Origin: an uncultured bacterium
GTDB taxonomy: Bacteria; Patescibacteriota; Dojkabacteria; SC72
DNA length: 41,168 bases
Direction: 5' to 3'
Assembly: GCA_903840015.1 (NCBI GenBank)
Contig: CAIMEL010000013.1
Span: forward strand, 1-41,168
The position numbers and the translations under genes were made by a program. Shown piece after piece: positions 1-41,168 of this stretch (within the stretch, counting starts at the first letter, position 1; the number at the start of each line of letters is the position of its first letter). The notes under the pieces were generated by a model. The model had not been told where the DNA came from, made no database searches, and saw nothing but the letters and a program-made list of their open reading frames with translations.

Positions 1-67
1 TCTCGTGTAGATATACGTCCCAATATGTATAACTTTTTAACAAATTTTTTGAAAAATCTTTTCCCAT
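1..67 (-). CDS. Partial CDS at window edge, possible HIT-family protein (N-terminus only)
   Basis: An ATG at 65-67 on the minus strand opens a frame that stays open to the window edge, giving only 22 residues that end in a YWDVYLHE stretch. That stretch resembles the start of HIT-family (histidine triad) nucleotide hydrolases, where a tyrosine or histidine, a tryptophan and a short hydrophobic strand precede an N-Q-x-Y-L-G motif. The diagnostic His triad would lie outside the window, so the family is a guess. No Shine-Dalgarno is visible. It lies downstream of tRNA-Lys on the same strand. Confidence 0.35.
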   Translation of the reverse strand, partial: MGKDFSKNLLKSYTYWDVYLHE

Positions 68-131
68 TTTTAGTACTCTAATACTACAATAATATTACCA
101 TGAATATGAAAACAAAGAGAGAGGAAAAGAC

Positions 132-204
132 TGGGTGTGCAGGGGCTCGAACCCTGAACCTAGCGGTTAAGAGCCGCTTGCTCTACCAATTGAGCTACAC
201 ACCC
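132..204 (-). tRNA. tRNA-Lys (anticodon CTT)
   Basis: The minus strand folds as a complete 73-nt cloverleaf. The acceptor stem is GGGTGTG/CACACCC with discriminator A, the D arm contains AGCTCAATTGGTAGAGC, and the anticodon arm is AGCGG-CTCTTAA-CCGCT, which places CTT at positions 34-36. The T arm carries GGTTCGAGCCC. The 3' CCA is not encoded, because GTC follows the discriminator, so it must be added after transcription. The gene lies 49 bp past the stop of the 720-aa membrane protein on the same strand and may share its transcript. Confidence 0.95.
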
Positions 205-253
205 AAGTAACAAAGAGATAATACCAATCTAAGAGCATTTTTTCAATATCAAA

Positions 254-2416
254 CTAAAGTTCTCCCAAAGGTTCCTCTACATCCTCTGAAGTAGTATCTT
301 CTAGTTTCTTAACAACAAGATTTGGACATATGATATTTGCACCCTTCTTTGTTGCCTTAATATGGCTAACATCCTTCGATGTAACAAGTCGCAAATCAGA
401 ATTCAACAGTACAATACTGTATAATCCAGGTTCAACTACAAAACGATACTTACCTCTATGATCTGTAACCCTCTTAGAAACCAATTTATCAAACTCCTCT
501 TCTCTAAGACCAACAATTGCACCTGCAAGTAACTTTTTCTTTTCATCCTTAACTGTTCCGTATTTTTCTCTCTTACTAAAAATAGAGAAGAGCAACATAA
601 CGAGAGCAGGCACATACAAAGCTACAATGAGATAATTCCACCACATAGGGGTAACAGACAAAGCATAGAGACTTACTATCAAACCTACGAGGAAGAACAG
701 TACATGCAAAGTCTTCCAAACATACTTAGTTCTAGAAAGTAACCTCTGTACTTTCTTTTCAAATTCTTTCATCTCCACCCTATCCATTGGAATACTAAAA
801 TCTGGAATCTTACGCTCTTTTGTTAAGAAATCGGTACCATGATATACATTCTCCAATGGAAAATCCTGACTACCAAAAACAATTTTAGAAGGAAATACAT
901 AATTACGAGCTGTAACCTTCAAGTAATACTCTCCATCTTCGATTTCAATACTTGTAAAATAGCCATTTCCATTCGTCACATCAGTCCATACCAACTCATT
1001 ATTCTCATTAAAGACTCTTACAATCGCTTGTGCTATCGGTTCCTTAGTCACTGAATCATATACATACCCTGAAGGATTCCCCTTCTTCCTAAAACCAAGC
1101 AAACTCAGCAATGCAAGAATTACCTGGAGAAGGAAATATGGTAAAGAACCAATCCCTCCCATCAACATGGAAACAGTAATCGCTAAGTTTGTAACTGTTG
1201 CAGTAACATTACTGTCTTGAACAACAGTTGGTTCTAATTTACCAATTGTATTATCTATGACCTCATTAATTATCTTCTCTGCATCTTCAATAATCTGAGG
1301 TTTCTTTGGTGGTTCAGGTGGTTTCGGTGGTTTTGGTTTTTCAACTTCGGGCAAGGGAACATTTAATTTCGCAGTACAGTTACGAGTTACATTACCAACC
1401 AAATCCTTTGCTTCTACACAGAAACCGTATTGACGTAACAACGTATCTCCGTGAACAAGCTCTAGATCCTTGAGTTTAAATGATACCTCCCAGAAATCTC
1501 CTACAGTATTGTGAGTATATGGACACTCTCTTTTACTACCATCTGAAACAATACACCAAAAATCTTTCTCTCCAACACCTACATTATCCTTAATTCGATA
1601 TTTTATTGTTACAACAAAATCCTCATCCCATTCATCGGTATTATTCTCCCCAATGGGTGTCATATCAATCACAGAGATTTGAGGTCCACTAGCATCCTGT
1701 ACAGAGAAGACATAGTTAGACCACGTACCCTCTCCTCCATAGATATTTTTTGCTTTAACTCGGTAAAAATATATTTGACCATCACTCAAATTACGATATG
1801 TATACCCCTTTGCTGATATCCAAGTACTCTGTGCTACTATCTCTTTAAAATTAGAAGAATTGCTTGCCTGCGTTATATATTGATATGTCAATGGTCCAGA
1901 AATATCCCAAAGTATTGTATTCGAAGTACCTTTAGTGTAAAGAGGTTCTCCAAAAATACTTGGCGTAGGAACTGGTGTAACATACAGAGTCTCACAATCC
2001 AAAACCGAGATGGTATACCCCTCTGTAATATCCCTAGCACAAACTAGATACGATCCTGGAATTGTTGAATATATACTACCAGAAGCTTCACCATTACTAT
2101 CACTTAATCCTGGTTGCGTGATAGTTATACCTTGTGAATTACCATCGATATATAGCTGGACTCTTCGACCAGTTCTGGGTGTACCATCTGGATTAAGCAT
2201 TAACAAAGAAACGACTGATGGTTGACGAATTTCCACAACAGAGGGACTCAAAGCTAATTCAGAATACAGATCTTTATCTACCTTACCTCTAACAACAACG
2301 GGGTAGTCCCCTCCTGGGAATGGTTCTCCAGGAGTTTGTGCAAAGGAGAAAGTAAAGAAAAACAGTGCATAGCAAACAACACTTACAAGTATTGTAATGG
2401 CAGTTTTACTTTTCAT
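254..2416 (-). CDS. Secreted/membrane Ig-Fn3 protein with two carboxypeptidase-regulatory-like domains
   Basis: This 720-residue protein has a signal peptide (about 1-27), a Big-1/Ig-like segment (about 55-130), a fibronectin-III-like segment (about 150-240) and a further beta-rich segment to about 350. A K/P-rich linker then leads to a hydrophobic segment (about 405-445). A carboxypeptidase-regulatory-like domain follows (GYVYDSVTKEP... about 450-520), then a hydrophobic hairpin (about 570-620) and a second such domain (GTVKDEKKK...). The layout suggests an envelope protein with an exposed N-terminal half and small beta-sandwich modules on either side of the membrane pair. Enzymatic residues are not evident. 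The start ATG abuts the recO stop and has GAGGA 8-9 nt upstream. Function is unknown; adhesion or envelope structure is inferred from domain type only. Confidence 0.85.
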   Translation of the reverse strand: MKSKTAITILVSVVCYALFFFTFSFAQTPGEPFPGGDYPVVVRGKVDKDLYSELALSPSVVEIRQPSVVSLLMLNPDGTPRTGRRVQLYIDGNSQGITITQPGLSDSNGEASGSIYSTIPGSYLVCARDITEGYTISVLDCETLYVTPVPTPSIFGEPLYTKGTSNTILWDISGPLTYQYITQASNSSNFKEIVAQSTWISAKGYTYRNLSDGQIYFYRVKAKNIYGGEGTWSNYVFSVQDASGPQISVIDMTPIGENNTDEWDEDFVVTIKYRIKDNVGVGEKDFWCIVSDGSKRECPYTHNTVGDFWEVSFKLKDLELVHGDTLLRQYGFCVEAKDLVGNVTRNCTAKLNVPLPEVEKPKPPKPPEPPKKPQIIEDAEKIINEVIDNTIGKLEPTVVQDSNVTATVTNLAITVSMLMGGIGSLPYFLLQVILALLSLLGFRKKGNPSGYVYDSVTKEPIAQAIVRVFNENNELVWTDVTNGNGYFTSIEIEDGEYYLKVTARNYVFPSKIVFGSQDFPLENVYHGTDFLTKERKIPDFSIPMDRVEMKEFEKKVQRLLSRTKYVWKTLHVLFFLVGLIVSLYALSVTPMWWNYLIVALYVPALVMLLFSIFSKREKYGTVKDEKKKLLAGAIVGLREEEFDKLVSKRVTDHRGKYRFVVEPGLYSIVLLNSDLRLVTSKDVSHIKATKKGANIICPNLVVKKLEDTTSEDVEEPLGEL

Positions 2417-3025
2417 CTATATTTCCTCAACCACTTTTTTAATATATCTATCTAGCAATCTAGTAAGTGTAGAAGATGCATAGGGATTATCTCCTAGAGG
2501 TTTTCCCTTCCCTTTACTGTAACAATTTTTACAAACAAGTGCAAAAGTTTCTTCATCAATATATTTAATATCTTCACTTGATTTACAATATATACAGGAG
2601 GAGAAATCTTCCAGAAAACCCATCTCCTTTAGAAATATGATTCTTAATTTGTTAGTAGAAACAATATCTAATTCTTTCTTCAAGGCTGCTTGCAGTACAT
2701 CAAATAATCTAGGATATGGATCATACTCTTGAAGGAATTTGTTTAACAAAAAAAGAACCCTACGAACATTTGGTATTTTAAGGTTTTCAATGTCTAGAGT
2801 CTCAATCAGTTCGGATTCGGTCAAAACAGGTATACCTTTACCTTCATAGAAAGAGATTTTACTAGTAGAAAGAGTTTGCATATTTCCTCTGTTTTTACTA
2901 TTTATCTTTCTTATACCTCTAGCAAAAAGAGAAAATTTACCTAACTCCCTACCAAAAACTGTAAGTATTTTATCTGCTTCTGAATAGTTAGTTGATTTTA
3001 TTATGGTAACGATATCTTTACTCAT
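2417..3025 (-). CDS. recO: DNA repair/recombination mediator RecO
   Basis: RecO works with RecR to load RecA on SSB-coated single-stranded DNA and anneals strands. The 202-residue product has the N-terminal OB-fold start typical of the family (IIKSTNYSEADKILTVF), a helical middle and a C-terminal zinc finger with two Cys pairs (CIYC and CKNC). It is somewhat shorter than the common 230-250 residues. The start at 3025 has a clear Shine-Dalgarno, AAAGGAG, three bases upstream, and overlaps the end of the sugar transferase by 8 bp. The stop abuts the start of the next gene, so it belongs to a tight minus-strand operon. Its glycan-gene neighbours are probably positional rather than functional partners. 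Confidence 0.9.
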   Translation of the reverse strand: MSKDIVTIIKSTNYSEADKILTVFGRELGKFSLFARGIRKINSKNRGNMQTLSTSKISFYEGKGIPVLTESELIETLDIENLKIPNVRRVLFLLNKFLQEYDPYPRLFDVLQAALKKELDIVSTNKLRIIFLKEMGFLEDFSSCIYCKSSEDIKYIDEETFALVCKNCYSKGKGKPLGDNPYASSTLTRLLDRYIKKVVEEI

Positions 3026-3674
3026 GAGCTCCTTTCCTCGTTATGACAACCCAGGGAGTTAGAAGAAGAACTTTCAAATCAAGAATGAAATCAATATTGT
3101 CAACATACTTTGAATCCATCTCGACTCTATCTTTAAATTTTATATCATTACGACCTGAGACCTGCCACACTCCAGTAAGACCTGGTCTTACTGTCAAAAT
3201 CTTAGATATCTTCTCCTTGTCTTCCGGATACTGCTTAAGATGTTTCTCTATCTCAAGTCTGTACATAGGTCTGGGACCCACTAACGACATATCCCCTTTT
3301 AAGATATTGATGATCTGAGGTAATTCATCAACATCTGTCTTTCTCAAAACCTTACCTAAGGGAGTAACTCGAATATCTTCCTCCATACTAAGCTTTCCAT
3401 CATTCTCACTCCACTTTTTTTTCAATTCTGAGTATTTTGGATTATTCAGTATCTCCTGATGGGCATTAGGTATCATACTTCTAAATTTGTACATACGAAA
3501 TTCTCTTCTTGAGAAACCCAATCTTAGTGGATCCTTAACAAAAATTTCTCCCTTGTCATATATCCAAACTAAGAATCCGACAAAGAGTAAGAGAGGGAAT
3601 GTCAGTATCAAGAGTAAGACAGAGAATATGATATCAAAGAATCTTTTAAATATTTTGTAAAACATCTTTGACAT
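3018..3674 (-). CDS. Undecaprenyl-phosphate sugar-1-phosphate transferase (bacterial sugar transferase family)
   Basis: The enzyme is expected to move a sugar-1-phosphate from a nucleotide sugar onto a polyprenyl phosphate in the membrane, starting a lipid-linked glycan. The 218-residue form has the short PglC-type architecture: one N-terminal hydrophobic segment followed by the family motifs MYKFRSM, TDVDELPQ, GDMSLVGPRP and RPGLTGVWQVSGR. The ORF track begins at a TTG at 3710 inside the upstream gene. The ATG at 3674 is preferred here and an ATG at 3665 is equally possible; none has a good ribosome site. It sits directly downstream of two GT4 enzymes that may extend the lipid-linked sugar. 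The sugar cannot be told from sequence. Confidence 0.92.
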   Translation of the reverse strand: MSKMFYKIFKRFFDIIFSVLLLILTFPLLLFVGFLVWIYDKGEIFVKDPLRLGFSRREFRMYKFRSMIPNAHQEILNNPKYSELKKKWSENDGKLSMEEDIRVTPLGKVLRKTDVDELPQIINILKGDMSLVGPRPMYRLEIEKHLKQYPEDKEKISKILTVRPGLTGVWQVSGRNDIKFKDRVEMDSKYVDNIDFILDLKVLLLTPWVVITRKGAHE

Positions 3675-4794
3675 AGTTTTGCAATTTATATACAAATATC
3701 TCTGATGCAAAATTGTCTGCCTGTTTCTTACAGTTATCTGGATTGTATCTCTCCGATTTGAAATTTTTTAGTATCTTAGCAAGTTCTGTTACAGAGTATT
3801 TCTCAAAGAAAATCCCTGTTTTAGGATTATCTGTACTAATCGTTTCGAATGCAGCACTCTTCTTGTATGCAATAACTGGAGTCCCTGATGCATTTGCCTC
3901 TATGGGTATAACGCTGAAATGGGAATCTTTCATACTGAAAATTAAGGCCTTCGCCCTAGTTAACAAATCATGCTTTTCAATATCCGAAACTTTTCCTAAG
4001 AATTTAATATATCCCTTAGCATTAAGCTTTCGGACTAGATCTACCATCCCATCCATATCATCTCCAAGACCAACAACTTTCAAAGGTTGCTCAGATTTCA
4101 CAGATGCCTTTATGACAAAATCTAAACCTACTCCTTTTTCAATACTTCCTAAATACAAGAACCAATTCTCCTTTCGATTAACTTTCTTGAAACTATTTAG
4201 ACTTCGTACATCCACAGGAGGATATATTACAACAGAGTTTGTACCGTAATGTTTTAGTATTTTCTTTCTGCCAATTTCAGAATTTGCAAGAACTGAGGTA
4301 CATGCTTTCATAGCTTTGATATCAATCTCTTGCCATTTTTTCCTCAAGAAGGAGTTGAATATATATGAATATATGTTAAGAAGGAATTTTTTCATTTCGT
4401 TCATTTCTCCATATTTCTTTCTCCTGTTTTCCCACAAGAATGTTGGGGGTTCTATGCACACTGTAATATGCTTTAGATTCTTTGAATTGATACATTTACC
4501 AAAACCTTTGGAGATTGATATGACAATATGATAGTCATCAAATTTGAGTCGACGGTAAGCGAAGGGTTGGAGAATATAGTAGAGTTCTTCAAGTGCTTTC
4601 CTCTTAGGTAATTTCTGCATAAAAGTTGTATGTACACTCTTTCCTTCGACTAATTTCTCTAGATACTCTTCATCAGAGTAAGCTGTAAAGATTTCTGAAT
4701 TAGGAAAAGCCTCTACAATATTTTGCACATACCTATCTAGATTACATCCACTAACCAATGGATCACATACTATTGCTACCTTTACATCTCTCAT
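3646..4794 (-). CDS. Glycosyltransferase family 4 (group 1), paralogue 1
   Basis: This is a GT-B fold retaining glycosyltransferase of about 382 residues. The N-terminal half has VKVAIVCDP and ISISKGFGK. The C-terminal Glycos_transf_1 half has FLYLGSIEKGVG, VVGLGDD, IKFLGKVSD and the acidic/loop motif IPIEANASGTPVIAYKK, which binds the nucleotide sugar. The ATG at 4794 is chosen over the longer ORF start at 4818 because AAAGGA lies about 7 nt upstream of it. It overlaps the preceding GT4 gene and runs into the sugar transferase, which implies translational coupling. It resembles the neighbouring GT4 throughout and looks like a tandem duplicate. Donor and acceptor are unknown. Confidence 0.9.
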   Translation of the reverse strand: MRDVKVAIVCDPLVSGCNLDRYVQNIVEAFPNSEIFTAYSDEEYLEKLVEGKSVHTTFMQKLPKRKALEELYYILQPFAYRRLKFDDYHIVISISKGFGKCINSKNLKHITVCIEPPTFLWENRRKKYGEMNEMKKFLLNIYSYIFNSFLRKKWQEIDIKAMKACTSVLANSEIGRKKILKHYGTNSVVIYPPVDVRSLNSFKKVNRKENWFLYLGSIEKGVGLDFVIKASVKSEQPLKVVGLGDDMDGMVDLVRKLNAKGYIKFLGKVSDIEKHDLLTRAKALIFSMKDSHFSVIPIEANASGTPVIAYKKSAAFETISTDNPKTGIFFEKYSVTELAKILKNFKSERYNPDNCKKQADNFASEIFVYKLQNYVKDVLQNI

Positions 4795-5953
4795 TCTTTC
4801 TTCCTTTTTCTTGTGCATAGACTTGTTTTAGATATTTTTCTAGATTAAGTAAAAATTTCTTTTCTGTAAATTCTTGAGCATGAGCTATTATCTTGTCTGT
4901 ATTATATCTGTTTTTGTCGAGATTAATAAGTAAGGAAAGTAATTCTTCCTCTGTTTGGAAGAACTCACCCGTTATACCAGCTTTTACAGTTTCAAGAACA
5001 CCTCCGAAACCATAAGCGAAAACTGGAGTACCGCAGGCCATTGCTTCTAAAGGTATGAGGCCAAAATCTTCAATACCACAGAAGAGTAGAACTTTAGCTA
5101 AGCGTAAAAATACTATTGCTTCTTCATCTTTAACATAGCCTAAGAAGCGAATATTTTCATGCCCCTCAGCTATTTTCTCTAGATATTTTCTGTCTGGTCC
5201 CTCTCCAAGAACTATTAAGTTTTTTTCTGCAGCTATACAAGCTCTAATTGCAACATCCACTTTTTTGTAGTCATATAGCCGAGAGAAAACTAATACATAA
5301 TCATCAGGGATTTTGTATTTACCCTTTACTTTCTTCATGAAGAGCTCTTCAGGTTTTTTGAAGTATTTCTCTTCGACACCGGGATATATTACTGTGGATT
5401 CTTTTCTGTATATTTTTTGTATTTTCTTAGCTATGAACTTTGAATTGGCAGTCCAGTAATCCACCCTTTTTGAGATTGAGATATCCCATACTCGCATATA
5501 TGTGTTTAGAATGTGAGATAGAGGTTCATAGATTCTTTTTAGCTTAGATCCTCTTGCATTTAATTCTTTGTCCCACAAACTTCTGGGAGGTGTCATTACC
5601 ATAGCTATATGGGGTTGGTTTAACCCAGTGATTACTCCTTTGCCTGGACCAGCAGAGATACTGATGACAAGATCGTACCCATTGAGATCAAAACTTTCGT
5701 ATGCCCAAGGGGTAAATATTTTTAGATGTCTGTAAAAACCTTTTGGAAGATATCTTGATATCTTTTGAACAAAACTGGTATGTACATTACTTTGAACACC
5801 AGGATACTTTGATTGTTCGAATGTTATGGTAAATATATCTGCATTTGGCAATATTTTCAGTACAGCAAACAATTCTCGATCAGCACCTCCATACGCAACC
5901 ATTTGGTCTGCTATTAAAGCAACTTTAGGGAATAGTTTGTGTAAATCTGACAT
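4763..5953 (-). CDS. Glycosyltransferase family 4 (group 1), paralogue 2
   Basis: The 396-residue protein is a GT-B glycosyltransferase. It starts with KVALIADQMVAYGGADREL, where the glycine loop binds donor phosphates, and has ISISAGPGK in the N-domain. The C-domain carries YVLVFSRLYDYKKVD, VLGEGPDR, IRFLGYVKDEE and the E-x7-E region GLIPLEAMACGTPVFAYG. These are complete family hallmarks, so it should be active. It begins 6 bp after the zinc-ribbon gene and overlaps the next GT4. With that paralogue and the sugar transferase it probably assembles a short lipid-linked oligosaccharide. A TATAAT inside a palindrome lies 5 nt upstream of its ATG. Confidence 0.91.
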   Translation of the reverse strand: MSDLHKLFPKVALIADQMVAYGGADRELFAVLKILPNADIFTITFEQSKYPGVQSNVHTSFVQKISRYLPKGFYRHLKIFTPWAYESFDLNGYDLVISISAGPGKGVITGLNQPHIAMVMTPPRSLWDKELNARGSKLKRIYEPLSHILNTYMRVWDISISKRVDYWTANSKFIAKKIQKIYRKESTVIYPGVEEKYFKKPEELFMKKVKGKYKIPDDYVLVFSRLYDYKKVDVAIRACIAAEKNLIVLGEGPDRKYLEKIAEGHENIRFLGYVKDEEAIVFLRLAKVLLFCGIEDFGLIPLEAMACGTPVFAYGFGGVLETVKAGITGEFFQTEEELLSLLINLDKNRYNTDKIIAHAQEFTEKKFLLNLEKYLKQVYAQEKGRKNERCKGSNSM

Positions 5954-5968
5954 GAGCTATTATAGCTC
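5954..5968. repeat. Perfect 7-bp palindrome between the zinc-ribbon and GT4 genes
   Basis: The sequence gagctat-t-atagctc is a perfect inverted repeat with a one-base centre. It contains the TAA stop of the upstream gene and, on the minus strand, a TATAAT five bases before the GT4 ATG. It could be an operator, a -10 element or chance. No matching -35 hexamer is evident. Confidence 0.4.
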
Positions 5969-6472
5969 GGGGATCTCTCCATCATCAAATCCAAACTCTT
6001 CAGCAGAAACATTATCATCCTCCTCTGAATCTAACTGCTCCAAGGCTTTAGTTAAATCATCATCAACTTCCACTTCAACTGGTCTGCTAGCATCATGATC
6101 TTCATCAGGGAAGATCACATCTAAGGAATCGTCATCAACTGCTGCAGGGTCTATACCTCCGTCATCTTGCAACTCTTCACCACCCATCAAAATGATGTTA
6201 GGTTCCTCTTTCTCAATTTCAATATCTTCTTCCTCTTCCTCACTGATCTGTTTACCTGTTTCCAGTCTCTTCTTAACCCTGTTAAGGAATCTATCAGCAT
6301 CATCACCAAATTTCTCAACAACATCAATAACTTTCATAGGTTCACCACAGTCTGGACACATCTTGATATCGTCTATTTCATCTCCACAGTGTGCACAAGA
6401 ATAGAAGACTACATGAACACTCTTTCTAGGTGTAATTAATTCATCTTTTTTGTTTTTCTTAATTTCAGCCAT
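5960..6472 (-). CDS. Zinc-ribbon protein with long acidic tail, function unknown
   Basis: The 170-residue protein has a lysine-rich N-terminus, then two Cys pairs (CAHCGDE and CPDCGEP) that form a likely zinc ribbon at about residues 25-45. A short amphipathic helix follows, and then more than 100 residues dominated by Asp and Glu. There is no signal peptide or membrane segment, so it is probably cytoplasmic. Zinc ribbons with acidic tails occur in transcription- and ribosome-associated proteins, but no family is recognised. It lies between secA upstream and GT4 downstream on the same strand and has its own candidate promoter at 6506-6534. Its composition and clean start support a real gene. 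Confidence 0.75.
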   Translation of the reverse strand: MAEIKKNKKDELITPRKSVHVVFYSCAHCGDEIDDIKMCPDCGEPMKVIDVVEKFGDDADRFLNRVKKRLETGKQISEEEEEDIEIEKEEPNIILMGGEELQDDGGIDPAAVDDDSLDVIFPDEDHDASRPVEVEVDDDLTKALEQLDSEEDDNVSAEEFGFDDGEIPEL

Positions 6473-6505
6473 GTAAGGTAGTTAATTAACAAACATTGTT
6501 TATTT

Positions 6506-6534
6506 AGGATAATATAGGGGTTATAGTGTGTCAA
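6506..6534 (-). promoter_or_regulatory. Candidate sigma-70 promoter for the zinc-ribbon/glycosyltransferase genes
   Basis: On the minus strand a consensus -35 TTGACA (6529-6534) is followed after 17 bp by TATCCT (6506-6511, four of six matches to TATAAT). The predicted transcript would start near 6499, leaving a leader of about 27 nt before the ATG at 6472. Confidence 0.4.
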
Positions 6535-6555
6535 TAAACCCATAGAGATACTAAA

Positions 6556-9474
6556 TTACTCATACTTTGGATAGCAGCACTTCTTGTACTTTTTGCCACT
6601 ACCACAAGGACAAGGGTCATTTCTTCCTACCTTCTTTCCTCTTGTAATAGTTTTGACCTTTCCTACTTTCCCTGGTCGACTATCTTGGTTACTATTTACA
6701 CGAATTGGTGCCTGCTGTTCACGCTTAACTAATCTAACTTTGAAGAATCTTGTTACAACAAACTCATCAATCTTCTTTAGCATTTCATCAAACATAGCAA
6801 AACCCTCATTCTTGTATTCAACAAGAGGATCTCTTTGAGCTAGATTACGCAGAGATATACCCTCTCTGAGATCTGTCATGGTGTCTAAATGCTCCATCCA
6901 GAAATTGTCAAAAGATTGAAGAATCAGATATCTAGAAAGCATCTGCATCGGCTCTATACCGATATTGTAAACATGAGTCATATACCCTAAGAATACTATC
7001 TCCTTTATCAACTTACTTCTTCCTACTACATCAAGCGAGTAAAGTGCTCTAAACATCTCTACAACATCTTTGTAGCCAAGCTCTTTAACTAGTGCAGAAA
7101 GGAGTTCATCAGTAAGCAAGTTCGAAATCTGGATATACAGTTTTCTCTCTTCAATATTATCTATCTGCATATCATCCTGTAACTGCGATGCTACAAGAAA
7201 ATCTACATACTCTAATATCTTTTTAAGTATCCACTTATCCAAGGGAGATACTGGATATTTCAAGCTGTCTAGCTCAGAGATATCCCAAGTATCTTCTCTT
7301 GCAAGAGAGAAGCCATCAAGAGAATCTTGAATTGATTCAAGATCTGCCTCCTTTATTGCTTTCAAATCTGAATTGATATCAGTACTTTTCAAAGCAACAT
7401 CTTTCTTAAAATTCACCTCAAGTATTTTTCTTCTTAAGGTATATATTATTTCCCTCTGTTGATTCAAAACATCATCATATTCAACAAGTCTTTTACGAAT
7501 ATCATAGTTATTTGCTTCCACCTTCTTCTGTGCATTCTCTATGGTCTTACCAAGTATACCCATTGATATTGGCATATCATCTTCCATACCTACCTGAGTC
7601 ATTATCATTTTCATTCTGTCTCCACCAAATATCCTCATCAGATCATCTTCGAATGATACATAGAAAAGAGATTCTCCTGGATCGCCCTGTCTTCCAGATC
7701 GTCCTCTTAGCTGATTATCTATTCTTCTTGATTCATGTCTTTCAGAACCAATTACGTACAATCCTCCTACCTCTTTTACACCATCACCCAATGCAATATC
7801 AGTACCTCTACCTGCCATATTTGTAGCTATTGTCACTGCACCTAATTGACCAGCCTCCGCAACTACCACAGCTTCTCTTTCATGCTGTTTAGCATTTAAC
7901 ACATTATGCTTTATACCTTCTTTAGACAACATACTGGAAAGTAATTCTGATTTCTCTACAGATGTAGTACCTACAAGAATTGGTTGTCCTTTCTCATGAT
8001 GTTCTTTAATATCTTCCACTATTGCTCGGAACTTTCCTTCCATAGTTCGATATACAACGTCATTGAAATCTTTTCGCACCACATCCTTGTTTGTAGGAAC
8101 AACTATGGTATCCAATTTGTATATGGCGGCGAATTCCTCAGCTTCTGTAAGAGCAGTACCTGTCATTCCTGAAAGATATTTGTAAAGTCTGAAGAAATTC
8201 TGCAAGGTTATGGTAGCCATAGTTTTGGATTCCTTCTTTACTTCTACTCCCTCTTTAGCTTCAATGGCTTGATGCAACCCCTCGCTATATCTTCGACCCT
8301 CCATGGCACGCCCTGTAAATTCATCCACTATCAATACCTCTCCATTTCTAACCATATATTCATCATCCAGTTTGTAAAGCTCCTTTGCTTTCAATGCATT
8401 ATCTAGATGGTATGCTAACTGCGCATTCTCATATATATTGTCTACTCCTAAAGCTTTTTCTACTGCGTCCATACCAGATTGATTAAGAGATACCGAATGG
8501 GCCTTCTCGTCTACCACATAATGCTTCTCTGGTTGTAAAGTTCTAACCAATGAAGCAAACTGTCTGTACAGATCATTTGCTGTGTCAGCACTAGTAGAAA
8601 TTATGAGAGGAGTCCTTGCCTCATCAATCAAGATTGAGTCTGCTTCGTCTACTATAACGAAATATTTGGGACCTTGAACTCTCTCCTCCATACTCCTCGC
8701 CATATTGTCACGAAGATAGTCAAAACCAAACTCACTGTTGGTCCCATAGACCACATCGCAAGCATATGTTTCCTGCTTTGAACATTCAACAAGATTTACC
8801 CCACTCATATGGTCATATTTCAATCTCCCAGACTTCTTCTCTTTCTCCTTTCGTTCTTTAATCAACTGTTTTGCATCATCTCCTTTCAATTTGATTACCT
8901 CTTCATCAGATATGAATTTGTACTGTTTTCCTGAGTTAATAGCTCCAACGCTCATACCAAGAGAATGAAGAATATGTCCAGTCCATTCAGCATCTCTTCT
9001 TGCAAGGTAATCATTAACGGTTACTAAGTGAGAACCTCTGCCAGTTAAACCGTACAAATACAAAGGTAGATTAGCTGCCAATGTTTTTCCCTCTCCCGTA
9101 AAAAGTTCAGCCACTTTATTATCAAAAAGCACATATCCAGCCATTAGTTGGACATCAAAATGTCTGTGATTTGCAACTCTCTTGGAAGCTTCCCTTACAA
9201 CAGCAAAAGCTTCAGGAAGTATGTCGTACAGCTTTTTCTTCTCTGTATCCAACTTTGCCTGCAATTCGGTATCTGAAAGAGTTGTGAATTCTGCTTTTGC
9301 ACTTTCTAAATCTACAGAAAGAATTTTTCTAAACTCCTCAGTCTTCTTCCTTAATTCTTCATCTGAGAGTTTAGATATTTCTTCTTCTAAATCATTAATT
9401 TTTGTAATTATGGGCTGTATTTTTTTGATCTGTTTTTCGTTTGAATCGAAAAGAGTACTGAGAAATTTAAACAT
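6556..9474 (-). CDS. secA: Preprotein translocase ATPase SecA
   Basis: SecA drives unfolded preproteins through SecYEG using ATP. The 972-residue protein has the Walker A motif (FTGEGKTLAA), the DEAD-type VDEADSILIDEARTPL, and the helicase motif region GTTSVEKSELL with TNMAGRGTDIAL. The QLRGRSGRQGDPG motif VI is present, as are the helical scaffold and wing regions. The C-terminus carries a zinc-binding SecB/ribosome-contact tail, CPCGSGKKYKKCC. It is longer than the roughly 840-900 typical residues because of a lysine-rich insertion near residue 200 and an extended C-terminal third. The start ATG is at 9474. A TGnTATAAT extended -10 lies 28 bp upstream. It is divergent from the M23 peptidase, itself an exported protein. 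Confidence 0.98.
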   Translation of the reverse strand: MFKFLSTLFDSNEKQIKKIQPIITKINDLEEEISKLSDEELRKKTEEFRKILSVDLESAKAEFTTLSDTELQAKLDTEKKKLYDILPEAFAVVREASKRVANHRHFDVQLMAGYVLFDNKVAELFTGEGKTLAANLPLYLYGLTGRGSHLVTVNDYLARRDAEWTGHILHSLGMSVGAINSGKQYKFISDEEVIKLKGDDAKQLIKERKEKEKKSGRLKYDHMSGVNLVECSKQETYACDVVYGTNSEFGFDYLRDNMARSMEERVQGPKYFVIVDEADSILIDEARTPLIISTSADTANDLYRQFASLVRTLQPEKHYVVDEKAHSVSLNQSGMDAVEKALGVDNIYENAQLAYHLDNALKAKELYKLDDEYMVRNGEVLIVDEFTGRAMEGRRYSEGLHQAIEAKEGVEVKKESKTMATITLQNFFRLYKYLSGMTGTALTEAEEFAAIYKLDTIVVPTNKDVVRKDFNDVVYRTMEGKFRAIVEDIKEHHEKGQPILVGTTSVEKSELLSSMLSKEGIKHNVLNAKQHEREAVVVAEAGQLGAVTIATNMAGRGTDIALGDGVKEVGGLYVIGSERHESRRIDNQLRGRSGRQGDPGESLFYVSFEDDLMRIFGGDRMKMIMTQVGMEDDMPISMGILGKTIENAQKKVEANNYDIRKRLVEYDDVLNQQREIIYTLRRKILEVNFKKDVALKSTDINSDLKAIKEADLESIQDSLDGFSLAREDTWDISELDSLKYPVSPLDKWILKKILEYVDFLVASQLQDDMQIDNIEERKLYIQISNLLTDELLSALVKELGYKDVVEMFRALYSLDVVGRSKLIKEIVFLGYMTHVYNIGIEPMQMLSRYLILQSFDNFWMEHLDTMTDLREGISLRNLAQRDPLVEYKNEGFAMFDEMLKKIDEFVVTRFFKVRLVKREQQAPIRVNSNQDSRPGKVGKVKTITRGKKVGRNDPCPCGSGKKYKKCCYPKYE

Positions 9475-9501
9475 GGCGTGTAGTTTTAAGGTAATCCTTC
9501 G

Positions 9502-9510
9502 ATTATATCA
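9502..9510 (-). promoter_or_regulatory. Extended -10 promoter of secA
   Basis: The minus strand reads TGATATAAT, a full extended -10 (TGn plus consensus TATAAT). Initiation near 9495 would give secA a leader of about 21 nt. The -35 region (TTCTTA) is weak, as is common with extended -10 promoters. Confidence 0.55.
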
Positions 9511-9562
9511 TTTATCAAAATTTTTAAGAATTTATACATATTTACAAAGTATATTTCTTTGT

Positions 9563-11116
9563 ATGTACAAATTAATCTACAGCACATTACTCTCTTTCCT
9601 CTTACTGTTCCTAAATCATTCCTACACCTTAGCTGCTGTAAAGCTTCTTGCACCAGGTAATGGGAGTGTAACTCAAAATATGGTGGAGACATTCAGTTGG
9701 ACAAATGATGATGTAGACCATGACTACATATATCTTTTCGAATACTCTTTTGACAAAGATTTCCGCACCTCTATACAAAGATTACCTACAGAAGAATTGA
9801 ATGTTTTACAAGGATTAGTTAACAACAAAATCATGTATTGGAGAGTCAAGTACAATCTTAAAGAAACTTTCTCCGGTTCCTTCGGAAATGTAACAGACGC
9901 ATTTGTGTTGGGTGTAGGACGAGAGATTCCAAAGGAAAATCCAGAAGAGATTGAACTCGAAGAACCAAAACCCAAAACAGAAGAAGTTGAAGAAAAAGAT
10001 ATTGTAATAATCAAGAAGCCCAACCATTCTCTCAAATTGAAACCGAGTATTAAGAAGATTCTTCCTCAAAAGGAGATTGCAAAGAAAACGGATGAAGAAT
10101 TTAGTTGGGATATTACAGGAAACAAAGACATTCTTGGAGTCCAAGAAACCAATGATATACATTGTCTGTTTAAATATCTTCAGGGTAAATCTGAAAAAAT
10201 TTACTGTAACTCTCCTCAATTCACAATTGAAGATTCCATCAGCTATTCACTTTCAAATACGTTCTCAGTCATAGTGAAAGGCAACATTCAAACAAGACTT
10301 AATGTTGTGGTAGAGAAATATATATGTAAACGGGAGATATTTGATCCAAGGACTTGGTTCACCTGTCAAGAACAATGTATTGGGAGAGAGGAATTGACTC
10401 TAAAACCAAATTTGTATATTTTTGCATTAGAGAGTAGATCTTTTGTGCCTGTGAGATCATATTCTGAAGAAAACAATCGTTTTTCACTTTTAATACGATG
10501 TAACAAATCGTGTGAGGAGATGATATTAAAAGCACGATTTCGTATTGTCATTTCCAAATACAATATCTTTGAAGATTTGATCGTAGAATCTCCTCTGCAA
10601 ATTTCAAAACCTCTAAACAACAAAAAGAAACCTTTCTCACTACCTCTCAAGCTCCCTGTTGGAGTAACTCAATGGTATGGCGATACCGAATATCAGAAAC
10701 CTCATACAGGAATTGACTTTGGAGTATCTAAGAAAAATATTTTAGCAATTGGTGATGGAGAGGTTGTATCTGTTGGGGTAGATAAGGCAGGGGAATGTAA
10801 TTCAGGTGGTAGATATTTAATCGTTCAACAAGAAAATGGTATGTATACAGGATATTTTCATTTGGAGAAGTGGTCGGTAAATATTGGTGAGAAAGTTAAG
10901 AGAAATGGAGTTTTAGGGATATCTGGAAACTCAGGTTCTTGGAACTGTCAGAATTTAAAGGATCATTTACATTTTGTAATTAGAAAGAAGAGAGCAAGCA
11001 AATCTCACGTTGATCCGGTCAAATATATTGAGGCTGAGTGGGAGAAGATCCCTACATTAGTATACAAACAGTATCCAGGACGACTATCGGGGAACAACCC
11101 ACATCCTGGTAGATAA
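9563..11116 (+). CDS. Secreted M23-family metallopeptidase (LytM-type) with Fn3-like N-terminal domain
   Basis: The predicted role is zinc-dependent cleavage of peptidoglycan cross-bridges outside the membrane. The ORF track runs back to 9182 antisense to secA. The ATG at 9563 is chosen because a signal peptide starts there (MYKLIYSTLLSFLLLFL, cleavage near residue 24). It gives 517 residues: a Fn3-like domain (about 25-115), an acidic K/E/P linker, a Cys-containing beta region, then the M23 domain at about 362-490. That domain has HTGIDFG, a glycine-rich turn, GYFHLEKW and the HLHF zinc-ligand motif, so the metal site looks intact. The cysteines suggest disulfides, consistent with the DsbA-like protein elsewhere in the window. 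The next ORF follows after 16 bp. Confidence 0.92.
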   Translation: MYKLIYSTLLSFLLLFLNHSYTLAAVKLLAPGNGSVTQNMVETFSWTNDDVDHDYIYLFEYSFDKDFRTSIQRLPTEELNVLQGLVNNKIMYWRVKYNLKETFSGSFGNVTDAFVLGVGREIPKENPEEIELEEPKPKTEEVEEKDIVIIKKPNHSLKLKPSIKKILPQKEIAKKTDEEFSWDITGNKDILGVQETNDIHCLFKYLQGKSEKIYCNSPQFTIEDSISYSLSNTFSVIVKGNIQTRLNVVVEKYICKREIFDPRTWFTCQEQCIGREELTLKPNLYIFALESRSFVPVRSYSEENNRFSLLIRCNKSCEEMILKARFRIVISKYNIFEDLIVESPLQISKPLNNKKKPFSLPLKLPVGVTQWYGDTEYQKPHTGIDFGVSKKNILAIGDGEVVSVGVDKAGECNSGGRYLIVQQENGMYTGYFHLEKWSVNIGEKVKRNGVLGISGNSGSWNCQNLKDHLHFVIRKKRASKSHVDPVKYIEAEWEKIPTLVYKQYPGRLSGNNPHPGR

Positions 11117-11132
11117 TTTAGTATGAAAATAT

Positions 11133-11777
11133 ATGGAGAACTTACTTGGTATTGTATTAATTTTGTTTGAATTGATGTTCGTCCATACTGACAGATTTCT
11201 GGTAGCAGGCATTCGTAATCCACAACAAGTATTATGGAGAAAGGAGTATGAGGTAATTCTAGTTCAAGACATGGATATGTTTAGATTAAATATCCTCACA
11301 AGAGAACAGCAAGAGATTGGAGAGAGACAACCAAATGAATTTGTTGGTCTAAACAGTAATGGAGAATTGATGTTTTGTGAGATACAACATTTTTTAATAC
11401 AAGAGAGAGATGAATATTCGACTATCTTTAAGATATATGATCAGGAGAGAAATTTAGTAAAAGAGTTAAAATTCTTTGAGACTATTAGACCACTAAATCT
11501 CTTTGACAACAATATTGTTGCAGTAACTGCTCTAGATTTTTTAGAGACACACTACTACGATATATCAATACAGAGTGGAGAGTACAAAGAACGGGAGGAA
11601 TGGCTAGAAACAGAATCTGAGATGTTAGAAATAGATACCTTCGGCAATGTTTATATAACCCTAGAGAGGACAAAAACTATAATACCGACATTGATCCCTA
11701 TCTTAAAAACAATGCTTAGTAATAGTCCAATGAACGACCCTATACCTGCTTTAAAACTACTCTTGAAGTCTTTGTGA
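11133..11777 (+). CDS. Hypothetical protein with N-terminal hydrophobic segment; 3' end overlaps the DUF456 gene
   Basis: The 214-residue protein starts with a hydrophobic stretch that could be a signal or anchor. It continues as beta-strand-like segments with recurring short polar turns (QDMDMFRLNIL, FVGLNSNGELMF, LDIDTFGNVYI-like), reminiscent of a partial beta-propeller. No family is recognised. It lies 16 bp after the M23 gene and is probably cotranscribed. The last 42 codons are antisense to the DUF456 gene (127-bp convergent overlap), and the C-terminal residues are low-complexity I/L/P. The original stop may therefore have been lost and the tail may be read-through. Confidence 0.6.
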   Translation: MENLLGIVLILFELMFVHTDRFLVAGIRNPQQVLWRKEYEVILVQDMDMFRLNILTREQQEIGERQPNEFVGLNSNGELMFCEIQHFLIQERDEYSTIFKIYDQERNLVKELKFFETIRPLNLFDNNIVAVTALDFLETHYYDISIQSGEYKEREEWLETESEMLEIDTFGNVYITLERTKTIIPTLIPILKTMLSNSPMNDPIPALKLLLKSL

Positions 11778-12133
11778 GCAAATAGTAGTTCAAATGCTGT
11801 TGCTCCTAGTACAGGCCCTATCAACATACCTACTAGATTTCCTACTGCTAAGCCAACTATTCCTCCAATAATTGCACCTGCCATACCCCATCCACTACCA
11901 CCTAATTTCTGAGCTCCTAATGCAACTATTACATTATCTGCCAAAGTAGAAAGTAGAGATACTATGAAGAGAATGATTAGAATAATTGGGGTGATTATCT
12001 CAAAGTGGCCCATCCAAGCTAGTATGAAAGCAGATATATATATTAACCAAACACCAGGGAGAGAGAGAACTGTTAGAACAAGTCCTGTTAATGACAATAT
12101 ACCAAGAAATATGTAAGCAATGATTTCAAACAT
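11651..12133 (-). CDS. DUF456 family membrane protein
   Basis: The 160-residue protein is almost wholly hydrophobic with about four to five membrane segments. It has the glycine-rich central signature of DUF456 (SGWGMAGAIIGGIVGLAVG followed by GPVLGATAFELL). Length matches the family, whose biochemical role is unknown. It is the last gene of the minus-strand glycan operon, 41 bp past the ATPase gene. Its C-terminal coding part overlaps the convergent hypothetical ORF. Association with the polymer export genes is positional only. Confidence 0.85.
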   Translation of the reverse strand: MFEIIAYIFLGILSLTGLVLTVLSLPGVWLIYISAFILAWMGHFEIITPIILIILFIVSLLSTLADNVIVALGAQKLGGSGWGMAGAIIGGIVGLAVGNLVGMLIGPVLGATAFELLFAHKDFKSSFKAGIGSFIGLLLSIVFKIGINVGIIVFVLSRVI

Positions 12134-12174
12134 AGGATATTTTACTATGTTTAAGCTTCTAAATATATATCATT

Positions 12175-12906
12175 CTAAACCTTTAGAAGTTTATCGTAAG
12201 CTTCAGAAGCCTCTTTGTATGGACCATCAAAAACTACTTTGCCAGCATCTAAAACAATTCCACGAGAACAGAAATTTGAAGCACTCTCTGGAGAATGGGT
12301 AACATAAAGGACTGTAACATGGTTTCGTTCCACTATCTCATCTATCTTCTTTTGACACTTCTCCCTAAACTGTTTATCACCAACACTCAAAGCTTCATCA
12401 ATAACCAATATCTCAGGATCTATATTCGCATTAATCGAAAACCCTAACCTTGCAACCATACCACTAGAATATGTTCGAACAGGTTGATCTATATAATCTC
12501 CGAGCTCTGCAAATTCAATAATGTTAGGTTCCAATCTACGTATATGTTCATCCTCTAAACCCATTAACTGTCCTTTAAGATAGATATTCTCCCTACCGGT
12601 AAACTCAGGGTCAAAACCTGTTGTCAATTCCAGCAAAGCACTCACTCTACCATTAACTACTATCTCTCCCGAAGTTGGGAAAACCACTCCAGTTATCATC
12701 TTCAACAATGTAGATTTCCCGGCACCATTACGACCTAATATCATTAAGGCTTCTCCAGGCTTAATATCAAAAGACACATTATCATTAGCCTTAACCAATT
12801 TGTATTTTATTCCTTTAAAAAATATCCCTAAGAATCTTCTTTTATCACTCTTGTAAAGCTTGTATTCCTTAGTTACATTCTTAAATTGTATTGCATACTC
12901 TTCCAT
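12175..12906 (-). CDS. tagH: ABC polysaccharide/teichoic-acid exporter, ATP-binding subunit (TagH/Wzt type)
   Basis: The 243-residue ATPase has Walker A GRNGAGKST, the Q-loop region GVVFPTSGEI, the signature YSSGM characteristic of the TagH/Wzt export branch (in place of LSGGQ) and Walker B ILVIDEAL. The switch histidine follows in YVTHSPES. It would pair with the adjacent permease to flip a lipid-linked polymer across the membrane. The protein ends soon after the nucleotide-binding domain. It therefore lacks the C-terminal carbohydrate-binding domain of Wzt O9a and the long extracellular extension of Bacillus TagH. Sixteen bp separate it from the permease gene. Confidence 0.93.
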   Translation of the reverse strand: MEEYAIQFKNVTKEYKLYKSDKRRFLGIFFKGIKYKLVKANDNVSFDIKPGEALMILGRNGAGKSTLLKMITGVVFPTSGEIVVNGRVSALLELTTGFDPEFTGRENIYLKGQLMGLEDEHIRRLEPNIIEFAELGDYIDQPVRTYSSGMVARLGFSINANIDPEILVIDEALSVGDKQFREKCQKKIDEIVERNHVTVLYVTHSPESASNFCSRGIVLDAGKVVFDGPYKEASEAYDKLLKV

Positions 12907-12921
12907 AATCTATATTACAAA

Positions 12922-13719
12922 CTAAAGTACATCTGGGATATCTTTACGTAATTTCTTGTAAATGATAACACCAAGGATAAACATAATCAGGGTGATCACA
13001 CAGAAAACAATCAAACCCTTGTAATCTTCAAAAAACCATCTTTTGTATATAAAGGTATCTCTAAAACCTCTTGTTAAATATGTAACAGGATTAATTCTAA
13101 AGAAAATCTCTGCAAGAGGATTAGAAACTTTGGAAGAATCCCATATAACTCCTGATAGCCAAAAGATTGGAGTAACAAAGGCCTTAACAAGATTTGTAAA
13201 ATCCTTACTAATTGCAGCAAGAGGCGAAGCAAACAATGCCCACGAGGTAAAAAGAACATAAGACATTAGTAAATATATAGGAAGTTGTAAGATATATATA
13301 TCAGGATAGTATCCAAGAAGGATAAATATAACTATAACAATCCCTATCATGCATAAATTTACAAACATCTTTGAAAGACTTACAAACGTTGGAATTGTAG
13401 ATACCGGGAAGTTCATCTTTGTAACCAAATGCTTATACCCTCTGATAGATTCGACTCCTTGGGTAATCATTTCTGACATATAGAACCAAGGAACAATACC
13501 AGCAATCAACCAAAGGAAAAAAGGATAGCCAGCAACCATGCTAGGAGATCGTAGACCAACACTGAAAGTAAACCAGTAGACCAAGATTGTCACCGTTGGT
13601 TTGATTATAGCCCATGACCAACCCAATGCAGAACCCCTATACGTTTTAATCAAATCTACTTTCGCAAGCTTGAATATAATGTTTCCAAAACCTCTATGTT
13701 CTCTAATAATGTCGATCAT
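12922..13719 (-). CDS. tagG: ABC polysaccharide/teichoic-acid exporter, permease subunit (TagG/Wzm type)
   Basis: The 265-residue integral membrane protein has the ABC-2 layout with six hydrophobic segments. It shows the conserved N-terminal amphipathic region before the first span (DLIKTYRGSALGWSWAIIKP) and the ending NPVTYLTRGFRD seen in polysaccharide and teichoic-acid exporters. It is encoded directly upstream of its ATPase partner and 3 bp after tagD. The substrate is inferred from the flanking TagD, GpsA and TagF-like genes as a glycerol-phosphate-containing polymer, but export of the sialylated glycan by the same transporter is equally possible. Confidence 0.92.
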   Translation of the reverse strand: MIDIIREHRGFGNIIFKLAKVDLIKTYRGSALGWSWAIIKPTVTILVYWFTFSVGLRSPSMVAGYPFFLWLIAGIVPWFYMSEMITQGVESIRGYKHLVTKMNFPVSTIPTFVSLSKMFVNLCMIGIVIVIFILLGYYPDIYILQLPIYLLMSYVLFTSWALFASPLAAISKDFTNLVKAFVTPIFWLSGVIWDSSKVSNPLAEIFFRINPVTYLTRGFRDTFIYKRWFFEDYKGLIVFCVITLIMFILGVIIYKKLRKDIPDVL

Positions 13720-13722
13720 ACT

Positions 13723-14181
13723 CTACTTCTTTTTATTCCCCTCTCCAGCTCCAGGTTCAGGTATTTGATCTATCTTACTATCAGGAGCCTGTAAATTAAG
13801 ATCTTGTTTAATCTGAGTTGTAGATATACCTTCAGTTCTTGGGAGATATACAACTTCACAATGCTCTTTAAGATATTCAAATCTCTCGCTACCTTCCCAG
13901 TCAGTACCCATTACAACTACATCTACCTTGTAATTCTTTACATCATCTAACTTCTGCTCCCATGTCTCTTCTGGAATAACAAGATCAACATACCTTATAG
14001 CCTCCAACATCTCTTTTCTTGTCTCATAACTATGATAAGTTTTTTTATTCTTTATATCATTGAAAGCCTCTGTTGAGAGGGCAACTATCAAATAGTCCCC
14101 CAAAGCCTTTGCTCTTTTTAGTAATCTAATGTGACCGTAATGCAACAAATCGTATGTCCCGTAAGTAAGTACTCGTTTCAT
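13723..14181 (-). CDS. tagD: Glycerol-3-phosphate cytidylyltransferase
   Basis: TagD makes CDP-glycerol from CTP and sn-glycerol-3-phosphate. The 152-residue protein starts with RVLTYGTYDLLHYGHIRLL, containing the HxGH nucleotidyl-transfer motif, and has VMGTDWEGSERF and the family signature RTEGISTTQI. Size and motifs fit TagD/GCT closely, with about 20 extra charged residues at the C-terminus. It lies between gpsA, which makes its substrate, and the exporter permease. Together with the downstream TagF-like enzymes this provides a CDP-glycerol supply and use pathway in one operon. The leader is AT-rich without a Shine-Dalgarno. Confidence 0.95.
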   Translation of the reverse strand: MKRVLTYGTYDLLHYGHIRLLKRAKALGDYLIVALSTEAFNDIKNKKTYHSYETRKEMLEAIRYVDLVIPEETWEQKLDDVKNYKVDVVVMGTDWEGSERFEYLKEHCEVVYLPRTEGISTTQIKQDLNLQAPDSKIDQIPEPGAGEGNKKK

Positions 14182-14232
14182 AAAATTTTTTATTTATATT
14201 ATTTATTCTACAGTCCGATTCATTATAGCAAA

Positions 14233-15147
14233 TTATCTATGTATACTGTCCAGAGATAATCCTTCAAATAGAATCGCGTACAATTGCCTCAATATTGGAC
14301 ATTCAAGATTATGTTTCTGAATAAAATCATACATAACCTTTGTATTTCTATACCCTTCAACTTCATACTGCATTTTCTCAAAGATTTCTTTTACCGATAA
14401 TCCCTCTCCAAAATAAATACCGAACTTTTTGTTTCTTGAATTTAGCATCATATCTCCAAGTCCTGATAATGAATAAAAAGTTTCTCTCCTACCACCTAAT
14501 ACCTCGCCAACTACAACTAGTTCTTCCAAAGCATGAACAAAATAGTAAGCATAGGTATTTTCGCTAACTTTGATTCCCTCTAGAATTCCCAAATAGATTA
14601 ACAAGACATTTTTCATTGTTGCAGATAGCTGACAACCGATATAGTCGTTTGTATATGAGATTCTCAAATTTCCTCGCTGTAATAGGTTTATAAATTCAGG
14701 CAGAGGTTTCTTACCAGACAATACCAATCCTGTTAAATCGCCCCTTGCCATTTCAGAGGCTATTGACGGACCATAGAGAAAGGACACATTATCCAAAGAT
14801 ATTAAGTCTGAAAACAGATTCCCACCTTCACCGAGTCCCTTAGAACCAATAATGACTTCTTTCTGCTTTAACTCTATCTTAAAATCATTCAGTGTTTTAA
14901 CCACAAACTCTGAAGGTAATGCAACAATGATATATGGAGACTTAGAGATAACATCTTTAATATCAGTAGAGTAATGAATATATTTATCTCTTGCATCAGA
15001 ATCTATACATTCACTAAACATAGCCTTCGCAGCAGGTATATTATCTTCACTGTATTCCCATAGGAAAGAGGTAACCTTGTTTTTCGCAAAATTGATGGCT
15101 AATGCATTTGCTAACTTACCTGCCCCTAAGATGGAAAGTGATTTCAT
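14233..15147 (-). CDS. gpsA: NAD(P)-dependent glycerol-3-phosphate dehydrogenase
   Basis: GpsA reduces dihydroxyacetone phosphate to sn-glycerol-3-phosphate. The 304-residue protein has an N-terminal dinucleotide site (ILGAGKLANALA), GSKGL and YGPSIASEMA. The substrate-binding lysine region is KNVLLIYLGILEG, followed by GLGDMMLNSRNKKFG and the C-terminal VEGYRNTK. It is slightly shorter than the usual 330 or so residues. Its placement between TagF-like and TagD suggests it is dedicated to CDP-glycerol production, although it could also serve lipid synthesis. Stop and start spacing to the TagF-like gene is 2 bp, indicating one transcript. Confidence 0.93.
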   Translation of the reverse strand: MKSLSILGAGKLANALAINFAKNKVTSFLWEYSEDNIPAAKAMFSECIDSDARDKYIHYSTDIKDVISKSPYIIVALPSEFVVKTLNDFKIELKQKEVIIGSKGLGEGGNLFSDLISLDNVSFLYGPSIASEMARGDLTGLVLSGKKPLPEFINLLQRGNLRISYTNDYIGCQLSATMKNVLLIYLGILEGIKVSENTYAYYFVHALEELVVVGEVLGGRRETFYSLSGLGDMMLNSRNKKFGIYFGEGLSVKEIFEKMQYEVEGYRNTKVMYDFIQKHNLECPILRQLYAILFEGLSLDSIHR

Positions 15148-15149
15148 GA

Positions 15150-16778
15150 TTACAAGAATTTGTCTTTCTTAAGCATTTTAATTAATCTCTCTGTATTCTT
15201 TCTATCCGAAAATTCAACAATCTTCTTAAATTTCTCAATATATGATGCTTTTTGTTCTGAGTTATAGTTATGAATAATCGACTTTCTTAATTCTTCGTTA
15301 TTATACACCACATCACCAAAGACATTACTCTTGTTCAACATTAAATGTCCCTTGTACTCTTTCATACAATCATCTTTTTCTTTCCACCAGAATATAACAT
15401 TTGAACCTCGATCAAAAGCATCATATGCGATTGAAGAGTAATCGGTAATTAATAATCTCGAGGATCTTAAAGCTTCTTCGTACTTTAATTCCTTGGGGAA
15501 ATACTGCCCTATGGTTGTTCCTTTCATAGTTTCAATAATCAATGGATGTGGTAAAACTACTACCTTAGATTTCAATTCAGACGGAACAGCATCAAACATC
15601 TCCTGTATCATCTTGTAATATTTAGTTGTCTCAGGACGAATTCTGGAATCAGTAAATTCCCATGGTCTCCATGTTGGCATAATTACTATTTTATCTGCAT
15701 CATCATAACGGATATTTTTATCGAATTTTGGCAATCCAGATATTAAGAGATTGCGTCTTGGGAAATTTCCGTACTCTATGAAATGTTTAGCTTCTAATTT
15801 AGAAGAAACAACAATTCTAGAATTATCCTTAAATATACTCCCATATCTGAAAGTACCTCGTGTTTCTGCGTCCAAAGATATCATATACATAACCCCATGT
15901 TGAAGAAATACATATTTGTATTTCATATATCTTAATTTGAAATGTATGAATTGACTCAAGGTTCTCAATTCAACTGCATGGTATGGAGTCTCCGAGGAGA
16001 GAAATATTTTAGCTTGGAAAAATCTTAAATAGTGCTCAAAGGAGAACCTTCTAACAATATCCTTACTATAGTTTTCTGGTACTGGATATTTTGATTGACC
16101 ATCTTTTCCAAGTATAAAGTAGACGTTTCTATACCCCATATCCAACAGCTTCTCATATACAACAGATGCACTTTCTTCGTACTTTTCACACTGTTTCTCA
16201 TACAGGAGTATAACTTTTTTAAAGAAGAGTAGTCTTGAGAGAACGAAGGCAAGAAATATCTTTAACTGTTCAATATGCTCATCGGTTTGATTAATCTCAC
16301 GAGCCGTTATGTATATATGATTGGTTCTACCCTGTCTTAGAAATATTGATGTGTTTAAATCTCTTAATTTCTTTATCGGACCATGTAGAAGTAGTGAGCG
16401 TCTAGGAAAAAGGATAAATGCTAATTTACGCATAAAGCCAAAACCTTTTTTGTTAGTAGAGGATAGATAGAGAGGGTTATGAACTTGCATATGTAGAACA
16501 TCCTCATACGGAATTTGGACTTTGTAAAAACATATCTTCATACGAGAATTATTTACAAGGGATAGTATAGGGTTAAGAGGATATTGTTTTTTCCCAAGTT
16601 GGAAATATATATCCTTTGAGATGTTTGAATCATTGTATCTGAGAATTAGAAAACCAAAGATTGTTATATCATCCTCAGAATTTACTATTCTCAAAAGAGT
16701 ATGTCTTATCCCTATCTTAGTATTAAAGTATTTGTCGTCAGATATTTTAGAGAATTTTCTGTCTATATGGTTTTTCAT
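15150..16778 (-). CDS. CDP-glycerol glycerophosphotransferase family protein (TagF/TagB-like)
   Basis: This membrane-associated enzyme would transfer glycerol phosphate from CDP-glycerol to a growing chain. The 542-residue protein has a divergent N-terminal half of about 230 residues with basic patches. The C-terminal Glyphos_transf domain has VFLQHGVMYM, VSSKLEAKHF, IMPTWRPWEF, a VLPHPL histidine motif and the hallmark LLITDYSSIAYDAF. The length is between TagB (about 380) and TagF (about 740), so it is not clear whether it primes or polymerises. It lies in the operon between the polysialyltransferase-like gene and gpsA. The start ATG at 16778 lacks a Shine-Dalgarno. Confidence 0.88.
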   Translation of the reverse strand: MKNHIDRKFSKISDDKYFNTKIGIRHTLLRIVNSEDDITIFGFLILRYNDSNISKDIYFQLGKKQYPLNPILSLVNNSRMKICFYKVQIPYEDVLHMQVHNPLYLSSTNKKGFGFMRKLAFILFPRRSLLLHGPIKKLRDLNTSIFLRQGRTNHIYITAREINQTDEHIEQLKIFLAFVLSRLLFFKKVILLYEKQCEKYEESASVVYEKLLDMGYRNVYFILGKDGQSKYPVPENYSKDIVRRFSFEHYLRFFQAKIFLSSETPYHAVELRTLSQFIHFKLRYMKYKYVFLQHGVMYMISLDAETRGTFRYGSIFKDNSRIVVSSKLEAKHFIEYGNFPRRNLLISGLPKFDKNIRYDDADKIVIMPTWRPWEFTDSRIRPETTKYYKMIQEMFDAVPSELKSKVVVLPHPLIIETMKGTTIGQYFPKELKYEEALRSSRLLITDYSSIAYDAFDRGSNVIFWWKEKDDCMKEYKGHLMLNKSNVFGDVVYNNEELRKSIIHNYNSEQKASYIEKFKKIVEFSDRKNTERLIKMLKKDKFL

Positions 16779-16802
16779 AGTAAGAAATATAAAAAGAAAT
16801 TG

Positions 16803-17981
16803 TTAGACTTGTTTTAGATCAAATAGTTTATCGAAAGCATCATAGTCTCTATTAAATAGATTCATAAATCCAGCATCAACATTGTACTTAGAAGAGAGAC
16901 ATAACTCCTTATATGACTTTCCAATACTTATAACCTCCACCTTTGGATCTATTAACTTAATGTATAGTAATGAAGAGGATGTAATACTGTAGACCCTTTT
17001 GAATTTGCCAGAGGGAATTAGATTTTCCACTGGAACATGATCGTAGCCATACAATGATTTTACTTTTAGTTTAGGATGTTTTTTTATCGCTTCTTCCAAA
17101 TGAACAGCATACATTTTCTGTTCCTCTTTAGGGTGGAATTTAATTATTACGTTTTTCTCACCTTCCCGTTCAAGAATATCAAAGATGATATTGAAATGAA
17201 TATCATATGGTATATAGCGTTGATTAATGAGGAGTACACTGTTTTCAGGAATATCCTTCGTTAACTTTTGTATATCTGAGCTATCTACAAAGAAATCTAA
17301 TTTTTTAATCTTACTAATACGCCCTTCACCACCCATTTCTTTCAATTTTTTTGGGAAACAAACATATGCCTCATCAAAATGATCAATATGACCATATCTG
17401 TATTTTTTAGGTATACGAATGCTTTTTATATAGTCGAATATATTCCTTTTGGTAAGCCAGGAGAGAAATTTCAAGAAGGAAACAACCATTGATACGAAAG
17501 CCTTCTTGCAATATTTAAAAACTCTTTTCAGAGCTGATCTAACATCACGAATTGTAAATTCTCGTTGCAGGTCTTTGGCAAACATTCGATATGTTGTAAG
17601 ACCCTCTTCAAACAGATTCAATCTTAGATTCTTTTGGATTGATATCTCCTCAAGATACTTGTAGTAATTGTCTGTATTTGCGATGAAAAGATTTTCCAGT
17701 TTATATGCATCAACTATCTCTTCAAAGACATTATTAAACATTTCATATATCTTTTTACATTTTGATACTGTGGTACTTAATGGACGAAATGGTAATTCAA
17801 AATATATAACTTTTAAGAAATCTCCTTTGTATATATTCTTCTTTAAATTTTCCAGATTATCCATAGCATCTGGCGTATAGAGAATTAACAATACATTGTT
17901 TTTGGAATTTTGCTGAGTAATTAAACCGTGAGCATTTCTCAATTGACCTAACCTAGTTACTACAAAAATATTATTATTCAA
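16803..17981 (-). CDS. Polysialyltransferase-like glycosyltransferase (GT38 / alpha-2,8-polyST superfamily)
   Basis: The 392-residue protein has the three motifs shared by bacterial sialyltransferases of the GT38/52/80 superfamily. These are an acidic D/E-D/E-G motif (LFEEGLTTY), the HP motif (IIKFHPKEEQ), whose histidine binds CMP, and a serine/threonine motif (YSITSSSL). This supports transfer from CMP-sialic acid or a related CMP-sugar. The start is a TTG at 17979-17981, because no upstream in-frame start exists before a TGA. A basic stretch near residues 155-200 could attach to the membrane. It is the first gene of the operon with TagF-like, GpsA, TagD and the exporter. Whether it polymerises or adds a single residue cannot be read from sequence. 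Confidence 0.75.
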   Translation of the reverse strand: MNNNIFVVTRLGQLRNAHGLITQQNSKNNVLLILYTPDAMDNLENLKKNIYKGDFLKVIYFELPFRPLSTTVSKCKKIYEMFNNVFEEIVDAYKLENLFIANTDNYYKYLEEISIQKNLRLNLFEEGLTTYRMFAKDLQREFTIRDVRSALKRVFKYCKKAFVSMVVSFLKFLSWLTKRNIFDYIKSIRIPKKYRYGHIDHFDEAYVCFPKKLKEMGGEGRISKIKKLDFFVDSSDIQKLTKDIPENSVLLINQRYIPYDIHFNIIFDILEREGEKNVIIKFHPKEEQKMYAVHLEEAIKKHPKLKVKSLYGYDHVPVENLIPSGKFKRVYSITSSSLLYIKLIDPKVEVISIGKSYKELCLSSKYNVDAGFMNLFNRDYDAFDKLFDLKQV

Positions 17982-17999
17982 TTCAATTCAGAATAAATT

Positions 18000-18046
18000 T
18001 ATCACAGTATAGTATGATGCAATTCTATCACAGGTACACTAGAATT
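18000..18046. promoter_or_regulatory. Operator-like repeats in the divergent glycan control region
   Basis: Between the divergently read polysialyltransferase-like and methyltransferase genes, TATCACAG occurs twice (18000-18007 and 18026-18033), 26 bp apart. An inverted repeat AATTCTA-12-TAGAATT (18021-18046) overlaps the second copy. A minus-strand TATACT (18006-18011) with CTGTGA 16 bp upstream could be the promoter of the minus operon. No regulator binding here can be named. Confidence 0.4.
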
Positions 18047-18092
18047 TCTTCCCCAATATATGCCAACTCTACTATATCTGGAGCTAAACAAG

Positions 18093-18098
18093 TATAAT
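18093..18098 (+). promoter_or_regulatory. -10 element that decides the methyltransferase start
   Basis: A consensus TATAAT ends six bases before the ATG at 18105, so initiation near 18105 would give an almost or fully leaderless mRNA. It argues for the ATG at 18105 over the upstream ATG at 18060. The -35 region is poor. Confidence 0.45.
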
Positions 18099-18104
18099 AC
18101 AATC

Positions 18105-19352
18105 ATGATTTCTAAGAATATAAATATCAAGCTGCCCTTCTACGATAAGAATGGTCAGCATTGTGAAGGTGTTGTATCAACAAAAAAGCAGGCAGATGCT
18201 ATCAAGAAATTCATTCACAATATTGACACAGGAGAATACTCCACAATGGAGCTAAAATGTCTTTGCGGTAATATTGATCCCAAGTTAGATGTATTACTTG
18301 CAGAACGTGATCGTTATGGAATTCCTTTCCAAAATGTTCTATGTACCAAATGTGGCCTTGTCCGAGCTAAATATACACTAGACGAGAATTCTTCTGCGAA
18401 ATTCTATCAAGACTTATACAGAGATATCTACTCTTGGGGAGGCTTTACCGAAAAAGAGAACATCGAACATCTCTTCAGAGAACAGATAGATAGAGGAAAA
18501 CGATTTAGTCGTAAACTAACAGAGCAAATTGGTTCTTTGGATAGAATAACTACAGTTTTTGAAATTGGGACAGGTTGTGGTGGGAATCTTATTGCATTTA
18601 GTGAACTTGGGAAGCAAGTTGTTGGTTGTGATTTTAACAAAGGTTATCTTAAATATGGAGCAGAGAAAGGATTAGATTTACGCTATGGAGATCTGAGTTC
18701 CCTAGAAATTGAAGATTCTTCTCAAGATTTGATTATTCTTAGCCATGTATTAGAACATTTTTCGAATCCAGTTGAAGAACTTAATTCGATAATTAAGAAG
18801 GTTTCTACAAATGGCTATTTAATAATCGAAGTACCAGGTATTTTAAATTTGGGACATCTATATAGGAATTTACTAAAATATTTTCAAAATGCACATACTT
18901 TTAATTATTCAGAGAAATCTTTGGATGTATTATTCACAAAACTTAATTTAGAAATTATTTATTCGGATGAAAGATGCCTTTGTATATTAAGAAAGCCCAA
19001 AAACTGGACCCCGATATCAAGTGGAACTCCAATATATAGCTCCGACTTGAAAAATCATTACCTAGAAGTTTTAGAATATCTAAAAGAAATTTACATATTA
19101 GAGAATGTCGCCACAGAATTATATGATGAAATACAAACCTCCAAAAATACAATCCACGAGAATCAAACGAGAATGGCAACTTTATATAGAGAGTTGGACT
19201 CTTTAAAGAAGAATTTGGATCTTTTACGGCACGACAATGTTAGGATTAAGAAAAATAAGTGGTACCTATTTGGTAAATATAGTTTGAAAAGAAAAATAGC
19301 TTTCTTGATCAAAGAAATTTCTAAAAAATTACAAAGCAAATTAAACATCTAA
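18105..19352 (+). CDS. SAM-dependent methyltransferase with zinc-binding N-terminus and coiled-coil tail
   Basis: The 415-residue protein (from the ATG at 18105) has Cys pairs near the N-terminus (CLCGN and CTKCGLV) forming a likely zinc site. A class I methyltransferase domain follows, with motif I VFEIGTGCGGNL, an acidic loop (GDLSSLE) and ILSHVLEHFSNP. The arrangement resembles the C-methyltransferase-like proteins often found in glycan loci. After the catalytic domain a helical coiled-coil region (about 325-375) precedes a basic C-terminus that might bind membrane. It is followed 20 bp later by the GT42 sialyltransferase, probably in one transcript. The substrate, a sugar nucleotide or glycan end, is unknown. 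Chain-end methylation is one possibility. Confidence 0.85.
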   Translation: MISKNINIKLPFYDKNGQHCEGVVSTKKQADAIKKFIHNIDTGEYSTMELKCLCGNIDPKLDVLLAERDRYGIPFQNVLCTKCGLVRAKYTLDENSSAKFYQDLYRDIYSWGGFTEKENIEHLFREQIDRGKRFSRKLTEQIGSLDRITTVFEIGTGCGGNLIAFSELGKQVVGCDFNKGYLKYGAEKGLDLRYGDLSSLEIEDSSQDLIILSHVLEHFSNPVEELNSIIKKVSTNGYLIIEVPGILNLGHLYRNLLKYFQNAHTFNYSEKSLDVLFTKLNLEIIYSDERCLCILRKPKNWTPISSGTPIYSSDLKNHYLEVLEYLKEIYILENVATELYDEIQTSKNTIHENQTRMATLYRELDSLKKNLDLLRHDNVRIKKNKWYLFGKYSLKRKIAFLIKEISKKLQSKLNI

Positions 19353-19372
19353 ATTAAATAAAATATTTTAAT

Positions 19373-20362
19373 ATGGTTAATCAAATACAAAATGTTCTAG
19401 ACCAAAACTCTTATAGCAGACTCTTACCTACTATTGAAAAAAACAACTTACCAATTGTAATTGTTGGTAACGGACCGTCAGTTTCGAGAATTAATTACAA
19501 AAGATTACCAAAAGAATTTCTTACTTTCCGAATCAATAACTTTTTCTTGGAAGACAAATATTATCTTGGTAAGAATGTCGATCTTTGCTACGCCAGTATG
19601 CCCATAGATAATAGTATATATACGCTTCTTGGTACTATAACAAATCACGAATACAAATTTAATTCAAATTTCTTCTTTACCAGAGAAAGAGTAACCGGTC
19701 GATTCCCAGACCAGAGCCTTTTCCCTCGGATAGAAATTGAAAAATTACTTTCCTTAGACATCAAGATGTCTAGCTACATGGCAGAGATTTTTCACTACCA
19801 GCAAAAACACATTACTAGCGGTATACTTTCCTTACTAGCATCAATAGTGATGGGATTTAAGAAGATATATTTAATTGGTTTAGACTTTTACTCTGATACA
19901 GATAGACGATATGCTTACAAGCTCGGGGAGAATTACAAAAAATCGCTAACAAAAGAAGATCTCGTAGTTGGATATAGCGAGACACTACATAGCAGAGACA
20001 TAGATCTAAAGGGCCTTGATATTGCACTGTCATATCCAGATGTACAAATCGAATCTATCTGCGATGATGCTTTTGTGAATCAATTTGTTGACTTGGCGGA
20101 GTCGAATAATAAATCACCAATGAAAGCTTCGAAGAAAACAGGAGAATGGACAAATGATTTACTGATAGCACCAAACTTACAAACTGAACCTCAGAATTTA
20201 ATTACAAAACTATCTCTACAAAAAGAAGTAAAGTATATTAAAAAATCTCTATTCGTAAAATTGGTCTGGGGACTCATTGTACAACCTCTTATTATAATTC
20301 CGTTCATGCTAACCAAAAAATTGGTACTGAATTTAGTCAACTTTATGAAGAAAAAGGATTAG
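19373..20362 (+). CDS. GT42-family sialyltransferase (Campylobacter CstI/CstII-like)
   Basis: GT42 enzymes transfer sialic acid from CMP-Neu5Ac to galactose or sialic acid. The 329-residue protein matches the family along its length: IVIVGNGPSVSRINYKRLP (CMP-binding loop), FRINNFFLEDKYYLGK, ITSGILSLLASIVMGFKKIYL and GLDFYSDT. A histidine in TLHSRDIDLKGL sits where CstII has its catalytic base. These strings closely parallel CstII (GNGPSL, EDKYYLGK, ITSGV, GIDFY). The C-terminus adds a basic and hydrophobic segment (about 290-325) that may anchor it to the membrane. It converges with the GT2 gene 9 bp away. Linkage specificity cannot be read from sequence. Confidence 0.9.
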   Translation: MVNQIQNVLDQNSYSRLLPTIEKNNLPIVIVGNGPSVSRINYKRLPKEFLTFRINNFFLEDKYYLGKNVDLCYASMPIDNSIYTLLGTITNHEYKFNSNFFFTRERVTGRFPDQSLFPRIEIEKLLSLDIKMSSYMAEIFHYQQKHITSGILSLLASIVMGFKKIYLIGLDFYSDTDRRYAYKLGENYKKSLTKEDLVVGYSETLHSRDIDLKGLDIALSYPDVQIESICDDAFVNQFVDLAESNNKSPMKASKKTGEWTNDLLIAPNLQTEPQNLITKLSLQKEVKYIKKSLFVKLVWGLIVQPLIIIPFMLTKKLVLNLVNFMKKKD

Positions 20363-20371
20363 GGGCATTAA

Positions 20372-21574
20372 TTAAGCCACCAATCTACGTTTGAGTACCT
20401 TAATTAATTTCAAGATAACATATCGTATCTTCTGTAGAAGATTACCATCATATCTTCTCACTTTTCTAACGAATCTCCTTAAACGTTTAAGAAATTTCTT
20501 TGGACATTTTAAAAATTTTCTTTTCTTACTATTCCAATACTGAACTTTTACATATCTCTTATAATATTTTTCATATCTCTCCATCGACTCTGCAGAAACA
20601 CCTATCTTGTTAGCTATTTCAAAAAATTCTCTTAAAAGAGGATATTCCTCACAGAATTTTTCCAATCCATTCATAAAATCTTGTTGGTCTTTTAGTTCTA
20701 CATAAAAAAAACTGTAAAGTTCCAGATCTTTAGAAACTTTGTTTAGGTTCTCTTCGGTTATAAATTTCAACTTATCTTGAAATGTTTTACACCACCCATG
20801 CAAAACAGCATCACAAAGTAATAGAAGCTCTTCACCTTTATAATGCTTTTTAATGAAAGGCATTTTCGAAGAAAGTCCTTTAATTAAATCTCCAATATGT
20901 CGAGTAGTAATATGCGAAGTGATGGAGCCATCTCGAATTACCCAATAGTAATAAGGATCCTCCACTCCACATACTTTTTTGGCATAAACAAAAAGTTTAT
21001 ACATAACAGGAACATCTTCATGTAATCCCAAAGGAAACCAGATATTATGTTTCTTAAAAAGGTCTTTCCTTATCAATCTCGCTTGAGTCATAGAGGGAAT
21101 TCTATGCGCGAGTATCTGTTGTAATAGTAAAATTCTATCATCTAGCAAAGTTTTATATGAATTGTTTTCTTTCAAGATTTCCCCGTTTTCATAAACTCTC
21201 TTGAATCCAGTTGAAACAATGTCACAATTTCCCTTCTTCGCAGCATCTAACATAGCCTCTAAAGCTGTATTCTCTAAGTAATCATCACTATCTATGAAAA
21301 AAACAAACTCACCACGTGCTTCTCTGATTCCACGATTCCGTGTCATTCCTAGTCCTCTATTTGGATTATTTCTTAAAAGCCTTATATTCTTTGCCTTTTT
21401 AAGATATTCCTTCGCAATAACAACACTTTGATCTGGGGAACAATCATCTATCAATAGAATTTCAAACTTCTCTGAAGCAAGAGTTTGATTTACCAGACTA
21501 TCAATACACTTAGCTAAATATTTCTCAACATTGTATATCGGTACAACAACAGTAATTTTAATGGGATTTTTCAT
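20372..21574 (-). CDS. Glycosyltransferase family 2 with basic C-terminal extension
   Basis: The 400-residue protein has a GT-A domain: TVVVPIYNVEKYLAKCIDSL, ILLIDDCSPDQS, GLGMTRNRGIREARGEFV and the metal-binding FIDSDDYLE. A helical region and a strongly basic tail of about 60 residues (repeated K/R-R clusters) follow and may bind the membrane surface or the anionic polymer. It is an inverting transferase of the type common in capsule loci. It is read with neuA upstream (19 bp) and so belongs to the NeuB-NeuA operon. It could provide the acceptor sugar for the sialyltransferase, but specificity is unknown. Confidence 0.9.
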   Translation of the reverse strand: MKNPIKITVVVPIYNVEKYLAKCIDSLVNQTLASEKFEILLIDDCSPDQSVVIAKEYLKKAKNIRLLRNNPNRGLGMTRNRGIREARGEFVFFIDSDDYLENTALEAMLDAAKKGNCDIVSTGFKRVYENGEILKENNSYKTLLDDRILLLQQILAHRIPSMTQARLIRKDLFKKHNIWFPLGLHEDVPVMYKLFVYAKKVCGVEDPYYYWVIRDGSITSHITTRHIGDLIKGLSSKMPFIKKHYKGEELLLLCDAVLHGWCKTFQDKLKFITEENLNKVSKDLELYSFFYVELKDQQDFMNGLEKFCEEYPLLREFFEIANKIGVSAESMERYEKYYKRYVKVQYWNSKKRKFLKCPKKFLKRLRRFVRKVRRYDGNLLQKIRYVILKLIKVLKRRLVA

Positions 21575-21593
21575 TATCCAATCAATAAAATAT

Positions 21594-22277
21594 TTAAGAG
21601 CAGTTTATCTTCAATATCTGTTCAATTATCTCCCAATCACTTGGTTCATCTATCTCGTAATAGCTGTTTTCATTCATTTCTTGGCATCCTACTTTACCAT
21701 ACATCCTACATCCTGTCTCTAATAATTTCTCTCTACTGGTGATATAGAAGGCACCATTCTCTACCAAAAATCCATCAAAGTTCTGTCTCCTAGGTCTATT
21801 ATTAAAATCATAGTTCTGTGGTGATACAGACCCATCTTCTTTATATTTCCAAACAAATCTCTTCTGAGGAACAACAGACAACATACTATCAAATTTAGGA
21901 TAATTATTTACTGCTTCCTCTAAATCTTTTGCTGTTAACAAAGGACTAGTAGCTTGTATCAAAATAATATTCTCAAACTCATAATTATTTGCAAATTCCA
22001 ACATAGCGCTCTCGGTAGAAGCAGTATCTGTTGCTGTTTCTGGACTTCTATCTATCACAACTATCTTATCCTTATTCTCTTTATCATACTCAGCTACAAC
22101 CCTTCTAATATCATCACTATCTGTAGAGATATATACCTTATCAATCTGTGGAGTATTAACAGCGGCATCAATAGTCCAATACACCAATGGTTGCCCTGCT
22201 AATTCCTTAATATTTTTCAATGGTATGGATTTACTTCCACCTCGAACAGGAATGAATGCTACAAATTTGTCTTTCAT
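21594..22277 (-). CDS. neuA: CMP-N-acetylneuraminate (acylneuraminate) cytidylyltransferase
   Basis: NeuA activates sialic acid with CTP to CMP-sialic acid. The 227-residue protein has the signature IPVRGGSKSIPLKNIKELAG, YISTDSDDI, ILIQATSPLLTAKDL and a C-terminal ENGAFYIT plus EIDEPSDWEI. All are standard for the family, and the length matches the single-domain form without the E. coli esterase domain. Legionaminic and pseudaminic acid enzymes share these motifs, so the exact nonulosonic acid is not settled. It follows neuB by 16 bp and precedes the GT2 gene. The leader is A/T-rich with no Shine-Dalgarno. Confidence 0.92.
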   Translation of the reverse strand: MKDKFVAFIPVRGGSKSIPLKNIKELAGQPLVYWTIDAAVNTPQIDKVYISTDSDDIRRVVAEYDKENKDKIVVIDRSPETATDTASTESAMLEFANNYEFENIILIQATSPLLTAKDLEEAVNNYPKFDSMLSVVPQKRFVWKYKEDGSVSPQNYDFNNRPRRQNFDGFLVENGAFYITSREKLLETGCRMYGKVGCQEMNENSYYEIDEPSDWEIIEQILKINCS

Positions 22278-22293
22278 ATTTATTTTGTTTAAT

Positions 22294-23169
22294 TTATTTA
22301 TTCCACTTCAATTTCTCTCTCTGTGCTTTCTCTATTTCCAATAGTCCATCTCCTTTAAATCGTAGGGCTTTGTAAGTTGCCATCAGATCTCTCTTAACTC
22401 TTCTCAATCCATCTGGTTCCAAAGATGCTGCATGATCAGTACCTTTAGATGTTCTGTCCAAAGTATAGTGTCTTTCTATTGTTGTAGCACCCAAGGTATA
22501 GGCAGCAACATCAATCGCAATACCAAGATGATGTCCCGAAAAACCTATCTCTTTTACTATTTTTCCATATTTCTTAACAAAATTCGTAATTTCCAAAAGA
22601 CAGATATCTTCAAATGGTACTGGATAACCAGATGTACAGCTATACAAAACAACATCTTTATTCCTCTTCTGTTTAACAAAGAAATCTATCAAATCCCCAA
22701 CCTCATCTGCAGTAGTCATACCTGTTGATATATGGATTTCCCCATCAAAATTCTGACATAGCCACTCCAACATCTCCCAATGATTATTACAGGCAGATGG
22801 GATTTTGATTAAGTTCGGATGTAAATCTGCTATTTCCTGAGCAGACTTCAAATCCCATACTGATGTACTATACTCTATACCAACTTCTTCGCAGTATTCT
22901 TTTAATTCCCTATGTTGTTCCTTTGTAAACTCTAATGCCTCTCTATGTTCTCTGTATGTTTCCCCATATGCATTCGCAGGGTTAGGATGAGGGGAACTAT
23001 ACAACTCTGGATCTTTTTTAGCCCATGTTTTAACATCTCTTTTTTGCAATTTAATCACATCTGCCTTGCAAAATGTTTTAGCCATTAGGATTAATTCTTT
23101 GGCAGTATCCATACTTCCCATATGGTTACACCCTATCTCAGCAACTACTCTTGGTTCTTTCATAGTCAT
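22294..23169 (-). CDS. neuB: N-acetylneuraminate (nonulosonic acid) synthase lacking the SAF domain
   Basis: NeuB condenses phosphoenolpyruvate with N-acetylmannosamine (or a related hexose) to give sialic acid. The TIM-barrel is complete: AEIGCNHMGSMDTA, VIKLQKRDV, YSTSVWD, IKIPSACNN, HISTGMTTADEV, SGHHLGIAIDVAA and ERHYTLDRTSKGTDHAASLEP. The two histidines of SGHH and ERHYT match the metal ligands known from Neisseria NeuB. The protein stops at 291 residues, just after the barrel, whereas typical NeuB (about 345) adds an antifreeze-like SAF domain that covers the partner active site. No separate SAF ORF is next to it. It follows the TagB/F-like gene and precedes neuA. Confidence 0.92.
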   Translation of the reverse strand: MTMKEPRVVAEIGCNHMGSMDTAKELILMAKTFCKADVIKLQKRDVKTWAKKDPELYSSPHPNPANAYGETYREHREALEFTKEQHRELKEYCEEVGIEYSTSVWDLKSAQEIADLHPNLIKIPSACNNHWEMLEWLCQNFDGEIHISTGMTTADEVGDLIDFFVKQKRNKDVVLYSCTSGYPVPFEDICLLEITNFVKKYGKIVKEIGFSGHHLGIAIDVAAYTLGATTIERHYTLDRTSKGTDHAASLEPDGLRRVKRDLMATYKALRFKGDGLLEIEKAQREKLKWNK

Positions 23170-23180
23170 TAGAAATAAAA

Positions 23181-24281
23181 TTATTTAATCTTAAACAGTT
23201 TAACTATCTCTGCAGTACAATTATTCTCAACTGCAGAAAGATATTTCTTTCGCAAATTAGTATATATCTTCTTGTCATATCCTCCACTCTGAATTATCTC
23301 TACTATCTTTTTACCATCTTTCGATGAATATTCTGGCATCTCCTTCTTCCAATCAATATTAAGGCCTGTTTCTTCTTTATATTGCTCATAGTCAAACAGG
23401 TAGAATAGTAGAGGTTTATCCAAAATCATTGCTTCAAATGCCACAGCTGAATAGTCCGTAATTATGTAATCTGCATACTTCATCCACTCCATACTAGGAT
23501 ATGTATAGTCCAATATAACTCTGTCATCGTCAATACTGATAGGTTCATTAGGGTGCGGTTTTAATATGAGGTTGTACTTTGAATAATCCACTGCAGATAT
23601 CAGCCCTTCTAATTCCAATTCTCTGTTTTTCCTAAATGTAGGAACATACACAATATTGATCTTTTCTTTTACAACAGGATAATCTTTGACTAAGTCCTCA
23701 TTTAAGACATTTCTTTGCTCTCTTAAATAGTCAACTCTTGGCATCCCTAAAGGTAAAATCCTTTCCTTTGGAGTATTAAAAGCCACTTCATAGTGAGGAA
23801 TTGTACCTGGTCCGCTACAGATTACATAATCATAGTTTCTGTGCATCTTCATCGCCATTGCTACCTCAGTCGGATACCCATCTGGTTTGTCTAAAACCTG
23901 ATACCCAAATTGCTTAATAGCCCCAAGAGCATGCCAAATTTGTATAATTTGTAAATCTTTCTTGTGATTAAGAACAGAGACAGTAATTATATAGCTATCA
24001 ACAATACAAATCTTACTAGTTGCAAGATGGTACATTTTCTTAAACATATAGAAGACATAGAGGATTTTACCTAATTTGTTCTCTGGAATTTTCTTCATTA
24101 AAGATACTATCTTCAACTTTGGATACTGCTTACCTATCTCCTTCCTTAAAAGTTGAAAATCTAAAGTCTCTGTATCTGAAAAACGGCTAATGAATACTAC
24201 CTTGTCTTGAGTAGGTAATAGCTTTAAAAAGAAATATATCACACGTAGTTTTAGGAGCAGTAATTTCAAAATTAGAATCAT
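23181..24281 (-). CDS. CDP-glycerol glycerophosphotransferase family protein (TagB/F-like), second copy
   Basis: The 366-residue protein has a short N-terminal hydrophobic/basic part and then a Glyphos_transf domain. Motifs are IIQIWHALGAIKQFG, VICSGPGTI, IVYVPTFRKN, LILKPHPNEP and YIITDYSAVAFEAM. Length and motif set fit TagB-type primases or wall teichoic acid glycerophosphotransferases. It differs clearly from the 542-residue paralogue. It is the first gene of the NeuB-NeuA-GT2 operon. This suggests that glycerol phosphate (or another polyol phosphate from a CDP donor) is joined to the sialylated structure. The ATG at 24281 has no Shine-Dalgarno. Confidence 0.88.
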   Translation of the reverse strand: MILILKLLLLKLRVIYFFLKLLPTQDKVVFISRFSDTETLDFQLLRKEIGKQYPKLKIVSLMKKIPENKLGKILYVFYMFKKMYHLATSKICIVDSYIITVSVLNHKKDLQIIQIWHALGAIKQFGYQVLDKPDGYPTEVAMAMKMHRNYDYVICSGPGTIPHYEVAFNTPKERILPLGMPRVDYLREQRNVLNEDLVKDYPVVKEKINIVYVPTFRKNRELELEGLISAVDYSKYNLILKPHPNEPISIDDDRVILDYTYPSMEWMKYADYIITDYSAVAFEAMILDKPLLFYLFDYEQYKEETGLNIDWKKEMPEYSSKDGKKIVEIIQSGGYDKKIYTNLRKKYLSAVENNCTAEIVKLFKIK

Positions 24282-24377
24282 TATCTATTCTATATTTAAT
24301 ATATTTCAGTTCTTCCAATTCTATACCAACATCCATTTAAGGGCAAACTCTAACTATTCCCCTCCCTTCCTTAAATC

Positions 24378-24386
24378 TGCTAATAT
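24378..24386 (+). promoter_or_regulatory. Extended -10 promoter of the bactofilin-like gene
   Basis: TGCTAATAT is an extended -10 (TGn plus TAATAT). Transcription from near 24393 would leave about 26 nt of AT-only leader before the ATG at 24419. No clear -35. Confidence 0.35.
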
Positions 24387-24418
24387 GTATGTATAACATA
24401 TATAAATATATACATACT

Positions 24419-25597
24419 ATGAAGAAATCCATCTCTCTAATAATAATTACCCTATTCCTGATAATCTTCTCCTTTGCTTTACCATCTGGTATACAAGCTG
24501 CAGAATTTCACTTCAAATCATACACTCTAACACAGGAAGAAACTGTAAAAGATGACATATATGCATTTGGTGATTCAGTAAAAATAGATGGAGTCATAGA
24601 TGGAGACCTAATAGTGATAGCTAGCAATGTACAGCTAAATGGAACCGTTACAGGAGATGCCTACCTCTTTGGTACTACGGTAAATATAAATGGGAATGTA
24701 ATTGGGACAACAACCATATTTGCTAACAACACATCTGTACAAGGTGTACTCTCAGAGAATGTATCAATAGTAAGTACATATATTACCTTCAATGCTCAAA
24801 CCTCAAAGGATGTCTTTGCACTCTCTGCAGAAAACACATTCCAAGGCTCCATCGGTGATGACTTAAGAGCATACAGTATCAAATCAAATATCGATTCCAC
24901 AGTAAGTGGTGACCTCCTACTTCTTGGTAATGACTATACTGTTAGTGAAGAAAAGATATCCAGGAATATATATTACAACTCAACACTTAATACAATCGCA
25001 AGAGACCAGGGTGTAGATGTTGAAAATGGTGTGAAGATCAAGATGCCAGTAGTCTTAGACAAATCAATAGAGAATAATTGGAGCTTCATATCCCTAAAAG
25101 CTCTAGTAGGTTTTGTTAGCTTCGCTTTAATTGGCTTAATACTCATAACTCTGACTCCAGTAAAAAGTGCCGAAATCAGTAGCAAGATAACAGGATCTCC
25201 TGATGAATTCCTGAAAAGCCTCATAATGGGTTTTGCCATATTCCTTCTCCTACCATTCCCCATCTTCCTCCTCATGATATCAATTGTAGGATTCCCTGCA
25301 GCACTACTAATTGGTGGAATACTCTTCTTCGCAATGTATTTTGGTAGAGTATGGGTAGAACTATCTTTCGGGAAAGAACTGTTGGAACTCTTTGGTGTAA
25401 AAGGATACAGACCATACAAATCCTTCTTAGTTGGTAGAGTTATCTCTGTTGGTATAAATTTCATACCAGTAGTAAGAGGATTCTACAACACAATACTCTC
25501 ACTGGTTGCTCTAGGAGCAATCTTTAGAGTCAAGAAAGAATACTACCAAATAGCTAAAGAACAGGCAGAGAAATACAAAAGTAAGAAGAAGAAATAA
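24419..25597 (+). CDS. Secreted bactofilin-like beta-helix domain with C-terminal membrane segments
   Basis: The start at 24419 is preferred over 24389 because it begins a clean signal peptide (MKKSISLIIITLFLIIF, ending near AEF). Residues 30-190 are short repeats of the type D-x-h-x-h-x-G-x-h, such as DGDLIVIA, TGDAYLFG and NGNVIGTTTI, as in the bactofilin/polymer-forming beta-helix fold. The second half has about four membrane segments and ends in a K-rich tail. The predicted topology puts a beta-helix outside the membrane, unlike cytoplasmic bactofilins. A role in envelope shape or surface organisation is inferred only. A terminator-like hairpin lies directly after the stop but is better formed for the opposite strand. 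Confidence 0.82.
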   Translation: MKKSISLIIITLFLIIFSFALPSGIQAAEFHFKSYTLTQEETVKDDIYAFGDSVKIDGVIDGDLIVIASNVQLNGTVTGDAYLFGTTVNINGNVIGTTTIFANNTSVQGVLSENVSIVSTYITFNAQTSKDVFALSAENTFQGSIGDDLRAYSIKSNIDSTVSGDLLLLGNDYTVSEEKISRNIYYNSTLNTIARDQGVDVENGVKIKMPVVLDKSIENNWSFISLKALVGFVSFALIGLILITLTPVKSAEISSKITGSPDEFLKSLIMGFAIFLLLPFPIFLLMISIVGFPAALLIGGILFFAMYFGRVWVELSFGKELLELFGVKGYRPYKSFLVGRVISVGINFIPVVRGFYNTILSLVALGAIFRVKKEYYQIAKEQAEKYKSKKKK

Positions 25598-25619
25598 AAA
25601 GAGGAGGCATTAAGCCTCC
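25590..25619 (-). terminator. Intrinsic terminator of the DsbA-like gene
   Basis: The minus strand reads GGAGGC-TTAAT-GCCTCC followed by TCTTTTTATTT, a GC-rich 6-bp stem and a T tract. It lies just past the DsbA-like stop at 25643. On the plus strand it lacks a T tract, so its main use is probably minus-strand. Confidence 0.8.
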
Positions 25620-25642
25620 CCTTCAATCATCAATCTTAACTA

Positions 25643-26404
25643 TTACTTAGCCAACATCTCGTTAATAGTACTCTCAAATGTAGCATATGGATATGCTCCT
25701 GCTATTAACTTACCTGTAACCTTACCGTCCTCTCCAATAACTCCAATAATGAAGCCTGGTGTTCCTGTAATACCTGCTTTACTACCCTCTTCTCTGTCAG
25801 CAGCAATCTCATCAGCATATCTCTTTTCAGACATACATTTGTCATACTTAGCTCCATCAACTCCCAAACCAGTAGCTATCTTCTTTAAAGCAGCCTCTGT
25901 CTCGGTAAAGAAAGCACTCTTGTGGAAACTCTCAAATGCAGAACTACCCTTTAATTCAAACACACACATACCTGCATGTGCAGTAGTATATCCAATCTGA
26001 CCTTCTCCACTCAAAGGAAACTCCTTAAATACATACAGTATCTTACCTGTATCTATATAGTTACTCTTAATCTGAGGATATGTCTCCTGAGAATGTCTCT
26101 GACAGTAACCACAACCGTAATCACTGAAATCAACAACTGCAACCTTTGCCTTACTCTTGTCACCCAAGAAAGGATCATCTCCAAGTGTTACAACAACATC
26201 ACCAGCTGCAGGAGTATCATCATCCTGTGCTATTCCATCATCCTTCTTATCACTATCTGGATTAGCTGTATTATTCTTACTTGTAAAAAATATTACTGAG
26301 GCAATTATTATCCCTGCAATAATTATTGCTATTGGGACACCAAGGGAATCTAAATTTACTACGACTTCTTCCTGTTTAACCTCTTTTTTCTTCTTCTCTG
26401 GCAT
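25643..26404 (-). CDS. Membrane-anchored DsbA-like thiol-disulfide oxidoreductase
   Basis: The 253-residue protein has a charged N-terminus, one membrane segment (about 22-40), an acidic linker and a thioredoxin-fold DSBA-type domain. The domain shows VVDFSDYGCGYCQRH (active-site CGYC near residue 98) and the cis-proline loop GITGTPGFIIG. The domain outside the membrane would oxidise or isomerise cysteines of exported proteins, like BdbD/DsbA. Likely clients in this window include the Cys-bearing M23 protein and the island protein. No DsbB/VKOR partner is present nearby. A TATAAT lies 37 bp upstream, and a strong terminator follows the stop. Confidence 0.92.
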   Translation of the reverse strand: MPEKKKKEVKQEEVVVNLDSLGVPIAIIIAGIIIASVIFFTSKNNTANPDSDKKDDGIAQDDDTPAAGDVVVTLGDDPFLGDKSKAKVAVVDFSDYGCGYCQRHSQETYPQIKSNYIDTGKILYVFKEFPLSGEGQIGYTTAHAGMCVFELKGSSAFESFHKSAFFTETEAALKKIATGLGVDGAKYDKCMSEKRYADEIAADREEGSKAGITGTPGFIIGVIGEDGKVTGKLIAGAYPYATFESTINEMLAK

Positions 26405-26441
26405 ATTTGTATATATAAAGATTAAATATGTGTAATCTACT

Positions 26442-26471
26442 ATTATACCTTGAATAGACAGGTCGAGTAAA
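26442..26471 (-). promoter_or_regulatory. Candidate promoter of the DsbA-like gene
   Basis: A minus-strand consensus TATAAT (26442-26447) has TTTACT 18 bp upstream (26466-26471). It overlaps the divergent promoter of the hydrolase gene, so the two could compete for polymerase. Confidence 0.4.
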
Positions 26472-26483
26472 CTGGAATATAAT
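26455..26483 (+). promoter_or_regulatory. Sigma-70 promoter of the alpha/beta hydrolase
   Basis: TAGACA (26455-26460), 17 bp, then TATAAT (26478-26483) is near consensus. An AGGAG (26487-26491) six bases before the ATG gives a real Shine-Dalgarno, although the predicted transcript start lies at or within it. Confidence 0.65.
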
Positions 26484-26497
26484 GAGAGGAGAAGAAG

Positions 26498-27343
26498 ATG
26501 GATAACAGTAACGAATCATTAACATTCAAAGATATTTTTCTATTCCTCCTATTTATCCTACTACTAGCATTACCAATATATTTTGGTTACAAAATACTCT
26601 CACCACAGACAAAAATTGAAGAGGATATAGCAGAGGAAGTTGAAGAGGAAGAAAAGCAAGAAGAACCAACAGAAGAAGAGTATACCGGTCCTCATTACGA
26701 AGAGATATTCAAGAAGATTGATGGTCAGATGGCATATATTGCTCTTCCAACGAATATCAAAGAGGAGAACAAACCAGGGATTGTGATATATAGTCACGGT
26801 TCAAATACTGTCGTAACATCTGAGACTACAGATGATTTCATAAAGGATTTGCAAAAATACGGGGAGAGATATACAAAATCAAACCTCATCTTTGCAGCAT
26901 CTAATCAACATGGAGCAAACTGGGGAAGTAAGACAGCAATAAATGATACTAAGGCAATGCTTGATTGGATTAAAGAGAATTACAAAACCAATGAGAAAGT
27001 ATATCTTCTAGGTTTCAGTATGGGAGGCTTACCTACAATGAACTTTGCAACTACACACCCCGAGAATATTGTAAAAGTTGCACTACTAGCTCCTACGACA
27101 CGGGCTACTGAGTGGAACAAAAGTAGAGTAGAGATAATTAAGGATATGGATATACAGATATGGCATGGAACAGCAGATGTAAATGTACCATACTCACTCT
27201 CAACAGCTTTTGTTAGTAAACTTAAATCACTAGGTAGAGAAATACCATTAGTAACCTTAGAGAAAAAGACACACTGGGATTTAGATGTAGAGTACATGGA
27301 AGAAGTATTAAACTACTTCCTCGATATAGAGCCTTCTAATTAA
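26498..27343 (+). CDS. Membrane-anchored alpha/beta hydrolase
   Basis: The 281-residue protein has an N-terminal membrane segment (about 12-30), a highly acidic E/K/Q linker, and then an alpha/beta-hydrolase fold. The nucleophile elbow is GFSMGG (Ser near 173). The acid lies in HGTADVNVPY and the histidine in KKTHWDLD, giving a complete catalytic triad. The oxyanion region is YSHGSN. It is predicted to act outside the membrane as an esterase or peptidase of the dienelactone-hydrolase/prolyl-oligopeptidase type; substrate unknown. A good promoter and Shine-Dalgarno precede it. It converges with the ferredoxin gene with only 3 bp between stops. Confidence 0.88.
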   Translation: MDNSNESLTFKDIFLFLLFILLLALPIYFGYKILSPQTKIEEDIAEEVEEEEKQEEPTEEEYTGPHYEEIFKKIDGQMAYIALPTNIKEENKPGIVIYSHGSNTVVTSETTDDFIKDLQKYGERYTKSNLIFAASNQHGANWGSKTAINDTKAMLDWIKENYKTNEKVYLLGFSMGGLPTMNFATTHPENIVKVALLAPTTRATEWNKSRVEIIKDMDIQIWHGTADVNVPYSLSTAFVSKLKSLGREIPLVTLEKKTHWDLDVEYMEEVLNYFLDIEPSN

Positions 27344-27346
27344 TAT

Positions 27347-27553
27347 CTACTCTTCTACAATTATAGCTGTTGCAGGACATGCAGCTGCTGCTTCCTTTAC
27401 CTTAGCCTGAAGATTTTCATCAACGATATCTACACCCTTGTAGCTATCCTTAACATCTACACTACCATCATCTTTCATCTCAAAAACTTCTGGGCATATT
27501 GCTACACATGAGCCACACATTATACAAGCACCTTTGTCTATGGATACTTTCAT
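27347..27553 (-). CDS. Small [4Fe-4S] ferredoxin
   Basis: The 68-residue protein has the classical ligand pattern C10-x2-C13-x2-C16-x3-C20-P, with C59-P near the end, as in monocluster ferredoxins of the Thermotoga/Bacillus type. C10, C13, C16 and C59 would hold one [4Fe-4S] cluster, with C20 extra. It is a low-potential cytoplasmic electron carrier. No partner oxidoreductase is encoded nearby. It is probably transcribed with or just after the histidine kinase gene upstream (62 bp). Confidence 0.94.
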   Translation of the reverse strand: MKVSIDKGACIMCGSCVAICPEVFEMKDDGSVDVKDSYKGVDIVDENLQAKVKEAAAACPATAIIVEE

Positions 27554-27615
27554 TTACATATATATTGAAATTAGATAGATATATTTTTACAGAAATATAT
27601 GTTTAGGTCAAACAG

Positions 27616-29889
27616 CTATCTCCTTAACCCTAATCTCTCAAACATATTCTTACTACCAGAAATGCTCTGGGTAACTTCCTGATCTTTGTAGATTGGTAAT
27701 GTAAATATGAATTTACTACCCTTACCTACTTCACTCTCAACCCATATATCACCCTTCATCAATCTAACCAATCCAAAGACAACAAACAAACCTAAACCTG
27801 TACCTCCAGGTCTAACAATATTTACATGTTCGTTACTTTCTATATAGTTACCAACCCTATGGAACTTATTACCTAATTTAGGAAGCTCCTCAGCTGGAAT
27901 GCCATCCCCCGTATCAATGATGGATACTTTAACCATATCGGTATCATACTCTGTTTGAACAGTAACACTACCTGTCTTAGTATACTTAACTGCATTACCA
28001 ATTAAGTTATCTAATACCTCTATGGTTCTAACCTTGTCTCCATAGATTGCGGGTGTACCATCTTTAACAGAATTAACAAGTTGAATACTCTTCTCTTCTG
28101 CTTCTCTTTCATGTCCATGTATAACCATATCTATTTCAGCAACGATATCAACTTTTTCATTACTTATCTCTACCCTATTACCTTCTAATTTTGCACTTGT
28201 AAGGAGTGTATTAATGAGCTTTATTTCATTCTCTATACTATCCTTTATCCTATCTAAATATTTCTTAAAATCCTGAGGATTACTTCCTATATATTTCTCC
28301 ATGAGGCCGGCATTAAGTTTTACAATTGTTGCAGGAGTCCTCAATTCATGTCCCATGATATCTATCATATCTCTCTCTTTTCTACGAGCCTCCTGTAATT
28401 CCTCAACTTTAACCTGAAGCTCCTTAGTTTGTTCGTCTACCTTGGATTTCAGTGTCTTATTAAACTCTTGAACCTCCTGGTACAGAACTGCTCTACTTAT
28501 CGATACACTTATATTAAAGATCAACTGTTCCAGGGTCTCAATATCCTCAATAGTCAACGGGTATTCATCAGATCTGTAGCCGAGTAAAACAATACCATTC
28601 ATATATGTACGACTATTGAATGGTAATATTGCAGAAATTCTACAATGATCCATAAATTCTATTACCTTTGTAACACGCTCCGGGACTGTATCCTGGTCTA
28701 ATATTGTCTCCCTTTTTATTTCATCGGAGATGATTATTGGATCAGAGGCGATATCATCCCAATACCTCACAATCTCCAGCAAATCCTTAGTCTCCAAGTC
28801 TACAAAATCTGCATAATGTTGATATCTGATTGAGAGAGTATTTTTATCAAAGAGTATTACTCCAACCTTTTCGATTTTGAAAATCTCCCTAATTGTTCTC
28901 TTGATATTAATCATAATCCTATCCATTGTAAGTTCCATATTACTTACCTGAATAAAATTCTTCATAACTTCGTCTTTCTTCTTACCTTCTTTGAAAGTAA
29001 CATTGATGATCCAGGACACAAGATTTTTATATATTGTTGTATACAAAGCAATTGCAACAGAGATATATACCACCGAGACTATAAATGAGTTAATTCCTTT
29101 GAAAGTTTCATTCTCTGAGAACCTATTTGCAAGTAATAGTGTTGCTATTGCATAAACTAGGTTTGAACCAAAATACAAAGATTTCTTCAGAATATTAGTT
29201 ATCGTTATAAATCTGTTTTCGAGGATTGAATAAGCCAAAGCAACAGAAAATGGAATTGCGAACAGGGGGCCATAAACAAAGAAACTAGTATCACCATTAA
29301 GCAATGGAATACCATAATCAACAATAACTAAGGGCACCATCATGAGGAGTGCACCAAGGATGTAAAACTTAATTTGTGCCTTTTCGTAACCTACAAAAGC
29401 TTTACTCTTTCTCAAGAAATATATTGCAAGGAGGAGAATACCTAGGACATTTGGTAATGTATAAAGGAAATATCCACTTCCCATTTCTGCCACCGAAACA
29501 AATCTCTCCTGGTGATTAACTACACTTTCTATCACAGAATCTTGAATTAATAGAACATAAAGGCTTGGTATCGTTGTCAAAAGAATTGGTACTGCATATT
29601 GTAAGAAGTGACTTTTTATTCTCTTTGGGAAAAAATATGCAAACAGCATTTGCGAGAAAAGCATTCCATAAGAAGCTAGGTATACTAGTTTAAGCCAATC
29701 TTTTGGCTCTAATAATGATGGATTGTTATATAGGTATGTAAAAATAATCCAAACTGAAATTGATGATACTATTACTGCATATACAATATTGTTGGTTTTC
29801 CTTGGGTTACGAAAAAATACGATGAAACCCAGAACAAGATTCAATAATGCAACACCTAGACTTACTATTCCGACAAGATTAATGGGCAT
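27616..29889 (-). CDS. Hybrid-free sensor histidine kinase with N-terminal 7TM-like region and GAF domain
   Basis: The 757-residue protein has about eight N-terminal membrane segments (to about residue 300) resembling the 7TM histidine-kinase sensor region. A GAF-like domain (about 310-475) and a coiled coil follow. The HisKA motif is IMGHELRTPATIVK (phospho-His near 513), and the ATPase domain has boxes LDNLIGNAVKYT, DTGDGIP and GGTGLGLFV. All catalytic boxes are intact. It would autophosphorylate in response to a membrane or intracellular cue. No response-regulator receiver gene lies in the window, so it is an orphan here. It is 26 bp downstream of the methyltransferase-fold gene and probably cotranscribed with it. 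Confidence 0.93.
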   Translation of the reverse strand: MPINLVGIVSLGVALLNLVLGFIVFFRNPRKTNNIVYAVIVSSISVWIIFTYLYNNPSLLEPKDWLKLVYLASYGMLFSQMLFAYFFPKRIKSHFLQYAVPILLTTIPSLYVLLIQDSVIESVVNHQERFVSVAEMGSGYFLYTLPNVLGILLLAIYFLRKSKAFVGYEKAQIKFYILGALLMMVPLVIVDYGIPLLNGDTSFFVYGPLFAIPFSVALAYSILENRFITITNILKKSLYFGSNLVYAIATLLLANRFSENETFKGINSFIVSVVYISVAIALYTTIYKNLVSWIINVTFKEGKKKDEVMKNFIQVSNMELTMDRIMINIKRTIREIFKIEKVGVILFDKNTLSIRYQHYADFVDLETKDLLEIVRYWDDIASDPIIISDEIKRETILDQDTVPERVTKVIEFMDHCRISAILPFNSRTYMNGIVLLGYRSDEYPLTIEDIETLEQLIFNISVSISRAVLYQEVQEFNKTLKSKVDEQTKELQVKVEELQEARRKERDMIDIMGHELRTPATIVKLNAGLMEKYIGSNPQDFKKYLDRIKDSIENEIKLINTLLTSAKLEGNRVEISNEKVDIVAEIDMVIHGHEREAEEKSIQLVNSVKDGTPAIYGDKVRTIEVLDNLIGNAVKYTKTGSVTVQTEYDTDMVKVSIIDTGDGIPAEELPKLGNKFHRVGNYIESNEHVNIVRPGGTGLGLFVVFGLVRLMKGDIWVESEVGKGSKFIFTLPIYKDQEVTQSISGSKNMFERLGLRR

Positions 29890-29915
29890 GTTTAAACTAT
29901 CTATATATTAATCTT

Positions 29916-31481
29916 TTATTTTCCTTTTACATACAATCTACTTCTCCTTAGAACAAGTGGATCCTCTAATCTACACAAACGCATCATTGTACCTCCATCG
30001 ACTGTTTCCTTACCATTGGTATACAAATCATCTCCCACTTTCTTCCATCCGAAAGATTCATAATCTAAAGGTACTTCCAATTCCTCTACTTCCAAACCTG
30101 CACTTCTCATGGCTTCAACCATAACCTGATGGTAATCGAAAGGAGTTGTCTCTACAATCTTATTTGCTTTGGAAAGCTCTGTTGCAGATTTAATTGCATC
30201 CATAACTTCTTTAAATTTTGCTCGATCTTTAAGTAGAAGCTGTCCAAGCCAAGTATACATTCTAGCTGCACCATCTGAGATAACCCCACTGATTGTGATT
30301 AGATTCTTTTCTGGATCGTTGCTAAATCTATATTTGTGAGGATATTCATATGGAGCTTTAGAAGTCCCTTTTCTAGCATAGTCTTTCCTCAAATCAGTAA
30401 AGAATGATTTTGCTATTTGAGGTATATGGTAGGATTTTGGGATATCAACCTTAATTCCAGCATCCAAACCTAGCGCTCCGACATAGAGTCCATTCACACC
30501 CATATTTCTTACGACATTCTCTATCAACTCTCTAGTAAAATCTGGCTTAATATATTGCAACCCATTGTCTAGCAACAAAGCATCATACTTAGGTTGTGCA
30601 ACACGGCTATCTGTTCTTGATGCAGTACGAGCATCCTCTACCTGCAACACAATAGTTCTATCTCTTCCGTATAGCTCACTAGGGATATCTCCTTTGACTA
30701 TATGAATTTCATACCTATCTTGCTCTGGTAAAAGTTCATTCCAAACAGAGAAATTTAATGCGGCAATTGCGATGGAATCAGCAGCTAGGTCGGTTGCGAC
30801 AAGATTGGCAGTTGCACCAAGTTCATAAAGTCTAGTGATTAGACTCTTGTCGGCTACAGATGCACCACAAAAGAAGGACCTCACTGAAAGAACATGATTC
30901 GGATCCTTCTCTTTAATAGACATTAAATGTTTAGCCATATGGTCTGTATAACCGATAATTGGCTCGATAGTATCCGTTACCGTAACTCTTCGAAGAACTC
31001 CTAAAACATAAGGTTCTTCTTCAGGTTCTATCTTCCATGGATCGATTTCAAAACCAGAGTCAAACATCCTTTTCTTTAGTTCCGTACCTAAAGTTGCTAT
31101 CAATTGAGACGTCTTTGGGGACATTGTGTAAGGATAGTTTGGTCCAACAAACTTTCTAAATCCTTCATCCCACTCTTTATCATGAAGATAACACTCTTGT
31201 ACAAATTGAGGATCAACTTCCAACCTGAAGCTAGTCAACGCACCTTCGAATTCACAACTTGTTAATCTGACCTTACCCTGTTTTTCTTCTTTATCTCGTA
31301 CAGTCGTACTAGCTGGGAGAGGAACATCCATTGGTTCTTCGGAAATGACCTCATCGAGAACTTTAGTAACCTCTTCTTGGGGACCAGAAGAACTTTGAGA
31401 TACTAGGGTATCTTTAGGATCTATTGGGACAACACTCTCAGCTCCCACGTTCTCTGCAAAATGCTCATCTTTTGGCTCCAT
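29916..31481 (-). CDS. Protein with degenerate class I methyltransferase-like fold, function unknown
   Basis: The 521-residue protein starts with a disordered acidic segment of about 70 residues. A central alternating strand/helix region follows, with a possible SAM-site replacement (RSFFCGASVADKSL), an acidic strand end (LVATDLAADSIAIAALN), a D-A-containing loop (VEDARTAS) and YDALLLDNGLQY. The order fits a Rossmann methyltransferase, but motif I lacks the usual GxGxG. No signal peptide or membrane segment is present. A near-consensus promoter lies just upstream, and the orphan histidine kinase lies directly downstream. The shared transcript suggests a linked signalling role, but that is speculation. 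The methyltransferase assignment is uncertain. Confidence 0.6.
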   Translation of the reverse strand: MEPKDEHFAENVGAESVVPIDPKDTLVSQSSSGPQEEVTKVLDEVISEEPMDVPLPASTTVRDKEEKQGKVRLTSCEFEGALTSFRLEVDPQFVQECYLHDKEWDEGFRKFVGPNYPYTMSPKTSQLIATLGTELKKRMFDSGFEIDPWKIEPEEEPYVLGVLRRVTVTDTIEPIIGYTDHMAKHLMSIKEKDPNHVLSVRSFFCGASVADKSLITRLYELGATANLVATDLAADSIAIAALNFSVWNELLPEQDRYEIHIVKGDIPSELYGRDRTIVLQVEDARTASRTDSRVAQPKYDALLLDNGLQYIKPDFTRELIENVVRNMGVNGLYVGALGLDAGIKVDIPKSYHIPQIAKSFFTDLRKDYARKGTSKAPYEYPHKYRFSNDPEKNLITISGVISDGAARMYTWLGQLLLKDRAKFKEVMDAIKSATELSKANKIVETTPFDYHQVMVEAMRSAGLEVEELEVPLDYESFGWKKVGDDLYTNGKETVDGGTMMRLCRLEDPLVLRRSRLYVKGK

Positions 31482-31516
31482 GTAATTTTTAACTCAAATT
31501 TACATAATATCCCAAC

Positions 31517-31545
31517 ATTATACCCTTTTATGGGTCGTTTACCAA
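31517..31545 (-). promoter_or_regulatory. Sigma-70 promoter of the methyltransferase-fold/histidine-kinase operon
   Basis: The minus strand has TTGGTA (31540-31545), a 17-bp spacer and consensus TATAAT (31517-31522). The spacer holds a short ACCC/GGGT inverted repeat. The leader would be about 30 nt. Confidence 0.65.
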
Positions 31546-31552
31546 TACTTTG

Positions 31553-32239
31553 TCACTTAATCCCCAACTGTTTAGTAAAAATAACAAATCTGTTAATAAA
31601 GTGATTAATTGATAAAAATCCCATAACCAAAGAGAGTTCTACATGCCAATACAAAAAATCAAAATCTATATCATACAGAGAAGGTATCTTACTCCTAACA
31701 ATCATAAACAATCCGAAACCAAATGCAGGTATAAGCAAAGTTAAAAACAATACCGTATTCCAAAAACCATTAAACTTTAAAATATTAATGCCAAACAACA
31801 TATTCTTCTTCACCAACACATATGACAACCAATAAGCAACAACAGAGAAAAGAAAAGGAAACAAAATATTATATCCTTCCATCTTCTTATCACTCTCAAC
31901 CACTACCTCCTCTTTAATCTCATTCTTAACAACCACATTCTCCTCTACATCCCCTATCTCCAAACTATCTAACAATGCATAGGTAGAATTCTTGTGATCA
32001 ACTCCCTTACCATCCTTGTCTTTAAACTCACTCGTCATATCCCTTCCACACCATTCTCGGATATCCATATACTGATCATGAATCTCGACTCTACTTGTAA
32101 TATCGTAAACCTTACCTTCAAATACCATCCAACAGTCACCACTTGTATTATGCTCACCCACATCTTCCTTTGTATATGCAAAAGCTACTCCTGGGAAACA
32201 AAGAATTAGAAAAAGCAACAATCCTAAAATCTTCTTCAT
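31553..32239 (-). CDS. Exported cytochrome b5-like heme domain fused to membrane segments
   Basis: The 228-residue protein has a signal peptide (1-21). A cytochrome b5-fold domain (about 22-105) follows, with CWMVFEGKVYDIT, IREWCGRDMTSEF and two candidate heme ligands: H54, in place of the HPGG histidine, and H82 in VDHKNST. The C-terminal half has three hydrophobic segments with an IPALFGFGLF-like pattern. The heme domain should face outside. The HPGG motif is degenerate (IHDQ), so heme binding is likely but unproven. Two cysteines (C36 and C64) could form a disulfide. It is divergent from the DUF5667-like gene. Confidence 0.8.
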   Translation of the reverse strand: MKKILGLLLFLILCFPGVAFAYTKEDVGEHNTSGDCWMVFEGKVYDITSRVEIHDQYMDIREWCGRDMTSEFKDKDGKGVDHKNSTYALLDSLEIGDVEENVVVKNEIKEEVVVESDKKMEGYNILFPFLFSVVAYWLSYVLVKKNMLFGINILKFNGFWNTVLFLTLLIPAFGFGLFMIVRSKIPSLYDIDFDFLYWHVELSLVMGFLSINHFINRFVIFTKQLGIK

Positions 32240-32265
32240 ACTATTCCTAACTTGAAATTAAATAT

Positions 32266-32293
32266 TTGAAGAGTAATATATTTAGTATATATA
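32266..32293 (+). promoter_or_regulatory. Candidate promoter of the DUF5667-like gene
   Basis: TTGAAG (32266-32271) and TATATA (32288-32293) are separated by 16 bp in a nearly AT-only region that also contains TATAAT at 32292-32297, so the exact -10 is ambiguous. Confidence 0.3.
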
Positions 32294-32315
32294 TAATTTT
32301 AATATATCAAATTAT

Positions 32316-32915
32316 ATGAACAAAGTCCTTGGACTACTACTTGCGGTAGTAGTAATAGTTGGAGGCGGAGGATACCTACTATCCACAAAAGCCAACGCAG
32401 CTACACCTGTAGACCCTCTTTTTCAAGTAGACCTATTCTTCGAAGATGTTCAAAGAGCATTAACTCTAGACGAAGTTAAAAGCGTTGAGTTAGAGCAAGC
32501 AATATTAGAGGAGAGAGAGGCAGAGTATGAGGCTATCTTAGGTGCAGAAGATTCTTCTGAAGAAGAAGTAGAGGATGCTATGCAATATATGAATCAGCAA
32601 AGATTGAGAACATATGAAAGACTTGGCGAGATTCAAGAGAAAATGGAACAGAAAGGTAATACTCAAGCAGCAGAATCCTTGAACAAGGTTCAGAATCAAT
32701 ATTTAGAACATATTGAAAGACAGATAGCTAAAACATCAGAAGCTCAGAAAAAGTTCGAGGGTGTTGGAGAGGAAATGAAACAAGAGATGGAAGAAGAGAA
32801 AAACACATTACAGAACAAAGGTACTGATACACAGAATCAGCAACAGAACCAAGAACAGAATACTGACAATGGTAATGGTGGTGCTTCCAATTCTTCAGGA
32901 AAAGGAAATAACTAA
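32316..32915 (+). CDS. Secreted helical protein, DUF5667-like, with Q/N-rich tail
   Basis: The 199-residue protein has a signal peptide (MNKVLGLLLAVVVIVGGGG, ending near ANA). A long acidic helical region (about 35-165) with coiled-coil periodicity follows, and then a low-complexity Gln/Asn/Gly/Ser tail. The pattern of a short post-signal segment (DPLFQVDLFFEDVQRALT) followed by an antiparallel helical bundle matches proteins annotated as DUF5667 in low-GC uncultured bacteria. Function is unknown. The gene is monocistronic, with a strong intrinsic terminator about 20 bp after the stop. Confidence 0.75.
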   Translation: MNKVLGLLLAVVVIVGGGGYLLSTKANAATPVDPLFQVDLFFEDVQRALTLDEVKSVELEQAILEEREAEYEAILGAEDSSEEEVEDAMQYMNQQRLRTYERLGEIQEKMEQKGNTQAAESLNKVQNQYLEHIERQIAKTSEAQKKFEGVGEEMKQEMEEEKNTLQNKGTDTQNQQQNQEQNTDNGNGGASNSSGKGNN

Positions 32916-32935
32916 AACAAAGCTTTTAGTAAATT

Positions 32936-32967
32936 ATATGGAGGGGAAACCCTCCATATTTTTATTT
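32936..32967 (+). terminator. Strong intrinsic terminator with GAAA tetraloop
   Basis: A perfect 10-bp stem ATATGGAGGG/CCCTCCATAT closed by a GAAA tetraloop is followed by TTTTTATTT on the plus strand. It ends the DUF5667-like gene. The hairpin also lies just past the stop of the convergent 36-codon ORF and may serve both strands. Confidence 0.95.
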
Positions 32968-33072
32968 CAATGCTAACAGAATCAAAGGAATAACCCAAAG
33001 TAACATATATACGAGGACATATTTGTTTCTTACTTTTTCCTCGTTATTACTCTTTTTGTTTAAATCTTCCAT
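32962..33072 (-). CDS. Putative 36-residue single-pass membrane microprotein
   Basis: This ORF is too short for the ORF track. Read from the ATG at 33070-33072 it gives MEDLNKKSNNEEKVRNKY and then a hydrophobic helix VLVYMLLWVIPLILLALK with a TAA stop at the base of the terminator hairpin. The layout is that of a small inner-membrane protein: about 18 charged/polar residues, then about 17 hydrophobic residues and a lysine. Its stop lies exactly where the plus-strand terminator ends, which fits a convergent gene. No Shine-Dalgarno is seen. Chance remains possible in AT-rich DNA. Confidence 0.5.
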   Translation of the reverse strand: MEDLNKKSNNEEKVRNKYVLVYMLLWVIPLILLALK

Positions 33073-33146
33073 ATTTTCAAATCATATTTTAATTCGGTAA
33101 GAGAACATTTTACACAAATCTTACAGGATGTCAAAAGTAGGAGATA

Positions 33147-33176
33147 TTGCAATAGAGTGGTACTATAGGGTATAAT
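33147..33176 (+). promoter_or_regulatory. Sigma-70 promoter upstream of the GC-rich island gene
   Basis: TTGCAA (33147-33152), 18 bp, then consensus TATAAT (33171-33176). It is flanked by an inverted GGAGAT (33140-33145)/ATCTCC (33175-33180), a possible operator. Transcription from about 33183 would give the island gene a leader of about 170 nt that holds the 20-bp hairpin. The rest of 33073-33354 shows no gene. Confidence 0.55.
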
Positions 33177-33273
33177 CTCCTCGTCATAGATAATATATCT
33201 TTTATGATTATTTCTATACAAATTGCTCTTTAAAAAAGAGGTTATACAAATATTTTTCCTTCCAGGGATGGTT

Positions 33274-33323
33274 CTTTACACAGTATTGCTACTAATTAAT
33301 TTTGGTAATAGTACTGTGTAAAG
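33274..33323 (+). repeat. Long hairpin-forming inverted repeat before the island gene
   Basis: The arms CTTTACACAGTA (33274-33285) and TACTGTGTAAAG (33312-33323) are perfect, and the stem continues inward to 20 pairs with one C-A mismatch and wobble pairs, around a 10-nt AT loop. No T tract follows on either strand, so it is not an ordinary terminator. It ends 31 bp before the ATG and lies at the left edge of the GC-rich island. Confidence 0.8.
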
Positions 33324-33354
33324 GTCACCGTTCAAGTAACAAAGGAAATATAAC

Positions 33355-34137
33355 ATGAAGAAAGTCCTGTATCTGGTTCTTGTACTTTCGCTCCTAATTG
33401 GAGCCGTCGGCGTGCCAACTAGCACAGCGAATGCTAAAGGCACAACCAACCCAGGAATCTTCTGGGCGCACAATTACTGCAATAACAATCATCCCCCCAT
33501 CGATTGGGATCTGTTGGAGCTAATCCTTCAGTCCATAATTGACGGGTCATCCAATGTCACGTATTTTGCCGATGGCCTGAGGGTCATTGCAAACGGGGTG
33601 CATTACAAGCTCCCTTACATGACTGCGGCGGATGATGTTCTGGGGACCATCTTTGATGTGGCTAAAACCCACAAATGGGGTGGCACTCTAACCGGGGACG
33701 CTCTGAAGGCCAAGAAAGCTATAATGCAGGGGGTTGCAAAGCTATGGAAAGATGCCAAGCCAACAACTTTGCAAAAGTGGCAGGAAGCCATCGATGGAGA
33801 GAGGAGTAACTACTCCAATTCGCATTGTCCCGAGAAGAAACGTATTGTCGTCCCCAAGTGGATTCCTGTACCAGTGGCTATACCCAAGCCTGAACCAAAC
33901 CGGATCATCCCAAACCTTTACACAGTTTTGAGTGATGGTAGCGTTCTCCGAGGGTACAACACGGAGGGGGTAACAATCCTGACGAGCTATTCGCTTAGCC
34001 AAAAGCAGATTGATGACATCATCAAAGTTACCTTAGGCACAGCGATTATCGCAGGGACAACATATCTGATAGTACAATCAGGAGGAACTCTCACACCAAT
34101 TGTCATTCCAATGGCATCGATGATGCTGACAAGATAA
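33355..34137 (+). CDS. Secreted protein of unknown family in a GC-rich island
   Basis: The 260-residue protein has a signal peptide (MKKVLYLVLVLSLLIG, cleavage near ANA-KG), a mature part with three cysteines, a proline-rich segment (VPVAIPKPEP, near 185) and a hydrophobic C-terminal stretch (about 225-255) that could insert into a membrane. No family or catalytic motif is recognised. The start is supported by AAAGGA 8-9 nt upstream. Sampled 60-base lines of the gene are about 50-55 percent G+C against roughly a third in flanking genes, with GC-ending codons unusual in its neighbours. This points to recent transfer. Inverted repeats flank it. A secreted effector or toxin is conceivable but not shown. 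Confidence 0.8.
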   Translation: MKKVLYLVLVLSLLIGAVGVPTSTANAKGTTNPGIFWAHNYCNNNHPPIDWDLLELILQSIIDGSSNVTYFADGLRVIANGVHYKLPYMTAADDVLGTIFDVAKTHKWGGTLTGDALKAKKAIMQGVAKLWKDAKPTTLQKWQEAIDGERSNYSNSHCPEKKRIVVPKWIPVPVAIPKPEPNRIIPNLYTVLSDGSVLRGYNTEGVTILTSYSLSQKQIDDIIKVTLGTAIIAGTTYLIVQSGGTLTPIVIPMASMMLTR

Positions 34138-34146
34138 CTTGAGGAA

Positions 34147-34191
34147 AGAGAGAGCAAGGTGTTTCTTGGTGACCTTCACCTTGTTCTCTCT
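34147..34191. repeat. Inverted repeat closing the GC-rich island; possible bidirectional terminator
   Basis: AGAGAGAGCAAGGTG (34147-34161) pairs with CACCTTGTTCTCTCT (34177-34191): 15 pairs including one G-T, 15-nt loop. It lies between the convergent stops at 34137 and 34197. On the minus strand it is followed only by a weak TTTCCTC. The loop holds GGTGACCTT, the exact inverse of AAGGTCACC at 33321-33329. Confidence 0.7.
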
Positions 34192-34196
34192 ACTAC

Positions 34197-35141
34197 TCAA
34201 TCCCTCTTTGTATAACCTCTTTTGTTTCTTAATGCAGAAACTATTTCCAAGTCAGCTTCACCCCAATACATATGTATTAAATCTTCCATTCTTTGTCTTT
34301 TTTCGTCATCCTTAGAAACCATGTCATATATCTCTTGTAAAACATATGCATCAGAACCATGGGATAAACCCGTACCATCAAGAACCTTAGTACAATATCT
34401 AATCATACTCTCTATAACTAGCTCTTCTTTTGAAGGATCACCAGCAACAAGTTCTATTCCTTTTTGGGAGAGAGCAAGTCCTATACCAAATTTATACATC
34501 ATATCTGATGGAGATTTCTCAATATTCTCAATTATAAAATCTAGATTCTCCATAGTAAAATCTAACCCTATATGCATAACAGAAATACCATAAATATCCT
34601 CTAAAACTTTCCTAACATCTTCCCTGGGAAATCTGTCTAGTCCAAAATCAAGGAAAGCAACTTTTCTTAAACCACTCTCCAAAATATTTCCATTACCCTT
34701 AATCCACCCTTCTACACTCTCAACATCCACTATTTTCGAAAAATCCTCAGGTTCTTTTTCATATCTAAATATATACTGCACATCTTCTAAAGAGAGATAG
34801 CATCTGACTGATTGAAGTTTTGAATTAAGAATAGCTTCATAATAATAGCTACTTGAGGATGATCCACCATACACCTCTTTAGGTTCCACTGAAAGGAGAG
34901 AAACTGTGAAATTATCACCTCGTTCTGGCTCTTCTAAAGTTTCCATATCAATAGGCATAGAGAAAAGATTTTCATCTGCTATATAGTTTCCAACCGAACC
35001 AATCTCATACAAATTCTTAAATTCTTTTTTTCTTGGTGCACCCTCTATCTCTTTAGTCATCTCATCATTTAAATCTTCAACCCCTCCCACATATATGTTG
35101 TAATCAGAGCTGTATGAAATTTCTATCTGTTCTTTTTCCAT
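34197..35141 (-). CDS. Hypothetical acidic cytoplasmic protein
   Basis: The 314-residue protein has no signal peptide or membrane segment and is rich in Glu and Asp. It has a Ser/Tyr run near residue 95 (GGSSSSSYYYE), a mixed alpha/beta middle and a helical C-terminal half. No family or catalytic motif is recognised. It lies between the GC-rich island and tRNA-Pro and is read on the same strand as the tRNA, 45 bp downstream of it. Codon use looks like the AT-rich resident genes, so it marks the right border of the foreign segment. Confidence 0.75.
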   Translation of the reverse strand: MEKEQIEISYSSDYNIYVGGVEDLNDEMTKEIEGAPRKKEFKNLYEIGSVGNYIADENLFSMPIDMETLEEPERGDNFTVSLLSVEPKEVYGGSSSSSYYYEAILNSKLQSVRCYLSLEDVQYIFRYEKEPEDFSKIVDVESVEGWIKGNGNILESGLRKVAFLDFGLDRFPREDVRKVLEDIYGISVMHIGLDFTMENLDFIIENIEKSPSDMMYKFGIGLALSQKGIELVAGDPSKEELVIESMIRYCTKVLDGTGLSHGSDAYVLQEIYDMVSKDDEKRQRMEDLIHMYWGEADLEIVSALRNKRGYTKRD

Positions 35142-35186
35142 TATTCTTTATCTCAATTTATCTAGACTGTCCATGTTCCGCTAAAA

Positions 35187-35260
35187 TCGGGGTGACACGA
35201 CTTGAACGTGCGACCTCTTGCACCCCATGCAAGCGTTCTGGCCATCTGAACTACACCCCG
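35187..35260 (-). tRNA. tRNA-Pro (anticodon GGG)
   Basis: The 74-nt minus-strand cloverleaf has acceptor stem CGGGGTG/CACCCCG with the C1-G72 pair typical of bacterial tRNA-Pro and discriminator A. The D arm is GTTC...GAAC. The anticodon arm CTTGC-ATGGGGT-GCAAG gives GGG followed by G37. The T arm is GCACG-TTCAAGT-CGTGT. No encoded CCA. It sits between two same-strand genes with 9 bp upstream and 45 bp downstream, so processing from a longer transcript is likely. Confidence 0.94.
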
Positions 35261-35269
35261 TAGTAAACA

Positions 35270-35851
35270 TTATAACCCAATTTCAGTATCAATTTCACGC
35301 AAACTCTTTAAAGATATTTCAATAAATTCATCCAGTGATATCCCAATCTTCTCAATATCATATATCAACTCTCTTCTAACTGCCTTTGCAAAATCCTTCT
35401 TCTTAAATTTCTTCTTAACACTCTCAACATCAACACTTGATATCTTTTTGTCTGGCTGAACCAAAGCACATGCTACTAAAAACCCAGAAATTGTCTCACT
35501 CGCAGAAAGTGCGTAATCAAGCTTAGACTCTCTCTTCTGCTGTATATCAGGGTGCTCCTCGTAGTGAGATTTAATAGCGTGATACATCTCCTCTGGTATA
35601 TCCTCTCCTACAACAAGAGATTCCATCTCTAGAATTTTGTCAAACTCTACAACATGTCTCTTCGGATCCTTACCTACATAATCATAATCCAGATCATGAA
35701 TCAAACCTGAAATGCCCCACACCTCTTCATCTTCACCAAACTTTCTTGCCAAAGCCCTCATTATGACTTCACTTTCCCTCATATGCAATTTTAGCCAAGG
35801 CGTTGTGACATATTTCTCCACAAGTTTAAACGCTTCTTCTCTAGATATCAT
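35270..35851 (-). CDS. HD-domain phosphohydrolase
   Basis: The 193-residue protein has an HD-superfamily metal site: H (LKLHMRESEVIMRAL), then HDLDYDYVG as the HD doublet, followed by KSHYEEHP and a C-terminal aspartate-containing helix. The arrangement resembles small HD proteins acting on nucleotides or other phosphomonoesters. The substrate is unknown. It overlaps the HAD gene by 11 bp, so the two hydrolases are translationally coupled and may act together. tRNA-Pro follows 9 bp after the stop. Confidence 0.88.
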   Translation of the reverse strand: MISREEAFKLVEKYVTTPWLKLHMRESEVIMRALARKFGEDEEVWGISGLIHDLDYDYVGKDPKRHVVEFDKILEMESLVVGEDIPEEMYHAIKSHYEEHPDIQQKRESKLDYALSASETISGFLVACALVQPDKKISSVDVESVKKKFKKKDFAKAVRRELIYDIEKIGISLDEFIEISLKSLREIDTEIGL

Positions 35852-36242
35852 GTTTTAGTATTTCATCTAATTTTAACTTTGTTCTCTCTGTATTCTCAAA
35901 AAGCACTCCCATTATACCAAAACTCTCAGCAACAAGAATGTTTTCCTTCTCATCATCTACAAAAATCATATCCTCAAACTTACATTCCAATCCCTTCTCC
36001 AGATTTTCGTATGCCCTTACATCAGGCTTACGATACTGCTCGCAATATATTACCCTACTAAAGAATTTGAGAAATGGGATATTAGCATCTACCTCTTCAA
36101 CAAAGTCACTTCTAGTATTGGTAAAAAGACAAAGTTCGTAACCTCTAGAATACAGTAGCTCGAGAAAAGTAATTAACTCAATATTGAGACCATAATCTCG
36201 AGAATATATTACATTCCAGAAGTCAAACAGAATCTTTTTCAT
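35841..36242 (-). CDS. HAD-superfamily hydrolase, short form
   Basis: The 133-residue protein has HAD motif I (ILFDFWNVIYS), motif II (LFTNTRS), a lysine (YRKPDVRAYE) and motif IV (MIFVDDEKENI). The second aspartate of DxD is replaced by tryptophan, as in some members with DxG or DxW loops, so phosphatase chemistry may be altered. It has only a minimal cap, which explains the small size. It overlaps the HD gene and is divergent from the DUF3048 operon. The promoter places its ATG only about 4 nt from the predicted transcript start. Confidence 0.87.
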   Translation of the reverse strand: MKKILFDFWNVIYSRDYGLNIELITFLELLYSRGYELCLFTNTRSDFVEEVDANIPFLKFFSRVIYCEQYRKPDVRAYENLEKGLECKFEDMIFVDDEKENILVAESFGIMGVLFENTERTKLKLDEILKHDI

Positions 36243-36252
36243 CGTTACTAAA

Positions 36253-36281
36253 AGTATATTCTAATTACACCTTCCTTTCCA
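36253..36281 (-). promoter_or_regulatory. Promoter of the HAD/HD genes
   Basis: The minus strand has TGGAAA (36276-36281), 17 bp, TATACT (36253-36258). The ATG at 36242 lies 10 nt past the -10, so the mRNA would be nearly leaderless. Confidence 0.45.
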
Positions 36282-36290
36282 GAAAACACC

Positions 36291-36320
36291 TTGCAATCCT
36301 TTTGAACCTAGTAGTATATT
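36291..36320 (+). promoter_or_regulatory. Promoter of the DUF3048-miaA operon
   Basis: TTGCAA (36291-36296), 18 bp, TATATT (36315-36320). The ATG at 36332 is 11 nt after the -10, giving a leader of only about 5 nt. Confidence 0.45.
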
Positions 36321-36331
36321 GTATATGAATC

Positions 36332-37663
36332 ATGGGAAAAACCTTCAATATCACAGATAAAAAAGCAGATGTGGAGATAGTAGAAACAAAACCTCCCAAG
36401 GAAGAAATTGTTCCCCAGAAAGAAGAGGTTAAAAATCCAGTACAGGAGCGGGGAAATACCGAACCTGTCACAGAGAATTCGGGGGAGGAGAACATCAAAG
36501 TAAAGAAAGTGTTCAACTTCAAACCTTTCATCTTTCCAATTGTTGCCATACTCTGCTTAACTGGAATTGCTCTTTTCTACTACTTCGGTATTTACAAAGC
36601 CAAACCACTCTCTCCATCAGATGTAATCTCTTTTAATCCTAACTACATAGCCGCACTACCGACCTCCTCTATGTTTAAATCAGAATTACATCTCCTTTCC
36701 AAACCTAACGAACCAAAAACAGAAGCCAGTCCTCTGAACGGTATTCTCTTTACTAAGAAAGAGATAGATGAGTTAAAGAAAAAACGTCCTGTGGCTGTAA
36801 TGATTAACAATCACTCCATGTCGAGACCACAATCAGGTTTAAATTCCTCAGACATTGTTATCGAAGCCGATGCAGAAGGAGGAATAACTAGATATATGGC
36901 GATATTTTGGAGTGATGCTCCAAAGAAAGTTGGTCCTTTCAGAAGTATGAGACAGTATCATGTTGAATGGGCTAGTGAATATGATCCCCTCATAATTCGT
37001 AGTGGATGTGCAACTACTGACAACCCAAGAACAAACTCTTGTGGAAACATTAGGGCATACGGGTTGAAAGATATAGCAAATATTGGAGGTTGGAGAGAGT
37101 ATGATGGTAGAAGATTTGCTCCACATAACTATTACAGCTCCGTTATTAGTGCTTGGGAATATGCTGAAAAAGTTAACTGGGGAGGATTTCCAACAACTAT
37201 ACAGGCTTGGCAGTTTAAAAGAGATGCAAATATTGAGGACAGAGGGAAGAAGACAGTTGTTAAAACAGTATTTCACAAAAGGTTAAACAACGGAGGACTG
37301 TATGATGCAACTTGGACATATGATCCTGTTACTAACAGCTATTTCAGAAAGGTCGGCGGGAAAGTAGATATTGATCAAGAGAGTAATACCCAAGTATATG
37401 CAAAAAATATTGTAATTCAGGAAGTCAAAATGGTTTCCGCAGGAGATTCAAAAGGTCGTGTAATTATTGATACTATAGGGGAAGGGGATGCCGTTTTCCT
37501 CATAGATGGCAACATTGTTGAAGGTAAATGGAAGAAAACATCAAGAACAGACAGAACAAAATATTACGATAACAGTGGTAATCCGATACAATTTAATAGA
37601 GGACGTATTTGGATTTCTATGATTCCCCTATCTGACGGAGAATTTGATATAATTGAACAATAA
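36332..37663 (+). CDS. DUF3048-family membrane-anchored protein (YerB-like)
   Basis: The 443-residue protein has a disordered E/K/P-rich cytoplasmic N-terminus of about 60 residues, one membrane segment (about 66-88) and an extracellular DUF3048 region. That region shows RPVAVMINNHSMSRPQSGL, DIVIEADAEGGITRYMAIF, VGPFRSMRQYHVEWA and, in the C-terminal half, an RGRIWISMIP ending. These are the conserved blocks of Bacillus YerB-type proteins, normally lipoproteins; here a transmembrane anchor replaces the lipobox. Biochemical function is unknown. It heads a five-gene operon with a near-leaderless start. Confidence 0.88.
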   Translation: MGKTFNITDKKADVEIVETKPPKEEIVPQKEEVKNPVQERGNTEPVTENSGEENIKVKKVFNFKPFIFPIVAILCLTGIALFYYFGIYKAKPLSPSDVISFNPNYIAALPTSSMFKSELHLLSKPNEPKTEASPLNGILFTKKEIDELKKKRPVAVMINNHSMSRPQSGLNSSDIVIEADAEGGITRYMAIFWSDAPKKVGPFRSMRQYHVEWASEYDPLIIRSGCATTDNPRTNSCGNIRAYGLKDIANIGGWREYDGRRFAPHNYYSSVISAWEYAEKVNWGGFPTTIQAWQFKRDANIEDRGKKTVVKTVFHKRLNNGGLYDATWTYDPVTNSYFRKVGGKVDIDQESNTQVYAKNIVIQEVKMVSAGDSKGRVIIDTIGEGDAVFLIDGNIVEGKWKKTSRTDRTKYYDNSGNPIQFNRGRIWISMIPLSDGEFDIIEQ

Positions 37664-37684
37664 TATTAAGCAGGTTGGGGAACT

Positions 37685-38257
37685 ATGCTAAAAAAACTTT
37701 TCATCTCAAAGGTGAGGATTAGAATCCTCGAACAGTATATGAGTGATTTAAGTAATACCTTTCATGTTAGAGGGTTAGTAAGAATTCTTGACGAAGAAAT
37801 TAATGCTGTTCGAAGAGAACTTCTTAATCTTGAAGCTGCAGGTATATTAAAATCCCAAAAAGATGGAAACAAATTGGTATACAGGATAAATAAGAAGTGC
37901 CCAATCCTTTGGGAATTAAGATCTATGTTCTTCAAGGAGTCAGCTGTAGGAAAGAAAATATTAGAAGTAGTTCATTCAGTAGAGGGTACTATACTTGTAG
38001 TACTAACCGAAAGTTTTCTGAAAAAGAAATATACAAATCCTACAGATGTAGATTTCCTTTTCATTGGAGAGATGAAAGTACGAGACCTATCAATAGCCAT
38101 CAATGAGGCTGAAAAAGAACTTGGTCGAGAGATACGATTTAGTGCTATCAGAAAGGAAGATTTTGACTTCGCAAGAAAAAAGAAAGAACCATTCTTGATG
38201 AATATCCTAGAAAACGATAAGATAATCATGTTCGGACAGATATCTGATCTTCTCTAG
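37685..38257 (+). CDS. Winged-helix regulator fused to a nucleotidyltransferase-like domain
   Basis: The 190-residue protein has an ArsR/MarR-type winged helix (about 1-80, HVRGLVRILDEEINAVRRELLNLEAAGIL plus a basic wing). A MNT-type nucleotidyltransferase-like domain follows (VLTESFLKKKYTNPTDVDFLFIGE, about 100-150). The usual GSxxxGxxxxxSDxD signature is reduced: the GS is missing, while TDVDFL keeps the acidic pair. It may therefore be a DNA-binding sensor rather than an active transferase. Similar fusions are common in uncultured small-genome bacteria. It lies 21 bp after the DUF3048 gene and 1 bp before the SecD-like gene. It may autoregulate the operon. Confidence 0.8.
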   Translation: MLKKLFISKVRIRILEQYMSDLSNTFHVRGLVRILDEEINAVRRELLNLEAAGILKSQKDGNKLVYRINKKCPILWELRSMFFKESAVGKKILEVVHSVEGTILVVLTESFLKKKYTNPTDVDFLFIGEMKVRDLSIAINEAEKELGREIRFSAIRKEDFDFARKKKEPFLMNILENDKIIMFGQISDLL

Positions 38258-38258
38258 C

Positions 38259-39482
38259 ATGAAATTAAAACTCAAGATTGATACAAAAAGGATACTTAGC
38301 TACATATTCATCACATTTGTCACTTCACTTTTGATAACAACTGTACTAATAGCATTACCCCTTACAGAGAAGTTAACCACAAAAACATCTTTCAATCTAA
38401 ATCTGAAAGATGAGAACTATTGGTCCAAAGAGTATGTTATCGAATTAAACACAACAGATCAGAAAGAGATAGAGAAAACTCGTGATCTTCTACAAAGAAG
38501 ACTTAAGGCTTTCGGTGTTGAGGAATCCTCTATGTACAAAGCAGAAAAAGGTGAGAAAACTTCAACTATGAGAGTTGTTGTAACTACAACAAGACCTGAG
38601 CAACTTGTTGCACAATTGATACAAAACAGATTTGAAGTCAAAATAGTTTCCAAGAAAGATGATGCTAACTTCGAAGATCCAGAGAATCCATATGCATACC
38701 TAATGCCTACAAGCTACAATGATACCGAATGGGATCATTCAGACTTTAGGAATATATATATAACAAGGCTCAAGACAAATAATGGTAATTATGCATACTT
38801 TGCAATATTCAAGCCATGGCCATGGAAGGAAAATGCTTTCAAAGAGCTAATTAGTCAGAACAAAGGAAAATATCTAGGCGTATATACAGATGGCTATGTA
38901 TCACCATACCCTGTACCTCTAGATGATACCGGCCAAGGAATCTTTGCAGTACCTATAAATACTGATGAAAAGATACAGATACAAGCAATAGATATCCTGT
39001 ACAACACTGGTATCATTACAACTGATTTGAGCTTGAAATCAGAAACGGATTTGGATCTTCAAACAACCTCTTTAGATCATATAAAGATTAGTATTGGCCT
39101 AGCACTTTCATTAGTTGTAATATATCTTTATCTTGCAATATTCAAACATACAACAAAGGACATCTTAATAGAATCATTCTTGGCAACAGTATTAACCATA
39201 TCCTCATACCTCACTCTTCTGAAACTCCTTGGTATTCCAGTAGATTCAATCATGCTTCCAATTATAGCAATATTGGCAATGATTATTACCAGAGTTATTT
39301 CAGAGAATGGAGAATCAAATAAATATATTGTATTTGGACTTACAACAACAATGCTTCTCACATATCTTTTAGGTTTTGGATATTTGCCAATATTCGCAAC
39401 CCATATGGCCAGTGTAATACTGCTAATCATCTGTCTTGTTCCTTTTTCCAGATGGTATATATATAAAGTAAGAAATATTTAG
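38259..39482 (+). CDS. Divergent SecD-like membrane protein
   Basis: The 407-residue protein has one N-terminal span, a periplasmic/extracellular region of about 240 residues and a C-terminal bundle of five to six spans, as SecD does. The P1-head hallmark is recognisable (LLQRRLKAFGVEESSMYK, then TMRVVVTTTRPEQLVAQLI). In the membrane part the position of the usual GMAVDANVLIFERI motif reads AILAMIITRVISENGES, without the conserved D/N pair needed for proton-driven pulling in SecD. It may be a degenerate or repurposed SecD. It is flanked by the HTH protein (1 bp) and a small polytopic protein (2 bp) in the SecF position. Confidence 0.72.
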   Translation: MKLKLKIDTKRILSYIFITFVTSLLITTVLIALPLTEKLTTKTSFNLNLKDENYWSKEYVIELNTTDQKEIEKTRDLLQRRLKAFGVEESSMYKAEKGEKTSTMRVVVTTTRPEQLVAQLIQNRFEVKIVSKKDDANFEDPENPYAYLMPTSYNDTEWDHSDFRNIYITRLKTNNGNYAYFAIFKPWPWKENAFKELISQNKGKYLGVYTDGYVSPYPVPLDDTGQGIFAVPINTDEKIQIQAIDILYNTGIITTDLSLKSETDLDLQTTSLDHIKISIGLALSLVVIYLYLAIFKHTTKDILIESFLATVLTISSYLTLLKLLGIPVDSIMLPIIAILAMIITRVISENGESNKYIVFGLTTTMLLTYLLGFGYLPIFATHMASVILLIICLVPFSRWYIYKVRNI

Positions 39483-39484
39483 AA

Positions 39485-39997
39485 ATGGATATATTTACAA
39501 GTCTTTGGAACAATTGGAGTATGTATGAGAAACTTTCCCTCACAGGGATTTTCGTTGGGATGTTCCTGGTTATTTTAATTGCTACTCAAGTATTAACCCA
39601 AAACAAGAAATTAATTCTCTGGTTCTCATTATCACTACTTTCATCTGCACTACTTACCACTCTAGCACTCTGGTTACTTAATATCATTTTTGACATAACC
39701 ATAACTTCACTCTTCCTCTTCACTCCATTCGTCATTCTTTGCGTCAATATCCTTAGCTTGGGGAGCAGTTTTGGTTACTACATGAGATATTTTAAAAGCA
39801 AAGGGTTCAATCTCATATCCTTACAAAAAGAATTTCTCAGAGACTCCTTCCAACTCTCCATCTTCTTACTTCTCCTCTTCTCCTCACTTTCTGTATTCCT
39901 CAGTTCAACATATTTAACATTCATATTAGCCACAGGCACTATCTCCATATTAATGGTGTGGATTAACTATGCCTTAATGTACAGGATAGTAAGATGA
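39485..39997 (+). CDS. Small polytopic membrane protein in the SecF position
   Basis: The 170-residue protein has about five membrane segments and short loops. It lacks a periplasmic domain and the SecF motifs (IDFTGG, D-T-V-V-V-F-D-R). Its place directly after the SecD-like gene suggests a partner or a strongly reduced SecF, but sequence alone does not show this. The stop overlaps the miaA start by four bases (ATGA), so the two are translationally coupled. Family unknown. Confidence 0.7.
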   Translation: MDIFTSLWNNWSMYEKLSLTGIFVGMFLVILIATQVLTQNKKLILWFSLSLLSSALLTTLALWLLNIIFDITITSLFLFTPFVILCVNILSLGSSFGYYMRYFKSKGFNLISLQKEFLRDSFQLSIFLLLLFSSLSVFLSSTYLTFILATGTISILMVWINYALMYRIVR

Positions 39998-40860
39998 AGA
40001 ATCTCAACAGACCAATCATTGTAATAGCAGGACCAACCTGCAGTGGTAAATCTAGTATCGCCTTACAATTAGCAAAGGACATAGATGGTGTCATAGTAAA
40101 CGGAGACTCTAGACAGATATACAAAGAATTAAGAATTGGAACAGCAAGACCGACCCAGGAAGACATGCAGGGAATCCCACACCATCTTTATGGTCATATC
40201 TCAGTAACTGAAGATTACAATATTTTCAAATATCAAAAAGATTTCAACAAAACTATTCAAGAAATCCCAAAAGAGAAAGCTATAATACTCGTAGGAGGAA
40301 CCGGTCTCTACATAGATAGTGTTGTCTTTAATTACAAGCTTAAAGAGAATAGCGAAAAAGAATTGAAGATTGAGAGTGAGAATATTGAGGATATAAAGAA
40401 ATTAATACCGGAATCCATCTTAGAGAATCTTAATGAAAGTGATAGAAACAATCCAAGAAGACTACTACGCATTCTACAAAAAGGAAATACAAAAGCAGAG
40501 AAAGGAGATCCATTACCACACAAATATTTTGTCATTGATATTGAGCCAGATCTACTAAGAGAAAGAATAGTAAAGCGAGTTGATAGTATGTTCGAGGAAG
40601 GACTAGTTGAAGAAAACCAAAAGCTATACGATGAAGGACTGACTAAATACAAAGCACTCTCCACCATTGGTTATCAGGAATTCCAAGAATATTTCAAAGG
40701 GACGAAGAAATTAGATGATGTTAAACAAGAGATTATCAACCATACAAACCAGTATGCGAAAAGACAGAGAACTTGGTTTAGGAGAAACCCAGATGCTATC
40801 TGGGGTAATAATTATCCTTTTATTCTTGAAGAATCACTCAAACTAAACAGTATAGTGTAA
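39994..40860 (+). CDS. miaA: tRNA dimethylallyltransferase MiaA
   Basis: MiaA transfers dimethylallyl to A37 of tRNAs reading UNN codons. The 288-residue protein has the P-loop IAGPTCSGKSS (near residue 8), NGDSRQIYKELRIGTARP, HHLYG, VGGTGLYIDSVVF and the C-terminal YAKRQRTWFRRNP motif. All catalytic and tRNA-contact signatures are intact. It is slightly shorter than typical (about 310), mainly in the insertion domain. It is the last gene of the DUF3048 operon, coupled to the upstream membrane protein by ATGA. Its 3' end overlaps the convergent RNA ligase-like gene by 49 bp. Confidence 0.96.
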   Translation: MKNLNRPIIVIAGPTCSGKSSIALQLAKDIDGVIVNGDSRQIYKELRIGTARPTQEDMQGIPHHLYGHISVTEDYNIFKYQKDFNKTIQEIPKEKAIILVGGTGLYIDSVVFNYKLKENSEKELKIESENIEDIKKLIPESILENLNESDRNNPRRLLRILQKGNTKAEKGDPLPHKYFVIDIEPDLLRERIVKRVDSMFEEGLVEENQKLYDEGLTKYKALSTIGYQEFQEYFKGTKKLDDVKQEIINHTNQYAKRQRTWFRRNPDAIWGNNYPFILEESLKLNSIV

Positions 40861-41168
40861 CCATCCTCAGTACTCTTCACGAGCTTTATATCCGAGACAT
40901 AGAATTCAATCTCCTTAATACCTAGCGATTTGCTTACTCTCGAGATATCTTTACAAACATTAGAATACTCCTGCTTGGTCAAATCTTTACTAATCCTACC
41001 AAGGGTAAGATGAGGTATGAAATTACTATCCGTTTTAAGATTGAAAATATTTCTTAATTCTAGAAATATTTTTCTCATTTCCTCACCACCCTCTTCCAAA
41101 TCCAAGTATATTAATTCTTTGTATTTTCTTGATATACCTAATTTAACAGTATTAAATCTGATCTTAAA
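40812..41168 (-). CDS. thpR: 2'-5' RNA ligase / cyclic phosphodiesterase family protein (5' end outside window)
   Basis: The ORF track starts this at a TTG (41105), but the frame stays open to the window edge, adding 21 codons. It is therefore the C-terminal 118 or so residues of a longer gene. The part seen has the second HxT motif of the 2H phosphoesterase family (IPHLTLGRISKD) followed by the typical C-terminal strands (IEFYVSDIKLVKS...GYTILFS). The first HxT motif should lie beyond the edge. Bacterial members act on 2',3'-cyclic phosphates in RNA. Its end overlaps miaA. Confidence 0.85.
   Translation of the reverse strand, partial: FKIRFNTVKLGISRKYKELIYLDLEEGGEEMRKIFLELRNIFNLKTDSNFIPHLTLGRISKDLTKQEYSNVCKDISRVSKSLGIKEIEFYVSDIKLVKSTEDGYTILFSLSDSSRIKG

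Follow-up and report, generated by a model that had tools for sequence, protein, structure and literature searches.

To our knowledge, the polysialic acid systems described in the literature that we consulted belong to Gram-negative, animal-associated bacteria and make Kdo-linked capsules. CstII-type sialyltransferases of family GT42 add an alpha-2,3-linked and then an alpha-2,8-linked sialic acid. The known bacterial polysialyltransferases (PSTs), grouped in family GT38, are 28-31% identical to one another (PMC5517516). They are unable to start chains and require sialylated acceptors (PMC2169525, PMC5517516). Furthermore, the residues K75, R259 and K293 were termed strictly conserved PST acceptor residues in the paper describing the MhPST structure. 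In A. pleuropneumoniae, a TagB-family enzyme adds the glycerol-phosphate linker of an exported capsule (PMC11666461). As for the bacteria of the candidate phyla radiation (CPR), sialic acid production is mentioned in passing in a Peribacteria genome paper (PMC4736985), and our literature search returned no paper joining nonulosonic acid with Patescibacteria.

In this study, we analyzed a window of 41,168 nucleotides, the whole of contig C13 from a CPR-type genome of 680 kb that is 96.6% complete; the CPR/Patescibacteria assignment follows from genome sizes in the phylum sample. This stretch carries a GT38 homologue between nonulosonate genes and teichoic-acid-type genes (Table 1), suggesting that the surface of the bacterium is covered by a polymer resembling (poly)sialic acid.

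The GT38 homologue

The gene is a single open reading frame of 392 codons starting with TTG. This start, already chosen in the preliminary description, is upheld, as a stop codon lies two codons upstream and the sole alternative is ATT. Sequence comparison confirmed that the protein is a homologue of the GT38 bacterial PSTs. It matches the alpha-2,8-polysialyltransferase model PF07388 over profile positions 1-308 of 316 (E 6.5e-33, 115 bits against a curated cut-off of 23.3), a model to which NeuS of E. coli K1 aligns with 152 bits. The closest solved relative in a PDB search is MhPST, the polysialyltransferase of M. haemolytica (5wcn/5wc6, E 2.9e-19, residues 3-363). The pairwise identity of about 29% (29-30%) falls within the range found among known PSTs. 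The same GT-B structure, 5wcn, was the top Foldseek match of the AlphaFold model (E 6e-18, probability 1.0, TM 0.46). Given that this model is weak (pLDDT 58, from a two-sequence alignment), the fold match is supportive only, in line with the sialyltransferase fold anticipated in the preliminary description.

That description had also recognized a CMP-sugar transferase from E-E-G, HP and S/T motifs, and all of them lie at positions equivalent to those of MhPST. E125-E126-G127 aligns with E152-E153-G of MhPST, which provides the catalytic loop and base, and with E163/E164 of the K1 enzyme. K281-x-H283-P284 corresponds to K289-x-H291-P, involved in CMP binding and leaving-group stabilization. 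The glutamate contacting the ribose (E323 in MhPST) is E319, the phosphate-binding pair S339/T340 is S335/S336, and Q44 is Q13. The position of Q41 is occupied by R10 and is an asparagine in K1 NeuS, hence it is variable. On the acceptor side, R259 and K293 are retained as R255 and K285, K75 is replaced by E44, and T155 by L128.

The N-terminal extension of about 40 residues that bears the membrane anchor in MhPST and K1 NeuS is missing. No frame upstream of the TTG encodes a frameshifted anchor. However, the anchor is dispensable for MhPST catalysis (PMC5517516), so we did not count it as a defining feature of GT38. The protein has a longer segment at about residues 133-190, a low-confidence insert in the model. 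Within it, residues 144-161 are basic and amphipathic and residues 160-178 are hydrophobic, and the segment might act as a membrane contact. Altogether, the K75 and T155 replacements and the missing anchor are points that may speak, with some uncertainty, against a long polysialic chain.

Gene content of the locus

Table 1. Features of the window, with the evidence for each assignment.
Feature	Position	Strand	Basis
Left conserved flank: SecA, M23 peptidase, o11133, DUF456	6556..12133		same order in same-genus G001, G004, G005
TagH/KpsT/Wzt-type ABC ATPase	12175..12906	-	PF00005 E 1e-19
TagG/KpsM/Wzm-type ABC permease	12922..13719	-	PF01061 E 3e-17
TagD, glycerol-3-phosphate cytidylyltransferase (yields CDP-glycerol)	13723..14181	-	TIGR01518 equivalog, 188.7 vs 165.4 bits cut-off
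GpsA, glycerol-3-phosphate dehydrogenase	14233..15147	-	PF07479 E 6e-33; NCBIfam
TagF-like glycerophosphotransferase family protein, divergent, 542 aa	15150..16778	-	PF04464 E 8.4e-23
GT38 (PF07388) polysialyltransferase homologue	16803..17981	-	Pfam, PDB, aligned catalytic residues, Foldseek
Class I SAM methyltransferase	18060..19352	+	PF13489 E 2e-13
GT42 (CST-I/CstII-type) sialyltransferase, candidate primer	19373..20362	+	PF06002 E 3e-33
GT2 glycosyltransferase	20372..21574	-	PF00535 E 1.7e-36
NeuA-type CMP-nonulosonate synthetase	21594..22277	-	PF02348
NeuB-type nonulosonate synthase without SAF domain	22294..23169	-	PF03102 E 5e-64
TagB/TarL-like glycerophosphotransferase	23181..24281	-	PF04464 E 1e-50
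Right conserved flank: o24389, DsbA-like, hydrolase, histidine kinase, o29916	24389..31481		same order in same-genus G001, G004

The GT38 gene starts a minus-strand run that continues with the TagF-like gene, gpsA, tagD, tagG and tagH, separated by gaps of 24, 2, 51, 3 and 15 nt. This tight run agrees with the GT38-headed operon initially proposed, and co-transcription of GT38 with the adjacent TagF-like gene is likely. The TagF-like protein matched none of the PDB sequences. The TagB-like protein hits the TarB model below cut-off (E 2.5e-37) and TarL in the PDB (E 7.9e-19). Elsewhere, the genome codes for two PF00953 proteins, of which, in our reading, one is MraY-like and the other WecA/TagO-like, and for one LCP ligase (PF03816). 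The TagB-like and TagF-like proteins, GpsA, TagD and TagGH, together with the TagO-like and LCP proteins, fit a teichoic-acid-style lipid-linked assembly line. The preliminary description had set these teichoic-type partners against the KpsMT genes of known polysialic capsules. The partners themselves stand, but the contrast is weaker than claimed, since the permease is related to KpsM (E 7e-12, below the model's cut-off) and the ATPase is 37% identical to KpsT of E. coli K1.

On the side away from the tag run, NeuA, NeuB and the GT42 sialyltransferase are encoded 1.4-5.2 kb from GT38. The GT42 protein matches the solved Cst-I/CstII structures with E-values of 1e-26 to 1e-21 (2p2v, E 9.5e-27). 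The PDB matches of NeuA include PpNeuA (E 1.7e-47) and the animal-type CMP-Neu5Ac synthetase 1qwj (E 9.5e-37). Hence, the locus is equipped to supply CMP-nonulosonate itself, and it includes a likely primer enzyme. With these genes at hand, a transferase of new donor specificity, as suggested earlier, is not needed, and we found no support for it. The methyltransferase has a Cys-rich N-terminal segment, and a relative of it (32% identity) is encoded near NeuA/NeuB in another locus (L019). Thus, this enzyme may modify the nonulosonate or the polymer.

Which nonulosonate is activated is less clear from these genes. NeuB matches the N. meningitidis enzyme with an E-value of 1.5e-21, and it lacks both the SAF domain and a residue aligned to E134 of that enzyme, a hint that its substrate may not be ManNAc. 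In addition, no UDP-GlcNAc 2-epimerase (PF02350: NeuC, MnaA) was detected in the 96.6% complete genome, and neither GlcNAc 2-epimerase (PF07221) nor NanE (PF04131) was found in it. With these three families absent, it is not apparent where the ManNAc for Neu5Ac would come from. Considering also that NeuB has no SAF domain, the product may be Kdn formed from mannose, the precursors may be scavenged, or the required gene may lie in the small part of the genome that is missing (a few percent). These are points against Neu5Ac as the donor, although uncertain ones.

A swap locus and its distribution

The contig is anchored in its genus by SecA, which is 79-87% identical to the SecA proteins of same-genus genomes, and by conserved gene order on both sides of the cassette. 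Between the same flanks, genomes G001 and G004 carry a different polysaccharide cassette with another ABC pair and dTDP-rhamnose-type genes (names read from translated N-termini). The interval measures about 25 kb in G001 and about 12 kb, filled by the sialyl/teichoic cassette, in the GT38 genome. Positions 11651-24389 of the window thus face about 44300-69500 of contig C1 of G001 (L042/L043) and the equivalent region of G004 (L046/L047), with shared flanks and unlike cassettes within one genus. This surface-polysaccharide locus shows the pattern of a serotype-like, capsule-switching-like swap locus. The sialyl cassette is slightly AT-richer than its surroundings (GC 0.31-0.37, compared with 0.35-0.39 in the flanks).

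GT42 (PF06002) was present in none of the 379 other sampled genomes of the phylum, and no clear second GT38 was seen among the 380. The other PF07388 matches in this sample were four, all weak: one in G243, rejected because GT52 fits better; one in G285, rejected as a UDP-GlcNAc 2-epimerase cross-hit; one in G246, below cut-off; and one in G383, with 25.8 bits. Likewise, a profile built from three GT38 sequences retrieved no convincing second member in the 86 genomes of the class. Counts based on PF07388 only can mislead because of the epimerase cross-hit. For instance, the protein at 1297-2379 of L004 exceeded the PF07388 cut-off in the genome search, and hmmscan of this UDP-GlcNAc 2-epimerase returned PF02350 only. 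PF07388 matches in control genomes, probably the same cross-hit, were left unused. Another genome of the phylum (L003, 1207-2133; L017 of G243, 9048-11238) carries a GT52-family protein whose neighbour is a NeuA joined to a GDSL lipase/acylhydrolase domain.

Outside the phylum, M. haemolytica was the only source of GT38 relatives among named-organism genome contigs. In strain DSM 10531 (L016, 289-1397), the frame of the polysialyltransferase homologue, located at a contig start, is apparently interrupted near its 5' end. Phages and viral contigs yielded no relatives, and plasmids a single distant one, a PF07388 protein (E 7e-34) on pSymB of S. meliloti USDA1157 at a site with no annotated feature (L051, 9953-11254). 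No homologues of the locus NeuA/NeuB were found within 10 kb of this S. meliloti gene.

Proposed polymer and comparison with known systems

Family membership, the residues of the catalytic and donor sites, the gene content and the position in a swap locus are observed, whereas the donor used, the length of the chain, the sequence of assembly steps and the anchoring are matters that we infer from the genes described above. GT38 would be an inverting sialyltransferase using a CMP-nonulosonate, which the locus-encoded NeuB and NeuA would provide; this could be CMP-Neu5Ac, or CMP-Kdn if NeuB takes mannose. Since known PSTs do not start chains and CstII-type enzymes lay down the first residues, GT42 and GT38 would form a natural primer-plus-polymerase pair. 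GT42 would probably lay an oligosialyl primer on a glycan, and GT38 would most likely extend this primer to a chain of (poly)nonulosonic acid. A glycerol-phosphate stub, the product of TagD and the TagB-like and TagF-like enzymes, may join the glycan to a lipid carrier that the TagO-like enzyme would have charged. Export of the chain would then fall to the TagGH/KpsMT-type ABC pair, and the LCP ligase may fix it to the wall. The acceptor need of GT38, the CstII activity and the TagB-family precedent make a (poly)nonulosonic chain on a glycerol-phosphate-linked lipid the most likely product. We give this reading, in which the chain is GT42-primed, ABC-exported and specified by a swap-locus cassette, a probability of roughly 0.55.

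The presence of two PF04464 enzymes suggests that the glycerol-phosphate part is longer than a stub. This brings up a different role for GT38, as a mono- or oligo-sialyltransferase decorating a poly(glycerol phosphate) main chain built by those two enzymes, with no long polysialic acid. GpsA and TagD also imply a substantial glycerol-phosphate part, and both the glutamate in place of the acceptor lysine and the insert standing in for the N-terminal anchor would suit a decorating enzyme. However, the acceptor groove keeps the R259 and K293 equivalents, the characterized GT38 enzymes in the literature searched are polymerases, and GT42 could already add single residues. We therefore regard a decorating role as rather unlikely. 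A hybrid polymer of sialyl and glycerol-phosphate units, as the preliminary description had envisaged, is possible. In its strict form, GT38 and the TagF-like enzyme would act in turn, so that each nonulosonic acid is followed by glycerol phosphate, or by a hexose that the GT2 enzyme adds, in a polymer resembling a teichulosonic/teichoic-type capsule. The adjacency of the two genes agrees with such a repeat, and there is a precedent in capsules of poly(glycosylpolyol phosphate) that combined enzymes produce (PMC5974469). On the other hand, the two activities sit on separate proteins and not on a fused bifunctional polymerase, the retained acceptor residues suit an oligosialyl acceptor, and our literature search found no alternating sialyl-glycerol-phosphate polymer assembled by a GT38 enzyme. 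We consider the alternating repeat improbable.

The rarity of GT38 and GT42 in the phylum sample and the AT-richer cassette could also point to an assembly or binning artefact. Against this, the SecA identity and the synteny of both flanks with same-genus genomes, which bear another polysaccharide cassette at exactly the same place, constitute a strong argument that the contig is not mis-binned. An artefact is thus highly improbable, and contamination was rejected on the same grounds.

Returning to the primed and elongated chain, we tentatively propose, at somewhat less than even odds, that an ultra-small CPR-type cell makes a polysialic or poly-Kdn polymer, GT42-primed on a glycerol-phosphate anchor, by means of a cassette-acquired set of GT42, GT38 and Tag genes that is unique in the phylum sample. 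If true, the range of GT38 would extend to a very different envelope, that of a 680-kb cell with teichoic-acid-type genes. It would also suggest a different priming of polysialic acid, in which GT42 acts on glycerol phosphate as the linker and Kdo is not used. Moreover, the swap locus indicates that whole surface-glycan cassettes are exchanged in minimal, possibly host-dependent bacteria, as in capsule-switching bacteria, and this is relevant to attachment to hosts and escape from phages.

Compared with the known PSTs, namely MhPST, E. coli K1 NeuS and N. meningitidis SiaD, the protein shares PF07388, the GT-B match, the E-E-G, K-x-H-P and S-S/T motifs and the R259 and K293 equivalents. It differs from them in the missing anchor, the extra segment, the two substitutions and its tiny-genome host. 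With the group 2 polysialic acid capsule of E. coli K1 (kps/neu), the locus has in common NeuB, NeuA, GT38 and an ABC-2 permease with its ATPase. Unlike that system, it adds GT42, the TagB-like and TagF-like proteins, GpsA and TagD, and the genome is devoid of NeuC; by Pfam search of the locus, NeuE, KpsC/S and KpsD/E are not among its genes. From the wall teichoic acid pathway, the genome has the TagD equivalog, the TagB/TagF family, a TagGH-type exporter, a TagO-like enzyme and LCP, whereas it lacks MnaA and the locus carries sialyl genes. The GT42 protein belongs to the same sequence family as CST-I/CstII of Campylobacter, with a structure match, but is encoded here beside GT38 and not among LOS genes. 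Finally, no Kdo-linker genes were identified in the locus and its polymerase would be GT38 rather than the TagF-like Cps3D of the A. pleuropneumoniae CpsA/CpsC capsules, yet those capsules likewise combine a TagB-family enzyme and a CDP-glycerol supply in the locus of an ABC-exported polymer (PMC11666461).

What the first reader, a model, noticed from the sequence alone, without database searches (positions are those of the whole stretch)
33241..34195. Single-gene GC-rich island carrying a secreted protein of unknown family
The gene and its flanks are about 50-55 percent G+C in sampled stretches, against about a third around it. The gene also has GC-ending codons and a better Shine-Dalgarno than most neighbours. 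It encodes an exported Cys-containing protein with a hydrophobic C-terminus. A lone foreign secreted gene with inverted-repeat borders resembles an acquired effector, toxin or bacteriocin cassette.
Basis: partly seen in the sequence, partly recalled or inferred. Interest (0 to 1): 0.65.

Follow-up and report, generated by a model that had tools for sequence, protein, structure and literature searches.

The report
Two-gene mobile module, orphan exported protein
A tiny-genome Dojkabacteria bacterium carries a 2-kb pair of genes, one for an exported protein of unknown family, that has moved between two related genera; it is a real acquired module, but what the protein does is unknown.

Summary
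The GC-rich gene is real: 48% G+C, GC3 0.53 against 0.30 for 37 other window genes (z about 6.4). The anomaly is confined to the coding sequence and its terminator; the flanks are 25-35%. It is not a lone cassette. Homology to the one relative found (Dojkabacteria UBA2222, another genus) runs from the promoter -10 box (33162) to just upstream of the convergent 314-aa gene (35161). So the shared unit is about 2.0 kb: exported 260-aa protein plus very acidic 314-aa protein. Both genes are absent from 7 same-genus genomes and from about 380 sampled genomes of the phylum. Here the module lies 26 bp from a tRNA-Pro 3' end, where relative G003 has a different gene; in UBA2222 it sits at an unrelated locus. 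Synonymous divergence is lower than for vertical orthologues, and dN/dS is about 0.09: a functional gene, exchanged after the genera split. The reported inverted repeats are not element borders: the right arm is the coding 3' end of the 314-aa gene. New observation: the leader folds into a strong, conserved hairpin predicted to hide the Shine-Dalgarno in both copies. Function is inferred only: membrane-active exported protein with acidic partner, possibly toxin/immunity, low confidence.

The parts
33162..35161 (.). Shared module: block homologous to L010 4805-6805 (Dojkabacteria UBA2222), 80% DNA identity, no detectable homology immediately outside
   Evidence: blastn
33147..33176 (+). Promoter-like site of the GC-rich gene (TTGCAA, 18 nt, TATAAT); ACTATAGGRTATAATC shared with L010 at the left end of the homology. 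One of 9 hits where shuffles give 7.7, so the pattern alone is no evidence
33224..33354 (+). Structured leader: small hairpin (CTCTTT AAA AAAGAG), long hairpin 33274-33323, and 33255-33261 predicted to pair with the Shine-Dalgarno 33342-33348
33274..33323 (+). Long hairpin, one compensatory change (A-U to G-C) in the relative
33355..34137 (+). SEC260: exported 260-aa protein, signal-like N-terminus, helical N-domain (low-confidence model), C42/C158, Pro-rich linker about 165-186, hydrophobic segment 221-240; GC-rich
34149..34193 (+). Hairpin after SEC260 (GAGAGCAAGGTG...CACCTTGTTCTCTC), probable terminator; 41 identical nt in the relative (34155-34195)
   Evidence: sequence, (I4)
34197..35141 (-). 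P314: convergent, cytosolic, very acidic (pI 4.5, charge about -28) 314-aa protein of unknown family, 73% identical in the relative
33234..33250 (+). Left arm of the 17-nt inverted repeat, inside the leader; not a border
34207..34223 (-). Right arm of the 17-nt inverted repeat; codons near the 3' end of P314
35187..35260 (-). tRNA-Pro(GGG); its 3' end lies 26 bp outside the module. Neighbour, not part of the module

Best explanation
A small accessory module of two convergent genes, exchanged horizontally among Dojkabacteria. Shown by sequence comparison: the 2.0-kb unit (leader + SEC260 + terminator + P314) occurs intact in two genera at unrelated sites, is missing from close relatives, and SEC260 is under purifying selection. 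Inferred: SEC260 came earlier from a higher-GC source, because its partner P314 has ordinary host composition and both copies of SEC260 are GC-rich. Inferred: SEC260 is exported, its helical domain stays outside, and its C-terminal hydrophobic segment contacts or enters a membrane. Its translation is held down by a folded leader that hides the ribosome-binding site until an unknown signal opens it. P314, cytosolic and strongly acidic, is most likely its cognate partner (immunity protein or chaperone/regulator), so the pair would work like an exported membrane-active toxin with self-protection. The acquired-module part is about 0.85 likely; the leader control about 0.45; the toxin/immunity role about 0.3. 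The score below is for the whole statement.
For: Module limits and identity. Protein identities 88% and 73%, against SecA 72-79% between the same two genomes and one 190-aa neighbour 56%. SEC260 dN 0.07, dS 0.78, third-position identity 65%; P314 57%; vertical orthologues 42-54% with dS above 2 or saturated. Absent from 7 same-genus genomes and nearly all others sampled. Sites differ: cc199-[module]-tRNA-Pro here, a different 132-aa gene there in G003, u177-[module]-u150 in UBA2222. Leader: z -4.6 and -5.1, more stable than the leaders of 30 other window genes; SD pairing about 0.8-1.0 here and about 0.6-0.95 over GGAAA in L010. Opposite charges of the two proteins.
Against: Only two copies are known, so linkage of the two genes and covariation in the leader rest on one comparison (one compensatory pair). 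No family, fold or active site supports toxin activity. The hydrophobic segment is weak (maximum 1.75 on a 19-residue scale). The pair is convergent rather than co-transcribed, unlike most toxin/immunity operons. Codon-biased genes diverge more slowly at synonymous sites, which could mimic transfer, though P314 is not GC-rich and also shows it. No mobility gene is present.
Confidence: 0.35

Rival explanations
1. SEC260 is an exported host-interaction or cell-surface protein (attachment, pili or nutrient capture) of an epibiotic CPR bacterium, not a toxin; P314 is an unrelated hitchhiker or a regulator.
For: Signal-like N-terminus, Pro-rich linker and a C-terminal hydrophobic segment suit a surface-anchored protein; strong purifying selection; patchy distribution suits adaptation to a particular host.
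Against: P314 travels with it in both genomes; no adhesin, pilin or other family match.
Confidence: 0.3
2. The module is ancestral to the family and was lost in most lineages; high identity reflects strong constraint, and high GC3 reflects selection on codons or mRNA structure rather than foreign origin.
For: Only two copies are known, so loss elsewhere cannot be excluded formally; strongly codon-biased genes can show slowed synonymous change.
Against: Unrelated sites; absence from 7 same-genus genomes and most of the family; P314, with host-like GC, also shows higher third-position identity than vertical genes.
Confidence: 0.12
3. SEC260 alone is the mobile element, bounded by the 17-nt inverted repeats.
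For: The repeat is perfect here and not expected by chance; GC changes near it.
Against: Homology passes both arms and includes all of P314; the right arm is coding sequence; the repeat is imperfect in the relative; no other copy in the genome.
Confidence: 0.05
4. Assembly or binning artefact.
For: The genome is a multi-contig draft and the composition of the gene is odd.
Against: The same gene-neighbour junction occurs in an independent assembly at 80% DNA identity, whose flanking ABC transporter genes match Dojkabacteria orthologues.
Confidence: 0.03

Closest known systems
tRNA-adjacent genomic islets (general knowledge)
   Same: Accessory genes next to a tRNA 3' end at a spot with different content in relatives
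   Different: No integrase and no duplicated tRNA end found; the UBA2222 copy has no tRNA in its 9 kb
Exported toxin plus immunity pairs (bacteriocin, contact-dependent and polymorphic toxin systems; general knowledge)
   Same: Exported basic protein with a C-terminal hydrophobic segment linked to an acidic cytosolic protein; horizontal transfer
   Different: No family, domain or motif match; convergent genes; activity untested
SD-sequestering leaders (riboswitches, RNA thermometers, ribosomal-protein leaders; general knowledge)
   Same: Long folded leader with the SD in a stem in both copies
   Different: No Rfam family; found nowhere else in 39 searched genomes; ligand or trigger unknown
NCBIfam NF053838 (Bdellovibrio hit locus protein Bd0108)
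   Same: Weak match over the signal peptide region only (residues 1-34, E 0.075, below cut-off)
   Different: Signal-peptide similarity only; not a relative

Membership tests
Horizontally acquired genomic islet | Absent from close relatives | tested here: met
   Absent from G001-G007, same genus
Horizontally acquired genomic islet | Different genomic context in another carrier | tested here: met
Horizontally acquired genomic islet | Atypical composition | tested here: met
   Met for SEC260 (GC3 z 6.4); P314 is ordinary
Horizontally acquired genomic islet | Own integrase/transposase or att repeats | tested here: not met
   Only two ORFs; no duplicated tRNA end. Not obligatory for an islet
Transposon / inverted-repeat cassette | Terminal inverted repeats at the element ends, with target duplication | tested here: not met
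   Repeats are internal to the shared block, right arm coding
Transposon / inverted-repeat cassette | Other copies in the genome | tested here: not met
   Not obligatory
Exported toxin / immunity pair | Exported protein | tested here: inconclusive
   Signal-like N-terminus by hydropathy only
Exported toxin / immunity pair | Known toxin or immunity domain | tested here: not met
   Pfam, PHROGs, NCBIfam, PADLOC, PDB sequences
Exported toxin / immunity pair | Toxicity neutralised by partner | not testable with these tools
   Needs the bench
SD-sequestering regulatory leader | Conserved predicted fold with SD paired | tested here: met
   Both copies; prediction only
SD-sequestering regulatory leader | Covariation | tested here: inconclusive
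   Two sequences, one pair changed on both sides
SD-sequestering regulatory leader | Known riboswitch or leader family | tested here: not met
   Rfam

The most novel reading that the evidence does not exclude
A previously undescribed exported effector/immunity pair of Dojkabacteria, mobile between genera and controlled by a new SD-hiding leader RNA: part of the little-known toolkit by which these reduced, probably host-dependent bacteria act on their host or rivals.
Probability: 0.18. Interest if true: 0.6.

Novelty: new member of a known kind. Interest (0 to 1): 0.33.

Why it matters
Dojkabacteria have very small genomes and, like other CPR bacteria, are thought to depend on other cells; exported proteins that they exchange and keep under selection are good candidates for the tools of that interaction. 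This one has no known family, so it would define a new protein family and possibly a new regulatory leader. As evidence stands it is an orphan acquired module, a common kind of thing in bacterial genomes.

Tried and rejected
Single-gene cassette bounded by inverted repeats: rejected. Repeated element: no second copy in the genome. Phage or plasmid origin: no match in phages, plasmids or viral contigs. Weak hits to SEC260 in G014 (inside a 238-aa ORF with no signal-like start, aligned with gaps) and to P314 in G008 and G018 (these fall in a 491-aa methyltransferase/glycosyltransferase-like ORF and in a MiaA-like gene) are judged spurious. PDB phmmer hits to acetylcholine-binding protein (E 0.7): chance. 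AlphaFold2 with two sequences: pLDDT 35 and 40, too poor for a fold search, which was therefore not run. Other instances of the leader by covariance model: only the locus itself. Perfect 13-nt complementarity between the leader hairpin arm and the coding sequence (33313-33325 / 33914-33926), present in both copies; 1-2 of 300 shuffles reach it; left unexplained. Empty-site comparison against G003: not a clean empty site, because another gene occupies it. Literature: one search on Dojkabacteria/WS6 gave nothing on this gene pair in titles or abstracts; no paper was read.

Full report
Observation. The 260-aa ORF at 33355-34137 exists. Its GC is 0.483 and its third-position GC 0.533, against 0.302 +/- 0.036 for 37 other genes of the contig; by codon usage it is the least host-like of all 38. 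The change is sharp and follows the gene: upstream windows are 0.25-0.35 and GC is back to 0.33 at 34200. So the island is real, but it is the coding sequence and its terminator, not gene plus flanks.

Host. The only close relative found in a scan of 84,980 species genomes is in a Candidatus Dojkabacteria bacterium UBA2222 contig (DCUE01000022.1, L010). It appears to be the same contig as G044:C41 (same length, 9021, and same match), which is placed in the same family as the window's genome but in another genus. The window is a whole contig (C13) of a 680-kb, 97% complete genome.

The unit is two genes. Nucleotide comparison of the window with L010 gives one long block, 33162-35161, 80% identical, and (apart from a 35-nt match elsewhere) nothing else. 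The block begins at the -10 box before SEC260 and ends about 20 nt upstream of the start of the convergent 314-aa gene. The proteins are 88% and 73% identical. The neighbours are unrelated: here a DUF5667 protein gene on the left and tRNA-Pro(GGG) plus an HD-like gene on the right (the HD label is from reading the sequence); in L010 two orphan genes, u177 and u150. A relative of u177 lies in G008 next to an ORF that resembles u150 by eye, in the other order, so the L010 site also lies in accessory DNA.

Presence and absence. SEC260 is missing from all seven same-genus genomes and from 380 genomes drawn across the phylum apart from one spurious hit; P314 likewise. In G003, same genus, the flanking genes are present in the same order and a different 132-aa gene sits between them. 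The 3' side of tRNA-Pro holds different genes in most genomes examined, as expected of an insertion-prone spot.

Transfer. SEC260 has dN 0.07 and dS 0.78 between the two genomes and 65% third-position identity; P314 has dS 1.33 and 57%. Vertical orthologues are more diverged: SecA between the same two genomes 79% aa and 49% at third positions (326 residues); SecA within the genus (G003) dS 2.1 and 54%; other neighbours 42-49% with saturated or very high dS. The module was therefore most likely exchanged after the genera split. dN/dS of about 0.09 shows SEC260 is a selected, functional protein. P314 has ordinary composition, so the high GC of SEC260 must be older than the joint transfer, or selected; an earlier donor of higher GC is the simplest reading, and the donor was not found.

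Inverted repeats. The 17-nt repeat is perfect and unlikely by chance. However, the right arm is the codons for KRGYT near the end of P314, the arms lie well inside the shared block, and in L010 the right arm has diverged while the left has not. It is not a transposon or cassette end. Why a piece of the P314 coding end should match the SEC260 leader is unexplained.

Leader. Between the promoter-like site and the start codon lies about 170 nt that folds far better than shuffles in both copies (z -4.6 and -5.1) and better than the leaders of 30 other genes in the window. A long hairpin keeps its pairing with one double change. Five consensus pairs, UUUCC with GGAAA, put the Shine-Dalgarno in a stem in both copies; pairing probabilities are 0.8-1.0 here and about 0.6-0.95 over GGAAA in L010. 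Rfam has no such family, and a covariance model finds no other instance in 39 related genomes. With two sequences this is a well-founded hypothesis, not proof.

Function. No family in Pfam, PHROGs, NCBIfam, PADLOC or PDB sequences, and structure models are unusable. What the sequence shows: a signal-like N-terminus, two conserved cysteines that could form a disulfide outside the cell, a Pro-rich linker, a weak C-terminal hydrophobic segment, net positive charge; and a linked partner with charge about -28. The reading I commit to is an exported membrane-active protein with a protective or regulatory cytosolic partner (about 0.3 for the toxin/immunity role); a surface or attachment protein is about as likely.

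Verdict.

Noticed in passing
33224-33354: Strong conserved folded leader predicted to hide the Shine-Dalgarno of the GC-rich gene; no Rfam family.
   Followed up: partly
33313-33325 and 33914-33926: 13-nt perfect complementarity between the leader hairpin arm and the SEC260 coding sequence, kept in both genomes.
   Followed up: partly
33987-34047: 61 consecutive identical bases inside SEC260 between two genera whose copies differ at 35% of third positions; may point to recombination or an overlapping element.
   Followed up: no
L055:1011-2040 (G008); L010:4181-4714 and 6814-7266: Two orphan Dojkabacteria families (u177, u150): they flank the module in UBA2222, and look-alikes are adjacent in G008; u177 relatives in six of 39 genomes searched.
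   Followed up: partly
35187-35260 and equivalents in L034-L044: tRNA-Pro(GGG) is a variable spot: most relatives have different genes next to it, in three loci (L037, L039, L041) with small ORFs that look like a HigB/HigA-type toxin-antitoxin (by eye only).
   Followed up: no
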